From: Hydra vulgaris
Taxonomy: Eukaryota > Cnidaria > Hydrozoa > Anthoathecata > Hydridae
NCBI RefSeq assembly: GCF_038396675.1
Contig: NC_088932.1
Coordinates: 27,085,001-27,149,000 of the forward strand
Direction: 5' to 3'
Length of the DNA stretch: 64,000 nt
Position numbers and translations under genes: made by a program
Shown: piece by piece, positions 1-64,000 of the stretch
Numbering within the stretch: position 1 is the stretch's first letter
Layout: each line of letters starts with the position of its first letter
The notes under the pieces: model-generated
The model's input: the letters and a program-made list of their open reading frames with translations, nothing else
Told to the model about the DNA's origin: nothing
Database searches by the model: none

Positions 1-62
1 GAAAGTCTCCAGCACATGATATAGAAAATAAAAGCAAGGCACAGGAGATTCTTCTGGAACAG
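1..62 (+). CDS. Candidate upstream coding exon of CHAF1A (3' part)
   Basis: From base 3 the sequence is open and reads KSPAHDIENKSKAQEILLEQ, ending at a CAG|GTGATC splice donor in phase 0. The next recognised CHAF1A exon (15786) also begins in phase 0, so the two could be joined across a 15.7-kb intron. This stretch has no recognisable domain. The only support is the open frame, the donor and the phase match, so it could belong to another transcript or be chance. Confidence 0.3.
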
Positions 63-640
63 GTGATCTCTAATTAAATTTTAATCTATAATTTTTTTTT
101 ATATAAAATGATGAACACCTGATTTCTACATTAGGAAATTTATCTATCAAGCATTTTTGATTAACTTAAATTGAACATACTTGTAAAAATATTACTTCCA
201 GTAAAGCTGCAGGTGCGTGTAGGTGTATAAGTGTAAGTCTGTGCTGTTTGTGTCACACAGTAAATGTTGTTTTTGATTAGCCTAAAAGATTTCTGAATTA
301 TCAGCCAGCCCAGTCGTACTCCAGAAAACCATGGTTGGTTTAAAACCCACTCATGGATTTATACAATCATGTGACATTGTACTAATAATACATTTATGAT
401 TTAATTACTTTTTAATTAAACAATAGAAAGTGATGTTTAAATGTGTGACATTAAATCCCATATTTAAAGTAGTTAGGGGTAAAAGTTTATGTAAAATATG
501 CAGACAAAAAAAATTCAAGAAAATGTTAAAAGACATGTTTTGTCTTTGAATATTAATAATAAGCACAAACATTTGTTGGATATTTTAACTTTTTTTTAAA
601 TATCGGTATAGAATGCTTAAGAAATTGTTAGAAAAGGAAT
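63..640. other. Non-coding, probably intron; nothing recognised
   Basis: AT-rich sequence with stops in all frames and no repeat structure that I can see. Confidence 0.4.
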
Positions 641-879
641 CAAAGTTTCAATAACCACTATAAGTAGAGTTTAAAATGTGGCAAGAATTGAATATAAAGA
701 TAATTTTAATGACAAAAAAGATAAATGTAGACATCAACAAATTAAAGCTAAATTCACAATAAGTTTCACAGATGAAAAATTTAAAAGATTTTTCCCTACT
801 TCTAAATTATCATGAGAGTTTAAAATATTATAAAAATGTATATTATATAGAAATTTAGAAAATGTAATTAAAAATAAGT

Positions 880-1420
880 TTTAAAAGGATGTGTATATAT
901 ATTATCACCTGGTCGATCTAGAAAAGGTTTACATGATCAAAAAAACTTTATGGGTTTGTTAAAAAAAACTGGATAAAAATCATCAGAACAGATGTAAAAC
1001 TATTTCACCTTACTGATTGTGATCAAAAATCTAAACATATTTATATAAATAAAAATCAAAAAACACGAAGTGTACTCTTTTATAAAATAAAAAAATTTTC
1101 AAAAAGCTGTCATGATATGGGTGTATTTGGTGCTAAAGGATTAACATTTATAATATTTGTATAAGCAGGAGTTAATATTAATTCAAATAACTATATAGGG
1201 AGTGTTTTAAAACCATTAAAGATGAAATTAAAGAAACTGAAAATTGACTTTCCATCAAGATTCCTCGTCTTCAAAAATTAGATTATCTAGTCTTTAAAAA
1301 TGACCATTAAATTTTTAACTGACTAAATTATCAAATTTATTCATCCTGAAATGTAGACACTTAACTCAACAGATAATGCACCTATTGACTAATTTAAAAG
1401 GGGTTATATGTAAAATTAGT
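880..1420 (+). mobile_element. Very decayed Tc1/mariner-like transposase fragment
   Basis: Translated pieces in shifting frames recall Tc1 transposases. A PGRSRKGLHDQKNF-like stretch at about 910-945 resembles the linker after the helix-turn-helix. A stretch around 1110-1220 reads MGVFGAKGLT and then INSNNYIGSVLKPLK, recalling the region between the first and second catalytic Asp. Stops interrupt every frame and no terminal repeats were found. Weak call. Confidence 0.3.
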
Positions 1421-1751
1421 TAAAAAAAAACAACAAACAAAAGTTATTACTGGACTTATTCTGCATATAAAAGATGTGGGATAAAACATTCTTCCAGAAC
1501 TTATAAATAAAGCATTAATATTGTGGCCTAGACATTGTAAACTATTCTATAAGTGTCATAAGTTTTAACATTTAAGAAAAACTAAAATTAGGAATAAGAA
1601 TACTGCTTTTTAAATATGTTAAAATGTTTCCAATTCGATATCACATGATTTTAACTGACATCTGATTTTAAAAACCCAGATGTATTCCAGAAACATCTTT
1701 TTTCCATTTCAACAGTAATCGAGTCTGGAAAATAGAAATAGATTAGTTAAA

Positions 1752-1985
1752 CATCCTCTTCCAAGCAACAGTAAATATGTTTAAAAAAAAGTCATGATCA
1801 ATGACTTGAACATCCTCCGTGGCAAAAGTAATTATGTTTGAAAAATAGCCTTGCTTGATGAAGTCATCATCCGCTACCGTGGCAACAAAAATTGTGTTTG
1901 GAAAATAGTTCTACTTGATGACTTAAAAATCTAATTCTACGGCAACAGTATTGGTGTTTGGAAAATAGTCGTGCTCAATGACTTA
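1752..1985. repeat. Four diverged tandem copies of a ~58-60 bp unit
   Basis: Successive units share CATCC..., TGGCAACA, TGTTTGGAAAATAG and TTGATGACTT blocks, starting near 1752, 1810, 1867 and 1926. The copies are well diverged, so the array is old. Confidence 0.6.
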
Positions 1986-1989
1986 AGTG

Positions 1990-3200
1990 AAGATTACTGT
2001 AGTTATATGCAATTATGCTTGTTTTTTTGTAATTATGCTTTTTTTCAAACTTTTTTAGGGTCTGATATAAATGGATATTATGTGCATATAGATTAAATTG
2101 TTAATCAGCACATCAATCTAGATTTAGGGCTAGATTTTTTTTTGTAAAATTAATGTATTAATATTCAGTATTTTAGAAATATCTGCTTTGGTTTTTTATC
2201 AATCCCGTATTTTACTTTAGATAGCACTGTCTGTTTTAAATGTTAATAAAGAAAATGTTGGAAGCAGTTCTGATGAGGTTTTTCTTATAATATTTTTTTT
2301 TTTTACTTTAAACAATATTTAAATCTTCCACCATTTGTTATTTGCTGAATCAGCAAAGCTGTTGTTATAGTTTTCGAGCCTTTAAAAGTAAAAATTTAAG
2401 GAGTATATGGATCCTTAATTTTTTAATGGGTCCTTTTAACTTTTCAAAAATTTGATGAACAATAATGCAAGTAAATTCATTATCTTTTCAGTTTGTGTTG
2501 AAAAAGAAAATAATTTGATGCAATATTTATTGAACTTGAAAGATCATTACTTCCTCTATAATCTTTTCTGACTGTTATTTTTGCTATTCTTTCAAAATGA
2601 ACATTGTTCACCTTTTACTGACATCATATTCTAGATGCATGTGGTTCATTAATTTCCTTTAGTCTTTAAAAATATCCATCTTACTTTTAGTAGTGAAGAT
2701 AGTTATCTGTCCCACTTGTGGAGATAATTGTCTGTGGGACAAACAATTATCTCCACTAGTCTTCTTCATTCCACCACAATGATTTTTGCTTTCACTCCTT
2801 TAACTATTGATTTTTATCTCCAACTAATTCATATTCAATTAAAGTTTTTAATAATCTTTTACATTATGGATTTGAATGTTGTTTACTCTTCATGATTTTC
2901 AATAATGTCTAATCAACCAGTATTATATAAGTAATAGCTGTCCAGACCTGTTAAACATGGGGCTTGGTAAGTCTATTCTACACTGACCATTTCTATATTC
3001 ATTCCTTATTTTTTCAGTAAACAGTAGGAAAGTTATACATAGTGTCTAAAGTTATGAATAAAAAACATTGAAGCAGTTATTCTAAATAATATATAATATT
3101 TGATGTTTATTGAAATTTTAAGCTTTTTTAAAACTCTCTCCCTTTTGTTTGTTATATATGTTTTATATATAACATCAGTAGAACTCTAAAAACCTTTTAT
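1990..3200. other. Non-coding AT-rich DNA
   Basis: There are no supportable ORFs. The only structure noted is the hairpin at 2718-2756. Confidence 0.4.
2718..2756. repeat. Short hairpin (13-bp arms)
   Basis: GTGGAGATAATTG at 2718-2730 is inverted at 2744-2756 with a 13-base loop. The surrounding 2.0-3.2 kb holds no gene that I can see. Confidence 0.6.
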
Positions 3201-3204
3201 TTTG

Positions 3205-3440
3205 TATTTTAGAAAATTAGAAAAGATTAAAAAAAAAAAATTAATGTGCAAGCAACATGATTTAAACAATTGTGTTGTACTTGGGAAAGGCAGAACAAAC
3301 AAACCACTTCGGTCACTAAGACACACTAATCTGCCAATTTTTAACACTATTTAATAAACAAAAAACGAATTAGTTTTATGAAACAACGAATAAATGTTAT
3401 AAATCAATATAAAAAAGATTTTGCCAAAGTGCAATTTTTA
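3205..3440 (-). mobile_element. Diverged SINE copy (partner of the next one)
   Basis: It shares order and flanking text with the copy at 3485-3760: a diverged tRNA-like block at about 3250-3340 (CTTCGGTCACTAAG), followed by CTATTTAATAAACAAAAAAC and a run ending in a long T/A tract. Its Pol III boxes are more decayed than those of the neighbour. Confidence 0.45.
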
Positions 3441-3484
3441 ATTAATAGTAAAACTTTATAAAAGTGATAAAATATCTATAAAAC

Positions 3485-3760
3485 TTTAAAAATGTTTTAT
3501 TTTTTACTTTAAAAAATTGAAAAAGATAAAAAGAAAACAGCGTGGAAGTGCAAGGATTTGAACCATGAAGTTTTACATCAGAATGCTGCAAGCTAACCAT
3601 TTTGGTCACCAAGGTGTTTTGTTTGAAGAATGTTTTAAAACTATTTAATAAACAAAAAACTTTATAAAACAGAACAAAAAAAATCAAATAATAGCTATAA
3701 ATCAAAAATAAGAAATTGTTGCTGCAATCCAATTTTAAAGTAAAAGTAAAACTTGATATA
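3485..3760 (-). mobile_element. tRNA-derived SINE
   Basis: On the - strand, 3620 to 3540 reads like a tRNA. It has an A-box-like TGACCAAAATGGTTAG and a perfect B box GGTTCAAATCC, about the right distance apart. It is followed by an AT-rich body shared with the copy at 3205-3440. The predicted ORF across this block on the same strand is not a gene. Confidence 0.6.
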
Positions 3761-3769
3761 TGTTTTAGC

Positions 3770-4842
3770 ATTGCATAATTTAAAGTTTACATAAGTTATC
3801 TAACCTATATAAAATTGTAAAATATGAACGAATGTGTATGCAAATATCTATTTAAATACTTACTTTCGTTCACATTTTCTTATACAAAAAGTGCTGTGAC
3901 CCTTTCTCTCCATAAACTGGGGGTGTGGTTGCCATAGTTGAATTGATGCATAAATATTGGTTGCCATGAGTTTTGCGCAAACATGCCTGAATGAGTAACA
4001 GCAGTAGCAGAAGAAGCAGCAACATTAAATTTGATATTAAAATATTATAGGATAATTTCTAATAATCATTATGTCATCATTGGTCCTCCTGTTATACTAT
4101 TGATTTATTTACCGCAGTAACATAATTATTTTATCTTGCAATAGGTAAAAGTGTTGAGGTAGAGGCTATTGGTCTAGTCTGAATGAACTACATCTAAATA
4201 TCTCTGCTTTAATATTGCTGTGATAGTTTTTAATTTGTAGGATCAGTTCAGATCTCTGATATTTAATGCTAGAGTAACAAGTTATTTATTCAAAAATTTC
4301 AAAAATGGTTCATTTTTAATTATAAGATTTCCAAGGTCTTTATACTTCTTAAAAGAATATGCTCAGCTCATAAGTTATATTTTTTAATGCCTTTAGTTAT
4401 GAGGCATGCATAACACTTAAGGAAAAACTTTAAACTTTTTTACTGTTCAAGACAAGATGAAAAATGACAAATTTTTCTGATCATCGGTTGTAATCTGTCA
4501 TGATCCACTGTCGGTAACATGTATATACTTTGTCATATGACTTATCAAAATATAAATTGCATTAACCATAAATCTTATTTATTTAATGTACTCAATAACT
4601 CTGCCTAGGAGGACAATACTTAATTTAACTAACTTGACTCTACCAAAAGTTTCATAATAAAGTGTATAAGTACGTAGACAAGGGATTTGAATAAAAATAT
4701 TAATAATTTTCATACAATTTTTTACTAATTTTCTTACAAAAATTTTGATTTGATTTTTTTCACTGCTTAAATGTCTTTTTTTTTGTGTTTTGTTTTGTTT
4801 AAATACTTGATTTTTTTAAATTGTTTTTACTTTATTTCAGGA
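3770..4842. other. Non-coding AT-rich DNA left of the capsid element
   Basis: No gene, no RNA gene and no clear repeat unit. I searched here for an inverted copy of the right end of the capsid element (13.8-13.93 kb) by eye and found none. Confidence 0.4.
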
Positions 4843-4886
4843 AAATCCTTCGGATTTACTTTACATTGACCCGAAGGATTTACTTC
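4843..4886. repeat. Palindromic AAATCC-TTC-GGATTT repeat at the left edge
   Basis: Bases 4843-4857 form a 6-3-6 hairpin with loop TTC. A second, inverted-loop copy (CCGAAGGATTTACTTC) follows at 4871-4886. The same GGATTTACTT text recurs inside two genes of the element (8753-8781 and 8941-8966). Confidence 0.7.
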
Positions 4887-5009
4887 ACTTTTTTTTTTTT
4901 TTTAATTTTTTTCTACGACAGAAAACTGTAGTTATTTATAAATATTTATTAATTGTAAATAACTTTACATATATTATTGTATGTTTATCTGCATTATATC
5001 TTAAAATTT

Positions 5010-5364
5010 TTAAATTATCAAGATTAACTTTAGATTTTTTATCTTATTTTTATATACTTCAATTTGATCTCTACAAAATTTTTCAATAGATTCAATCATT
5101 GCAATAAACTTTTCTTGTTCATCAGATTTTTCTTTATCACATACAAATGACATTGAATAACCATTAAGTTTATGATTTTTAAAATCTCTATTTTCACACA
5201 CACCATAGGAAAAAGAAGGTAATGTTTTAATGAGAACAGGACCAGCACCTGTTGGATATTTATATGTAAGTTGTAATTTTTGATATGGAACTGGCTTATC
5301 AGCTTTGAATATCTTTTACAAATAAATTTTTAATATCAAATGATTCAATTGTTATAAATGCCAT
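5010..5364 (-). pseudogene. Small protein resembling a large-DNA-virus family of unknown function (frameshifted)
   Basis: It starts at an ATG at 5364, just after a TATATAAAAATA box, and ends at 5010. One frameshift near 5303-5312 splits it, and the 63-residue downstream part stays open. The diagnostic block is FSYGVCENRDFKNHKLNGYS, ahead of an acidic/basic coiled tail. I recall similar blocks in small proteins of nucleocytoplasmic large DNA viruses annotated only as a domain of unknown function (DUF5871-type). That match is from memory and needs a profile search. It is the last gene of the leftward array. A nucleic-acid-binding role is possible but not shown. Confidence 0.5.
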
Positions 5365-5433
5365 TATTTTTATATATAAAATATTTTTTTTTAATTTAAT
5401 TTAAAAAAAATATTTTTACAATGTAGAATTTTT

Positions 5434-5915
5434 TTACATTTTTTTTAACTTTTCAGAATTGAATACTTCAATCTTATATCCATTATCAACCTTTCCATCA
5501 CGCGATTCAAAATATTCATATCCATGTTTAGTTTCTTTCATAGCTCTATATAATGATTTGTATACTATTTCTTCCCCTGTGTCTACGTTTGTTAATTTAA
5601 TAGTGACTGGCTTTTTCTTAATTGATCTCAATCTTTCATATTTTGGATCTATTTCTTTTTTTTTTATTTTATCTCATTTATTCTAGGACGACCAACAGGT
5701 CTTTTATCTACATTTTCTCCTTTTACTTCATGAATTCTAGGACGACCAACAGGCCTTTTTTCATCAGTTGATTCAACTACTTTTGACATTATTTTATCTT
5801 TATCTATCAACTTATTATCTATAGTTAGCATTAATAATGTTACATTATTGTCTGATGTTTTTGTTATATTATTTTCTCTCAATAGATTTTGTAAATCTTT
5901 TCTAGTATAATACAT
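5434..5915 (-). pseudogene. AT-hook protein, frameshifted in a poly-A tract
   Basis: The N-terminal part (5915-5664, 83 residues) ends in two near-identical AT-hook cores, KRPVGRPRIHE and KRPVGRPRINE, about 15 residues apart. GRP within basic residues is the minor-groove-binding core. The frame then breaks in the A-run around 5656-5668. The other frame continues with KKEIDPKYERLRSIKKKP and a conserved-looking 60-residue tail (5631-5434). I read this as one protein of about 150 residues. The start follows TTATATAATAAAAATG. It probably binds AT-rich DNA, perhaps as a packaging or transcription factor, but this is inference from the hooks only. Confidence 0.65.
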
Positions 5916-5964
5916 TTTTATTATATAAAGAAAAAAATTTTTTTAATTCATTTTTTATATAAAA

Positions 5965-7248
5965 TTAATGAATTTGAGTAAGCCTGTTTCGATCTGATTG
6001 AAAGTTTAATAATTTATCTGATATTACAAGAGCATATGCCATAGTATTTGCTGGTACTGCAGTATTAAATGTTGCATTAATTGATATATTTACTATTGAT
6101 GAATCTAATCTTTCTCTTTGATTACTAACATCAAAAACCATAATTGGAAATAAACCTCTACATTCAGTATATAGAATGTTTCCATTTGTAATCAAGTCAC
6201 TAGTTCCATAAAATTTTTTTACTAAAATCAGATGCAGTACCATAAGCTAATGAATACTTCATATTTGGAAATGATAGATTATAGTTAAGTTTGGGATAAT
6301 TTTTATTACTAACAACAACTTCCATATTTTGCAAGTCGCAATGATCGAATAATGAAGGATTTGTTGTTTGATCTAATAACTTATTTGTTTGAAATCCAAC
6401 AATGACATATCTAGGTTTTTTAGAAGATGCCTTTGGACTAAGTTGCCAATTAAATGATGTAGTTTGTGATACTGCCATACTATTAAGACGACGCTCTCTG
6501 TAAGCTGATTGGATAGTTACTTTTGATGATATCATACTGAAAAGTTTAGATTCTTGTTCAAATGATGGATCTAACTGTGGAATGTATAATGCTACTTTAT
6601 CAAGAACAACTTTACCAGCAACTACATTATTAGCTCTAAATATGGCATTATTGTCACTTCCTCTAGTAAGAGTTAATGTTTGTATAAATCCAAAAACAGA
6701 TTTGTCATAATCATCGCAGAAACCAAAAATGTGGTTTAAAGGTATACGAAATGAAAATGCTCCCTTTGTAGTTGGTTTTTGTATTATTACTCCTTGCCTA
6801 ATTGCAAATCCAATGTTATCTGTTAGCGATGCTGTTGTTGAGAAATCTTTATACCATAATTGATTTAATCCCTTTGAAACTTGAAAGTTGTTAGAATATT
6901 TTAACAATCCAAACATTGTTGTAGCTACACCTGGATTATCAATTGTCTCTACATCTTTAGATGGTAATTTATATGATATCCTATCGAATAGATACATGAT
7001 ACCATTATTTATTAAAGATATTACATCTGTATTAGCATAACCTGTCCCATCATTTTTAAGAAGTGTCCCTTCAACTAAAAATAAGCTTTAGATGGTAGTG
7101 TATATAAATCAGTTTGATCAATTGTAATTCTTATGTCTCCGCTATTTAGATTTGTACCAATTATCGGATTATAGGCATAATATTGACATCTTTCAATTCC
7201 TACATCTTTCATTGGCTCATCATAATTAAATACTTCAGAAAATGTCAT
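5965..7248 (-). pseudogene. Major capsid protein, double jelly-roll family (two frameshifts)
   Basis: About 425 residues in three pieces. They are 7248 to ~7080 (start MTFSEVFNYDEP), 6997 to ~6214 (the long middle part) and ~6214 to 5965 (the end). The breaks lie in homopolymers at 7077-7081 and 6214-6220. Blocks that I recognise from capsid proteins of animal-genome polinton-like elements are IPLNHIFGFCDDYDK, NPSLFDHCDLQNM, NYNLSFPNMKYSLAYG and INATFNTAVPANTMAYALVISD, in the expected order. The protein would form the pseudo-hexameric capsomer. Its size fits the short animal-element version, not the larger Polinton capsid. The gene lies mid-array beside a pVI-like gene, the usual neighbourhood. 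Family confidence is high, and the exact subfamily is open. Confidence 0.85.
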
Positions 7249-7253
7249 TTTTT

Positions 7254-7755
7254 TTATCTAATAATGAATTTTTTAAATAATCTGAGCCCATTCCCTTTTT
7301 TAACTAATTCTTCAATTCTAATAGCATTTTCACTTCGAATTGATTTCTTTGGTTTTATTGAAGATCCATATGCTAAATTACTAAGATTTGCTTCATTACT
7401 TTGTGTTCCAGATCTAATCAAGTTTGATAATAGCTCTTTACTTTTTTTTATCAAGATTTGATTTAGATACTTTATCAATTAATTTTTTTCCTTTTTCTAT
7501 TGCAGTATTTTTAGCAGCTTCTATTGCTGATAATGATAGTTCTTTTCCTGCTGATTTAGCAGCAGTTAATGCACTTTTTCCTAAATCAGTAGCTGCAAGC
7601 TTTTTAACCATAGCTGATGATACTTTAGTTACATTTGATGTTGCTGCTTGTCTAAACATCTCTCGAAAATTATATCTCTCGAAAAGAGTATCGAAAATTC
7701 CACTTCCTCCAATTATATGCTTCTTAATATATCTCTTATTTTTAATGATGATCAT
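7254..7755 (-). pseudogene. pVI-like / minor virion protein, Ala-Lys rich (frameshifted)
   Basis: The start at 7755 (MIIIKNK) is preferred over the upstream ATG because GTATATAAAAATG, the element's start motif, abuts it. An early Gly-rich motif HIIGGSG is followed by a long Ala/Lys amphipathic region (SALTAAKSAG, AIEKGKKLIDKV). The frame breaks in the T-run at 7441-7449 and resumes as SKELLSNLIRSGTQ to the stop at 7254. Basic Ala-rich amphipathic proteins next to the capsid gene are typical of adenovirus pVI-type cement/membrane-lytic proteins and their Polinton analogues. The functional call is by composition and position only. Confidence 0.5.
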
Positions 7756-7833
7756 TTTTATATACACAATTTTTTTTATTCATACTGCTAGAATATTTTG
7801 TATTGCTTTATATTCTTTACTATTTAATATCTT

Positions 7834-8261
7834 TTAACCCTGCCTAAGTAATTCATCGCTAATTGTTACAGCTTCATTTCTTGATGAATTATTACCAGCC
7901 TCCCAATCAGCTATTCGCAATCCTAACATTTCAACTAATACATTAGGATCACTTGGAAGAATTACAGTTTTAATTCTTCTCTTATCTCAATCTTAGATGC
8001 ATAAGGATCCTTTTGATCCATATGGAGTATCTCAGTATTTTGAAAAGTAAGTGCTAATTGATCTTTCAACTTTGATATCCCTTTACTTATACCAGATTGA
8101 CTTTCAATGAGTGGACTATACAACTTTGTCAAGCCTTGATTAAAATTAGATTCACCAATCTTTTCATTAAGAGCATTTTGTTGTACTATTTTTTTCAAAG
8201 CTTTGTATTCTTCAATAGCTTGATTTCTCTTTTCAGGATCAGTAATTTTTAAAAACGACAT
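7834..8261 (-). pseudogene. Coiled-coil protein of unknown function (frameshifted near the C-terminus)
   Basis: The start at 8261 (MSFLKITDPEKRNQAIEEY) follows AATATTAAAAATG, so the nine residues upstream are ignored. The first 99 residues are a charged, probably helical region with heptad-like spacing. The frame breaks in the four-T run at 7968-7971 and continues to a stop at 7834 with a conserved-looking tail, PSDPNVLVEMLGLRIADWEA. I recall related MSFLKITDP proteins accompanying the same capsid genes in other animal genomes, without known function. A scaffold or virion role would be a guess. Confidence 0.5.
7838..7966 (-). other. C-terminal segment of the coiled-coil gene in the shifted frame
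   Basis: This stretch is easily missed because it lacks a start codon. It is open in the frame after the break at 7968-7971 and reads RNEAVTISDELLRQG before the stop. Confidence 0.5.
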
Positions 8262-8445
8262 TTTTAATATTGAAAAATAAAAAAACATAACAAAACATAG
8301 AATTTTATGTTATGTTTTTATTTATATTTTTCAATATTAATAATATTTTTAATTTCATAATCTTTATAAGTGACGTCATCTGATTCTAATAATCCTGTTA
8401 GTACTGCAATTGATAAAATACTTTTTATTAATTTTTTTTCTTTAG

Positions 8446-8895
8446 TCACACTTTAATTGACACACAAAAGTCACACTTTAATTGAAGTACATATTTATCT
8501 ATCATTCTCAATTTATAATTCTTTTTAACATTACTCCATTGTTTATTATAATCTTTAATTTCACTTTCTACTTTAAAATAAAAATCAGTATCTTTATTCC
8601 AAATAAGTTTATAAAGTTTTTTTCTTTCACCATCACTATAAGTATCTGGTATTTGAAAATTACCTTTTTCAGTAATAAGATTATAATTATATTGACATTT
8701 TGAATCATATCTTAAATCCAAAGGACCTATGCGAAGTAATTCAGTAACACATGATTTACTTCGCATTAATCCTTCGGATTTAATAATAGCTCCTGCTTTT
8801 CCAAATCCTAATAGTTCCAAATATTTTTTTTTATTCTTATCTTCTTCACGCTTACTACATTCTAAAAAGAAAGGATAAAACATATTTATTAACAA
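8446..8895 (-). CDS. Unknown 149-residue protein with an embedded palindrome
   Basis: Intact ORF. The likely start is the first or fifth Met (MLINMFYPFF). It is rich in Lys, Tyr and Cys, with no transmembrane segment and no motif that I recognise. Codons for IIKSEGLMRSKS coincide with the element's palindromic repeat (8753-8781), so part of the protein seems to have come from insertion of that repeat. It lies between the coiled-coil gene and the membrane protein gene. The start lacks the clear TATATA box of its neighbours. Confidence 0.5.
   Translation of the reverse strand: MLINMFYPFFLECSKREEDKNKKKYLELLGFGKAGAIIKSEGLMRSKSCVTELLRIGPLDLRYDSKCQYNYNLITEKGNFQIPDTYSDGERKKLYKLIWNKDTDFYFKVESEIKDYNKQWSNVKKNYKLRMIDKYVLQLKCDFCVSIKV
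8753..8781. repeat. Palindromic repeat inside a gene
   Basis: GATTTACTTCGCATT followed by AATCC-TTC-GGATT (8768-8780). It is in frame within the 8446-8895 gene and near-identical to 8941-8966. Confidence 0.7.
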
Positions 8896-8915
8896 GTATG
8901 AATTAATTTAAGTTA

Positions 8916-9587
8916 TTATTTGTTTTTAATAATATTTTCAGATTTACTTCGTCCTTCGGATTTACTAAATCTCATTTGAAGTAAATTAATCGCTTCTTCT
9001 CTTCCTTGATTAATTAATGATATCTTAGTTTGTTCATCGATATCTTTTTTAATTTTTGTCCTAATATCTTCAAGCATAACTTTAAACTTTTCAAATTCGC
9101 TAAGTATCAGCTCAAATTCTTTATCATCTATTTTCCCATCTACTAAAGCTTTAGAAATATGATCGCTTATCGTATTCAATTTTGAACTAGCAAGTATTTT
9201 AATGCTTTCATGCTTTTCTACTTTTAAATTTAATTTTTTATTCACTTGACCTCCTATCAATGAAAGAGCTCCAATCGCTAATGCTGCACCTTCACATGCA
9301 ATAGCTATTGGAGTTGCTACTATTGTGGCTGAAAAACCAATTCCAACACTTCCTAGTGCCATTGTACTTCCAATTAACGCTACATCAACTGCAGAAATTA
9401 CTTTTATTGCCTTATGATACTTTTTACTTAATGTTAATCTCTTTTCTCTCTCAATTTCTATTTCTTTTTGAATTTCACTAATCTTATTCAGACGGTAAGC
9501 AATAGGATCTATCTGCTGTATTTCAGTATATTCATTTGGTAAAGTCGGATATAATTTATTCATATTTGAATTATTTAAATACTCCAT
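8916..9587 (-). CDS. Putative membrane protein with flanking coiled coils
   Basis: About 223 residues from MEYLNNSNMNKLYP. I chose this start because TTTATAAAATG abuts it. After a charged helical N-terminal region (IQKEIEIEREKRLTLSKKY) comes a long hydrophobic, small-residue stretch at roughly residues 60-115 (VALIGSTMALGSVGIGFSA..., IAIACEGAALAIGALSLIGG), enough for two membrane passes. A charged C-terminal coiled coil ends with SKSEGRSKSE, which is encoded by the palindromic repeat at 8941-8966. I recall this protein class from capsid-bearing elements in cnidarian genomes, with no known role. A virion-membrane or host-membrane role is possible. Confidence 0.6.
   Translation of the reverse strand: MEYLNNSNMNKLYPTLPNEYTEIQQIDPIAYRLNKISEIQKEIEIEREKRLTLSKKYHKAIKVISAVDVALIGSTMALGSVGIGFSATIVATPIAIACEGAALAIGALSLIGGQVNKKLNLKVEKHESIKILASSKLNTISDHISKALVDGKIDDKEFELILSEFEKFKVMLEDIRTKIKKDIDEQTKISLINQGREEAINLLQMRFSKSEGRSKSENIIKNK
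8941..8966. repeat. Palindromic repeat inside the membrane protein gene
   Basis: GATTTACTTCGTCCTTCGGATTTACT encodes the C-terminal SKSEGRSKSE on the - strand. The core TCC-TTC-GGA is at 8952-8960. Confidence 0.7.
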
Positions 9588-9618
9588 TTTATAAAGCAAA
9601 ATAAAATTATTTATTTTA

Positions 9619-9837
9619 CTAAATTAACATAGCATAATACATCACACCTTTTTTAATTGTTACTTCAATTGAATTATTGTTTTTAATAATCACAACAATA
9701 TCATCAACTGATTCTGATACAATATTGTTATCTAAACTTAGCATTTTTAATTTTAGACTATTTTCTAAAGAAATTAATACAAAACTAGGATCATCAATTT
9801 TTACACCTATTTGCAAAGATATAACTTTATGTGACAT
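9619..9837 (-). CDS. Small unknown protein, 72 residues
   Basis: Intact ORF beginning MSHKVISLQIGVKIDDPSF, six bases downstream of the stop of the next gene, so the two are probably read together. Alternating hydrophobic/polar residues suggest a beta-rich fold. A C-terminal NNSIEVTIKKGVMYY strand pattern would suit a small structural or fibre-like protein. No family recognised. Confidence 0.5.
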   Translation of the reverse strand: MSHKVISLQIGVKIDDPSFVLISLENSLKLKMLSLDNNIVSESVDDIVVIIKNNNSIEVTIKKGVMYYAMLI

Positions 9838-9843
9838 AAATGC

Positions 9844-10089
9844 TCATTTAATATCTTCCTGTGCAAATATTTTATATTTAGACCCATCAACTATTAATTC
9901 CTGCTTATTATCAAAAGTGTCATTAAATACAAAATAAGATTTTGAGGCTTTTATAACAGTACAAGGCAAACTAGTATCTACTAATCCATAATTAGGAGTA
10001 TTAATAATACAACTTGGAAGTGGCCTCTCATACCAAAAAGCTCTTTGACTTTTATTTATAAATTTATGTATCGGAGGATGATATACCAT
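9844..10089 (-). CDS. Small unknown protein, 81 residues
   Basis: Intact ORF MVYHPPIHKFINKSQRAFWY. The start follows GATATATCATAAAAATG, the element's start motif. Its features are Pro/Tyr/Trp-rich N-terminal residues and a short strand-rich remainder (KYKIFAQEDIK end). Its stop abuts the 9837 start. No family recognised. Its position between membrane and core protein genes suggests a virion component. Confidence 0.5.
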   Translation of the reverse strand: MVYHPPIHKFINKSQRAFWYERPLPSCIINTPNYGLVDTSLPCTVIKASKSYFVFNDTFDNKQELIVDGSKYKIFAQEDIK

Positions 10090-10153
10090 TTTTATGATAT
10101 ATCAAGATTTTTTTTAGATTCATGAAAAATCTTTGATTTTTTAAATTCTTTTT

Positions 10154-10615
10154 TTACAAAATCAAATTCAAAAAAGGTATATTAGCAAATGGTGAATTAG
10201 GCCCTAATAATAGACCTGCTCCAGTTCTCACATAACCATTTCCAGCACTTAAGTATAGTCCATCTCCTAATGATCCTCCACTTTTCCATGGACTCATAAA
10301 TAATCCACCTCCCATTTTAGTGAACTTAATTCCTTCTCCATTTCTAACTTTATAAAATCTTTTTTTACCAATACCATTTCCAGCAATTTTATTAATCAGA
10401 TTGTTCCCAGTTGCAGCTCCTACACCTGTAAGAAGTCCTGTTGCTAGAGACGGTATTACTTTTGATGCTAAAAAACTTCCAGCTGATCCTAAGAAAGGTA
10501 AAAGTGCTCCTAGAAATCCTCCCTTCTTTATTTTAGCATTGTACATGAGTTGTTTTTTGCTTAATTTTAGCACTACTCTTTTACCATCTTCATATGCTTT
10601 TGAAATTTTATTCAT
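10154..10615 (-). CDS. Adenovirus pX-like basic, Gly-rich core/membrane-active protein
   Basis: 153 residues, intact. The basic head (KLSKKQLMYNAKIKKGG) is followed by a hydrophobic Gly/Ala stretch at about residues 32-70 (GFLGALLPFLGSAGSFLASK). Gly-rich basic repeats follow (GNGIGKKRFYKV, KMGGGLFMSPWKSGGSLGDG). Proteins with KLSKxQ plus KxGGFLGALLP motifs accompany capsid genes in Polinton/adinto-like elements and are compared with adenovirus core protein X. The start overlaps the end of the upstream minor-capsid gene by 8 bases, so the pair is probably co-transcribed. The family is by motif; the function is inferred. Confidence 0.6.
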   Translation of the reverse strand: MNKISKAYEDGKRVVLKLSKKQLMYNAKIKKGGFLGALLPFLGSAGSFLASKVIPSLATGLLTGVGAATGNNLINKIAGNGIGKKRFYKVRNGEGIKFTKMGGGLFMSPWKSGGSLGDGLYLSAGNGYVRTGAGLLLGPNSPFANIPFLNLIL

Positions 10616-11495
10616 CTGTATTTGTTACAGCTAATGCATGTTCTCCATTAAAATCTGAATGTGATAATTCAATACTAACTCCAGTCTTTTCACTGATTGC
10701 TTTTTCAATTTTTTTCAATTGTCCTTCTGAAAGATGTATTTTAACATTAGTATAATTTGTAATTTTATTATAAGATTTTTTTTTTTCTCTTATGTGAAAT
10801 CTAATAGAAATTTTTTCACCTCTTAAATCAAGTTGATTTCCATCTTGATTACCTATTGTATTTACTAATGTTGAAATCGAATCTAACAATACACGTTGAT
10901 ATATTAAATTAATCGGTTCTTGAACAATTTTATATCCAGGACCGACATTTGGAAAAAATGAATATATAATTTTTTGTGTTTTTCCATCAACATATGAATC
11001 TTCTACTATACTAGATGTAACGTGTGTAGTATTCACTTTTAATATTTTCACAATACTTTCAAATTCATAATAACCTGTTGAATATATTTGATAACTAAAA
11101 CCTAAAATAGTCCTAATTGAGTTTGTAGTTGTAAAATCTACTTTATATCCTGTCTGAATATTTAAAGTTGAACGTAATGTATTGTTATTAGCTCCAATTG
11201 TTAAAGCTGGAACTCCTGATATTACATCACCATTTTTATTTAAAAATAATTCAATATACTTATTTATATCATCAATCTCATATGCTCCTACTGGAAGAAG
11301 AACATCAAACCAAGTCACCCCATTATCAGGACTGAATCTAAAATTGTTATTTGATAAATCAATATTTGGAAAACTATAATATGTCTCTAAACCAACTAGA
11401 GCCATTTCATATTGTTTATTTTTATCCAGTTCAATACTATAACTAAATTTATTTATTATTTCACTACTGTTTCCCTTTACATATATGCAAGGCAT
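10608..11495 (-). CDS. Probable penton / minor capsid protein
   Basis: 295 residues, intact. Start MPCIYVKGNSSEIINKF follows AATATATAAAAATG. Recognised blocks are IELDKNKQYEMALVGLETY, a beta-rich middle (NNNTLRSTLNIQTGY, IRTILGFSYQIY), FPNVGPGYKIVQEP and QDGNQLDLRGEKISIRFHI. The same blocks occur in a protein that I recall beside the short double-jelly-roll capsid in cnidarian and arthropod genomes. Strand-rich content and position fit a vertex (penton-type) jelly-roll protein, but no catalytic or binding residue proves it. Its 3' end overlaps the pX-like gene. Confidence 0.6.
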   Translation of the reverse strand: MPCIYVKGNSSEIINKFSYSIELDKNKQYEMALVGLETYYSFPNIDLSNNNFRFSPDNGVTWFDVLLPVGAYEIDDINKYIELFLNKNGDVISGVPALTIGANNNTLRSTLNIQTGYKVDFTTTNSIRTILGFSYQIYSTGYYEFESIVKILKVNTTHVTSSIVEDSYVDGKTQKIIYSFFPNVGPGYKIVQEPINLIYQRVLLDSISTLVNTIGNQDGNQLDLRGEKISIRFHIREKKKSYNKITNYTNVKIHLSEGQLKKIEKAISEKTGVSIELSHSDFNGEHALAVTNTDE

Positions 11496-11559
11496 TTTTA
11501 TATATTAAAAAATTTATTTATCAAGAATCCTTAAAAATTCAAAGAATTTTCTATAGATC

Positions 11560-12351
11560 TTAAGGATCTTTAAAATAGTCAGATGTAATATAAAAATTAT
11601 CAAATCCACTTCTATACTTTCCATCATCTTTTTCAGAAGATAAATCTATTACAACAAATCCATGCTTTTTCTTCCATGCAGTTCTACATAACTTTTTAAA
11701 CTCATCCTCTGACATATCACTCGATACATGATCTTTATAAATATGATTTAAATTCTTTGAATCTTGTGGAAATAAACAAATAAAATTTGCATTTTCTCTT
11801 ATAGTCTGTCTAGGCAACATAAAATAATTTTGTGCAAGATAGAAATAATCTACATTACTATGCCTCCCTCTTATATAATACTTCTCACATTTATTTTGCT
11901 TTGTCAGTTGCAAATCATCAAATATCATTAAATTATTATTACTAGCATCGAGATCTTCAGGATCTGGTACATCATCTGCTGTCTCAAAAAATTTACACTC
12001 CATATCAACTTTACTATTTTTCTCATTAAACGTTTTTGAAACTTCTTCAATTACTTCTTCAGGATTTTCTATTTTATCCTGATACTTTAACAAATTAAGA
12101 ATAACTTCTTTTGGTAATTTTTCTTCAAAAGATCTTTTTAATATTTTGTATTCAGGCTGAAATTGAGATTTTCCAAAAACTTGTAAATTGTTATAATCTA
12201 ACCAACCAGGTCTTAAAAGTAAATTTAATAATAAAGTAGTTTTTCCACAACCTGACTTTCCAACAATAATTCCTTTTATACTTTTAGGTAACAACTTACT
12301 ATTATTTTGTTTATTTCTTTTTACGTTCCATGATAAATCGACAACATCCAT
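11560..12351 (-). CDS. DNA-packaging ATPase (A32 / FtsK-HerA type)
   Basis: 263 residues, intact. Walker A GKSGCGKT is at residues 31-38 and Walker B LMIFDD at 141-146. After it comes a conserved IRGRHSNVDYFYLAQNYF block and LPRQTIREN, the sensor/arginine-finger region of viral genome-packaging ATPases. It would drive DNA into the capsid, so it supports a virus-like rather than a purely transposon life style. The length fits the short polinton-like versions. The start is set by TATATAAAAATG in a 33-bp divergent promoter shared with the + strand unit. This is the best-preserved gene of the element. Confidence 0.85.
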   Translation of the reverse strand: MDVVDLSWNVKRNKQNNSKLLPKSIKGIIVGKSGCGKTTLLLNLLLRPGWLDYNNLQVFGKSQFQPEYKILKRSFEEKLPKEVILNLLKYQDKIENPEEVIEEVSKTFNEKNSKVDMECKFFETADDVPDPEDLDASNNNLMIFDDLQLTKQNKCEKYYIRGRHSNVDYFYLAQNYFMLPRQTIRENANFICLFPQDSKNLNHIYKDHVSSDMSEDEFKKLCRTAWKKKHGFVVIDLSSEKDDGKYRSGFDNFYITSDYFKDP

Positions 12352-12384
12352 TTTTATATATAATTATTTTTTATATATAAAATA
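12352..12384. promoter_or_regulatory. Divergent promoter between the leftward and rightward units
   Basis: Only 33 bases separate two start codons. They contain two TATATA boxes facing apart: TATATAAAAATG leftward and TATATAAAATAATG rightward. The arrangement matches the start-proximal motif at most other genes of the element. Confidence 0.6.
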
Positions 12385-12886
12385 ATGTACTGTGTCAAAT
12401 GCAAAGAAAATACAAGTACACTAAATCAACAAAACTTTGTCAGCAAAAACAATAGAAATATGATTTGCAGAACTTGCGACATTTGCGGAACAACAAAAAC
12501 TCAATTTGTCAGATCCACTAAGAAAGGAGGAGACTTAGTCAACTCTATAATTTCAATAACTAAAAAAGTAAAATTACCATAGGCAAAATAACGCATATAA
12601 AGAATGGAGTAAACCTATAGATAGAGTTGATAATGCTGTTTATCATCATGATCTCGCATATCAACATTTTACAGATACTGCAAATAGAAATTTAGCCGAC
12701 AGAATAATGATTGAAGAAATGGGCGCTATAAAAAATCCAACTACACGCGAAAAAATTGAAAGAGGCATTATAAAACCTATCATCGCTTCTAAAGCAAAGT
12801 TTGGACTCGGTCTGAAAGACCCATGCAAAGTCGGTATTCAAAAAAACTACAATCGATCAGCGAAAAAGTCAAAGAAAAAAATGTGA
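12385..12886 (+). pseudogene. Zn-ribbon plus phospholipase-A2-like (VP1-type) domain, broken
   Basis: The first 65 residues hold two CxxC pairs (MYCVKCKEN, CRTCDICG), a zinc ribbon, ending KKVKLP at an early stop. In the next frame an open stretch continues KEWSKPIDRVDNAVYHHDLA, then a basic helix-rich tail, to a stop at 12884-12886. D..AVYHHD is the His-Asp active-site helix of parvovirus-VP1-type secreted phospholipase A2, used by virions to breach membranes. The glycine-rich calcium loop that should lie before it is absent, so sequence between the two frames appears deleted. The tail overlaps the start of the integrase frame, so this may once have been one fused gene. Confidence 0.65.
12809..12821. 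repeat. GGTCT-GAA-AGACC mini-hairpin in the PLA2-like gene
   Basis: A 5-3-5 perfect hairpin followed by CATGCAAAGT. It interrupts the basic tail of the PLA2-like frame. A related hairpin plus CATGCAGAGT occurs at 13782-13818. Confidence 0.65.
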
Positions 12887-13775
12887 AATGGTCTGACGAA
12901 CTTGCGAACGAACTTCATAGACCCGTTATAAAACATTTCAGAAAAAGAAAAGTAATTGCAAATGGAATCGATGAAATATGGGCTGCTGATTTAGTCGACA
13001 TGCAATCTTTCTCTAAATTCAACAATGGTATAAAATACTTACTCATGGTAATAGATGTATTTTCAAAGTATAGATGGATTGTTCCATTAAAGAATAAAAC
13101 TGGAGTTGATGTTGCAAATGCTTTAAATAAAATATTTAAAGAACGAAAGTGCAGAAAATTGTGGGTAAATAAAGGTCGAGAATTTTATAATAAGCATGTT
13201 AAAGCTCTAGGTGTTGAGTTATACTCAAATGAAAATGAAGAAAAAAGTTGTCTAGTTGAACGTTGGAATAGAACAATGAAAGAGAAAATGTTCAAATACT
13301 TTTCAGCTATTTCTACTAGAAAATATATTGACGTCTTAGATGAAATGGTAAATAAATACAACAACACAAGACATTCTTCAATTAAAATGACACCAGTTAA
13401 AGCTAGTGATGAAAAGAATAAGAATATTTTTTGGTTAAACTTTAATTGTTTTCAATTAATGATAGAGTCAGGATAACTAAAAAGAAGACAACATTTGAAA
13501 AAGGATACACACCAAGATGGACTGAAGAAGTTTTTACTATATCACAAATTCAGTACACAGATCCTCCAACTTAAAAAATAACTGACAATAATGGTGAAGA
13601 AATACAAGGAACTTTTTATGAACAAGAACTGCAAAAAACGAATCAAGAAATATTTAGAATTGAAAAAGTGATTCGCAAACTCAAAAATAAATCACTAGTA
13701 AAGTGGTATGGATATCCTAAATCGTTTAATTCATGGGTTGACAATAAAGAATTGATAGATTTTTCAGATCCATAA
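12823..13775 (+). pseudogene. Retroviral-type integrase with chromodomain (c-integrase), inactivated
   Basis: The core (ORF to 13476) shows WAADLVDM with the first catalytic Asp, FSKYRWIVPLKNKTG, then LWVNKGREF, where the family has Asp in place of Asn (codon 13168-13170). The third residue, Glu, is kept in LVERWNRTMKEKM. After a frameshift near 13430-13460 the C-terminal part reads RVRITKKKTTFEKGYTPRW. It has an in-frame TAA at 13572-13574 and a chromodomain-like IEKVIRKLKN, LVKWYGYPKSFNSWV, ending at 13775. This is the Polinton/adintovirus integrase architecture, with the chromodomain perhaps steering integration to histone marks. The Asp-to-Asn change alone should stop catalysis. Confidence 0.85.
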
Positions 13776-13781
13776 GAAGTA

Positions 13782-13818
13782 GGTTCTTCGAACCCATGCA
13801 GAGTAAGTCTGAAAGACT
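13782..13818. repeat. Two mini-hairpins after the integrase stop
   Basis: GGTTC-TTC-GAACC (13782-13794) and AGTCT-GAA-AGACT (13806-13818) are separated by CATGCAGAGTA. Both are perfect 5-3-5 structures. They could act at the 3' end of the integrase transcript, but the copy at 12809 is internal, so a mobile-repeat origin fits better. Confidence 0.65.
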
Positions 13819-13930
13819 CATAAAAGTTGTGGTCAATTTTATATCTTAAAATATATATAAAATTGTGGCTGGATAAATGGTCGAAAATAAAAATGGCTCA
13901 GAATCGGCCTTTTCCTACGACTAAAGTTTA

Positions 13931-14239
13931 TTTAAAAAATTATTTATGTAAAAAAAAACAATGTAGAATACTCCCTGATATTTGAACCTCAAGCAGGAAA
14001 TAACAATTTACTTTAAATTCAAGTAAGTCAATAGCAAATGCTATCTCTGTTAATTTATGCTTTTATAAAATTGTTTTATGCTTTTTATGCTTTGTTTGCC
14101 TCTTCCTCTTTTTCAGCACAATCAGACTTTCTGTAATATTTGAATACTTGTTTTGCGATACTCATTTATAATAAATTAAAGCATAAATTTCCGCTTTTAT
14201 GAATGATACATATTAGTAATAATAGTAGTAACTGATAAT
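13931..14239. other. Non-coding right flank of the element
   Basis: AT-rich with no gene. It includes an AATAATAGTAGTA microsatellite-like end (14216-14232) that probably belongs to the adjoining LINE. Confidence 0.4.
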
Positions 14240-14940
14240 TCAGTAAGTGTAATAAGTACAATTAGCTATATCATTATTCAGTATAGTTACATTATTTAAA
14301 ATCCATATATCAAATTTAGCTTTAAAAGAGTTCACAGAAATGGCATTTACAACATCAGTAGGTAGTTGGTTCCAGTAAAAATATGCTCTGTTTGTTAAAA
14401 AATAGTGCCAAGGCAATAAGTTTGTTATTTTGTGATTATATTTGATTTGATGACCTCTTGCTGATTGATAACTTCTTGGCAAAACTTCATTAATTAAATT
14501 TACTTTTTCAATTACATTGAACAACTTGTATATTTGAATTAAATCACCCCAAATCTGTCTTACAATTAAAATAGTGAGACCCAATTTATCTAATCTTTTC
14601 TCATAACATTAAACATAACAAGTTTTTTAGTAGCAATATTATTCTTGTAGCACGAAGCTGAACCTTTTCTAAAAGATTAATTCCATTTTTAAGACATGTT
14701 GACCATACAGATACAGCAAATAGAATTAATGGCCTTACAAGAGTTGTGTATACAATTTTTACTAATTTACTGTTTAAACCTAAAAATATTCATCAACTTA
14801 CCTAAAGCTTTATTTGCTTTACTTGCACATAGAGTTATTTGCATTTTCCATTTTAAGTCAGAGGTAAATGCTAAAATACAAATAAAAAGTCAACATCGTT
14901 CTGGTATCAACGATTGTAAGTAATAAGAGCCTATTTTGAA
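14240..14940 (-). mobile_element. 3' end of a CR1/L2-like LINE, reverse-transcriptase tail
   Basis: On the - strand decayed frames read SKANKALG, then VRPLILFAVSVWSTC and LEKVQLRATRI (14700-14900). A 114-residue ORF follows with GDLIQIYKLF, TNRAYFYWNQLP and SVNSFKAKFDIW, the standard C-terminal signature of CR1-clade ORF2. It is 5'-truncated, typical of LINE insertion. It sits antisense in the CHAF1A intron. Confidence 0.75.
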
Positions 14941-15785
14941 TTTAATTAGAGTCAACAATTATAGGATCTCATGTTATTGAAAAAGTCGGTACCTCCTCAC
15001 TGAACAAGTTTTTAAAATGCTTATGAAGCCACAAAATGAAGTCAAAAAGCATGCAGTGGTTGTTTTTGACAAAGGAAACAGTATTTTCTTTTTGAAGAAC
15101 CAAGTCAGAGTTTAAATAACTGATGGATTTTTAACTTGATGGATTTTATAGTTTTAAGGACCCCTTTGATGTTTAAGTAAAAACAATATAGATAATGCTT
15201 ATCTATATTGTTTTGTTTTGACAACAAAATCCACTGTAACTTTATACTTTTGAACAGTTTTTTTGTTTCTTGTTTTGTATTACATGGCTGATGATTGTAT
15301 GATAAAAATGCAAAATTATTTTAAAATAAAAATCTAAAATATATTTACATATACATTAAACAAAGAAAAAGCAAAATATAAATTAGCGAATTGTTTAAAA
15401 TATAATAGCAAATTTTCAGTAAAGCAAAGGTTTTAATTTAAACAAAAACATAATTCTAATTCATCTAAAATCATCTAAAAACCATACTTCATCTAAAAGT
15501 CTTTATCTAAAATGTGTTTAGATGAAGACTTTTAGAAGTATGGTTATCAACACTAGATAATTTTCTACTTAGTAAAGAATGAAAAGTTTTCCATTTTTGA
15601 AAGTCATTTTTAAAATGTTATTAAATTTAGTTAGTTTTCTCTATTATGTTAATTTAGTTAGTTTCCTCTATTATGTGAATGTTTTTTTTTTAAATAATCA
15701 AGAATATGGGGACAATTAATGATCCTTTTTAAAACTCTTTGTAATAACCCATGAGTTGAAAATAAATTAATATTATTTTGTATAG
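14941..15785. other. Intron sequence with two hairpins
   Basis: No coding support. 15182-15216 is a near-perfect palindrome (AACAATATAGATAA and its inverse around TGC). 15480-15546 folds into a long imperfect hairpin (ACCATACTTC ... GAAGTATGGT). Both could be MITE remnants. Confidence 0.5.
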
Positions 15786-16190
15786 GAAGTAGATGGGTTG
15801 CCGACCTACATTGATGAGAATCTTGTTAAATTCAAAAATATAAAGCTGTTAAGTCGCAGAAGCCAAAGAACTAAAATAAACAACATTTCACTTAATGATT
15901 CATCTGTGTTATCTCCACAGTCAGTGTTATCTCCACAGGGTCAGAATAGTTATTGTGACAACTCATCTGTTAACTCTTTTGTTTCTCCTGTGTGTCAAAA
16001 GGTTGATGATGCAATTATTTTAATAGATGATGAGAGTTCTTCTGAGGATGACAAAATTTGTTCCAGAAAACAAACTTCAAATCTAGTAAAGTTGCTGCAG
16101 TTTTCAGAAAATACGAGACCAGCCTATTATGGGACGTGGAGGAAAAAATCTAAATTAATTAGTGGAAGAAATCCTTTCAAAAAAGATGAG
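15786..16190 (+). CDS. CHAF1A: CHAF1A (CAF-1 p150) exon: region before the acidic domain
   Basis: CAF-1 deposits newly made H3-H4 at replication forks, and this is its large, scaffold subunit in the nucleus. The exon begins after TTTTGTATAG, in phase 0, with EVDGLPTYIDEN. It has a low-complexity Ser/Asp stretch (IILIDDESSSEDD), then the hallmark KLLQFSENTRPAYYGTWRKK and RNPFKKDE. That hallmark matches the conserved block of animal CAF-1 p150 before the acidic region. The donor is GAG|GCGAGT, a GC-AG intron; no other donor keeps the frame into 16400. The gene spans at least 13.6 kb in this window because its introns are full of transposons. Confidence 0.85.
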
Positions 16191-16399
16191 GCGAGTATAA
16201 TTTTTTGATGTGAAAGTAGTTTATAGCTGTTATATTCTCTTAAATGGTTTTAAAATTATCTGTCCTTAAATCTGTTGTTTTAAGTTATAAACCAATCATA
16301 AAGTTATAAACCAATCACAAAGTTATAAATGTTTTCCATTTAATGTTGCATATTATTTCCAAACTCTTTCAATTATAATAAAATTAAATAAAAATTTAG

Positions 16400-16471
16400 G
16401 AGATTTTTGATTACAATATTGACAGCGATGAAGAATGGGAAGATGAACCAGGCGAAGATTTAGATGATCAT
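16400..16471 (+). CDS. CHAF1A: CHAF1A exon: start of the acidic domain
   Basis: A 72-base phase-0 exon encoding EIFDYNIDSDEEWEDEPGED and LDDH. It is bounded by AATTTAG and CAT|GTAAGA. YxxDSDEEWExEPGE is almost invariant in CAF-1 p150 and opens the acidic ED domain that contacts H3-H4. Confidence 0.9.
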
Positions 16472-17106
16472 GTAAGATGTTTTACATACATTATTACATA
16501 TTTTTTTACATAGTATATTAGTAAACATTTTATTTATACAATTTTATGCATCATGCAAAATTGTTTTATGCAACATGCAACAGTATTTTCTTTGTCAAGA
16601 TTTTTTATTATTCAAACAATTGTGTTGTTTTTTTTAAGTTTATTTTTTTTTTTTTTTTGGGAGAAATTTTTTCTCATATCTCTTGCTAACAATTTTTTTT
16701 CAAAGTTTTTGTTGTGTAATTTAAAATTTTTTTTCAGAAGGTAATCAGAAGATAAAACTGTTTTAATTTCAAAATTTATTTTTAATCAGCAAGAAATAAA
16801 ACAGTTGGGTGTGGTGAATATTATATAAAGTTTAATCCCACCTTAACTATATCATTAGACTTTGATGCTTTTATCCTTTTCTAGTAAAGTTCTGAACAAT
16901 TGCATAAAAAGAGTTCCTAAAAACAAACCTTTTTTAAAGTTATTTCTTATGTTAAAACTTTCTAATGAGAAATTATTTTTTATATATGAAGCTCAACTTC
17001 ATTCAAATTTATGTTTAAACTTTATGTGTTTTTTTTTCTGGTTTTTCAAACTTTAAAAATATTTTGGGTATAAAATTTATTTTTATTTTGAAGATTTTGG
17101 GATGTA
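16472..17106. other. CHAF1A intron, left of the pogo insertion
   Basis: T-rich intronic sequence with no gene. It ends at the TA target duplication (17105-17106) of the pogo element. Confidence 0.5.
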
Positions 17107-20100
17107 GGGGAGACCGGGGCAGGTTGGCCCGCTTTTTTTTTCTTGATGTGTAACTTTTTAGCTTTATGTTTTTTAATTTATTTTTTTGTGGAAAAAGGTT
17201 GACTAGTCCCTAGACTATCTGGAAAAAACTTTAATAAAAGTTTATAATAGCTTTTCAACACATGTAAAACTGTTTTTGTTAGGTCATATTGGGTGGATTG
17301 GGGCAGGTTGGCCCACATACAACTTATGGCAGACTTTGAGGTGGGAAAACGCTCATTGAGCAAAAACAACTTTATAACTTGATAAAACGAAATTGAAACA
17401 ACTTTAAAACAATAAACTACAAAAAAATGAAGTAAAAACAAAATACAACAGTAACACTTTATTTAACAACAGTATAAACATTTATAATATAACCCCTTTG
17501 CATCTTTTTCTACACAACTCACATGGGCTCAACACTGACAGCTTGAACACTGTATCCACACAGCACCTGGAAGGCTGTTTGAGAATGGTTTGAAGCAACT
17601 AAGACACAAGATATCTTCCTCATTATCATCTTTGTTTTTCTTGTTGCGTTTTTGCTTTTACATGTTGGCTGGCAAAAATCTTGCTTGTTTTAGAGTTACT
17701 TGGACCGGCTTCTTTGATAGAAAATAGTTTTTTATTTTTTGAGCCATTCTGTTTTTTTTTCTTTTACTGCTTTCTATTCCTGTTGCAAGGCTTTTTTAAC
17801 TGGTGTATCAGTTAATATAGCAGAAATTTGTTTCCGATTTCTGAGCTTATTTACATTGTTTTCAAATCACTTCTTCAGGAGATGGTATAAGTGAAGAGTT
17901 TGGAGTAGCACCTGATGTGCTGTCTAAATCTAGAAAATTTCCTTTCTTAGATTTTGATTCATTTGAATTAAATTTTTTGAATTTTTTTTGTTTACAATCC
18001 ACAGATAAAACTTTGTTGCTAGGTGTTTATTTAGTGATGCTAAAATCCACAGATGACATTTTAGTGCTAGGGTCTGGTCTATCTGTTAAATATGATGGCA
18101 AAAAATCATTTTCTGAAAAAATATCTCTGTTAAATGGATAAATACCTGTTGCTTGGAAACCACTAATTATGTTGCTTTGGAGTTATAGCATTAGGAAGTG
18201 CTGTTTTTACTATACCAGGTATGTCATAGATAGTCATAGGTTGTTTGTTTACAGTAACCCATACATCACATGCTGAGTTCACAAACTTTTTAAAAGGACC
18301 ATAAACACTTATATCTAATGGTTGTTATTTATGACTACAGTGTGCTGGAAATGATAAAAGTGTGATACCATTTTCTTTACAAAAATCAAGTACTGCTGGA
18401 TCAATATGAGAGCTGCGGTTGTCAATCAATACCAGACAAGGCCGATCATTGGAACAACGTGCATGGATAGAAAAATGTTTGATATATTTAAGAAAAGTTG
18501 TCTCTGTCATCCATCCTGAAGAATGTGCTGGTCCATCACATCCTATTGGTCCATCATGAATAAAGTGAGATTTAAAATTAACTCCAGGAAAGATAGAATA
18601 TGGAGGTATGCTATTGCCAATCGCACTAACCGCCAAAGCCATAATCACTAATGCTCCTCTTTCTGCCAATGTTACACGACCTATCTGGCGAAAGCCTCTA
18701 CGTGCAACAACACAATCAGGCCTGCACTGTTGTGATTCCAGTCTCATCAATGTTCCAAATGTCTAAAGCACTTAATTTTAACCTAGTCAAAACATTATGT
18801 TAAGTTGTCTTAAAATAAATTTACATTATGTTTATTAAAACTTGTTGCTTGAGGAGAGAGAATAGAAAGCTTTGGATGCCTTTTTAAGAATCCGGAGAAC
18901 TAATCACTACCAGCAGATTGAAGTTCTATCCATGAGTGAGGAATTTTTTTGCTAAAAGCAACAGCATATGTATAAGCAAACTGATGAACTTCTTTAGGAG
19001 AAAGACTAAAGTAACTATCACTTGCTTTCATTAGGTATTCTTCAAGCAAAACTTCCTGCTCAGGTTCAAATACCTAAAGAAATATAAAATATATATTACC
19101 ATTGCACATAAACATTAAAATCATATTAGGTATCTGTCCCAATCTCTAAAAAAGTTCGAACTTTTAAATATACCATAGCAGTGTTTTATATTGAAGTATC
19201 ATATTAAGTGTTTAAGCAAGTTATGATTCTAAATTATATTCAAACTAGTTAGAAAAAATAGAAATACCTGAAATCTTTTGGCATAGCCAAACTTGTGCCA
19301 GGGTTTTTATCTAATTTAGGTGATAGTAAATCTCTCCCTATAGCTGTGTTATCAGGCGTATGTTCTGCATTAGGCTTATGTACTGTTGCAGTAACATAAA
19401 ACTCAAGTGTGTTATCATCATCAAGTTCTACTTCAGTTTGAACTGAAGCATTAGATATAGATGGCAACCTTTTGGATATGCAATACCTTCCTAGAATCTT
19501 ACATGGTATATTAAATTCTCAACTAAGTGCTCTTATTGATCTTTTATATTTTGTAACTTGTATCACTGCCAATAACATTGTTTCTTCTGACACTTTTCCA
19601 TGTTGTGACTTGCAAATATAATTTCGTACCATTTTTAGGTAGGTATAAAAAAAAATGCAAAAACCAAGAGTACATTACTTGATTACATGTTTTATATTTA
19701 ACTATTTCTTTTTTATGCATTTATATACCTGCATACTTATTTACTTAAAAAGTTACATTTTATATTTTTCTTTTTTAAAATACTAAATACTTATTTACTT
19801 TTAATCATAAATCATAACTCATGTTTAACAACATTAATAATTTACATATATATATTTTATATTAAATTTATATATCATATGTAAATTTAAGTGTTAAGCA
19901 TGAAAAGTGTATTATGTATAAAGTATTAAATTTATATATGTAAGTATAACTAGTATGTAAAAGATTAAATATCAATTAAATTTACATATATAAGTTATAT
20001 TATATGTTAAATAACATATATAATAAAAATATATAAATATATACAATATTTAAGTTAGACATATGTAAATCTAAGTTAAAATTACATTTTATAATATGAT

Positions 20101-20721
20101 TATTTATCCAAATTTAAATATTATGTAGTCGAGTGATATTTTCTTATTATCGACATATAAAACAAAACAAAACGTATAAAAATAAATCCCAATTTGTTTA
20201 TTAGGCTTATTTCTGATCTAATATATTTTACAAGTTTTAATATTTTTATAACAGAAACAGTTTTTCCATCACAAATTTACCCGAATTATTTTAAAAATCT
20301 ACAGGGCAAGTTGGCCACATGGCCAACATGCCCCGGTTGCATGGGGCCAATCTGCCTCATTGTCATGTTTAGAGTATGAACAACTTTCTCCTTAAACCAT
20401 CAACTAATTTTGTGGAACATTATATACTAAAATAATCTTTAGACTATAAGCTTTGAATATGGCATTTAAATAATGCTGTACTGTCAAACGTCAGTGAGTA
20501 TAAACATGTTTAACAAGTTTTTCAAAATTTACTTTGATGTATCAAAAATTGTGAAAACGGCCCCACACACTCAAATATGGTCCGATAAAAATATTTTTTT
20601 TTTTAAAAAGGGATTTAACTACCAACCTTCACTTAGATTTCCAGCTTGTTAAAGCGTCTAGCCTTTGAATAAACTCGAATGGGCCAACCTACCCCGTGGG
20701 CCAACGTGCCCCGGTCTCCCC
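17107..20721 (-). mobile_element. pogo-type DNA transposon with TA target duplication
   Basis: The termini are inverted GGGGAGACCGGGGCA plus GTTGGCCC at 17107-17131 and 20697-20721, flanked by TA at 17105-17106 and 20722-20723. Sub-terminal copies of the GGGGCAGGTTGGCCC motif occur at about 17299-17313 and, as TTGGCC / GGCCAAC variants, at 20310-20350 and 20680-20705. The interior carries a broken pogo/Tigger transposase on the - strand. At 3.6 kb it fits an autonomous element that has decayed. It lies in the CHAF1A intron between 16471 and 20789, antisense to the gene. Confidence 0.9.
17950..19640 (-). pseudogene. pogo/Tigger-type DDE transposase, degenerate
   Basis: Reading leftward, 19630-19490 encodes a CENP-B/psq-type N-terminal DNA-binding segment, MVRNYICKSQHGKVSEETML, then KYKRSIRALS with a stop. 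Next come a linker (19467-19249) and an HTH_CENPB-like segment at 19075-18845 (LSPKEVHQFAYTYA, FLKRHPKLS). The DDE domain at 18750-18325 includes GRVTLAERGALV, LVLIDNRSSHIDPAVLDF and LSFPAHCSHK. A nonsense codon (18325-18327) splits it from PLDISVYGPFKKF, which continues the family pattern. The break points are partly introns or frameshifts. Domesticated relatives include CENP-B and jerky, but nothing here suggests domestication. Confidence 0.8.
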
Positions 20722-20788
20722 TAATTTATGTTAATTTATGTTAATTTTAGTTTTTTTTAAATTTAAAACATTTTTCTGTAAAAATTAG

Positions 20789-20929
20789 ATAGATGACGAA
20801 GATAAAGAAGAAGATGAAACTGAAGATGACAAAGATGGATTTTTTGTTCCACATGGTTATCTTTCAGACAGTGAGGGTATTCAAGAAGATTCTTTTGATG
20901 ATGACTTGTTACCAGGTGTTCAGAATAAA
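20789..20929 (+). CDS. CHAF1A: CHAF1A exon: acidic region and FFVPHGYLS motif
   Basis: A 141-base phase-0 exon after AAAAATTAG. It encodes an Asp/Glu run, then DGFFVPHGYLSDSEG, the most conserved block of CAF-1 p150 directly after the acidic domain. The donor is AAA|GTAAGT. The first codon ATA keeps the frame from the preceding exon. Confidence 0.92.
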
Positions 20930-21001
20930 GTAAGTATTTTAATTGCTGGCAATTTTTTCATTGAAATAAATCCATGGTTATTTTTTATTTATTTTTTACA
21001 G

Positions 21002-21248
21002 AGTCATGAGGAGAACAGACCGTTGTGTTCTTTTGAACGAGAGTTTCAGAAAAAGTCTAAACCACTTAAACCAATATGTATTGGCATAATGTTTTGTAAA
21101 TCATTAGAGACAGTACATCCTTTGTTAAAAGACTATATGAGTGTTGCATTATTTCAAACGGACAATGATAAAACTGAAGAAAATTGTGATAAAATAGAAC
21201 CTTTAAAGCTCTCTGATAGTTGTAGCCCACAGATTGTACCTGAGGAAG
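21002..21248 (+). CDS. CHAF1A: CHAF1A exon: post-acidic region
   Basis: It starts after a pyrimidine-rich acceptor ending ACAG. It encodes ERFQKKSK-type text (FEREFQKKSKPLKPICIGIM), corresponding to the LKAKEW-to-PVKIG region of animal p150, and ends PQIVPEE plus one base before GTTGCC. The odd base gives phase 1, which matches the last exon (CT ATG), giving an Ala at the junction. The donor is weak (AAG|GTTGCC). Confidence 0.8.
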
Positions 21249-21429
21249 GTTGCCTTTTTATTTATTTATTAAGTATATATATTTGCGTATGTATATTTTT
21301 TACAAGTTTTTACATTTACATTACTTGTATTCTGAGTAAGATTAGGATCATTATACTACTGGTAACATATAATCAAGTAATAAGAGCATGTTACCATTAG
21401 CAACCAAAACCTGTCACATGAACTGCTGA

Positions 21430-22000
21430 TGTACTAATTGTAGGACTTGCGTTTTTGGTGAAGTTTGGACATGTTCATTCTAACATATATTGTTCCTATA
21501 TCTTCATGGTTTCTTAAAAGCAGCAATTTTTCAACAAAGTTTCTCTGGATTCTGTTTTTCCTTACTTTAGCTCTTCTAGCTTGCGGTCTATTCTTGTTAT
21601 CATGGTAATAAATGTTGTTATTCTTGTTACGATTTTATTGAAAAAGTAAAAAAATCCCTAAAAGATAAAATCAGTATATTCTTAATTCTGTAGTCCACTC
21701 ACTTATTTGCTCATGTCTTGCTCATTTAGATTTTTTAAATAATTTGAACTGCTACAACACAATCATTTGCAATATTTGCATTTTTTTTTTTTTTTACCAG
21801 TAAAAAAAGTTAGAAAATAAAAGTTTTACATTGTATTTAATATTCAAATTACAAAAACTGTAAAAAAATATATATATAAATTTATATTATTTTTATGCAA
21901 ATAAATATAAATTTAGTATTTAATTTTGATTGTTTTGTTAAATTACATTCCTGCTCCATAATTGCTTTTTTAATATCTTTTTTTAAAATATAAATATTTA
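21430..22000. other. CHAF1A last intron, left part
   Basis: T-rich, no coding signal. The whole 7.8-kb intron 21249-29080 is mostly transposon debris, listed below. Confidence 0.4.
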
Positions 22001-23400
22001 AATATCTTATTAAGATTTTTGTAATTTTTAACATCATCTATATTTTTAAAACATGCAGCTTTGATTTTGTACCATAAGTTCCTTTTAAATTTAATTTTAG
22101 GTCTTCAGTCAACCATAAAGATTTTATCTTTCTAATGTTTTGGTTGTTTTGTTGAATTTGAGTGTTAACATTTTGCAACCTTTTTCATAGATTGTTAACC
22201 ATCTTAATAAGCACTTAAGGTTTTGAACTCTTTTTCCCAATTATAATTATCAAAGTATTGATTTGTTTTTTGTTGAACAGATATTCTGTTTGATAGTCTT
22301 TATTATTAGTAATTTTATCCATTACACTGTATTTAAGACTCAATATATAAAGGCCATATTCTAAATTATTAAATTGGTGTATTTTCTAACATATAAACTC
22401 TGTTACAAGATTCAGGTGATACTAAGTCTAAAACATTTGTTGTTTCACTGACATTTTTTTGAAATTTGCATGAAAATTGCATTTTGAAATATGTAGTTTT
22501 TGTTTAAATAATTTATAAACAACTGAGCTCATTTTTTATTTCATTTTTTTGTATTATTGTACTTATATTATCTTCATTCCATTTTATCATATAAGAATCA
22601 AAATCACCGCAAATCAGAAAGCCGCTGTATTTCTTGCTGTTTGCTAAATTTAATGCATATTTTAATGATTTGACCATATTTTCACATAAAAATAAACAAT
22701 CTGCAGTACGGTAAATACAGCCACATAATATGCTTTCAATACCACACTCTGTTACACACAATTTTTTTTTTTGTTATTTAATATTTTTTAGTTTTTTAGT
22801 TTTTTCTTCAACATTTTTTAGTTTTTTAGTTTTTTCTTCAACATTTTTTAATTTTTTAGTTTTTTTTTTCAAAATTTTTTATTTTTTTATTTTTTTCTTT
22901 AACATTAATTTTGTGAATTTCTTTGAATAATAACTTCCTTTTTTAACTTTCTTTCAGCTTCATTCTGATGTAATAAAAACAGTTTAAAATGTATCACTAT
23001 TTTGCAATCGGGTTCTTGCGTAAAACTTGTATTTAACTTTATTTTTAAACTGGATTAAGACTAGATTCACTTTTGTTTTCATTTTCTTGTTTAAATCTGA
23101 TTTGTAGATTTTTTCAATAATACTATTGCTAACATTTAGTTCATTCATAACCTCGTCAACTTGCTTCTTATCATGATTTTTGCATTGTTAAATATTATTC
23201 TCTTTAGATACAGGAAGACCAAAGATAATTACATTTTTATCTCTTTTTTCTTTATCTTTATTAATAGCAACATTGGCATTATCTACTTCTAATTGATTTA
23301 CTTTTATCATTTTAAACAATAGCTGCCCAGTTTAATGGAGTATCTTTCTGAGTGCCACTTCTTTTGAGTACAATTATACGATTTTTTTAATTTTTAGTTA
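22000..23400 (-). mobile_element. Decayed CR1-like LINE, ORF1 end and endonuclease
   Basis: From right to left: an ORF1-like segment (23360-22950) with KEKRDKNVIIFGLPVSKEN and a VDEVMNELNV block, then an apurinic-type endonuclease fragment (22761-22513) with LCGCIYRTAD and GFLICGDFDSYMIKWNED. The expected GDFN is GDFD here. Further leftward decayed frames contain KIKSLWLTEDLKL, the linker before the reverse transcriptase. The RT itself is absent. Confidence 0.6.
22773..22915. repeat. T-rich minisatellite, ~30-bp unit, about four copies
   Basis: Units of ACATTTTTTAGTTTTTTAGT plus TTTTTCTTCA repeat, decaying to the right. It sits inside the LINE remnant. Confidence 0.7.
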
Positions 23401-23440
23401 ATGATATTTGATGGAAGTAAAAAACATTAACTCCAGTTAA

Positions 23441-23600
23441 TATTTTTTACTTCTATCAAATTTTTTTTACTTCTATCAAACTTTTTTTACTTCTATCAAA
23501 TTTTTTTTACTTCTATCAAATTTTTTTTACTCTTATCAAATTTTTTTTACTTCTATCAAATTTTTTTTACTTCTATCAAATTTTTTTTACTTCTATCAAA
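23441..23600. repeat. 20-bp tandem repeat, eight copies
   Basis: TTTTTTTTACTTCTATCAAA repeats head to tail with single-base variants (CTTTTTTTAC at 23481, TCTTATC at 23531). An inverted echo (GATGGAAGTAAAAAAC) sits just upstream at 23411-23427. Confidence 0.9.
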
Positions 23601-23659
23601 TATTTCAGTATTTTTTGAATATTGACTTATTAAGTATAAAAGTAACAATATTAAACAAT

Positions 23660-23930
23660 TTGACTACATCGCCCAGCCATAATCAAGTCAATGTAACTTG
23701 ATCTTCTCTAATACCTAACTGGTTAAAATATTCCGCAACTGTCTCATTCTTGTGTGGATGTTGGAGTTCCATCAAATTTAGGATGTTGTGCTTGATCAAT
23801 GGTGGTATCATAGAATACGCAAATACTCCATGGAATAATGTTGTAAGATCCTTCTTTTTCCAACCATCAAAACAAATTATTACTTTGCACCAACAAGTCT
23901 TTTGATCATGCAAATTGTAGAAGAAAACGT
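23660..23930 (-). mobile_element. hAT-type transposase fragment
   Basis: The 76-residue ORF has VIICFDGWKKKDLTTLFHGV and NETVAEYFNQLGIREDQVTL. These recall the DDE entry region of hAT transposases (xDGWxxxxxxxYxGVxA ... HTAExI..L ... GI..DQV). No catalytic set or ends are visible. Confidence 0.5.
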
Positions 23931-24589
23931 TTGTTTTTTTAGTGTTGCAAACCCTGCAAATATAAGATTTAAATCAGTTAAAATTTAATTCAATGTAAGA
24001 TTTAAATCAATTTGAAATTCATTAATGATCCTATAATTAAATAAAACTACAAGTACGTGTGAAATTATCAGGTCAATTATGTGTGAAGTAAAATTGAAAT
24101 CAATATATAATTTTAAGTAATCTTCTGGCTACTTTAAGTTTACTAGAACATATGGTAAGAACATATGGTAAGAAGTTAACTAGGACATATGGTCTTAGAT
24201 TCTGGTATGTTGCCATAAATTATGGTAATTTTATGTAAACTATGGTAAACCTAAAATAATCTAAAATAACCTTGAAATTATAGTTTCATGATTATTTTGG
24301 GTTACTTTAAGTTATTTCAGGTTGATTTTTTTATTTTTGATTCCTAAGGTTATTACATCTAATAGATGCAGCAATATTAGAATATTTATTTTAGGCAATC
24401 CACCTTACTCTATCAAATCTATACTCGGCTAACCCTATAGTATCACAAATCTTGCTGATAATGTAAGTGAACAAGTTCCATGCAGAACTGTTGCGTTAAA
24501 AACAGTTTTTGAACTTAAAAACAGTTTTTGAACTGAATCATTAGAAATAAACATGAAGATATTTTAGTTATTAATTTATTTTTTATTTT

Positions 24590-24930
24590 TCTAAAACATC
24601 AACATTTACATTGATGTTTTTTGTTTTTTGTTTTTGTAACAAAACAAGTGCGATTAACACACTGAAACATTCACAAAAATAAGTTGCTTTATTTATAGTT
24701 TTTTTTGCAGGTGTTTGTCAAGTTTGTTTTTAAACTGATTTAAGCTAGGAGAGTTTACTACTTGCAACGGTAATTCATTCCAAGCTAAGGATTTTTCAAA
24801 GATTAGTAAAATTGGATATGCTAGTGTCGCTTAGCATTCTTTAAGAATTATAGGGATATAAATATAGTATTGCCTATTGGCAGTGACTAGGTTTACCCTA
24901 TATTTATATCTACGTTTATTTGTATCTGAT
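24590..24930 (-). mobile_element. 3' end of a LINE (RT C-terminal tail)
   Basis: The - strand reads EKSLAWNELPLQVVNSPSLN, QFKNKLDKHL then a stop, the C-terminal signature of CR1/RTE-like ORF2. It is preceded by decayed text. This is a 5'-truncated insertion. Confidence 0.65.
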
Positions 24931-24934
24931 AGTG

Positions 24935-25640
24935 TTAGTGTTATGATGAAAATTGGAAAAAAGACCAGTCCCATTCATGTTGGCTGTCTTGTACATGCAA
25001 TCCATTTTTGTGTTTGTGATGTACTTTATAAACCTCATAAGATAAACAATGATTTAATTTATGATGAAACTGAAAAGGAAGAGGATTATGAAGAAACAAT
25101 AGAGGAATGCAATGAATAAGGCACTCAGACAAACGAGAAGATTAAAGAACTATGTGATGCTCTTGCTCCCATTGAGATGACTGTAGAATATTTATGCAAG
25201 GAAGATGCTGATTTTTTGCTTGGTGAAAAAGTTACTGAATTTGCTGCTAAGAAGCTGAGCAATCAAGGGACATCAATAAACCTTGCTCTCCTAGAAAAAT
25301 TTGAAGTCCGAATTCAAATGAGAAGAAACCCCGATCTTGTATACTTAATACAATATTTAAAATCTCTGGACACTTTGGAAGAGCAAAAGGATTAGTTTGA
25401 TCTAAAAAAAAAAAATGTAATATAGTATTTCTAACTGCTTCATTTTTAAACAGACTTTATCCACAGAAAGCAGGTGAAGAGCTACCAGTTGATTTTGAAG
25501 TTACTAGTACACCTGATCAAATATTAAAAATTGATGAAAAAAAGTCTCTTTCAGATGAATTTCCTTCATTTATTCAACAAACAGAGCATGAAGCTATCAC
25601 CAAAGATAAGATTAGATCTAAGATTTTGAGATGAGTTTAT
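24935..25640 (+). mobile_element. hAT-type transposase fragment with internal deletion
   Basis: GCLVHAIHFCVCDVLYK is the hAT 'AHxxxLxVxDVLY' block. An acidic insert (EKEEDYEETIEE) follows. After a stop at 25117 comes EMTVEYLCKEDADFLLGEKV and MRRNPDLVYLIQYLKSL, which normally lie more than 100 residues further on. The third segment (25455-25634) holds DEKKSLSDEFPSFI. The middle of the catalytic domain is missing. The fragment is in sense orientation to CHAF1A. Confidence 0.6.
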
Positions 25641-25952
25641 TTGAAGCTACTCGTGCAAGGTCTTCGTGAAAAACTTTTTGAAGCTTTATTAACTATTAAA
25701 TATCAGTGGAGCCAAAACAAGCTTTTTCAGCGATGGGATTTTTTGCCACGTCATTGTTTGTCATTTTTCAAAAACTTGTTTTTTTTTTATCAAAATTGAC
25801 TAAATTTACACTCCATAGGTTATTTAATAGCTGCTGTAACATCTAATTGATAAAATTACCTGTGTAAATTTAAGGTTACCCATTATCCAGGTATATATTT
25901 TTTGCAGCGTAATGGAAACACTGGAAGAAAATAGAAAATTTTATATAATTTA

Positions 25953-26550
25953 ACTCTCGAGTCCTTAATAAAAGGGGGGGGGGGACATTTATTAATTTTG
26001 AAAAAATTTCCCACCCACCCTAAGCTTATTAAGACCCCCCTTCCTTCCCCCGTTTATTAATTTTTACTTGTAATCAACAAAAACTTTATATCTCAAAATT
26101 AAAAAAATTACTGAAAATTGGCCTTAAAAATTAAAAAAATAATTCTTTCAGTCACTGATAAAAACTAAAACTTGTGTAAACAGGCTTTAAGAATTGCCAA
26201 CCTAGTAAGTCTTGATTTGTCGAAAATGAGCTTTTGGTCTATTTCTCACCATAGTATAAAACCTATATCATTAAATCAGCAAATTAAAAAATCCTATTGA
26301 AATCATGATAAAACAGCTGTTAGAAAATGCAATTATACCGCAAGCCACGCTAGAATTAAAGTTTTTTTGCGTGTTTTGTAAAAAATATTAATTTTGATTT
26401 ATAAACTGAAATTTTTAATACAAAAATACTTATATTTTAAAATAAAAAAATTTCCCAAACCCCCATCCGCCCTCATTTATTAGATCTGAACTAACATTCC
26501 CACCCCCCTTTTATTCTCCTCCCCCTTCCTTGTATTAAGGACTTAAGAGT
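25953..26550. mobile_element. MITE with TIR ACTCTYRAGTCCTTAATA
   Basis: The left end ACTCTCGAGTCCTTAATA plus a G-run is inverted at the right as TATTAAGGACTTAAGAGT. G-rich and C-rich blocks (25974-25985; 26035-26050; 26460-26525) lie just inside both ends. No coding capacity. About 600 bp. Confidence 0.7.
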
Positions 26551-26734
26551 ATATGAAAAATTGATTTTAAAAAAATCAAATTTCCATATAAATTTTAAAT
26601 CATTATTGAGTAATTTAAATTGTTTGTTTTGTGAAAAAAATTGATTTTTATAAGAAAATGTAGAAAAATTGTGATTTTGATTGGTTTTCAAAACTTGGCC
26701 AGCTACCTCAGTTACCTCAAATAGTTATTTTGTA

Positions 26735-27139
<405 letters not shown>

Positions 27140-27141
27140 TA

Positions 27142-28524
27142 CAGTATCGGACAAAACGAGTGCAACCAAATAATGCTAATTTAGTTTCTTTATATAAAAG
27201 TGCTGCATTTTTTCAATTTAGAGAAATAACTATGTAATTGTTTAGAAACAAAGTTCTTCAAGTTTTATTCATCACAAAGTTCATTATTTGTACACGAAAA
27301 TTAATAAATTAATCAAAAGTATTAAAAAAAGTTGACTTCCTTCTGGACAAAACAAGTGCAACTCCACAAAATGTTGACCAAGCTGTATTTCGCTATCAAT
27401 ATTTCGTGGCGAATCTTTTGTTGTCAATTACAGCCTTGCATCTTCGAGGCATAGATTCGATCAGAAGATCAATGAAACTTTGTGGAATCGCTGCCCAGGC
27501 CTTTTGGATTTGTTCAAACAGTTGATCCTTATTACGAACACCTTCACGATTAATTCTGCGGTTGATGATCTCCCACAGGTTCTCGATAGGGTTGAGATCC
27601 GGAGATTGAGGCGGCCAATCCATCACCGATAGGTGGTTGTCTTGAAACCACTGCTTGACTACTTTTGCAGTGTGTTTTGGATCGTTGTCTTGCTGAAAAA
27701 CCCATTTTATTGGCATATTCCATTCAGCATGAGGTAACATAACATCTTTCAGGATATTTTTATACATGAAACGGTCCATTATTCCATCGTTTCGATGTAT
27801 TGGACCTAGACCGTTAGCAGAAAAACACCCCCAGACCATTACATTGCCTCCACCATGCTTCACGGTCTTATGGCAGTAACGTAAATCGAGGCGTTTTCCG
27901 GCCGGTCGACGTACACGGCAAATGCCATCGCTCCCAATGATGTTGAACTTCGATTCATCACTGAACAGGACAGTTCGCCATTTCTGCACATTCCAATCAA
28001 TATGAGATGTAGCAAACAGGAGTCTTTTCTTCTGGTTTTTTAGTGAAATCAGCGGTTTCTTTGCAGGGCGTCGAGAAAACAATCCGGCTTCAACAGCACG
28101 TCGTCTGATTGTTCGGTCCGATACAGGCAGCTCTAATTGCTTTTGTTTCTGGATATTTCTGGATGCTACTGGATGTTTCCAGATGCTTCTTCTGGAAACT
28201 TCTGGTAGCTTCTGCATGCTTCTGGAAATTTCTCGATACTTCCTTTAATTATTAAAAAACTTCTGTGACGTTGACACGGACCAGACTTAAGAAAATGAAA
28301 CAAACCAAAAAAGTTATACTTGTTTTGTCCGCTGCAAAATGGCACTTGTCAACGAAATTCTGCCTGTGTGCTGTCACCTGTCAGCTGATTGCTCATGCCA
28401 TGGCATGCTATGACTCCTGAACTGTTTGCTGTAGTAGTATAGTTCGTTTCGTTTTTAAGACGTAAAATTAGGAACACTTTTTAGCATTGTTCGATGTTGG
28501 TTGCAAATGTTTTGTCCAATACTG
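27142..28524 (-). mobile_element. Tc1-type transposon with IR/DR ends
   Basis: The outer ends CAGTATCGGACAAAACGAG and its inverse (TTTTGTCCAATACTG at 28510-28524) are flanked by TA (27140-27141, 28525-28526). Inner direct copies GGACAAAACAAGTGCAAC at about 27344-27361 and, inverted, CTTGTTTTGTCCGC near 28320 give the IR/DR layout used by Tc1 transposases for paired-end binding. The element is 1,383 bp and carries one long transposase frame. It is among the youngest-looking elements here. Confidence 0.9.
27396..28217 (-). pseudogene. Tc1 transposase with complete DD34E core but altered N-terminus
   Basis: 273 residues. The catalytic triad is Asp87 (LFSDESKF), Asp177 (FQQDNDPKH) and Glu212 (SPDLNPIENLWE), with 34 residues between the last two. 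All core landmarks (VMVWGCFSANG, WPPQSPDLNP, SMPRRCKAVI) are intact to the stop at 27396. The second helix-turn-helix (VSDRTIRRRAVEAGL) is kept. The first paired-type helix-turn-helix is missing, replaced by MQKLPEVSRRSIWKHPVASR. That stretch is encoded by a degenerate CCAGAAG/CATCCAG repeat. End recognition is therefore probably lost, although the catalytic part could still be expressed. Confidence 0.85.
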
Positions 28525-28730
<206 letters not shown>

Positions 28731-28733
28731 TAA

Positions 28734-29000
28734 GGTGGTTCAAAAAACAAAAAATTTTTAAAAATGTTTTTGTATTTACCTAAACGTGTTCTATATAATA
28801 AAATATCATTTTTAATGTCTCTTTAACACTTATATAATAAAAAAAAAGTTATTTAAAAACAGGTCAACTTGAATCTCAAATGAATTGAAATTATATAAAA
28901 ATTAAAATTCGTTTTGTAAAAAATTATTGGCGGATATCTATAAATATAGATTGATAAATATCTAAAATTTTATTTTTTAAGCACTTCGTTTTAAAAACTT
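28734..29000. mobile_element. Truncated copy of the GGNTGTYCC MITE (see 58540)
   Basis: It begins TAA|GGTGGTTCAAAAAAC. It then follows the 58540 element through GTGTTCTATATAATAAA, AAAAAAAAGTTATTTAAAA and GGTCAACTTGAATCTCAAATGA. The right end is not recognisable. Confidence 0.55.
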
Positions 29001-29080
29001 TGATTGTAAATATTTTTATATTTGTTTATAAGTATATTTTCATATTAACATTTAAGTTTTATTTGGTTTTAATATTTCAG

Positions 29081-29400
29081 CTATGCCATTCTTACTTCAA
29101 TATATTCACGGTAGCTCCACACGGTTAAGAGAGATGGTGGTTGAATTTATTCAGTTTTGGCGAAAATACTCAAGAATGAAAAACTTATCCTTTCGATACG
29201 ATATTTCTAAAAGACAGTTAACCAATAAAATAAAATCTATTTCTACGCGTAGTTATAACAATAATCTTGGGAAAATGTGCTATGTGGTAAATGATGTAGT
29301 GCTACAGAATTATAAGCTAGGAGAATTAAAATTAGGATTGGGCTTGCCTTCATTTGATGAAAATTTTGATAATAGTTGTGAAGCATCAATTTGTAAATAG
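29081..29400 (+). CDS. CHAF1A: CHAF1A terminal exon, C-terminal winged-helix region
   Basis: After acceptor AATATTTCAG the exon continues the Ala codon from 21248 and encodes MPFLLQYIHGSSTRLREMVV, FIQFWRKYS, ISKRQLTNKIKSIS and GKMCYVVNDVVLQNY. This matches the C-terminal winged-helix/DNA-binding region of p150, where L..L.HG, I.EF, SK..L...I..I and CW.V...VL are conserved. After about 25 more residues a TAG ends the gene at 29400. The tail is much shorter than in vertebrates, and no PCNA-binding PIP box follows. Confidence 0.85.
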
Positions 29401-30268
29401 ATAAAACTTCCTTCATTGACTTGAATACCTTTCAACTTTTTCAACTTGAAATATATTTATTGTTGCATTTTTAAACAAGTAAATCGCACGTGCATCATAG
29501 CTTTTTTTTATTTTTTTATATTTTTTTTTACATATCCGTAACTTTTGTTTGTTTAAGTTCTATTTTTAAAACATATATAATTTGTATATAACATATATAA
29601 TAATTATATCACATATATAATAATTATATAACATATATACAAAAATGCGTTACATCATTTAAGCTCACGCTGTAAGTCGAAAATTCTAAATGAAACAATA
29701 ACTTAAGCTAAATAAATATTAATAGAAATAAAAAAACATACTTTATGATTTTAGCAAATAACCTGAATAATTTTAGGCTATTGTCTAAAATAAAATGTCT
29801 TCAGTGAAGACTTATAAATTTGAGCAATTTTAGTCTCAAAAAAAAAAAATTAAAAAAATAACAACAACGTAAAAGAACATGGCTGTGTTGAAATTTATTA
29901 ATTTAAACGATCAAAATTTGTTTACTACTTATAAAATAAATTTATTTTAATTATAATGAAACACCACAGTGCACAGTTTAATATTCTATTTTTATATTTA
30001 ATAAATGGATGTGGTCCACGAGCGTAAAATTTAAAATAAGCTAGTATTTGAAGATCAAATTACATACAAAAAAATTATTGAAAAGATCTTATTTTCAGGG
30101 GTGAACATAAGATTTTTTGGGATTTAAGCTTCCAGATTCTGAACTCCAAACTTTAGTGCGTTTGTACTTACTCCAAACAGTTTTCTGTTAAAAATTGTGC
30201 TAATTGGAATATGAAAACAAAACTGCTAGTTGCAATTGACAAAGTGCTTCGGTACTTTTTCTTTTTCA
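29401..30268. other. CHAF1A 3' flank
   Basis: AT-rich, with an imperfect ACATATATAATAATTAT repeat at 29572-29640. No gene. A polyadenylation signal cannot be singled out among many AATAAA-like strings. Confidence 0.4.
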
Positions 30269-30269
30269 C

Positions 30270-30465
30270 TTAGGTGCCCCCAAGAAGTCTCTACGGTCTT
30301 ATCACAGAGCACCGGGATGAGCATTTACTAGGTAGTTCACGCCTCCTTTCTAACCGATGTCGCAAAACTTTTCAAAGGTGGGGTTTGACAGAACCACAGA
30401 TCCTTGTTTCTGAGGCAAGTGCGCTATCACTGCGCCACGGCTGCTCAACTAAAGTGTATAAACCA
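30270..30465 (-). mobile_element. tRNA-derived SINE, - orientation
   Basis: The - strand starts GCCGTGGCGCAGTGATAGCG with an A box. After a degenerate B region it contains GCTCTGTGATAAGACCGTAG and CTTCTTGGGGGCAC, a block shared with the neighbouring copy. The conserved TGATAAGACCGT..ACTTCT block recalls the core of a widespread metazoan SINE superfamily, possibly Nin-DC (from memory). Confidence 0.65.
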
Positions 30466-30551
30466 GACTAATAAATTTTCTTAGTTTTACCTCCAGCTAA
30501 TCGATTTATTATATTTTTTCTATAAATTCTTTTATTTAAGTTTAACATTAA

Positions 30552-30725
30552 ACACAGCCGTGGCGCAGTGGTTAGTTTTCTGAACAGTGTTAGGCTCAAA
30601 ACTATGAGGTTCGACGCCCAATAAGCGCTATTGGTAAGGAAGGAGTCCAGAACTTTCTAGTTAAAAGCTTTTCTGAGTTGCTCTATGATAAGACCGTTAG
30701 GAATTCTGGGAGCACCTAGATAACC
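30552..30725 (+). mobile_element. tRNA-derived SINE, + orientation
   Basis: ACAGCCGTGGCGCAGTGGTT carries the A box and GAGGTTCGACGCC the B box. The body ends with CTCTATGATAAGACCGTTAG and GGGAGCACC. It forms a head-to-head inverted pair with 30270-30465, about 90 bp apart. Confidence 0.75.
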
Positions 30726-31059
30726 ACAAAAAACAATTCTGAGATAAAATATTTCGTCGTGTTTTGCTTTTTTTTTTTTTAATATTGTACTGTACTTTTT
30801 CATACGCTCTATTACATTTTGCTCATATTTTAGCAGATTATTTTTGTCCTTGGCAATAGAGAAAAAACGCTATTATTTTACTATTTTGAGCAATAAAAAG
30901 CTTTTCGAATCCCAATATTTTTTTCTAGTTCATGAAAATAGTGTTTTTTTAACAGTTAAAAAAGGGAAGAAGAAAAAAGATAAAAATTAAATAGAATTAG
31001 GGTAAAATGTTTGAATTTGGTGAGAAACTTAACATATGTAGAGCATAAAATTTTTTAAC
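30726..31059. other. Spacer, nothing recognised
   Basis: AT-rich spacer between the SINE pair and the LINE. Confidence 0.4.
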
Positions 31060-34000
31060 GGGTGTTTGTGAAAAGATAAATTACGCAAAAACTTTTGACG
31101 TGAACGGATGTGCTTTTGTAAACTAAATTAAAAATGGCTAAATTTACCGTTTCTCAAATTAAAGACCTATTAGGTATTTAAGAGAATACTTTATTAAAAA
31201 TGTTTAATGAGAAGTTTGATAAAATGGAAACTAAGCTATTAAATCTTCAAGAAGAAAATACAAAACTAAAAAAAGAAACTAATAAACTAATGAGGTCGGC
31301 GGAGTTTATTAGCGAGAAATATGGTTGATTCTTGTTCAAGAACTTTCTGAAATGAAAAAAAAACCAAACTTATCATCAAGCCAAAATAATATAACAAACG
31401 TTGTCAAAGACAAACTAGCTGAGTTGGAAGACAGGATCAGAAGAAATAACCTAAGGTTTACGCGAATTGAAGAAGACGAAAATGAAACGTGGAAATTGAG
31501 CGAGGAAAAGATTCAAAACGTTTAAAAGACAAAACTAGGATTTAAAGGTAATGTTGAAATTGAACAGGCGCTCAGGACGGGGAAAAAAAGTAGCGATGAA
31601 AAAAAGTTCAACAGAACCATAATAGTTAAAATTTTAAACTACAAAGACAAAAAAAACTGCGTTGGATAACTATGTTCAGTTAAAGTTGTGGAACGATTGA
31701 TTTTACGTAAACGAAGACTACAGCGAAAGAACTTTAGAAATGCGAAAACAGTTATTTAAAGAAGCAAAAGATTTGAAAGCCAAAGGTAAATATGCTAAAG
31801 TTGTACATAATAAACTCGTAACGCGCGACTTTCAAGAAATTCTTCTATCTTAGAGTTATTAATTTTATCTTTATTAATATATAAATTTTTTAATTTTGAT
31901 TGTTTTTAAATACTCAAATGGATTCAAATCGCTCTGAGAATTTTGATATTTTTAAATTCAATGATTTTATACTTAACAAAGAGTCCGATCCGGATCAAAG
32001 TTATTTTAGTGAAACAGATGCTTTACAAAGCAACTGCAGCTATTTATATAGTTTTAAAATAAAAGAATTTCTTGAGCGTGATTTAATGCAGTTCATATAA
32101 ATATAAGAAGTTTAAAAAAAAGTTTTGAAAATCTTTGCAAACGTTTTGAGGAAAATTTAACTATTTTTAGTGTAATGTGCCTAACTGAAACCTGGTGTAG
32201 TTCTGATGACTCAAATTTAGATGATAATTTTAAAATACCGGGCTTTAATTTGATTTCATTAGGACGGAAAACATATAAACACGGCGGTGATTTAATTATT
32301 TATGTAAAAGAAAACCTACGGTATTATATTAGGCATGACATGAGTATTTCTGACGTCAATATAGAGGTTTTAACGATTGAAATATTGATTAATAAAACTA
32401 AAAACATTGTGATTAGCTGTTGTTATCGCCCAGCTACTAGCGAAATTAAAACATTTAGTACACTTTTTCATGTTATAAATAAAAGCAATCACGAAAAAAA
32501 AATTACTTTACATATTAGGTGGTCTGAATTTAAGTTGCTTTGAGTATCACGTCGAAAAAGACATTAATGGGTTTATAATGGCCTATTTGAAAATGGAGCA
32601 GTTCCTCTAATATACAAACCAACTAGAATTACTCAAACAACAACTTCCTTAATTGATAACATTATGATTTGATTATTATAACCAACAATATTTTTGATAA
32701 TTCACTTAAAAAAGGCATTAATAAAAGTGTCATATCTGATCAATTCCCTACTTTCTTTTCAATTGATATTTATGCGAAAAATTTTTATAATGAAAAAAAA
32801 TCATTTAAAAAACGAATTTTTCATTATATAAACCTAGAATCTTTTAAATATTAACTTTCTTTAGTTAATCAGAACATTAATAACTTTTCTGAAGACATTA
32901 ATTTAATATACAAATTTTTCTGTAAAATTTTTTCTGAAATTTATGATTTTATTAAAATTTTTTCTGAAATTTATTCAATTATCCCAAAGTAGACATAAAT
33001 TTACAAACATAAAAAAATTAAGATTACTAAGGGTATTCTAACATCTTCTAAAATTAAATAAAAACTTTATATTATATATTTAAAATCAAAAACAACTGAG
33101 AGCAAGACCATTTATAAAAATTGCGTAAGACTATTTGAACGCTTAAGGAAAAATTCAAAATCAATATACTACACTCATTTACTTGAAAAATACAAATTAA
33201 ACTCAAAACGCACTTGGCAACTAATAGACGAAATTACTGGTATCACTAAAAAAATATCGCAATTTTTGCCCTCAACAATTGCTTTCGAATTTAATAAATA
33301 TTTTGTATCTGTAGGACCAAACCTTGCCGAAAAAATTCCAAACCCTAAAAAATTAATAAAAGCAACATATGACCCTCTAAACTCGTATCTAAATTTTTTT
33401 GATTTGTCTTTTGAAGAATTTGAAAGTGCTTTTAAATTGTTAAAGTCAAATAAAGCAGTTGGTCCAGATAATGTCAATGGGAATGTTATCATAAATTGTT
33501 TTGACGTTTTAAAAGACATACTTTTTAAATGCTCTATTAATCAGAGAGTTTTTCCTGATGATTTAAAAATAGCAAAAATTATTCCTATATTTAAAGAAGG
33601 AGAAAAAACTAATGTAAAACACTGTCGTTCAATTTCTTTACTCTCTGTTTTTTCTAAAATTTCAGAAAGAATTTTGTACAACAGAATATACAATCACCTT
33701 TTATCAAACAAATTATTATATAACATGCAATACGGATTTAAAAAAAATAATTCAACAGAGCATGCTATTATTCAGCTTACAAGAAGTAAATCAGACTCAT
33801 TTAATAATTCTAAATTCACATTGGGAATATTATTGATTTAGCGAAAGCGTTTGATACCATTGATCATAAAATTCTTGCTAAAAAATTAAAATATTATGGT
33901 ATAACAGGCATTTTTTTAAAATTGTTGAAAAGTTTTTTTTTCTTTGCTTCCAACAAGGCTGCAAGCAGCCACTAATTAAAGTTGAAAGCTACTGAAAGAG

Positions 34001-37000
34001 ATGCAACCTTAGCAGATGCTAATTTTGCAACTGATTTGATATATGGTTTCCAAGAAAGATTGGAAGTAAGAGTTAATCCAAGAAGATGAAGAGTAGATGA
34101 CTCATCAAGTACATCACCGTTCATAAATATAGGAAGATCTAAATTATTGCGATAACGATTGGTTAAAAAAAATTGAGTTTTATCTCTATTAAAGTTCAAC
34201 AGCCACTGTGAGCCCTATGCTGTAGCAGAAGTCAGATCCTTTTCAAGCTCAAATGCCCCCTCCAAGCAATCAGAGAGTGTTGGTTTCTTATTCCGACAAG
34301 AATAAATGGTAGTATCATCAGCAAACAATGCCACCTTAGATGTGAGAATATCTGGAAGATCGTTGATGTAAATTAAAAATAGTATAGGGCCGAGAATAGA
34401 ACCTTGAGGAACCCCTGAAGTTACAGAATAAGAAGAAGAGTGCTGTCCATCGAGGACAATTTTTATGCTAAGATTGGAAAGGAAGGACTCAATAATCTTA
34501 AAGATGTTGTCAGATACACCATAGGAAGAAAGCTTATGGAGAAGACTAGCATGTCAAACTTTATTAAAAGCTTTAGGAATGTCAAGAGCAATGGCCTTAA
34601 CCTCTCCATTTTTATCTAATGCACGATAAAACGTATCAGTTATTACTGTTAGCAAATCAGCTGTAGAACGAGAAGATCGAAATCCATATTGATGATCAGA
34701 AAGTAAGTTATTAGATTCAAGATGAGAGATTAAGTGTTTCAGCTTCGGTGAACACTTCTGCAAGACAATAACAGGTATGTTGTCCAAGCCACAAGCTGTA
34801 GAAGAGTCTAGGCAGGAAATCACTTTAGATACAGAAGCTGGAGTAATACGAATGTCAAGCAATGGATCGACTTGTTTGTTGGCAATATTAGGTAGAACAC
34901 AACTAGTGGAATCTAGAGATGATATTGATGAAAAGTTTTTAGCAAACAGTTCAGCTTTGTCTTTAGGTGAGGTGACAAAGTCTGAACCATACAAGAGAGG
35001 TGGAATTAAAGATTTGCCCTTATTATTGATACTACTAAAGATTCTCCAGGAGTCACGAGAGCCTAATTTTTAAGATGAGATGCAAGATTTCATGACCTGA
35101 GAATAGCGGGCTTTGGCGTTAGACAAAACCTTTTTACAATGGTTTCTAGTAGTGATAAACATATGTCTGTTTTCTGGAGAATTGTTTTCCTGATAAATAT
35201 GGAAGTAACGGTTTCGATTGGCAATCGCAGCAGCACAGTGAGGAAAACCATGAAGGAGAGTGAGGCATGACCTGGAATCGTCGATAGGGAACAAAAGATT
35301 CCATGCCAGAAAGCGAGTTGGAAAGTTGACTATTTGAGTTAGGGATTGTGAAATAAGCCAAGCCATTCAGAGTGGTGAGCATTAAAGTCACCGACAACAA
35401 CTATATTAGCTTATGGATAAAGAGAGAGGGCTTGGTCAATATGATCAGAAATAGCATCAAAAAGAATGCAGTCTTGAGATGAAGGAGAGCGATATAGAAC
35501 AAATAGAAAGCCAATAGAATGAAGTGGTGCTAAACGAAAGTTTCACGACAAATGGGTGAATTCTTACAAATGTAAATGCCCAGGCCAAGCATGTGACTAT
35601 TGAAATCTTTACGAATTAAAGGAAGATAACCATGAACACTAAGATTGCAAGATGAGACAGCTGAACTCAAATTAGTCTCACAAAAAGCAAGTAGGTCTAG
35701 TGAACTTTGCAAGAGATAAGACTCAACAGAAGAAAAGTTACTTCGAAGACCACAAATATTAGTGAATGATAGGTTTTGAGGACTTGGTGATGATGATGGT
35801 TTTTTGTGTTTTATAATTTTTGGTACTTTATTCATTTTAAAATTAGATTGAAGAACTTGACTCAAAGCATAGATAGTACTCAGAACACCGTTTAATAGCC
35901 CAAGCAATTGCCTCATTACTACTAATAAACCCTAAGCCGTAACAAAGGGCTCCAAATGTGGCCTCCGCAATGCACACCAAAAGCACAAACAGGAACACCA
36001 TCCATGCGCAACTAATTTAACTAATCGTAAAAAAATTTTACGCCAATGAAACATTTTCATCAAATTTGTTAAATATTACATGTGGAGTTCCTCAAGGATC
36101 CATATTAGGACCTCTTCTTTTCCTTATTTTTATTAATGATTTATACAAAGCCTCGGATTTAATAACAATTATGTTTGCTAATGACACTAATTTATTTATG
36201 TCACACAAAAACATTCCTACTCTATTTCATTGCGTTAACATCGAGTTTATCAAAATATCTGACTGATTGAAGACTAAAAAATTATCTCTTGACATTGATA
36301 AACCTCAATGATTCTTTTCCATCCTCTGACCAAAAAACAAAAACTGCCAATTAACATGCCTCATCTTGTTATTGACAATATACAAATTAAAAAAGTAACT
36401 GTAACCAACTTTCTAGGTGTTTGTGTAGATGAATGTCTTGCATGGAAAAATCACATTAAAAACTTATCAAGTAGAATTTCAAAAAGTATAGAAATATTGT
36501 ACAGAGCAAGAAATGTTTTAAATAAACATACTTTAGTACAATTACATTACTTATTTAATCATTGTCACATAAACTATGCAAACATTGGTTGGGGTAGTAC
36601 AAAAAAAAATAAACTTAAAACTCTTTATTGTCAGCAGAAGCATGTAGCAAGTCTTATATGTTTTAAAGACCGTTATACTCATGCCAAGTCTCTATTATTT
36701 GAAATAAAAGTTTTTGATATATATGAGCTTAACATTTTTGATATTCTTTGTTTTATGTTTAAATGTAAAACCAATTCATCCCCTATTTCTTTCCATAATT
36801 TGTATTCATCAAAAGATAAAAATAAATACATTTTATGCAATTATAATTTTATTAAGCGGCCAATTTTGCAAACAAACCTTTTTAAATTTTGTATTGATTA
36901 TTGCGAACCATTCTTATGGAATAAAATAGTTTAAAAAAATTTTACTGAGGATTTTATTCATCAAAGTAACTTTTCTTTTAAACGAAAGTTTAAATTACCT

Positions 37001-37080
37001 ATTACCTTTTATTAAAGAATATCATAATGATGACCCATACTTATATTGGTTTGATCTGGATTTATAACATGTAAATTATA
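31060..37080 (+). mobile_element. CR1/L2-like LINE 'A', interrupted by LINE 'B'
   Basis: ORF1 (31133-31852, with stops) begins MAKFTVSQIKDLL. It has a coiled coil and LEDRIRRNNLRFTRIEEDEN, then NVEIEQALRTGKK and RKQLFKEAKDLKAKGKYAKV. ORF2 starts near 31918. The endonuclease has HINIRSLKKSFE and CLTETWCSS. RT blocks are KSNKAVGPDNVNGNVI and IPIFKEGEKTNVKHCRS at 33440-33630, and YGFKKNNSTEHA at 33730. After the 2-kb insertion, GVPQGSILGPLLFLIFINDL (36075-36135) precedes MFANDTNLF, where the catalytic ADD is AND. ORF2 ends near 37068 with YWFDLDL. Frameshifts throughout. Confidence 0.85.
33945..36012 (-). mobile_element. LINE 'B' (Jockey/Rex-like) nested in LINE A
   Basis: Antisense insertion. 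The right side has the endonuclease start (35790-35530: NLSFTNICGLRSNFSSVESY, SLDLLAFCETN). Next comes the RT approach (34994-34554: VTSPKDKAELFAKNFSSIS, LDSSTACGLDNIPVIVL, YGFRSSRSTADLLTVITD). Then come GVPQGSILGPILF-equivalent text near 34400 and the RT tail MNFNRDKTQFFLTNRYRNNL at 34199. The 3' end (TAGTGGCTGCTTGCAGCC ... GGAAGCAAAG) at 33945-33975 carries a short A-tract. LINE A continues in frame-like text on either side. Confidence 0.85.
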
Positions 37081-37084
37081 GTAA

Positions 37085-37500
37085 ACAGGTTGTTTGTTCT
37101 GATGCAAATCTAACGTTGATCCAACGTTGATCATGCGTTTAAAAATGATATCAATAAAAAGATTAATACCCAGCTAACACACATACGTTGGTAAAGCGTT
37201 AGAAGAATGTCTCAAGTTGCGTTGGCACAATATCGGTCGCCAAAGTTGATTTTATATCATTTTGCTTATAAATGTGACTTCGCCAATAAAACAAAAAACA
37301 CAACAAAAAAGCAACGTTGTCACAACGTTTTTTTTGAATAGCTATAAAGGTTTTTCTATCGGTTTTATTTCATTCACGCCTCCTTCCTTTACAATGTCAC
37401 TTATTGGGCTAAAGCCGGCTTTGAACCACGAACCTCTTGCTTAGCTTGCAATTTAAATTAGTGAAGTGTAATATTTTACGTTGATTTAAGGTTGTATATT
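37085..37500. repeat. ACGTTG-rich repeat block with a tRNA-like fragment
   Basis: AACGTTGATC recurs at 37111-37131 (AACGTTGATCCAACGTTGATC). ACGTTG/CAACGT also occurs at 37187, 37309, 37322 and 37479, and CCCAGCTAACAC at 37170. A B-box-like GGTTCAAAGCCGG is on the - strand at 37412-37424. This looks like a MITE rich in a short palindromic motif plus a SINE fragment. Confidence 0.5.
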
Positions 37501-37554
37501 AAGCTGGATGCATTCAGAGTTTATATGAATTGAATATAATATATTTTTTCCCCT

Positions 37555-37635
37555 TTATATACACACACATACACACACGCACACACACGCACACACATAT
37601 TTATATATATACATATATGTATATATATGTATTTA
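37555..37635. repeat. (CA)n / (TA)n microsatellite
   Basis: ACACACATACACACACGCAC followed by TATATG runs. Confidence 0.8.
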
Positions 37636-37639
37636 AGTG

Positions 37640-39212
37640 TTAAATTGATCAAGGAATATTTCCTGATCAGTTGAAAATAGCGAAAGTTACACCAATATTT
37701 AAAGGAGGAGAGTTGTTGAATGTCAGTAAATACCGAATATCTCTGTTCTCTTTGTTTTTTCTAAAATTTTAGAGAGAATTCTTTATAACAAAATTTTCCA
37801 ACATCTGTCTCAAAATAATATGCTATATAAAAATCAATATGGGTTTAAGAAAAATAACTCTACTGAGCACGCTATACTAAAAATAACTCAATATATTACA
37901 TATTCATTAGAAAAGTCCAAATTTACTTTAGGCATTTTTGTTGACTTATCAAAAGCATTTGATATGATTGACCATAAAATCCTTTTCAAAAAACTAAAAT
38001 ATTTTCGAATCACAGCAAATTTTCTTAGGCTAATAAAAAGTTATTTACACAAAAGAAAACAATTTGCCCATTTTGACCAATCATCGCGATCTCAATTATT
38101 AGAAATAACTTGCGGAGTTCCTCAAGAATCTGTACTAAGACCTCTTCTTTTTTTCTCATTTACATAAACGACTCTATAAAGCACCCAATTTGATGACAGT
38201 TATGTTTGCTGATGATACAAATTTTTTTTTATCTCAGAGCGACATAACGACACTATTTTATTGTATGGACAATGAACTAATGAAAGTTTCTTAATGGTTT
38301 AAATCAAACAAACTTTCTCTGAATATTGAAAAAACAAAATAGTCTCTTTTTCATTCTAACTCTAAAAAAACGTCTACTTCCAATCAAACTTCCTCTACTT
38401 TTTATTGATGGCGTTCTAATTAAGAGGGCAACATGTACAAACTTTTTAGGAGTTTCAATTGATGAAAATCTCACATGGAAAAAACATATCGAAAACATTA
38501 CCTGCAAAATTTCGAAAAGTATATGTATATTATATAAAGCAAGAAGCATGTTAAATAAGCATATTTTTACTCAAATATACCACTCATGCATTCATTGCCA
38601 CATAAACTATGCAAATGCGGCTTGGGGTAGTGTCAATAAAAGTAAATTAGAGCCTCTTTATATCTTGTTCTCTGCATTTTAAGACTGGAACTTATTTGTA
38701 TTTAAAAGGAAAATAAAAGATATCATTCTCTCTATTGAAAAAGTACTTATATATTTTTAAATTTAATTATTTTGATTTATTTATAATGTTTTTACGAATT
38801 CTTATATAAAAAAATATTTATTCAACTATATACTTGTATATTTAAATTTTGTTTTGTTAATTTTATTTTTTTGTATCATGTTAAATTAATTTATACATTT
38901 TATACCTATCAAGTCTTGTATTTTAAGTATTTATATAAAACTTTTATTTTTACTTCTAACTTTCGTTTTATAAACTTTATTTGACTGCCTTATTTATTTT
39001 ATACACATTACAAAAATTTTTTAAACACGTAACCATCGTAAGCGGTTCTTGATGACAAGATCATTTGATCTTCTGCAAGTCTCCGCGTTCTTATTTTATA
39101 TGTAACAAAACTTGTAATTTTTTGTTTATATGCGTTCTTCTTTCATTTATTTTATTGTAATAGTTATTATGAAGAAATAAAAGAACAAAAAAAAAAAAAA
39201 AAAAAAAAAATA
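37640..39212 (+). mobile_element. Second copy of LINE A, 5'-truncated, with poly(A) end
   Basis: It starts inside the RT (GIFPDQLKIAKVTPIFKGGE-like text) and continues YGFKKNNSTEHAILKITQYI, VDLSKAFDMIDHKI and TCGVPQESVLRPLLF. The catalytic motif is kept here as VMFADDTNFF-like text (38205-38230). The thumb region follows (38326-38682, NFLGVSIDENLTWKKHIENI) to an internal truncation. About 500 bp of 3'UTR ends in A-runs at 39188-39210. It gives the 3' end that LINE A at 31060 lacks. Confidence 0.8.
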
Positions 39213-39370
39213 ATTATATATATATATATAATTATTTTTTTTTATAGAGAGAGGCTACAAATTAAGGTTCGAAAAGGTAGGTTTAGCTCTCTAAAAAGCA
39301 TAATATATTATATATAATATATGATGAATCATCATATTACATATAATGTATAATAAAATATTAAGTTAAT
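39213..39370. repeat. Short TA-rich palindromes
   Basis: TATATATATAATTA and ATATATTATATATAATATAT stretches between two LINE fragments. Confidence 0.6.
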
Positions 39371-40620
39371 AAAACACAAATCAGCATGCAAAGACTTAAA
39401 CGCTCATTTAAAAAGAATCTTTTAAGTAAATCAACCCACAATCCAAAACTACTATTCAAATATATTAACAGCAAAATCTTTTTCTTTTTTTTTGTTCATT
39501 TAACAATATTTTCTGGTGAAAAATTTCGTTGTACATAATATATGAGAACACGGAAACTCGAAGAGGATCGTAAGATCCTGTTACCGAGAGCTGTTTAACA
39601 ATACAAAAATAATAACCAATTATTTCAAAAAAATATAAAATGAGAAATAAATACCGTTTAAGAAAACCTGCATACAAATAAGATAAGGTATCTTAATTAT
39701 AAAATACCGTTTAACAAAACAATAAAAAATAAAATCAAATATTTTAAATTACATTTAGATAACACTTTTAAAAGAGAAACGAGATCAGAAGAACTCGAAA
39801 ATATTATCTATTAAGAAAATAACTTTTTTCAGTTTGTTTTTGAAAGTAGAAAAATTCCAACTTTGGGAAAAATCGAATTTTTTTTTTACTATTTGGTTTC
39901 ACAAAAAAGCTCCGCGATAAGATATAAAAAACTTTCCAAAACTTGTATGTGAATAATGTTGATAAATAAAGTTGTCATTTCTTAAATCATATTTGTTAAA
40001 AATAATATAAAAAATATTTGTTAAAAATTACCATCCGAGCCCTAACATTCAATAATGAAGTTTAAATATAAAGAACCTGACCAAATAGTCAACATAATAA
40101 ATAATTACTTTAAATCAATCTTTACCGACCCAGCTGGCACCGAACGTCTGCTGGACGTCTTGAGGACATCCTACGAATTTGTGACGTCCATAGGACGTTG
40201 TATAGATCTCCCGCGGACGTCTTTTGTTACTTTTTTTACTTTTTGTCATTCCTTTTTGAAACAATATTAAATAATATAATAACTGTGAAATTAATTTAAA
40301 AAAACTTCTTCAGCTAAATGAATATAAATCTTCAGGATTAAACATGTTAAAATCTATGGTACTAAAACGATGTGCACCTGTCTTTGGTTTACCGATCACT
40401 ATGTTTTCTAAAAAAGATATCAATTAAATGAAAGTTGGCAGACATAACCCCAATATTCGAAAAAGGAAACTAATTGCTAGCAACTAGAGACTAAATTTAT
40501 TAACCTCAATAGTCTCTAACGTACTCGAAAACATTGTATCCAAAACAAAATTTAAAACATTTTAAATTAAAAAAGGCATTGAAAAAAATCTTCTATTTAT
40601 TAAAAAACAATTTTTTATAC
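39371..40620 (+). mobile_element. CR1-like LINE fragment carrying inserted sequences
   Basis: SMQRLKRSFKKNLLSKSTHN then LLFKYINSKI (39380-39476) is the RT approach. It resumes at 40055 (PDQIVNIINNYFKSIF) and 40310-40560 (NEYKSSGLNMLKSMVLKRCA, ADITPIFEKGN). Between them lie about 580 bp of unrelated sequence and the GACGTC-rich block at 40130-40215. Confidence 0.55.
40130..40215. repeat. GACGTC-rich block in the LINE fragment
   Basis: CCCAGCTGGCACCGAACGTC is followed by GGACGTCTTGAGGACATCC, TGACGTCCATAGGACGTTG and GCGGACGTCT. The 6-bp palindrome GACGTC, or a one-base variant, occurs six times in 80 bp. It interrupts the LINE frame, so it is an insertion. Confidence 0.6.
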
Positions 40621-41760
40621 AATTTTAAAACTTTTGAGCCCTTTTAAAAATAAGTTTGCGAATTGATAATCAAAAAAAAAATAAAAAAATAAGGTGTTAA
40701 AAAGATGCGTGCGCAGAAAAAAATCCAATTTTCTTAAAACCGCATATCAAATTACCTAGCATTTTGTGGTGCATCACCTAACGTTTTAATTAACCGACTC
40801 AAAAAACTCTATAATAAATTTCATTGGTTTCATTTAAGAATTGAAAATTCGTTAAACATTAACGAATTAAAAAAATTACATAATGAACAAAAAATATAAA
40901 GTCAAGTCTATAATATATATATAGACTATATATATATATTATTATATTCTATAATATATATATAGTCAAGGCTATAATCCAAAAGAGGAAAGAAACGTCT
41001 TCAACGTTATCTTCATCAGATTCAAATTGAAGGTATTTTTTACTTCTCCTTTGACAAAATAAATTGACCATATTTGGTTTTGAACGAGTTTCACCTTGGC
41101 ATGAAACTTTTCTGCTTGTAGAATTTAAAACATTACGGCAACACGAGCATTCTCGAAGCTTAGCACGGCTGTTTCGAAGTGAGCTTTACGGCTTCTTGTT
41201 ATTTTTTTAAAAAAATCATTGTTTCTATAATAAAAGAGTGTTCCTAAAATTTTCATAACTTTGGAAATACTAGAGATAAAATTTTTCTGTAAAAAGATTA
41301 TTAATACCATTACAATTTTGTATCTTATAACATTTAAGGAGTTAATCAAAACTTCCTTCGATTTTTAAATAAAAGGGGCAAATTATGAACATAGCTAAAT
41401 TTCTATAACTTATTGTTACTTTTTATCAAAACAAAATACAAAAAAACATCTTTAGATATTTACTATCAAATATAAACAGTTAGACCATTATAAATTAAAA
41501 AAATTTACTTAGACTAAATGTGATATGAAACAGGGGTAATTAAAGATCAAAATCGCAAATTAATATTAGAGGAAATATTTTAATGTTTTCTGTTTTACGT
41601 CATTGCTTTAAAAACATAAACACTAACGCAAAAAAACTAGAGAAATTTGCAAAACACGACAAGTTTGAAAACATATTGCCTGACATAGCTAGAAGGTTTA
41701 GTTTTTTTTCTATTTATTAGATAAATACATACAGAATACAAATACTAAGTAATAATTAGG
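40621..41760. other. Non-coding, one long palindrome
   Basis: Around 40905-40975 CTATAATATATATATAGAC and its inverse form an imperfect TA-rich palindrome. On the - strand about 40975-41160 there is an open Cys/Arg/Ser-rich stretch (CCRNVLNSTSRKVSCQGE) that I do not recognise. It could be an exon or transposon piece. Confidence 0.35.
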
Positions 41761-41802
41761 TACAATTACATGGTATTAAAAAAAAAAAGACAAAAAAAGT
41801 TA

Positions 41803-43105
41803 TTCATAAATTTAGACGCACGATACATTAGGAGGCGTAATTATGAACCAATCAATATTTTGTGTATCCGCCTTTTGCGGATAGGGTTCAAATCAGGTGA
41901 GTATGGAGGCCACCGTATTGTCTTGATATTATTATCGTTGAACCACTTCTTTTTATAGTATGTAATATGTGCAGTAGCGCCATCTTGTTGAAGTTTCCAT
42001 GGTTTATCATTGAGCATAAACAGGTCAATTGATGGAATTAGATTGTTTTCCAGTACTTCGACATAAATTCTGGAGTTGATTCTTCCGGTGTATCTTCGGC
42101 ACATACCAACACCTTTGTAATTGAAGCATGACCAGATTCCTATCGAGCCTCCTCCACTTTGTACAGTCGGTCTAATGTACCTGGCGTAATACTTTTCGTG
42201 AGCCATTCTTTTGACTGTTTTGTTAGATTTGTGATTGATAAGCTCAAAGTTACTCTCATCACTCCACATAATGTTTTTCCATTGTTATATTGTCCAATAC
42301 CTTCTTTCACGACACCATTTTAGTCTCCATTGTTTATCATATGGACGCAGGAGCGGTTTCTTCAAAGCAGATAGATGTATTTCGCGTTGTATTAATTTCT
42401 GTGGGCAATTCTTTGTAAATAATTCTTGTTAGCTCTGACAGCTCTAAAAAGGGCACTGTCGTCTTTTCTGGTGGTTGACAAGGGTCTACCTGGCCTCGTT
42501 TTCTCGCTGGCACCACCAGTGTGAAGAAAGTTTTGCTTCGTTGTCCGAATGCATTTCTCAGAAACTCCAAATAACCTGTCAATTACTCTATTACTTTTGG
42601 TTCCTTCTTTAATGTGAGCAATAACTTGTCATCTTTCACCTTGAGTGATACGTCTTTTGCCCATTTTTTGCGTCATTTTAGTGCAAAACTAACCTAACTT
42701 TTATTTATTTATTAAATAATGATTAACCAATTCCAGGTAAGTCATATTTATATAAGGTTTTTTGACAAAATTAATTAATTTAGGCCTATTAATGAGAAAT
42801 ATGGAAAAAAACTACTAATTAACTATCAATTAACAAGTTATAAGCCTTTTTTGATTGTGCGTCTAAATTTATGAATAAAATAAAATCAAGCTTATCAATT
42901 AACTTTTTTGTGTTAATTGGTATAGAATGAGTAATAAACATCCTGTAAAAAAAATTAAGGTACTCTATTATAGTGTTTCACTTCCTCTATTAAATTATAT
43001 ATCAAACATAGCGGTAGCACTTTTATTTTATTTTTATTTTAAGTATTTTCTTACATATATGTAAAAAAAAAATGAGTGCGTCTAAATTTATGAAAACCGC
43101 TGTAT
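41803..43105 (-). mobile_element. Tc1/mariner-type element, decayed
   Basis: CATAAATTTAGACGCAC at 41806-41822 is inverted at 42859-42875 and again at 43078-43094 (GTGCGTCTAAATTTATG). This is half of an IR/DR end, with the left outer copy missing. The transposase, about 42676 to 41841, is interrupted (see next entry). Confidence 0.7.
41841..42676 (-). pseudogene. Tc1/mariner transposase remnant
   Basis: The N-terminal part at 42676-42340 begins MTQKMGKRRITQGER, then a stop. It has a decayed HTH (RLFGVSEKCIRTTKQNF) and GRPLSTTRKDD. The catalytic part at 42269-41841 has MWSDESNFE (first Asp), GGGSIGIWSCFNYKG and LQQDGATAH (second Asp). It then has YSPDLNPIRKRRIHK, where the conserved E of LNPIE is gone. 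Confidence 0.75.
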
Positions 43106-43109
43106 AAAT

Positions 43110-43700
43110 TCAATGACCCTTAACAACATCTTTAGGAAGATATAACTACATCTGGTAATTTTTCCAATAACATCCGGAAGAACTTACTCCAGATGTAACT
43201 ACACCTGAAAAAAACCATATATAAAACTACATCTGGTTAAAATAATGCATTTATATTTAATACTTTTTTTCAAATAAAACTACATCTAAAAAAAAAATTT
43301 ATGTAACTTCATTTGGTTAATAAAATGCATTATAATTAATAATTTCATAAAAGTCTGTAGTTTTATTTAACATAATTGAAAAGATGTAACTACGTCTGTA
43401 GAACCCACAGATGTAGTTGCACAGATATTATTACAATTTGATAATTTAAAAGATGTAGCTACATCTGTAAAATCTCCAGATGTAGTTGCACAGGTGTTAT
43501 TATACTTAGATAATTAAAAAAATGCAACTACATCTGTAGTAATCACATACTTTTTACAAAAATGTTATTTGGCATCAATGAAATGTCAGATGTTGTTGGA
43601 CAGATGTTATTATACCTTAGTGTATTTACAGATGTTGTCGGCAGATGTAGTTGTACGCCATTATATTTACAGATCTTGTAAATATAATACCAATATAATG
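43110..43700. repeat. AGATGTAGTT-rich repeat block
   Basis: AACTACATCTG / CAGATGTAGTTG appears at least ten times in both orientations across 43140-43650, separated by 20-60 bp of AT-rich spacer. There are longer similarities between 43385-43425 and 43450-43500. It looks like a motif-dense MITE or decayed satellite. Confidence 0.65.
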
Positions 43701-44620
43701 TAAATACTAAAATGCAATTAAGTACCAAAATGCATCAGTAAGTTTGCGAAAAACAAAAGTTGCGTATTTTCTTAGGTGATACAACGACAAAAGATTTATC
43801 TTGAACTATTGCGACTCTGTTTAATTTATAAAAAATTTATACTTTTCAGACAGTATTTTTTATCCTCTTTTAGAATCTGGTTTTAAAAAATTGTTTGGAA
43901 TTGAACTTTTTGAGTAGTATTAATTCGAGTAAAATGACTTTTGTAGGGCATATTGGGAGCACAAGTTGTTTATATAATTTTTATATTATTATTAATTTAT
44001 ATTATTTTGTTATTTTATTTAAATTATTTTGTTAATTTATTTTATTTATATAACTATTATATTATTATTAATTTATATTATTTTACTACCATTTCGTGAT
44101 GTTGTTTACAGCTTGATGATTTTATTTTAATCTAAAATAATATTTTTTTTTATTTAGAAAAGCAATTTTAGTAATAAATTAAAAGAAATTCTTATTTTTA
44201 TAACTTAACTTTGATTATTATTAGTGTAAAAAAAGAAGGTAAGAAATAATATAAGAAAGATCAATCATCCAAAATAGGATGAAATGCAGTTTTAGCTGCA
44301 AGAAAAAAAGAACTCAGAGCTAGAAAAGCTACTGATACATATGGCATATTTAAGTTTGCTCTACATTGGCATATCTTATTGCTAACAAAGCAGCTTATCA
44401 AAAATATTGCCATGAGTTTCAGGACATTTTCTGTGTGATCCATAAAATATTTTGCTTTTTTTTTTAAGCTGTTATTTCTTTTATGTGGTGTATAGGTGTA
44501 AGGGACGTGAAGGGTGGGTAGAAACTTTTTGAGGTTTTGAGAATTTAATGTCTGAACATATTTAGAAGATAGATAGCCATTTTTCATCATTTTTAAAGCT
44601 TTACAATTGACGAATAATTG
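43701..44620. other. Non-coding AT-rich DNA
   Basis: A 109-codon open stretch on the - strand (44590-44261) shows no recognised motif and lacks start or splice support, so I did not call it. Confidence 0.35.
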
Positions 44621-44628
44621 CTGCTTTT

Positions 44629-44706
44629 TAACTTTCCCGTTTTCCCCTATCCTCTTCTTTCCCCTATCTTCTTCTTTCCCCTATCCTCTTCTTTCCCCTA
44701 TCTTCT
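44629..44706. repeat. Pyrimidine-rich tandem repeat, ~17-bp unit
   Basis: CCCCTATCYTCTTCTTT repeats about four times. Confidence 0.75.
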
Positions 44707-44812
44707 TGCAAAATGTAAAAGTTTTGCTAGTCTAGAGTTTTGTTACTTTGGTTGTCGTTTTAGAAATTTTTTTTTGTTTTTTCATTTTATTATCAATAAA
44801 GTTTATCCGCAA

Positions 44813-44981
44813 CATTTGTTTCTTAAGTGTCCCTATATACCCCCTCTACCCTATCATTTGTTTCTTAAGTGTCCCTATATACCCCCTCTACCCTACCATT
44901 TGTTTCTTAAGTGTCCCTATATACCCCCTCTACCCTATCATTTGTTTCTTAAGTTTCCCTATATACCCCCCTCTACTCTAT
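44813..44981. repeat. 42-bp minisatellite, four copies
   Basis: Units start at 44813, 44855, 44897 and 44939 with CATTTGTTTCTTAAGTGTCC and end in CCCCCTCTACCCTA. The first three are almost identical. The apparent ORFs over it are artefacts. Confidence 0.9.
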
Positions 44982-45184
44982 CACTAAATTAATTCCTAGA
45001 AAACACTTGTTTGTAATGTTACTACAATTATAACTATTTTTAAATCTAGTTTGAAACTAAAAAATGCATAAATTACATTTAAATAGCCTCGAAATAATGC
45101 AAATATATAAGTTTTTAGAACAAGTCTGTCATTGCTATCTTATACAAACTTGTATATAAATTATTCAATAATATAATTTGATAG

Positions 45185-46490
45185 ATTGCCTCCCCAAACC
45201 AAACCCTCAGTCAATGTAGCGGCACTCCTCGCATGATTCACCTATTTGTCAGTCAGCGTATGCACTCTTATTTATATGTTCTACTTATTTGTCAGTCGAT
45301 GTATGTTCATGTATATATAGTATGTATGTTCATGTATATATAGTATGTATGTTCATGTATATATAGTATGTATGTTCATGTATATATATATATGTATGTT
45401 CATGTATATATATATGTATGTTCATGTATATATAGTATGTATGTTCATGTATATATAGTATGTATGTTCATGTATATATAGTATGTATGTTCATGTATAT
45501 ATAGTATGTATGTTCATGTATATATATATGTATGTTCATGTATATATATATGTATGTTCATGTATATATAGTATGTATGTTCATGTATATATAGTATGTA
45601 TGTTCATGTATATATAGTATGTATGTTCATGTATATATAGTATGTATGTTCATGTATATATATGTATGTTCATGTATATATAGTATGTATGTTCATGTAT
45701 ATATATATATATATGTATGTTCATGTATATATATATGTATGTTCATGTATATATAGTATGTATGTTCATGTATATATAGTATGTATGTTCATGTATATAT
45801 AGTATGTATGTTCATGTATATATAGTATGCATGTTCATGTATATATAGTATGCATGTTCATGTATATATAGTATGTATGTTCATGTATATATAGTATGTA
45901 TGTTCATGTATATATAGTATGTATGTTCATGTATATATAGTATGTATGTTCATGTATATATAGTATGTATGTTCATGTATATATATATGTATGTTCATGT
46001 ATATATATGTATGTTCATGTATATATAGTATGTATGTTCATGTATATATATATATATATGTATGTTCATGTATATATATATGTATGTTCATGTATATATA
46101 GTATGTATGTTCATGTATATATAGTATGTATGTTCATGTATATATAGTATGCATGTTCATGTATATATAGTATGTATGTTCATGTATATATAGTATGTAT
46201 GTTCATGTATATATAGTATGTATGTTCATGTATATATAGTATGTATGTTCATGTATATATAGTATGTATGTTCATGTATATATAGTATGTATGTTCATGT
46301 ATATATAGTATGTATGTTCATGTATATATATATGTATGTTCATGTATATATATGTATGTTCATGTATATATAGTATGCATGTTCATGTATATATAGTATG
46401 TATGTTCATGTATATATAGTATGTATGTTCATGTATATATAGTATGTATGTTCACTCCTTGCATGTTCTACCTATTTGTCAGTCGATTTA
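45185..46490. repeat. Dispersed repeat expanded into a 20-23 bp minisatellite
   Basis: The left end has ACCAAACCCTCAGTCAATGT and TATTTGTCAGTCRRYGTATG text, also present at 58195-58270. From about 45300 to 46453 the unit GTATGTATGTTCATGTATAT plus ATA repeats about 50 times, with shorter TATATATATGTATGTTCATG variants interspersed. The right end returns to CTACCTATTTGTCAGTCGAT. The array therefore arose inside the dispersed repeat. Confidence 0.9.
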
Positions 46491-47482
46491 TGAAAAATGA
46501 AAGTTTAAGGATTTGTTCGTAACATAATATGTATGTATAAATTATTTATATTATAAACAACTATTGCATTGATCCTGGGGGATTTTTTCTCAGGGGGATT
46601 TTTGCCCAGATGATTTTTTTATGCTACCATCGAAATAAACCACACAACAAAAAAACCAAAAAAACAAAAGAGGAAAATACAAATTATTAACTATGTTTTA
46701 ATGACTTCTATACAGCGAGTTCCATTTATTTATAAAAACGATAGTGTAGAATCGGTCTTTAAATCATTTGCGACATTTTTACTTTTATAATTTTGATAAG
46801 TGTAGTTGTGAAATATTTTTCTACAGATATTTAAAACACAAAATTTTTGTAAATATTTTCAAATTTTTTATAAATATCTTTAATTAGAAGCTTAACAAAA
46901 ACGAAAAAATGCTTTGAGATTTTATAGAAGGAAGCTATCAGACATCAAAACTAAATTTAAATAAAGTTTTCGGCAGCAGGAAACATAAATTACCCAATTA
47001 AAATAAAAACACAGGACTGAGAACAAATAAGAGATTACTTAACTAATACTTTATTTATAAACGTAAAAGAATAAGAAAATTTACACATCTTATATTTACG
47101 TATTTCTTAATAAAATTTCCTTATTACTTGTATATAAAACGTAAAAAATAAACATAAAACGACGTCAGAACATCGTAATAATACAAAGTGTAATTTCTTT
47201 ATGAACTTTAAATCATTTTCAATGAAAACAATAGTTTTAGCAGCATATCATGATCTTATATTTTTTTTAAATACAGCTTTTAAACGCTTCATTTTAATTG
47301 CCAACCGTGAAAAAGTATAAAACTTTCACTAAATAAAATTATTGTCACTCTGTTTGACAGATAAAAAAACCAAAAACTTTTTCTTACATACTTTTGTTGC
47401 TGAGTAAATATTTGTAAATAAGGACACACAGCATTTATTAATAGATTATCACCACATTTTGTTGCTAAGCATTTGTCCAAAG
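46491..47482. other. 3' flank and possible 3'UTR of the ARNT-like gene
   Basis: No coding support. A downstream 3'UTR of the - strand gene is expected here. AATAAA-type signals are frequent, and none is decisive. Confidence 0.4.
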
Positions 47483-47850
47483 TTAAGTCCAACCTGGGCT
47501 GTTCCAATAAAGCAAATTGGTTTCTGTATTATTTTCGTTTAATTGCTTATACAACTCACAGCGAGGCAATTTATCATTTTCTAATAATATAGAAGATTCA
47601 TGTAGATTAGATAAGTTTGCATCACGTGTATTTATTATTTTATGAGAAGACAAATAATTATTGTCAAGTCCGTTGATTTCTTCATTTTTCAATTCTGGAG
47701 AAACTAATGAAGGAATTTCATTAGCGGTCATGTTATATTGTGATTGTACATGGAAAAGGTAAGAACACCCAGACGAAGGTGGCTTAGAATAGTTATTTTC
47801 CTGTTGTCGCTTACGCGCCATATTAGCTAAAATACCACTCGCTCGTATTT
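47483..47850 (-). CDS. ARNT: ARNT-like terminal exon
   Basis: It starts after TATTTGTTTAG, where A|AA gives Lys in phase with the preceding exon, and reads KIRASGILANMARKRQQENN. This recalls the AQISRH-type segment of ARNT C-termini. It continues as a Ser/Asn/Leu-rich tail without domains and ends NLLYWNSPGWT and TAA at 47483. Disordered C-terminal tails hold the transactivation region in this family. It lacks the vertebrate FPDLxMF-type end. The assignment rests on splice-phase continuity with the PAS exons. Confidence 0.65.
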
Positions 47851-48690
47851 CTAAACAAATACAATAACAATTATCAAATTTACATTTATTATATATCAAT
47901 TACAATTATCAAATTAACAAATACAAAGTACATCACAAACAAACATCATTATTAACACAAAAAAGTTTCTAGTCTTATTAGAAAAAGTGCACATGTCGCA
48001 ATTAAAAAAACTTTAGAATTTTTTACTATTTACTTTTAAAATACAAACAAAAATTATTTTTATATAATCTTAAGGTAACTTCTAATTAAGACAAACTTTA
48101 AACCACATCATATTATGAGACATTAGCAAAAACTTAGCCAACATAAAATAGTGAAAAAATCAGGAGTCATTTGATTTTGTATATGTGCTATTGATTGTTG
48201 AAGAATTCACCACGAATTGTTTTTAAGCTTAAAATTGTTTAAGATTGTACTTATTAAAAATTTTATAAAAGCACTCAATGGAAAAAAATGGTGTATAAAA
48301 GCACTCAATGGAAAAATGACAAATTTTTTAATTGATGCTTGGTTTTTACAAGGTGTTGATGAGCTTACAAATTTTTAAAATTACAGAACTAATTTTACAA
48401 TTGTTTTCAAAAATCTTCTTTAATGGTTTTTTCCGAAATTTAAATAATATACATACTTTATTTTAGTAAATTAACATTTAATTTATGAACTAAAAACAAA
48501 TTTAAAATGATTAAGTGAAATGATAAAAAGCGAAAACAGGAAAAACAAAAAAAAAAAGAAAAAAAAAAACTAGCATAAAAAACAGTTTTTTAAAATTTTT
48601 GGTTTTTTAACCATCTAAACACAACACGATATTTAATAACTTTATCATGTTATCAATAAAATTTTATTGTTACAATATTTTATTATAATG
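47851..48690. other. ARNT-like last intron, non-transposon part
   Basis: AT-rich, with a short direct repeat (AAAGCACTCAATGGAAAAA) at 48269-48316. No gene. Confidence 0.45.
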
Positions 48691-48950
48691 TCCGGCAGCG
48701 GTGCCGTAAAACTCATTTAAGCAAGAGGTATGGTTCAAGAAGTCTGTTCCGAAATTACTATCAATATAATGACCATAAAACTAGAAGCCACAATGGTAAA
48801 CTGAGAAGGCAATTTACAGGAAATATAAAATGAAATATAAAACATTATTTCACCAATATAGTGGTAAACGACTGGAACATCTTAAACAAGAAACAATAGT
48901 TGCAGTCAGTATCAATCAGTTCAAAAAACAATTTTTTATTTTTCTTAGCA
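48691..48950 (+). mobile_element. CR1-like LINE 3' tail
   Basis: Decayed frames read GHNGKLRRQFTGN, YFTNIVVNDWNIL and SINQFKKQFF, the ORF2 C-terminal signature. It abuts the 3' end of the oppositely oriented LINE B copy. Confidence 0.55.
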
Positions 48951-48954
48951 TTTT

Positions 48955-50960
48955 CGTTTCCAACAAGGCTGCATGCAACCACTATTAGAGTTGGAAGTTA
49001 CTGGAAGAGAAAAGATGAAGTTTATAGAGCGAGATAACGATTGACAAATTATATGAATCAGGAAAGCAAAATAAAGGAAGCGAATTCCAAAGAACTGATG
49101 TTCAAGAAAAAAAACTAGATGTATTAGAGATTTTGGAGCATTTAGGAAAAGTCATAGTAAAAGGATAAGACTTAATTGAATGACGAATAACACAAGAATG
49201 AATTTTAGTAGATGGCACAATTTTAGTATTTGTAGAAAAGAGTAAGAGAAGCAACATTACAACGATATGATAATGGTTGGAGGTTGGCTGCAAGAGCAGG
49301 TCTAACTATGTTTACAATGCGTTTTTGCACCTTGTCTAAAAGAGAAAAGGCATAATTGAAAGATCTGCCCTAGATATCCAAAGTTAGAAAATGTCGAGCA
49401 TGATAAAGACATGCAATCTTAGCAAATGCTAATTTTGCAATGGATTTGATATATGATATCCAAGAAAGATCAGAAGTAAGAGTTAATCCTAGAAGATGAA
49501 GGGTAGATGAATAAAAGAAGATCTAAAATTATTACGATAATGATTAGCTAAAAAAAGTTGAGTTTTATCTGAATTGACGTTCACCAGCCACTGTGAGCCC
49601 CATGCTGTCGCAGAAGTGAGATCCTTTTCAAGCTCAAATGCCCCTCCATGCAATCAGAGAGTGTTGGCTTCTTATCAAGACAAGAATAAATGGTAGTATC
49701 ATCAGCAAACAATGCCACCTTAGATGTGAGAATATCTGGAAGATCGTTGATGTAAATTAAAAAGAGTATAGGGCCAAGGATTAGTTTTTGAGGAACCCCT
49801 GAAGTTACAGGATATGAAGAAGAGTGCTGCCCATCGAAGACAACTTTTATACTATGATTGGAAAGGAAGGATTTGATAATCTTAAAGGTGTTACCAGATA
49901 CACCTTAAGAAGAAAGCTTATGGAGAAGACCAGCATGCCAAACTTTATCAAAAGCTTTTGAAATGTCAAGAGCGATAGCCTTAATCTCTCCACATTTATC
50001 TAATGCACAGTAAAACCTATCAGTTATTACTGTTACTAAATCAGCTGTAGAATAAGAAGATCAAAATCCATATTGGTGATCAGAAAGTAAGTTATTAGAT
50101 TAAGTGTTTGTTAATTAAAAATTCAAAAACCTTGCTTTTGATACGAAGAAGACTAATGGGATGGTAGTTAGATGAGTCAGATCACTCTCCAGTATTTTTG
50201 AAAATAGGGATAGCAGATGCCGCTTTCCAGCATGCCGGAAAACAAGACTCTGATAGTTTTGAAAGTATAGACAACAGCTCCAGAGAACACTTCTGCAAGA
50301 CTATAACAGGTATGTTGCCTGGACCACAAGCTGCAAAAGAGTCTAAGCAGAAAATTACTTTAGATACAGAAGCTGGAGTGATAAGAATGCCAAGCAATGG
50401 ATCAACATGTTTGTTGGCTATATCAGGTAGAACGCAACTAGTGGAATCAAGAAATAATATTGATGAAAAGTTCTTAGTAAACAATTCAGCTTTGCCTTTA
50501 GGTGAGGTGACAAAATCTGATCCATACAAGAGAGGTGGAATAACAGATTTGCCCTTATTATTGACACTGTTAAAGGCTCTCCAAGAGTCTGAGAGCCTAA
50601 TTTTTGAGATGAAATACAAGATTTCATGGCCTGAGAATAGTAGGCTTTGGCGTTAGACAAAACTTTTTTACAATGGTTTCTAGCAATAGTAAACAGACAT
50701 TTTTTTTCTGGAGAACTGTTTTGCTGATAGATATGGAAGTAATGGTTTCGATTGAAAATTGCAGCAGCACAATATGAGGAAAACCATGGAGAAGAGTGAG
50801 GATGCACTTGTCGAGAGGAAATAAAAGATTCTATGATAGTCTGAATCTAAGAAGTTATGTAAGAAGCACATTTGTCAGCAGGAAGATGGAAGATTTCTGC
50901 CCAAGGGCCATCATGAAGAAAATCACAGAAAGAGTCCAAGTCAGCTCTAAGGTAGTTAAT
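48955..50960 (-). mobile_element. Second copy of LINE B, 5'-truncated
   Basis: The 3' end at 48955-48990 (CCAACAAGGCTGCATGCAAC on +) matches the copy ending at 33945. Frames further right give the RT tail, TACGPGNIPVIVL-like text (AACGPGNIPVIVLQKCS, 50340) and SDSWRAFNSVNNKGKS, FVTSPKGKAELFTKNFSSIL (50619-50430). Upstream CAKK-type text is also shared (50807-50640). Full of stops. Confidence 0.8.
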
Positions 50961-51254
50961 TGGATAAACTTTTTAAATTCTAACTTTTATTATGTCTGTG
51001 TTTCACAGCTGTTACAGTTACAAACTCAATAAAAGTTTGAACTCTTGAAGTGTACAGTTTGGACTCATCACTCTTGAAGTGTACAGTTTGGAATCACTCT
51101 GCTGTTACACTATATTACATTATATAATATAAACTAACTTTAAACATTTTTATTTTGGTTATATCAAATTTAAAAAAAAATGCGCAAACTTTTTTAAACT
51201 ATATTATTTAATAAATTAAATACTAAAATATTCTCAAATAACTTTTCTACTTAC
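50961..51254. other. Intron spacer with a short direct repeat
   Basis: CACTCTTGAAGTGTACAGTTT occurs at about 51040-51058 and 51069-51089. Confidence 0.5.
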
Positions 51255-51508
51255 TCTGTGTGGTGTTTTCATCACAAGTGGTGACATATTCATCACAAGT
51301 GGTGACATATTCATCACAAGTGGTGACATATTCATCACAAGTGGTGACATATTCATCACAAGTGGTGACATATTCATCACAAGTGGTGACACATTCATCA
51401 CAAGTGGTGACATATTCATCACAAGTGGTGACATATTCATCACAAGTGGTGACATACTTACTCTGTGTGGTGTTTTCATCACAAGTGGTGACATATTCAT
51501 CACAAGTG
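51255..51508. repeat. Coding 21-bp minisatellite
   Basis: On the + strand, GACATATTCATCACAAGTGGT repeats with two longer interruptions (TACTTACTCTGTGTGGTGTT). The 21-bp period keeps all three frames on each strand largely open, which explains the overlapping false ORFs. Confidence 0.9.
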
Positions 51509-51587
51509 GGATCAACTAATTGCGATACAGTGCATTTTATACTAGATGGCTCAGAAATTCCTGAAAACCTTCGTTTCATTTTTAAAA
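51255..51587 (-). CDS. ARNT: ARNT-like exon containing a TCDEYVT heptad array
   Basis: The exon begins after ...TTTTTAGTCACAAG. This CAAG acceptor gives phase 1, matching the preceding exon (G|TT = Val); an alternative acceptor at 51594 does not. It reads MKRRFSGISEPSS and then eleven TCDE units, mostly TCDEYVT (21-bp repeat). Two units carry TCDENTTQSK, including the last. It ends CAG A|GTAAGT in phase 1, which fits 47850. The array lies just downstream of PAS-B, in the normally disordered activation region. Homologues that I remember have no such array. Confidence 0.7.
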
Positions 51588-52333
51588 CTTGTGACTAAAA
51601 ATTAAAAATAAATGTTTGACAAACAAAATCAAATATTGATGTGCATGATTAAGAAAGCAATTATTTTATTTGATATTCATTATTATATAATGAAGTCTCA
51701 GCTTTTAACATTATTTAAATTTCTATTAAATGTTTTCTTAATAAGCAATACCTCACATAAATTGTTATCTTTTTGAAAACCTAAAATGTAAACAACAATT
51801 CAAAGATTCAAATATAATTATTAATAACAGCATAAAATAATAATAATTATATAATTGTAATTAATAACAAAAACACAAACATAATTAATAACAAAACACA
51901 CACATGATTAATAACAAAATGCACTCATAACTAATAACAAAAGGCACACATAATTAATAACAAAATGAACACATAATTAATGACAAATAAAGTATGCGTA
52001 CATAAAATACAACACAAATACTTAATAACACAATAAAACTTATATAGTATAACTTACTTAGATATACTTAATTAACAGAATAAATAATGCTAAGAAAAAT
52101 ATTGCAATAATAAACTTGGGATTTCAGATCAATGCTAATAAGTTATTTTGAAAAAATTTACTTGAAACATTCTATAATTAAGTTCAAATAAAAAGAACTT
52201 TATTACAGAAAGCCTGACCACAGCAACTGGCCTGACTGACTACAATAAATTTAGTTTGTAAAAAAGGGTCTTAAAGTAGATTAATTATTTCATGTAAGAA
52301 AATAGCAAAATAAGAAAGTATTGAAAATATTAC
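51588..52333. other. ARNT-like intron with a ~24-bp minisatellite
   Basis: 51857-51990 holds about six copies of AATTAATAACAAAA(T/A)NCACACAT. The rest is unremarkable AT-rich sequence. Confidence 0.6.
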
Positions 52334-52470
52334 CATGATGTGATGAATGTATACTGAATCCAGGCTTTTCTTGAATAATAGATGTGTTTGAAAACTTATT
52401 TGTTGGATCTTTTGCAGATAAATACTTTAATGGATTATCAGGTGTCCGGTTGACAGGTGCTTGAATATCC
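52334..52470 (-). CDS. ARNT: ARNT-like exon, linker after PAS-B
   Basis: The acceptor TTTGTATAG precedes G|GATATTCAA, completing AAG (Lys) from the PAS-B exon (phase 2 to 2). It encodes KDIQAPVNRTPDNPLKYLS, a Ser/Pro/Asn-rich linker with no domain, ending HSSHH plus one base at G|GTAATA. The length of 137 bases keeps phase with both neighbours. The domain-free sequence is assigned by phase and position. Confidence 0.7.
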
Positions 52471-53610
52471 CTATACAAATATGATATCCCTATATATAAA
52501 TATGCACGCAAAATTTATCAAGCTTTAAAGGTTTTGCTTTATTTTTGACAATTCATTTTATGGTAAAATACAAATTAAAAAAATAATTTTTAGCTCAGTT
52601 TTTTTCAAAACTATTCAAAGTTTATTCTTAACAGATTGTATCAGTATTAGATTATATCAATCATTTGTTGGAGATAAAAAATATTAAAGTCTTATAGATC
52701 TAACATTTAACTCTAAAACAACCAGCATATAACTAGGAATAATTTTTTTAATGACCAGTAAGCCTATTTAGTAAGCTTGGACTACTAGGCTTGCTGAAAC
52801 ACTTCATTTTTCTATTTTGATTTTATTTGTATCTATAATACATATTTTTATATTTGTACATTATACATTAAAATGACAAATTATTACTTTAAGTATTTAC
52901 AAAGAAATACCCAAAGTTTAAGATTTATGTTCTTTTTTATCTTTCTTTTCTATTTCTATATTAATATCCATATATATTTTTTTAAATATCAATTTTTCTC
53001 TCTGTCTACTTTTAAAACTTTTAACAGCATCTTTTCATACAGTGAAATCGATCTTCTGCTTATTGTTAAAAAAGACACTAATTATGATATAACCAGCAAT
53101 TGTTGTTGCAGCCTGTTTCTGGTAAAAGGGTTGATTCAGATATCTCATTTAAGTTTAAATCTAATGTTGTTAGTAATTAATTGTTGTTAGTAATTAACTG
53201 TTAGTAATTAGTTGTTGTTAGTAATTAATTGATGTTAGTAACGAATTGTTGTTAGTAATTAATTGTTGTTAGTAATTAATTGGTTAATATAGATGTTCTT
53301 TAATCTTTTATATCTTCTTCCTGAGAATTTATATTTTCTTAATTAAAGGTCATAAAAAGTATGCTGGGTGCCTGAAGAAGCAAAATTATATAAAAATTTC
53401 AAAAATAATCATAAATAAAAAACATTGAGAAAAAAAAATTTTAATATTTTTATTTTGTAAAAATGCACATTTTTATTTTTAGTTAAAAAATGTAATTTTT
53501 TATTTTAATTTAATTTAATTTATATTTAGGCAGTGAAATTAAAAATAATTTTTTTTCAATAAAATAATGACTTGAAATTTTTATAAAATTTTTTTAAAAT
53601 TCAACATCAT
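52471..53610. other. ARNT-like intron with a TTGTTAGTAATTAA array
   Basis: 53157-53283 repeats TTGTTGTTAGTAATTAA(C/T)-type units six or seven times. The remainder is AT-rich with no gene. Confidence 0.6.
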
Positions 53611-53619
53611 TTACTCCAA

Positions 53620-53750
53620 AACAGAAATCTTGGCAAACAAGGTTGCTGTGCGGAGAAACAAGTTGAGCACAGTTTTACCAGGAACGTGGTGGGGATCAAA
53701 CTCGGAACTTCTTGCTTATGAGGCAAGCACTCTACCACTTCACCACTACC
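53620..53750 (-). mobile_element. tRNA(Met)-like SINE
   Basis: The - strand 53750 to 53690 reads GTGGTAGTGGTGAAGTGGTA, TGCTTGCCTCATAAGCAAG and GAGTTTGATCCCCACCAC. These are an A box, a CAT anticodon loop in a 5-bp stem and a B box. The body GCTCAACTTGTTTCTCCGCA and CAGCAACCTTGTTTGCCAAG is shared with the copy at 56207. Confidence 0.75.
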
Positions 53751-53779
53751 ACTTTATTATAGTATTATATAAGTATTAT

Positions 53780-53905
53780 TGTTTATAATATATATAGCTT
53801 ACTTAATAACAATATTATTGCATATAATATATCCAGCTTACTTAATAGAAGCATTATTACATATAACATATTCAGCTTACTTAATAACAGTATTATTGCA
53901 TATAA
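53780..53905. repeat. ~49-bp tandem repeat spanning an ARNT splice donor
   Basis: On the - strand, AATATATTATATGCAATAAT, then a variable trinucleotide, then TATTAAGTAAGCT recurs three times from the end of the PAS-B exon leftward. Each copy ends with the AA|GTAAGC donor sequence. Confidence 0.75.
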
Positions 53906-54031
53906 TATATTCAGCTTCATCTGTATAAGGATTTTGAAAACTGCAACAACTCGACCGAACAAGGATAGGCTCTCCATTTAGATGCTTGAAATGAAATCGA
54001 ACTGATAATGGTTGCCCTTTAAGTTTTATTA
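53881..54031 (-). CDS. ARNT: ARNT-like exon, second half of PAS-B
   Basis: It begins after TTTATTTTAG with TA, completing Val with the preceding G. It reads [20 protein letters not shown], then [20 protein letters not shown] and [10 protein letters not shown]. This matches the end of ARNT PAS-B (VVKLKGQxLSVxFRF ... F.NPY.DEIEYIIC.N) very closely, and better than BMAL or CLOCK text that I remember. PAS-B binds the partner PAS protein (HIF, AhR or SIM classes). The donor AA|GTAAGC lies in a triplicated 49-bp repeat. Confidence 0.92.
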
Positions 54032-54355
54032 CTAAAATAAATTAAATAAGCAAATGAAATCAATCATTAAATATTTAAAATAACTTTGAAACTTTAATTA
54101 TTTTTTAAATAAATTTTGAATTTTAAAACATGTATTTTTTTCATCAATTTTCGTAATTTTTTCTACTTAAAAACTATCACTCATATCATTTATAAAAGTC
54201 CTTTGTAAAAAACAAAATTTTTGTATATTAAAGATTTATTGTTTACGGACATTGTTATTTTAAGTCATTTTTGTCATCATTACTTCAATAAAAAATATTT
54301 CAAATATTTAAAAACTGAAAAACTTATTTTGGAATAGAGTCTGAAACTAATTTTA
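54032..54355. other. ARNT-like intron, AT-rich
   Basis: Nothing recognised. Confidence 0.4.
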
Positions 54356-54968
54356 GAGGCTGTTTATATGAGAATTTTATATGAGGCGGGCTACCCTGGT
54401 TAGCTGGGCTGATTAGAAAAATAATAACATAAAAAAATGTTTACACTGGAATTTTAATTTAAATTTGAATTACGCATTTTTATTTAATTGGTTGTTTTAA
54501 AAACAATCTGGAATGTTTTTGAATGAATAAAAGAATTAGCAACCCTTGGAATGAGGAAAAATGAGATCGGCAATAATTTGCCAACTTCAATCTATTTGAG
54601 GTCAGCATCAGGTTGGCAAAAATTATTTGATACAAAGGTCTAAAACCATAAAACATTAAAACGAGGTCGGCAATTTTTTGCCGATTTCAAATACTTTCAG
54701 GTCGGCAGTTAGGTCGGCATTGCCGAATGCCGACCCTAATTCTGAGGGTTGAATTAGTGTGATTTATTTTATCCAATCAGCTATATTCATAGGCTAGGCT
54801 GGCTCACTTCTGTTTATATAGAAAAAATCAGGCAAGATCTCAGTTATATGGGCTAGCCCATTTCTCATGTAAACAAGATTAATTTTTATTGGTAAATATT
54901 AAAATGAGATCTGGTTCAAGTGAGCCAGCCCAGCTAACCAGGCTAGCCCATTTCATATAAACAGCCCC
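54356..54968. mobile_element. Harbinger-like MITE, TTA target duplication
   Basis: The left end GAGGCTGTTTATATGAGA and the right end inverted GGGGCTGTTTATATGAAAT share an inner AGCCTGGTTAGCTGGGCTGG-type block. TTA flanks both sides (54353-54355, 54969-54971). Non-coding. It contains a second, motif-rich insertion (next entry). Confidence 0.8.
54550..54735. repeat. GGTCGGCA/TGCCGAC-rich block nested in the MITE
   Basis: GAGATCGGCAATAATTTGCC, GAGGTCGGCAATTTTTTGCC, CAGGTCGGCA, TAGGTCGGCATTGCCGAATG and CCGACC follow one another in 180 bp. These are short inverted motifs in several spacings. Confidence 0.6.
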
Positions 54969-55082
54969 TTAATAAAATTAAAAAAATAGGAGAGTAACTT
55001 TAGCCTGTAAACTAAAAAAATAGTTTAGATTAGTTTATAATTATCATATATTTTAAAATTTTAAGTCCATAAATCTTTTATG

Positions 55083-55083
55083 C

Positions 55084-55129
<46 letters not shown>

Positions 55130-55134
55130 GTGTG

Positions 55135-55227
<93 letters not shown>
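55083..55227. repeat. (TA)n microsatellite
   Basis: Nearly pure TA with one GTGTGTGTATATATACA break. Confidence 0.95.
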
Positions 55228-55419
55228 TACCATCCATCATTATTCAAATGGTCATACTTTTTGATATAAGATATCAAAGTTTTACTTACCATTGGAGAAA
55301 AACTGAAAACAAAATCTACCTGAGCTACATGTTGTCTTATATTATTGTCTGTTGCCTATATATTAGGTTTAAAAGAAAATCAATACAAAGTCCTATCAGA
55401 TTATTTTATAATTTATGTC

Positions 55420-55950
55420 TATTAATTGCCCTTAGCAACAATAACCGCCATACGTATTCTTGACATTCTACTTAATAATTTATTCAACTTGTTGAAGTCA
55501 ATTTTATGCAACTAACTAATAAGTTTTTTTCACATCTTATGCTTCATTAAACATAATTTTTTGACATTACTTTTAACTCATCCCATTAAAATCCGATGGG
55601 AGAGAGATCTTAAGGAGAGGCTTTAATTTAGGCCTTTAGTCATTTTCTTTTAAAACAATAAATGGTTTCCCATTAACCCAACTTTCCAAAGGTATAGCAT
55701 GACTTTTTAAGTGTCCAAGTAAACTACTTTTGTTATTATTCTCTCTGTTTTTACAATGTTACCTGTGGCATTCCAAACAAAAACAGCATCACATTTAAAC
55801 ACTAGATCCCACCATGTTTTACAGTCGATAATACACACTATTTTATCATACATTCAACAATTTTTTTTCAGACAATCTTTTTTTGAAACTAAAGATTTAA
55901 AACTTTGACACTTTGATCCACGTTTACAGTCATTAATAGTCCATATTATA
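55420..55950 (-). mobile_element. Decayed Tc1/mariner transposase
   Basis: Frames on the - strand give a TVKHGG-like start near 55830, then CDAVFVWNATGNIVKTERI, KVVYLDT and, at the left end, LNKLLSRMSRIRMAVIVAKG, which corresponds to the final SMPRRxxAVIxxKG of the family. Many stops; no ends found. Confidence 0.45.
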
Positions 55951-56136
55951 TATGTAGCTTTGTCCGCTTTAGCATTTTTATTATTCTTATAATTTTGATT
56001 AAAGCATTTTAATCAAAATACTTTTAATTCTTTTTAAATTATCAGAATTAGTGCAAAAATAAACATAAAAAGTAGTCAAATAAAAAAAAAAACATTCAAA
56101 AAAAAAGTTAATATTATTCAAATAATTATTAACAGT

Positions 56137-56139
<3 letters not shown>

Positions 56140-56206
<67 letters not shown>
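56140..56206. repeat. (GT)n/(TA)n microsatellite
   Basis: TGTGTGTGTGTG followed by TA repeats. Confidence 0.95.
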
Positions 56207-56209
<3 letters not shown>

Positions 56210-56380
56210 ACACCACGACCCTGTTAGTCCCGCGCTCAACTTGTTTCTCCGCGCAGCGGCCTTGTTCGTCAAGGTTCGTGTTTCGGAGTTATAGAGTTGA
56301 GAGAGGGTTATAACCACAATTAATTAGCCTCCTTATCTGTAGTGGCCTTCTGGGCCTTGGGGAGGTGAAATAACAACAAC
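56207..56380 (+). mobile_element. SINE of the same family as 53620, body and 3' end
   Basis: Shared body GCTCAACTTGTTTCTCCGCG and CAGCGGCCTTGTTCGTCAAG, then GTTTCGGAGTTATAGAGTTG. The 3' end is GGGCCTTGGGGAGGTGAAAT plus an AACAACAAC tail. The tRNA head has been lost at the junction with the (TA)n. Confidence 0.7.
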
Positions 56381-56384
56381 AAAA

Positions 56385-56524
56385 AAAAAAATATATATAT
56401 ATATATTTTTATATATATATATGTTTGTGTATATAAATATACATATACATATAAATATATATATATATATATAGGCATATATGTATAAATATATATATAT
56501 ATATATATAGGCATATATGTATAA

Positions 56525-56613
<89 letters not shown>

Positions 56614-56618
56614 TACAT
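56385..56618. repeat. (TA)n microsatellite with a duplicated ATAGGCATATATGTATAAAT
   Basis: TA tract. The 20-base string occurs at about 56471 and 56508. Confidence 0.9.
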
Positions 56619-56626
56619 AAATATAT

Positions 56627-56809
56627 CAGGCCTTGTTTTAAAGTGTTAACGCTTTAAGCAATTTTTCGTAAGCAGTAAGCGATTTCGGTTAAGTGACTTT
56701 TTATCATTTTTTATTTTTTTAATTATTTAATAAGCGGTAAGATAAAAAAAGTAATTGATTTAAAAAAAAAGTCACATTAAATTTTTATTTTGTTCTTATT
56801 TTATTGTAA

Positions 56810-56811
<2 letters not shown>
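56627..56811. mobile_element. CAGGCCTTG MITE, internally deleted copy
   Basis: It starts CAGGCCTTGTTTTAAAG and follows the 57013 element closely through GTAAGCAGTAAGCGATTTCG and TTAATAAGCGGTAAGATAAA. It then ends in TTTATTGTAATGA and (TA)n. The right inverted end is missing. Confidence 0.7.
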
Positions 56812-56846
<35 letters not shown>

Positions 56847-56925
56847 ATATGATATATATATACATAATATATGTATATATATATATTATGTATATATATA
56901 TCATATTATGTATATGTATATATAT

Positions 56926-57005
<80 letters not shown>

Positions 57006-57012
57006 AATATAT
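56812..57012. repeat. (TA)n microsatellite with ATAATATGATATATATATAC palindromes
   Basis: TA tract between two MITE copies. Confidence 0.9.
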
Positions 57013-58000
57013 CAGGCCTTGTTTTAAAGCGTTAATTCTTTAAGCAATTTTACGTAAGCAGTAAGCGATTTCGGTTAAGCGACTTTTAATCGTTTTTTAA
57101 CTTTTTAATTATTTAATAAGCGGTAAGATAAAAAAAGTAATTGATTTTAAAAAAAAGTCACATTAAATTTTGAATGATGTTTATGTAAAAATATTTGTTA
57201 CAAAAGTTTGAATGAATGACAATTATGTTTGACATAAGCCCTATTTACTAATGAAAAAACATCAAATAAAATTAAAAGTTTATTTTTATTTTATTGTAAT
57301 GATTGATTTTTAAAGCTTGAAGCAAAGATCATAAAAGCATAATTTAATTCTGAAAAAATATGTATGATTTAATTTAAAACTAATTTAATAAAAATATATA
57401 GTTTTATTCTGGTAAAAAAATATATAATTTAATTTAGATTTAAAAAAAATATAATTCAATTCAGATTTATAAAATATGTTTAAGTTTACTAAGATTAAAG
57501 TTAATGCTTGGGTTTAACTTAACTGTCAAATTTATTTAAAAGTATTTGTAAATTTTATTAAATATTAAAATTTTATTTGTTTTAAAAGAAAAATTTGCTC
57601 ATTTTTATAGCAATTGTTTTTTTGGTTTTCCTTCCTAAACATTTTTTTACTCAAAATCAAATTTTAAATAAACAGCAGCATCAAAAATTTGCACAAAACT
57701 TTTTTTTTATATCACAAGTCAAATCGCAGCGATTATTTTTTAATAAACGATATATACAGCGATATAATTTTAATAATAAAATAATAAACTAATAAACTTT
57801 TAATAAATAAAGCAAATAAAGTGATGTAATTTTTTTATTTCTCACTTGCTAATTTTTTTTAAATAAAAAATCATTTGTAGTTGCAATACCGCAATTAGAA
57901 ATTTAAGTAGTTAAAAAATAAAAAAATGAAGAGAATTTTATGACCTCAAATATCGGGTTAAGCTAATGCATTAACAATTTTTAATTTAAAACAAGGCCTG
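57013..58000. mobile_element. MITE with 16-bp perfect TIR CAGGCCTTGTTTTAAA
   Basis: CAGGCCTTGTTTTAAA at 57013-57028 is inverted exactly at 57985-58000. It is 988 bp, non-coding and flanked by TA-rich DNA on both sides, so a target duplication cannot be read. A CAGG start and subterminal GTAAGC repeats would suit a hAT-type MITE. Another CAGGCCTTGTTTT end occurs alone at 59637. Confidence 0.8.
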
Positions 58001-58001
58001 A

Positions 58002-58078
<77 letters not shown>

Positions 58079-58080
58079 TC
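58001..58080. repeat. (TA)n microsatellite
   Basis: Pure TA. Confidence 0.95.
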
Positions 58081-58189
58081 TTCTATAGTGTATTTAGATA
58101 AACATTTGCTCATTTGATTTGCTTATCTTTAAAGCATACAGCGTTTTCAGAAGAAGAAGAAAAAAATGAAGAATAATGAAAGAAAAGAG

Positions 58190-58300
58190 TGCTGCCCCAT
58201 CCCAAACCCTCAGTTGATGTAGCAGCACTTCGCTGTGAGTCAGGCTATTTTTCAGTCAATGTATGTACTGAAGCCCCCGGCGGCAGGCTATTTCAATGTG
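58190..58300. repeat. Dispersed repeat shared with 45185
   Basis: CCCAAACCCTCAGTTGATGT, AGCAGCACT and TTTCAGTCAATGTATGTACT match the flank of the large minisatellite at 45185-45300. Confidence 0.65.
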
Positions 58301-58304
58301 ACGT

Positions 58305-58332
58305 CAGAGTGCTAATCTAAACAAGCAATTTA

Positions 58333-58396
<64 letters not shown>

Positions 58397-58414
58397 TTGC
58401 TTGTTTAGATTAGC

Positions 58415-58420
<6 letters not shown>
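58305..58420. repeat. Perfect 30-bp inverted repeat around (TA)n
   Basis: CAGAGTGCTAATCTAAACAA plus GCAATTTAAT (58305-58334) is exactly inverted at 58391-58420, with a 56-bp TA spacer. A further pure TA tract follows to 58505. Confidence 0.95.
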
Positions 58421-58511
<91 letters not shown>

Positions 58512-58539
58512 TATATATAATATATTTAAATATATATAA

Positions 58540-59047
58540 GGATGTCCCAAAAAACAACATTTTTGAAAAATATATGCTGCCACCCCGTTAATGTGTTATA
58601 TATGATAAAAAAAAAACAAATTTTGAATAAAAAATATTTTTAGAGGCCCCCCAAAACCATTGAACATTTAATGAGATCTATATATTATCAATAAAAAAAA
58701 AGTTCTTTAAAAGTTGACCCATGTTGGGTATCAAATGAAGCCAAATCATATGAAAATTTCAAAAATTGTAATTATACTATAGAAAACTTAGTTAATAAAC
58801 TTTATTTTTTATGCTGTTAAAACTAACATATTTATTCTTATATAATAAATTTATCATTTAAAAAATTTTCATTTAGTTTTACTTCATTTAAGACCCAACT
58901 TGATACACTTTAAAATAATTTTTTTTTGGTAATATTTTGAACTTGTTATATGTTCAAGGGTCTTGTGGACCCCTTTTTTTATCATATAGAACACATTAAA
59001 GGGGTCTCAGCATATATATTTCGAAAATGTTGTTTTTTGGAACAGCC
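58540..59047. mobile_element. Harbinger-like MITE, TAA target duplication
   Basis: The left GGATGTCCCAAAAAACAACA and the right (inverted) GGCTGTTCCAAAAAACAACA continue as TIRs of about 70 bp (ACCCC.TTAATGTGTT.TATATGATAAA). TAA flanks both ends (58537-58539, 59048-59050). Non-coding. A truncated relative lies at 28734. Confidence 0.85.
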
Positions 59048-59079
59048 TAATATCTACATATATACATACACACACACAC

Positions 59080-59084
<5 letters not shown>

Positions 59085-59156
<72 letters not shown>

Positions 59157-59165
59157 AATATAATA
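59085..59165. repeat. (CA)n/(TA)n microsatellite
   Basis: Just left of the ARNT-like exon at 59206. Confidence 0.9.
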
Positions 59166-59205
59166 TAAACAATAAACTTACCTTAAAAAAGAAAAAAAAA
59201 CTCAC

Positions 59206-59312
59206 CTTGATCATAATTCTCAGACATGTATTTGGCATCCTCATGAAGATAAAAATCAAAACATAGCTTTCCCAGTAAATCTATAGGACGATATCCAAGA
59301 ACATCAGTGACC
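59206..59312 (-). CDS. ARNT: ARNT-like exon, first half of PAS-B
   Basis: The acceptor TTTTTAAG precedes G|GTCACTGAT, which completes Arg with AG from 63620. It encodes RVTDVLGYRPIDLLGKLCFD then FYLHEDAKYMSENYDQ plus one base at G|GTGAGT. VGYxPxxLLGKxxxxFxHPED is the ARNT/tango PAS-B opening. The usual HPED is HEDA here. Both phases fit neighbours. Confidence 0.9.
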
Positions 59313-60470
59313 CTTAAAAAATATTTTTTAAGTAGAAAAACTTTGTTTAAATAACTTCAATAAAAATAGATAAATATGTTATAATCTTTGATGGTTTTAA
59401 TGTTGAATAAAAACAACCACTGTATAAATAGAGAAATTGTTATCTGTGAAACTAATATATTTATGTAATGTTTTTAACTAAATATAACTATAGACATAGT
59501 TCTGCTTTTTTTTGTTGCAAATTTGAACACTGGTTAACAAAATTTTGTAATAAGAAAAGTTCTTACTAATTTTGAACTACTAACATAACCTCATTTTATT
59601 GCCGTTTGTTATTATCTTATTTACTTTGATTTCATCAGGCCTTGTTTTTGTGTTATAGCTGCTAACCACAAAATTGATAACAAAAGATTTTGTTTCCAGA
59701 ATTCAGAGAATTTATTTGTTTGAAGAGAACAGTGTTTTCTTCTGTTTTCTGAGTTAAAAACACAAGCAAACACTATGCTATCCTAACAAGTTTTGTTAAT
59801 TTTGCGGTGACAATACTTTTAAAAATCAGAGAAGGATTGCAACATCATTAATAACTAAGTTATATTAGAGTATTTTAATTTTGCCATCAGACAACAAGAG
59901 AAAAATTGGGTTTTAAACAACTGTTATGTTACAGGTGTAGGTCTTCTTACTGGATGGCCAAGAAGATCTTGATCTAAGCAATTTTGCACTCTCTCAACTC
60001 AACTGATTGTTATTTTTGTTTTACTGGAACAAAAAGTAAAAATAAGTATTCTGACCTGCTATTAGCTAAAAGACCAACCTCTCATAGTGATAATAAGTGA
60101 CTGAGGTTTAAATTTGACCGGAGTCGAGTTTGATAAAAAAAAGCCAGGACTAGGTTTGTGACCAGAGCTGCATAAACACGGAAACATCCAAAACTATATT
60201 TTTAAAATTCATTTTAATCATCATCATTAAGCTTTGGCCATTTTATGCTGTTTTTCTAATATAAAAAATCTCACACATTTTCTTTTCATAACTAAAACTT
60301 GTTCAAACAATATGTAATGCACTCTCTTCAAGTTTTCTTACTTCTATCTCTACCACTTTCTTCTCAAGCTACTACTTCTCTACATACTGACACCCAAACC
60401 ACTTTAGTCTTCTCTTACAAACATTGTTTGATACAATGTTTTTCTAATCTCTCTCTATAATTATGGTGTC
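59313..60470. other. ARNT-like intron
   Basis: AT-rich. One isolated CAGGCCTTGTTTT MITE end is at 59637, with no gene. Confidence 0.45.
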
Positions 60471-60476
60471 TTTTCT

Positions 60477-60514
60477 TAAAATCGATCTGTGAGCCATGTC
60501 ACAGATCGATTTTA
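60477..60514. repeat. Perfect 16-bp-arm hairpin
   Basis: TAAAATCGATCTGTGA and its inverse flank a GCCATG loop. Confidence 0.9.
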
Positions 60515-60899
60515 TCATACTAAAGTTTATACAAATATGTAAAGATAATGTATACCATTGTAAATACTAATATTTATACAAATATGTAAAGATATCATCT
60601 TTTGTCTGGAAGAGAAAGAGAAAAAAGAGAAAAAGCCAGCATCTAAAAAAAAAAAGCAAATTTATTTATTTATATTTGCATAAATGTACCTCTTACCTCA
60701 CCTGCTAGATCCAAGCAGGTATGAAAGCCAATAAAAGACTTAAAACCAAAAAGAATTTCTTCTCTTTGGTTTTAAGTCAAGCCTCATTCTACTCCACATT
60801 TTGCACCTTCTTGTGCAGTTGCTATATTAAACCGGTGTCATTTTTTTCTTCTTTTTTACAAGAACATCCCCTTTGAGAAAAAAAGTCTTTTTATGATTG

Positions 60900-62300
60900 C
60901 AATAAGTTAATGTAAAAAGGCCCGGTCTAGTACTAAGCTTCATTATTCTCAGTTTACTAAATCTAGTATCTTATCTCAGATGTTATGTTCTAGAGACTTT
61001 TGGAAAATCTTTAACAGTGTCATTAACTAAAAAAACTCAAACACTTCATCTCTTATTCATTGGTTTGATTTTATTGCTTCTCCACTGAATAAGCATAGTT
61101 AATGGCAAAGAATTTTTTCTATAATTTAACTTTTGAATCTAATAGCCATACTTTGCTGTCATTCCAGTTAAACAGGTTAACTCATTGTTAGACATCCGAT
61201 TCACTTCGGCTTCCAATGCTAAAGTCAATTCTCAATTAAACTCTCCTATGGCTTATGGTTCAAACAACATTTCCATCATAATCTTATAAAAGTGTTCTCC
61301 AGAACTCTCTTCAACACTCGCTAAACTATTATTAAGTTCTAAACAAGTGGTTTCAATATTTAAAAACTCTAGAAAATACTCTGACCTCTGTTATTATTCT
61401 ACAATTAGTCTTCTATCTAGAATTAGTTTCATCATGTAAAAGTTTTAAGATTATTAAAAAATTTCTTTCTAATCACTGTATTAAAGTCATTCTTGAAGGC
61501 CTACACTCTTCTTCATTTCCAGTAACTTTAGGAGTACTGTAAGGCTCTATCTTTGCTCCTGTATTGTTTCTTATCTACAATAAAAAACCTCCTGATAACC
61601 TTACATCTAAAGTGGCTCTATTTGCTGACAACTTAACTTTATATTATTATCTTGACAAAAAGTCATCACTTTTTGATTGCTTAGAAAAAGCAGCTGATCT
61701 TTAATCTGATCACTCTTCAGTAACAGCTCAGAGAAAGCAACCGCTTCTGGATTTTAACTCCAATAAAACTCAGTTATTTACTGCACACAACTATCGCAAT
61801 ATTGTTGAAATTCCTATAATGACAAATAAAAACCTGCTCTCTCTCAGACAAGATACAAAAGCACATTGTAAATATAGATCGACCTTCTTTCTCTGCCAAG
61901 CTTAAGCCAATCTCTCATCATTATAAGGTTAAATCTCTTTTTTTCTTTCTATAAATACTTTCATGATAGCTGCTCAAACAAGCTATCATCTTTAGTTCAA
62001 TCAATTAAAACTCATTCTCACTTTGCTTGTCATTCAGCAAAGCCTCATCCTTGAACTGTATCTATCCCTCCAAGGCTATAAAATTTTTTATTCATTTAAT
62101 TTATTTTGTTGCACATCAATTGAATCTCAAAACTATTACCCACCTTCATGTTTTCCTGACTCATACAATCTACAATTTTTAAGTCTTCAGTTAACTATTT
62201 CCTTTTTCTTACACCATATCCTTTGTTTTCTAGTAACTCATAATTTATTAATGGTTGCTTACAACCTTGTCAGAAGTGAATTAGTTTAAAAATATATATT
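60900..62300 (+). mobile_element. Decayed LINE B-like element
   Basis: In changing frames: FWKIFNSVINKKTQ (61000), VNSLLDIRFTSASNAKV (61170), VILEGLHSSSFPVTLGVL (61480), then a stop and GSIFAPVLFLIYN. The RT motif is VALFADNLTLYYYLDKKSS (61610), with ADD changed to ADN. DFNSNKTQLFTAHNYRNI follows at 61750. A relative of LINE B by these blocks. It is sense on +, antisense to the ARNT-like gene. Confidence 0.7.
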
Positions 62301-62576
62301 TGTACCAGTGTCTAATAAATAATAAATGTACGCATAAATTTATAATATGTAAAGTAATATAAATTTTTTCTTAGCTCTGCTATCAACCTCTGCTAAATCT
62401 TAGAATTTTGCCAAGGCCAGGTTTGTAAAAAGTCCAACTTTTTGCCAGGGCTGGGACCCTGATCACTTAATACACAGTGAAGAACTACCTATACCAGAAC
62501 CACACCTTGAAGTCCCAATTTGGTCCATTGAAAAGAAACAATCAAAAACAAGACATTAGATTTTCAAGAAGATTCC

Positions 62577-62691
62577 TTTTCTAATAAGTCATATCTTCTA
62601 TCTTTTCGATTAAGTCATATCTACTATCTTTTCTAATAATTCATATCTACTATCTTTTCAAATAAGTCATATCTACTATCTCAAGGAGATC
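62577..62691. repeat. ~30-bp tandem repeat, four copies
   Basis: AAGTCATATCTACTATCTTT plus TCNAAT repeats. Confidence 0.85.
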
Positions 62692-62699
62692 TCAAAAAT

Positions 62700-63619
62700 T
62701 CAGTGACTTTTTCCCAACAACAGGCAGAACTATTAGGCTCTTGATTAAAGAATTTATTCTGACCAAAAACAAAAGTATATTACTTTTGCAATCAAGACAT
62801 AAAGTGCTAACAGATTTTTTTAACAAGGCAATCAACTGGTATTTTATTTGTGGCATATTGACTGTCTTGGGTATAGGATATAAAGAAGTGGGGCGTTTAT
62901 TGATATTTCAAAAATAGGTTTAAAAGCTGTTATTTTATTGGCAATAAACTTCCCTCTAAACTTATCATTAGGTAATGCTTTCAGCATGAAAGAATATTTT
63001 GAAATTATTAAATTTATCTTCAATAAAAAATTCAATGAACACAATTGCAAAGTTTGTACAGAAAATGATTGATATTATTTTTGAAAACTTTTGAACTGTC
63101 TAATAAGTTAATTTAATAGATGAAAATAAAACATAACTAGACGAAAGTTGTCATGTTACATCCAAAAAGTGTTTTTTTGTTGACTAATGAAATTAACTTC
63201 ATTTTTTAATTTTCTAATAAATTATAGATAATTTAAATAAAAATATTTTTAACAAGTTTAATTATAACAAAAAAAAAAATTAATTATAACTAAAGTAAAT
63301 AAATAAAGCCAATTTGTTATATTGGAGATTGGATTAATTGGTGGGTCAGAATAGAAAATAAGTGCAAGTAAAGTGTGCCTGGGTCAAGTATAGAAACTTA
63401 TCTCCTTACTTATAGAAACTTATCTTCTAACAGCAAGAGATGAATCATAAAAGATTAAAGTTAAACAACATATGCATCCAGATTGGTATAATGTATGATA
63501 GTGAAACATAAGAAATGAAGGTTAAAGTTGCAACTTAAAACAGATAATGATCAGACAGATTTTTAACTTTTTTTTACTTAAATTTTTTTTCACTTTAATT
63601 TAACAAATTTTAAATTTAC
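62700..63619. other. ARNT-like intron
   Basis: AT-rich with no gene that I can support. Confidence 0.4.
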
Positions 63620-63819
63620 CTTTGATCAATAAAACTAAATCGTCCATCCAAAGTTTGCCTTGTTATAAACTCACATGGAGAGGAAGAGTCTAATATATCT
63701 TTACTAGTTGGCATACTAGTTGGTTGTAACCTACCAATAGCAATTAAACAAAGAAAATCTTCTTTACTTTTTTGCTCTGCATTACATGATAAATCGCTCA
63801 GTATTCCATCTTCAATATT
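63620..63819 (-). CDS. ARNT: ARNT-like exon, PAS-A/PAS-B linker and start of PAS-B
   Basis: After CTAAATTAG it reads NIEDGILSDLSCNAEQKSKE, then FLCLIAIGRLQPTSMPTSKD and CEFITRQTLDGRFSFIDQ plus AG at |GTAAAT. CLVAIGRLQxTSxP and EFISRH...G.FTFVDxR are hallmark text of ARNT between the two PAS domains. The gene continues to the right of the window (PAS-A and bHLH not seen). ARNT is the shared nuclear partner for hypoxia, xenobiotic and developmental bHLH-PAS factors. Confidence 0.92.
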
Positions 63820-64000
63820 CTAATTTAGAATAACTATTAATAACTATTAATAACTATTAATGATTTTTAACAATAAAAAAAAATTGTTATACAGCATATT
63901 AAAAACAATTTCATCAAAATTTTTGTTAGATATGAAATCAGAAACATTTTCAAGCAACAAATTTTGTTAGATACGAATAGAATTATTTTAAATTAAGTTA
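63820..64000. other. ARNT-like intron continuing out of the window
   Basis: Short TAATAACTATT repeat at 63826-63862; nothing else. Confidence 0.5.

Follow-up and report, generated by a model that had tools for sequence, protein, structure and literature searches.

The capsid-encoding element found in a 64,000-nucleotide stretch of the Hydra vulgaris genome (assembly GCF_038396675.1, contig NC_088932.1, positions 27,085,001 to 27,149,000; hereafter the window) is, with a probability of about 0.93, a truncated and decayed 9.1-kb remnant from the right-hand side of an endogenous Polinton/adintovirus that is normally about 16-17 kb long. A sequence-only reading had described it as a compact 9-kb unit. 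Family and fold matches bear out its proposal of an integrating, capsid-encoding element of Polinton/adintovirus type in a cnidarian genome, decayed in this copy. The compactness was wrong: 4843/4845 is a breakpoint inside an element of about 17 kb, other copies run 7-8 kb further left, and the element appears compact only because the window copy lacks the left part, where the DNA polymerase region lies. The family is known in kind, as a multi-copy Polinton/adintovirus in Hydra, and by sequence comparison it is related to the recorded 'Hydra adintovirus'. The features of the window copy are as follows.

4843 to 4846, no strand: truncation point (position 345 of piece L029 pairs with 4845, piece L009 has no match to the window, and the twin copy continues left).
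4845 to 13922 (9,078 bp), minus strand for the morphogenesis array: surviving right-hand part of the element (left continuation in other copies; right terminus).
5010 to 5201, minus: ORF at the cut edge; the corresponding region of copy L024 is part of a DUF2738 protein (ORF list; comparison with L024).
5434 to 5915, minus: two small ORFs, the second with repeated RPVGRPRI (AT-hook-like) motifs (ORF list).
5965 to 7248, minus: double-jelly-roll capsid gene, broken (PF21738; tblastn segments; fold of a full-length relative, P0256).
7254 to 7767, minus: pair of small basic ORFs, located upstream of the capsid gene (ORF list).
7962 to 8288, minus: 108-aa ORF (ORF list).
8446 to 8895, minus: 149-aa ORF with an inverted pair related to a palindromic unit at 8712-8783 (ORF list).
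8916 to 9599, minus: 227-aa ORF with a hydrophobic stretch (ORF list).
9619 to 10089, minus: two small ORFs (ORF list).
10154 to 11495, minus: penton (10608-11495) followed by the 'pX-like' region (10154-10615), split between two frames (database relatives; fold matches).
11560 to 12351, minus: genome-packaging ATPase, intact frame, 263 aa (Pox_A32, 5e-9).
12385 to 12880, plus: DUF5679 and PLA2-like domain, in two frames (Pfam matches).
12823 to 13476, plus: retrovirus-like integrase core (rve, 5.1e-6, below the Pfam cut-off).
13446 to 13772, plus: chromodomain-bearing C-terminal portion of the integrase, which lies in a different frame and contains a stop (Chromo, 1.6e-4).
13816 to 13922, plus: right terminal inverted repeat of about 105 bp, ending CTACGACT (repeat comparison among copies).

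The capsid gene matched PF21738 in two minus-strand pieces, 6200-6997 (3.3e-27) and 5965-6243 (4.8e-7), and the fold of the full-length Hydra relative P0256 matches double-jelly-roll capsids, in agreement with the earlier assignment. NCBIfam and PHROGs added no match for the capsid, and none of the 120 listed of 1,695 capsid matches was named as an adintovirus, most being without an informative name. The database entry P0242, 99% identical, was rejected as proof of an intact capsid, as its segments fit the broken frames of the window; most probably it is a gene model that spans the window locus or its twin by means of introns.

For the probable penton, the fold of the 10608-11495 product (minus strand; a low-confidence model, pLDDT 54) resembles the pentons of mavirus and adenovirus. 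In three database relatives of 461-466 aa, the penton and the 'pX-like' region form one protein; of the 120 listed penton matches, 116 are 287 aa or shorter. The pX-like label came from no tool, and 22 aligned relatives are without the region.

The packaging ATPase was confirmed by the Pox_A32 match and by a named relative, 'FtsK [Hydra adintovirus]' (P0009), which ranked 9 of 1,694 ATPase matches. In a quick ATPase tree of 121 rows, the window and 'Hydra adintovirus' fell in one set of 14 rows (SH-aLRT 99). In IMG/VR no relative was found with the ATPase, the ATPase alignment or the capsid alignment, and a phage collection contained no relative of the ATPase or of a PolB-like piece. A PDB sequence search gave no relative for the capsid profile or for a PolB-like piece, the latter having one match at chance level.

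On the plus strand, DUF5679 (12385-12582, 5e-10), which we take to be Zn-ribbon-like, is followed by the PLA2-like domain recognised earlier (PF08398, 12581-12880, 7e-6). The chromodomain integrase was likewise recovered, its rve match and its Chromo match (13575-13772) both lying below the Pfam cut-off. Comparison with ten other copies, two of which are a duplicate pair, showed that, of the three catalytic acids, the second is replaced in the window copy by a non-acidic residue; the catalytic D-D-E is retained in six of the ten.

Among the remaining ORFs, the pVI-like label found no support, 7438-7767 and 8916-9599 being without a match above the Pfam cut-off. The family scan, which was also run on the ORF at 9844-10089, gave AT_hook at 0.012 (below cut-off) for 5664-5915 and no match to an Adenain/Ulp1-type maturation protease in the subset of ORFs scanned. 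DUF2738 was matched in other copies, at L024:2078-2602 (8.7e-8), L024:1764-2093 (5.4e-6) and L038:1163-1669 (4.5e-11). The palindromic unit of about 24 nt, which was tracked within selected genomic pieces, occurs in the window at 5 sites by a loose pattern (1.76 expected) and at none by a strict pattern; it is weak evidence in the window alone, because 4 of 100 shuffles also reached 5 sites.

The right boundary drawn earlier is real, the terminal repeat ending at 13922. Eight of ten right-end pieces reach this terminus, and the other two (L017 and L018, a duplicate pair) stop at 13815. Eleven copies have terminal inverted repeats of about 105 bp at both ends, of the form AGTAGTAG...CTACTACT with small variants; the repeat starts mostly with AGTAGTAG, and the last 20 bp or so before CTACTACT differ in half of the eight right ends read. 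The two repeats of one copy are 0-9% different from each other. In these 11 copies, 6-bp target duplications read by eye were perfect in six (one of them in a CATA repeat), had one mismatch in three and were absent in two, the twin and a copy at C14:20.4 Mb. The distance from repeat to repeat was 15.8-17.1 kb in seven copies, and 10.9, 11.0, 11.4 and 12.4 kb in shorter ones. The terminal-repeat search had given 40 matches, of which 20 formed the 10 facing pairs used and 20, including the window's own, were unpaired. Facing repeats on C15 at 51285705 and 51303935 (18.2 kb apart) were rejected as a single element, an integrase-side end lying near 51297758 (L023).

Of the characters by which Polintons/Mavericks are recognised, the minor capsid/penton protein and the FtsK/HerA packaging ATPase were found. 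The rve integrase, AGT-type terminal inverted repeats and 6-bp target site duplications were found at the level of the family, the integrase not being intact in the window copy, which retains the right repeat only.

To the left of 4845, the DNA of the window is unrelated to the element. A near-identical twin of the window copy (L009, L029) lies 742 kb away on the same chromosome, and in the twin and in copies L024, L025, L027, L037 and L038 the element carries on leftward past 4845. The twin and several other copies extend 7-8 kb further left, with a PolB-like region and up to a terminal inverted repeat of about 105 bp. Other copies are truncated as well, at other points: two of the five left pieces first compared, L026 and L028, do not span 4845, and the match of L007 starts at 11052.

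Position 4845 also marks where a near-identical block begins on its left side; the block was sampled over 250 kb (to C13:26.602 Mb), and 4845 is either a duplication breakpoint or an assembly breakpoint. The seven pieces of the block that matched were 99.57-100% identical; two stretches, of 3,789 and 3,001 bases, were free of differences, which reached at most 0.43% elsewhere. The window copy was truncated when this block, beginning inside the element, was copied to a site 742 kb off along the same chromosome, or when the assembly doubled it. The chance that it is an assembly artefact, with a second haplotype set 742 kb away, the join falling inside the element and no real duplication, we put slightly below even. 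The very high identity of pieces across 250 kb of one chromosome, a border within a multi-copy repeat and the 5 kb of N immediately left of the window, which may be a gap or withheld sequence, all speak for the artefact, but a recent true segmental duplication predicts the same identity. The identity of the element is the same under either origin.

The span of 9.1 kb, the lack of a PolB seen in the window copy, the existence of the shorter repeat-to-repeat copies and the run of N directly left of the window could also be read as signs of a genuinely compact, capsid-making, integrating 9-kb lineage without a polymerase. This is very improbable: no left terminal repeat was found for the window copy, not even in the 4.8 kb of the window that can be read to the left of 4845, whereas the twin has one; the twin and other copies continue across 4845; and the 11.4-kb copy L006 is an internal deletion, because 6010-10627 is missing, and does not have the form of the window copy. 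Equally remote is a host-domesticated capsid/ATPase locus retained for function: an intact ATPase frame is shared without change by the twin, but the duplicated block accounts for that identity, the genes for capsid, penton, PLA2 and integrase are all broken, and many copies elsewhere have stops in the ATPase.

The truncated Polinton/adintovirus of the window has lost its left repeat and polymerase region, and as assembled it is incapable of replication, particle or integration functions on its own. Its decay may be partly apparent, because PMC10120064, in the portion available, cautions that in multi-copy elements of this sort a stop or a frameshift can be due to an error of assembly; if the twin is an assembly double, it gives no independent check.

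PolB-like pieces were seen in copy L031, where they matched endonuclease VII (2.3e-5) and, weakly, the DNA polymerase family phrog_1907 (2e-4). Because Pfam DNA_pol_B_2 had no match in the PolB-like pieces, the PolB call rests on this PHROG match and on motifs that we take to be PolB-like. A genome-wide search with the DNA_pol_B_2 profile gave no match anywhere, its controls being equally silent. For adintoviruses, the accessible part of PMC11071296 gives as criteria a PolB with an N-terminal OTU-like domain and a hexon whose relatedness to adintoviruses shows in a simple protein search.

At least 146 ATPase matches and 153 integrase matches were found in the genome, 150 of the latter entering the count of gene order. 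Among the listed matches, 73 of the 146 ATPases had an integrase within 4 kb, and all 73 pairs were divergent, against 0.19 such neighbours expected by chance; the other 73 had no integrase nearby among the matches listed. The divergent order proposed for the window copy therefore recurs in other copies, and being repeated in dozens of them the arrangement is not due to chance. It is possible that a subgroup can be defined by it.

'Hydra adintovirus' (a TPA record with FtsK P0009) resembles the window family in its Hydra host, in its 17,334-bp contig (15.8-17.1 kb for the family), in the shared tree set and in an ATPase 72% identical over 99% of the query. It is a separate lineage, because many ATPase copies in the genome to which the window belongs are 85-97% identical to that of the window. 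Hydra Polinton-1 (P1-HM), named in a figure legend of PMC11071308 (available in part), also has a Hydra host and is likewise a Polinton. Vertebrate Mavericks/Polintons, according to the available portion of PMC8097293, share the (AGT)2//(ACT)2 ends, the 6-bp target duplications and the ATPase, capsid, penton and integrase genes; in them the capsid genes and the integrase belong to one module, and the ATPase is grouped with PolB. In the Hydra family, by contrast, a single strand carries the capsid, penton, ATPase and PolB-like region, and divergence is limited to the part with DUF5679/PLA2 and the integrase; vertebrate Mavericks have a PolB, whereas the Hydra region is PolB-like only. Mavirus and other virophages have an integrating lifestyle. 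They are similar in penton and capsid at the level of the fold only, whereas the informatively named sequence relatives listed were Hydra proteins and most others had no informative name.

Rather doubtful at present is the further proposal that the Hydra elements constitute a cnidarian branch of their own among Polintons/adintoviruses, marked jointly by four features: PolB, capsid, penton and ATPase in an array on one strand; a DUF5679/PLA2-integrase-chromodomain unit running divergently from it; a penton fused to the pX-like protein in part of the family; and 24-nt palindromic units that spread inside the genes of the element and may act as breakpoints. Such a branch would fit PMC10120064, which, in the portion available, places cnidarian capsid genes as the sole metazoan ones outside the main Maverick-Polinton cluster.

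In an intact element, the retrovirus-like integrase would carry out integration, giving the 6-bp target duplications, with the chromodomain directing it to chromatin. By comparison with the group, the element would be copied by the PolB-like protein, probably in a protein-primed manner. The folds and families of the double-jelly-roll capsid, penton and packaging ATPase suggest that these would build and fill an icosahedral particle, and the PLA2-like domain, by analogy with parvoviruses, would breach the endosomal membrane.

A 'compact capsid-making element' can thus be an illusion that arises when a breakpoint, whether of a duplication or of the assembly, falls inside a Polinton of normal size. 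The Hydra family offers at least 146 ATPase matches. Its ends have been measured, and from these, the target duplications and the similarity of the terminal repeats, recent insertions can be distinguished from old ones; its gene order can serve as a character in sorting cnidarian Polintons.

The element belongs to the Polinton/adintovirus kind, and the stretch from 4845 to 13922 represents its right-hand part. The window corresponds to C13:27085001-27149000, and the cnidarian origin proposed in the sequence-only reading proved correct. A near-identical second copy, the twin, was located on the same contig (C13) at an offset of 741,658 bases, and was identical to the window copy around the ATPase gene (3,789 of 3,789 bases), differing at 8 of 5,218 bases between 4845 and 10062. 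The right flanks of the two copies were 99.57%, 99.97% and 100% identical in three 3-kb pieces. Leftward of 4845 the element goes on in the twin, whereas the window carries unrelated DNA, and because the two are alike on the right of this point and different on its left, 4845 marks the border of a duplicated block; no compact element ends there.

The sequence-only reading, which had proposed a compact element of 9 kb, was thus revised, as other copies in the genome searched (911 Mb, 15 contigs) run on past 4845, and the farthest point reached on the left is the right-end repeat in inverted form. Alignment with the window begins at 4845 in copies on contigs C2 and C14 and at 4852 in a C4 copy; the copies spanning 4845 also align to one another over more than 5 kb on its left side, and two further left pieces did not span it. 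The left part of one fuller copy (L031) contained a 268-aa piece matching endonuclease VII (2.3e-5) and DNA polymerase (2e-4), and a 459-aa piece with no Pfam match, in which we recognised what we take to be PolB-like motifs. In two fuller copies, the gene detected farthest to the left had a DUF2961 match and possibly encodes a particle-surface protein; the window copy lacks it. In another copy, L024, DUF2738 pieces and a Rho_N protein (8.7e-9) lay to the right of this left part.

DUF2961 genes in the two fuller copies
L031:1660-3027, (-) strand, 455-aa protein, match 1.9e-9
L038:7542-8531, (+) strand, match 4e-4, below the cut-off

The terminal repeat is approximately 105 bp long and gave 40 matches in the genome search. 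Of ten right-end pieces read, eight reached a common terminus, ending in CTACTACT in seven and CTACTAAT in one (L019); the window copy ends in CTACGACT at 13922. The remaining two, L017 and L018, stop short of the common terminus; lying 24 kb apart on C4 (31.457 and 31.478 Mb) in opposite orientation and with the same truncated right flank, they are a local inverted duplication. Two kinds of right end were seen: a block made up of the final ~20 bp preceding CTACTACT distinguishes them, and the remaining repeat is common to both. This suggests either two types of end that related integrases recognise, or that element families have recombined with each other.

Right-end kinds (four of eight pieces with different last ~20 bp)
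L014, L016, L020, L022: one kind
L013, L015, L019, L023: the other kind

Ten facing repeat pairs enclosed 17.1 (the twin), 16.8, 16.7, 16.0, 16.0, 15.8, 12.4, 11.4, 11.0 and 10.9 kb, and a copy at C14:20.4 Mb, measured separately, was ~17.0 kb. The repeat arms differed by 0 to 9%, the zero value coming from a partial 72-bp alignment. Target duplications, judged by eye in 11 copies, were perfect in six (one within a CATA repeat), had one mismatch in three, and were absent in two, the twin and the C14:20.4 Mb copy. Flanks without a target duplication mean that the twin itself has been rearranged or recombined, or that its assembly is imperfect. The N stretch of the twin (L035:1-1159) lies outside the element, whose left repeat is at L035:3797, and ~1.2 kb of the twin (the end of L035 and the start of L009) had no match in any copy compared.

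The doubled block runs from 4845 to beyond 62983 in the window and from C13:26348187 onward, 742 kb apart, and was sampled over 250 kb. Identity was 99.6-100% across seven pieces, including 100% at 82 kb and 99.7% at 252 kb farther on; likeness to the block was not found in the piece sampled at C13:26.90 Mb. The block is either a recent, real segmental duplication or a haplotype doubled in the assembly.

The gene order described in the sequence-only reading recurs widely. At least 146 ATPase and at least 153 integrase matches were found in the genome, and in a count that took in 150 of the 153 integrase matches, an integrase lay within 4 kb of the ATPase at 73 of the 146 ATPase matches listed (chance expectation 0.19), divergently in all 73.

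The view of the window copy as decayed was also borne out; the ATPase frame is whole. The capsid gene is split into three segments, which fall in two frames and include an in-frame stop, and the DUF5679 and PLA2 pieces occupy two frames. The penton and the pX-like region, likewise in two frames, make up one protein in three relatives from the database, 461-466 aa in length; in most listed relatives the penton stands alone (287 aa or less in 116 of 120). The C-terminal end of the integrase occupies a separate frame containing a stop, and the integrase core lacks one of three catalytic acids, which was present in all ten other copies compared (one duplicate pair included), six of them having all three. 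According to PMC10120064, many apparent stops in protist elements of the Polinton kind were assembly errors, so some of the decay in the window copy could be only apparent. Other transposon remains were also present, with a transposon match in five of eight ORFs scanned in the window.

Other transposon remains in the window
27399-28244, (-) strand, Tc1-like transposase piece, open, 282 aa (DDE_3 3e-16, HTH_Tnp_Tc3_2 5e-13)
DDE transposase or reverse transcriptase fragments:
18328-18762, (-) strand
33062-33838, (+) strand
37730-38164, (+) strand
41844-42284, (-) strand

A unit of ~24 nt was observed at several gene ends and within frames of the element. Its core is palindromic (for example AATCCGAAGGATT, or GGTCTGAAAGACC and then ATGCRAAGT), and it resembles known palindromic repeats that spread within genes. 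Window-wide, five sites against 1.76 expected represent a weak enrichment. The left site holds two or three units in tandem, varying by copy, and one unit coincides with the truncation point at 4845; the unit at the PLA2/integrase border is alike in most of ten aligned rows.

Sites of the palindromic unit
Window: 4843-4890
Window: 8712-8783
Window: 8950-8967
Window: ~12805-12832
Window: 13785-13822
Copy L024: 1561-1590 and 1980-2030
Copy L027: 1957-2005

The family, fold, ends, target duplications, order and broken frames are directly supported here; by analogy with the group, the element would replicate by protein priming, assemble and package particles, enter cells with the aid of PLA2 and integrate under the guidance of its chromodomain. 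Its end type and 6-bp target duplications are the same as those of vertebrate Mavericks, for which PMC8097293 gives (AGT)2//(ACT)2 ends and 6-bp duplications. The Hydra element represents a lineage distinct from, yet close to, the recorded Hydra adintovirus. Its gene order is unlike that found in Mavericks of vertebrates, and PMC10120064 reports that capsid genes from cnidarians do not group within the main Maverick-Polinton cluster, which together make a separate cnidarian subgroup plausible.
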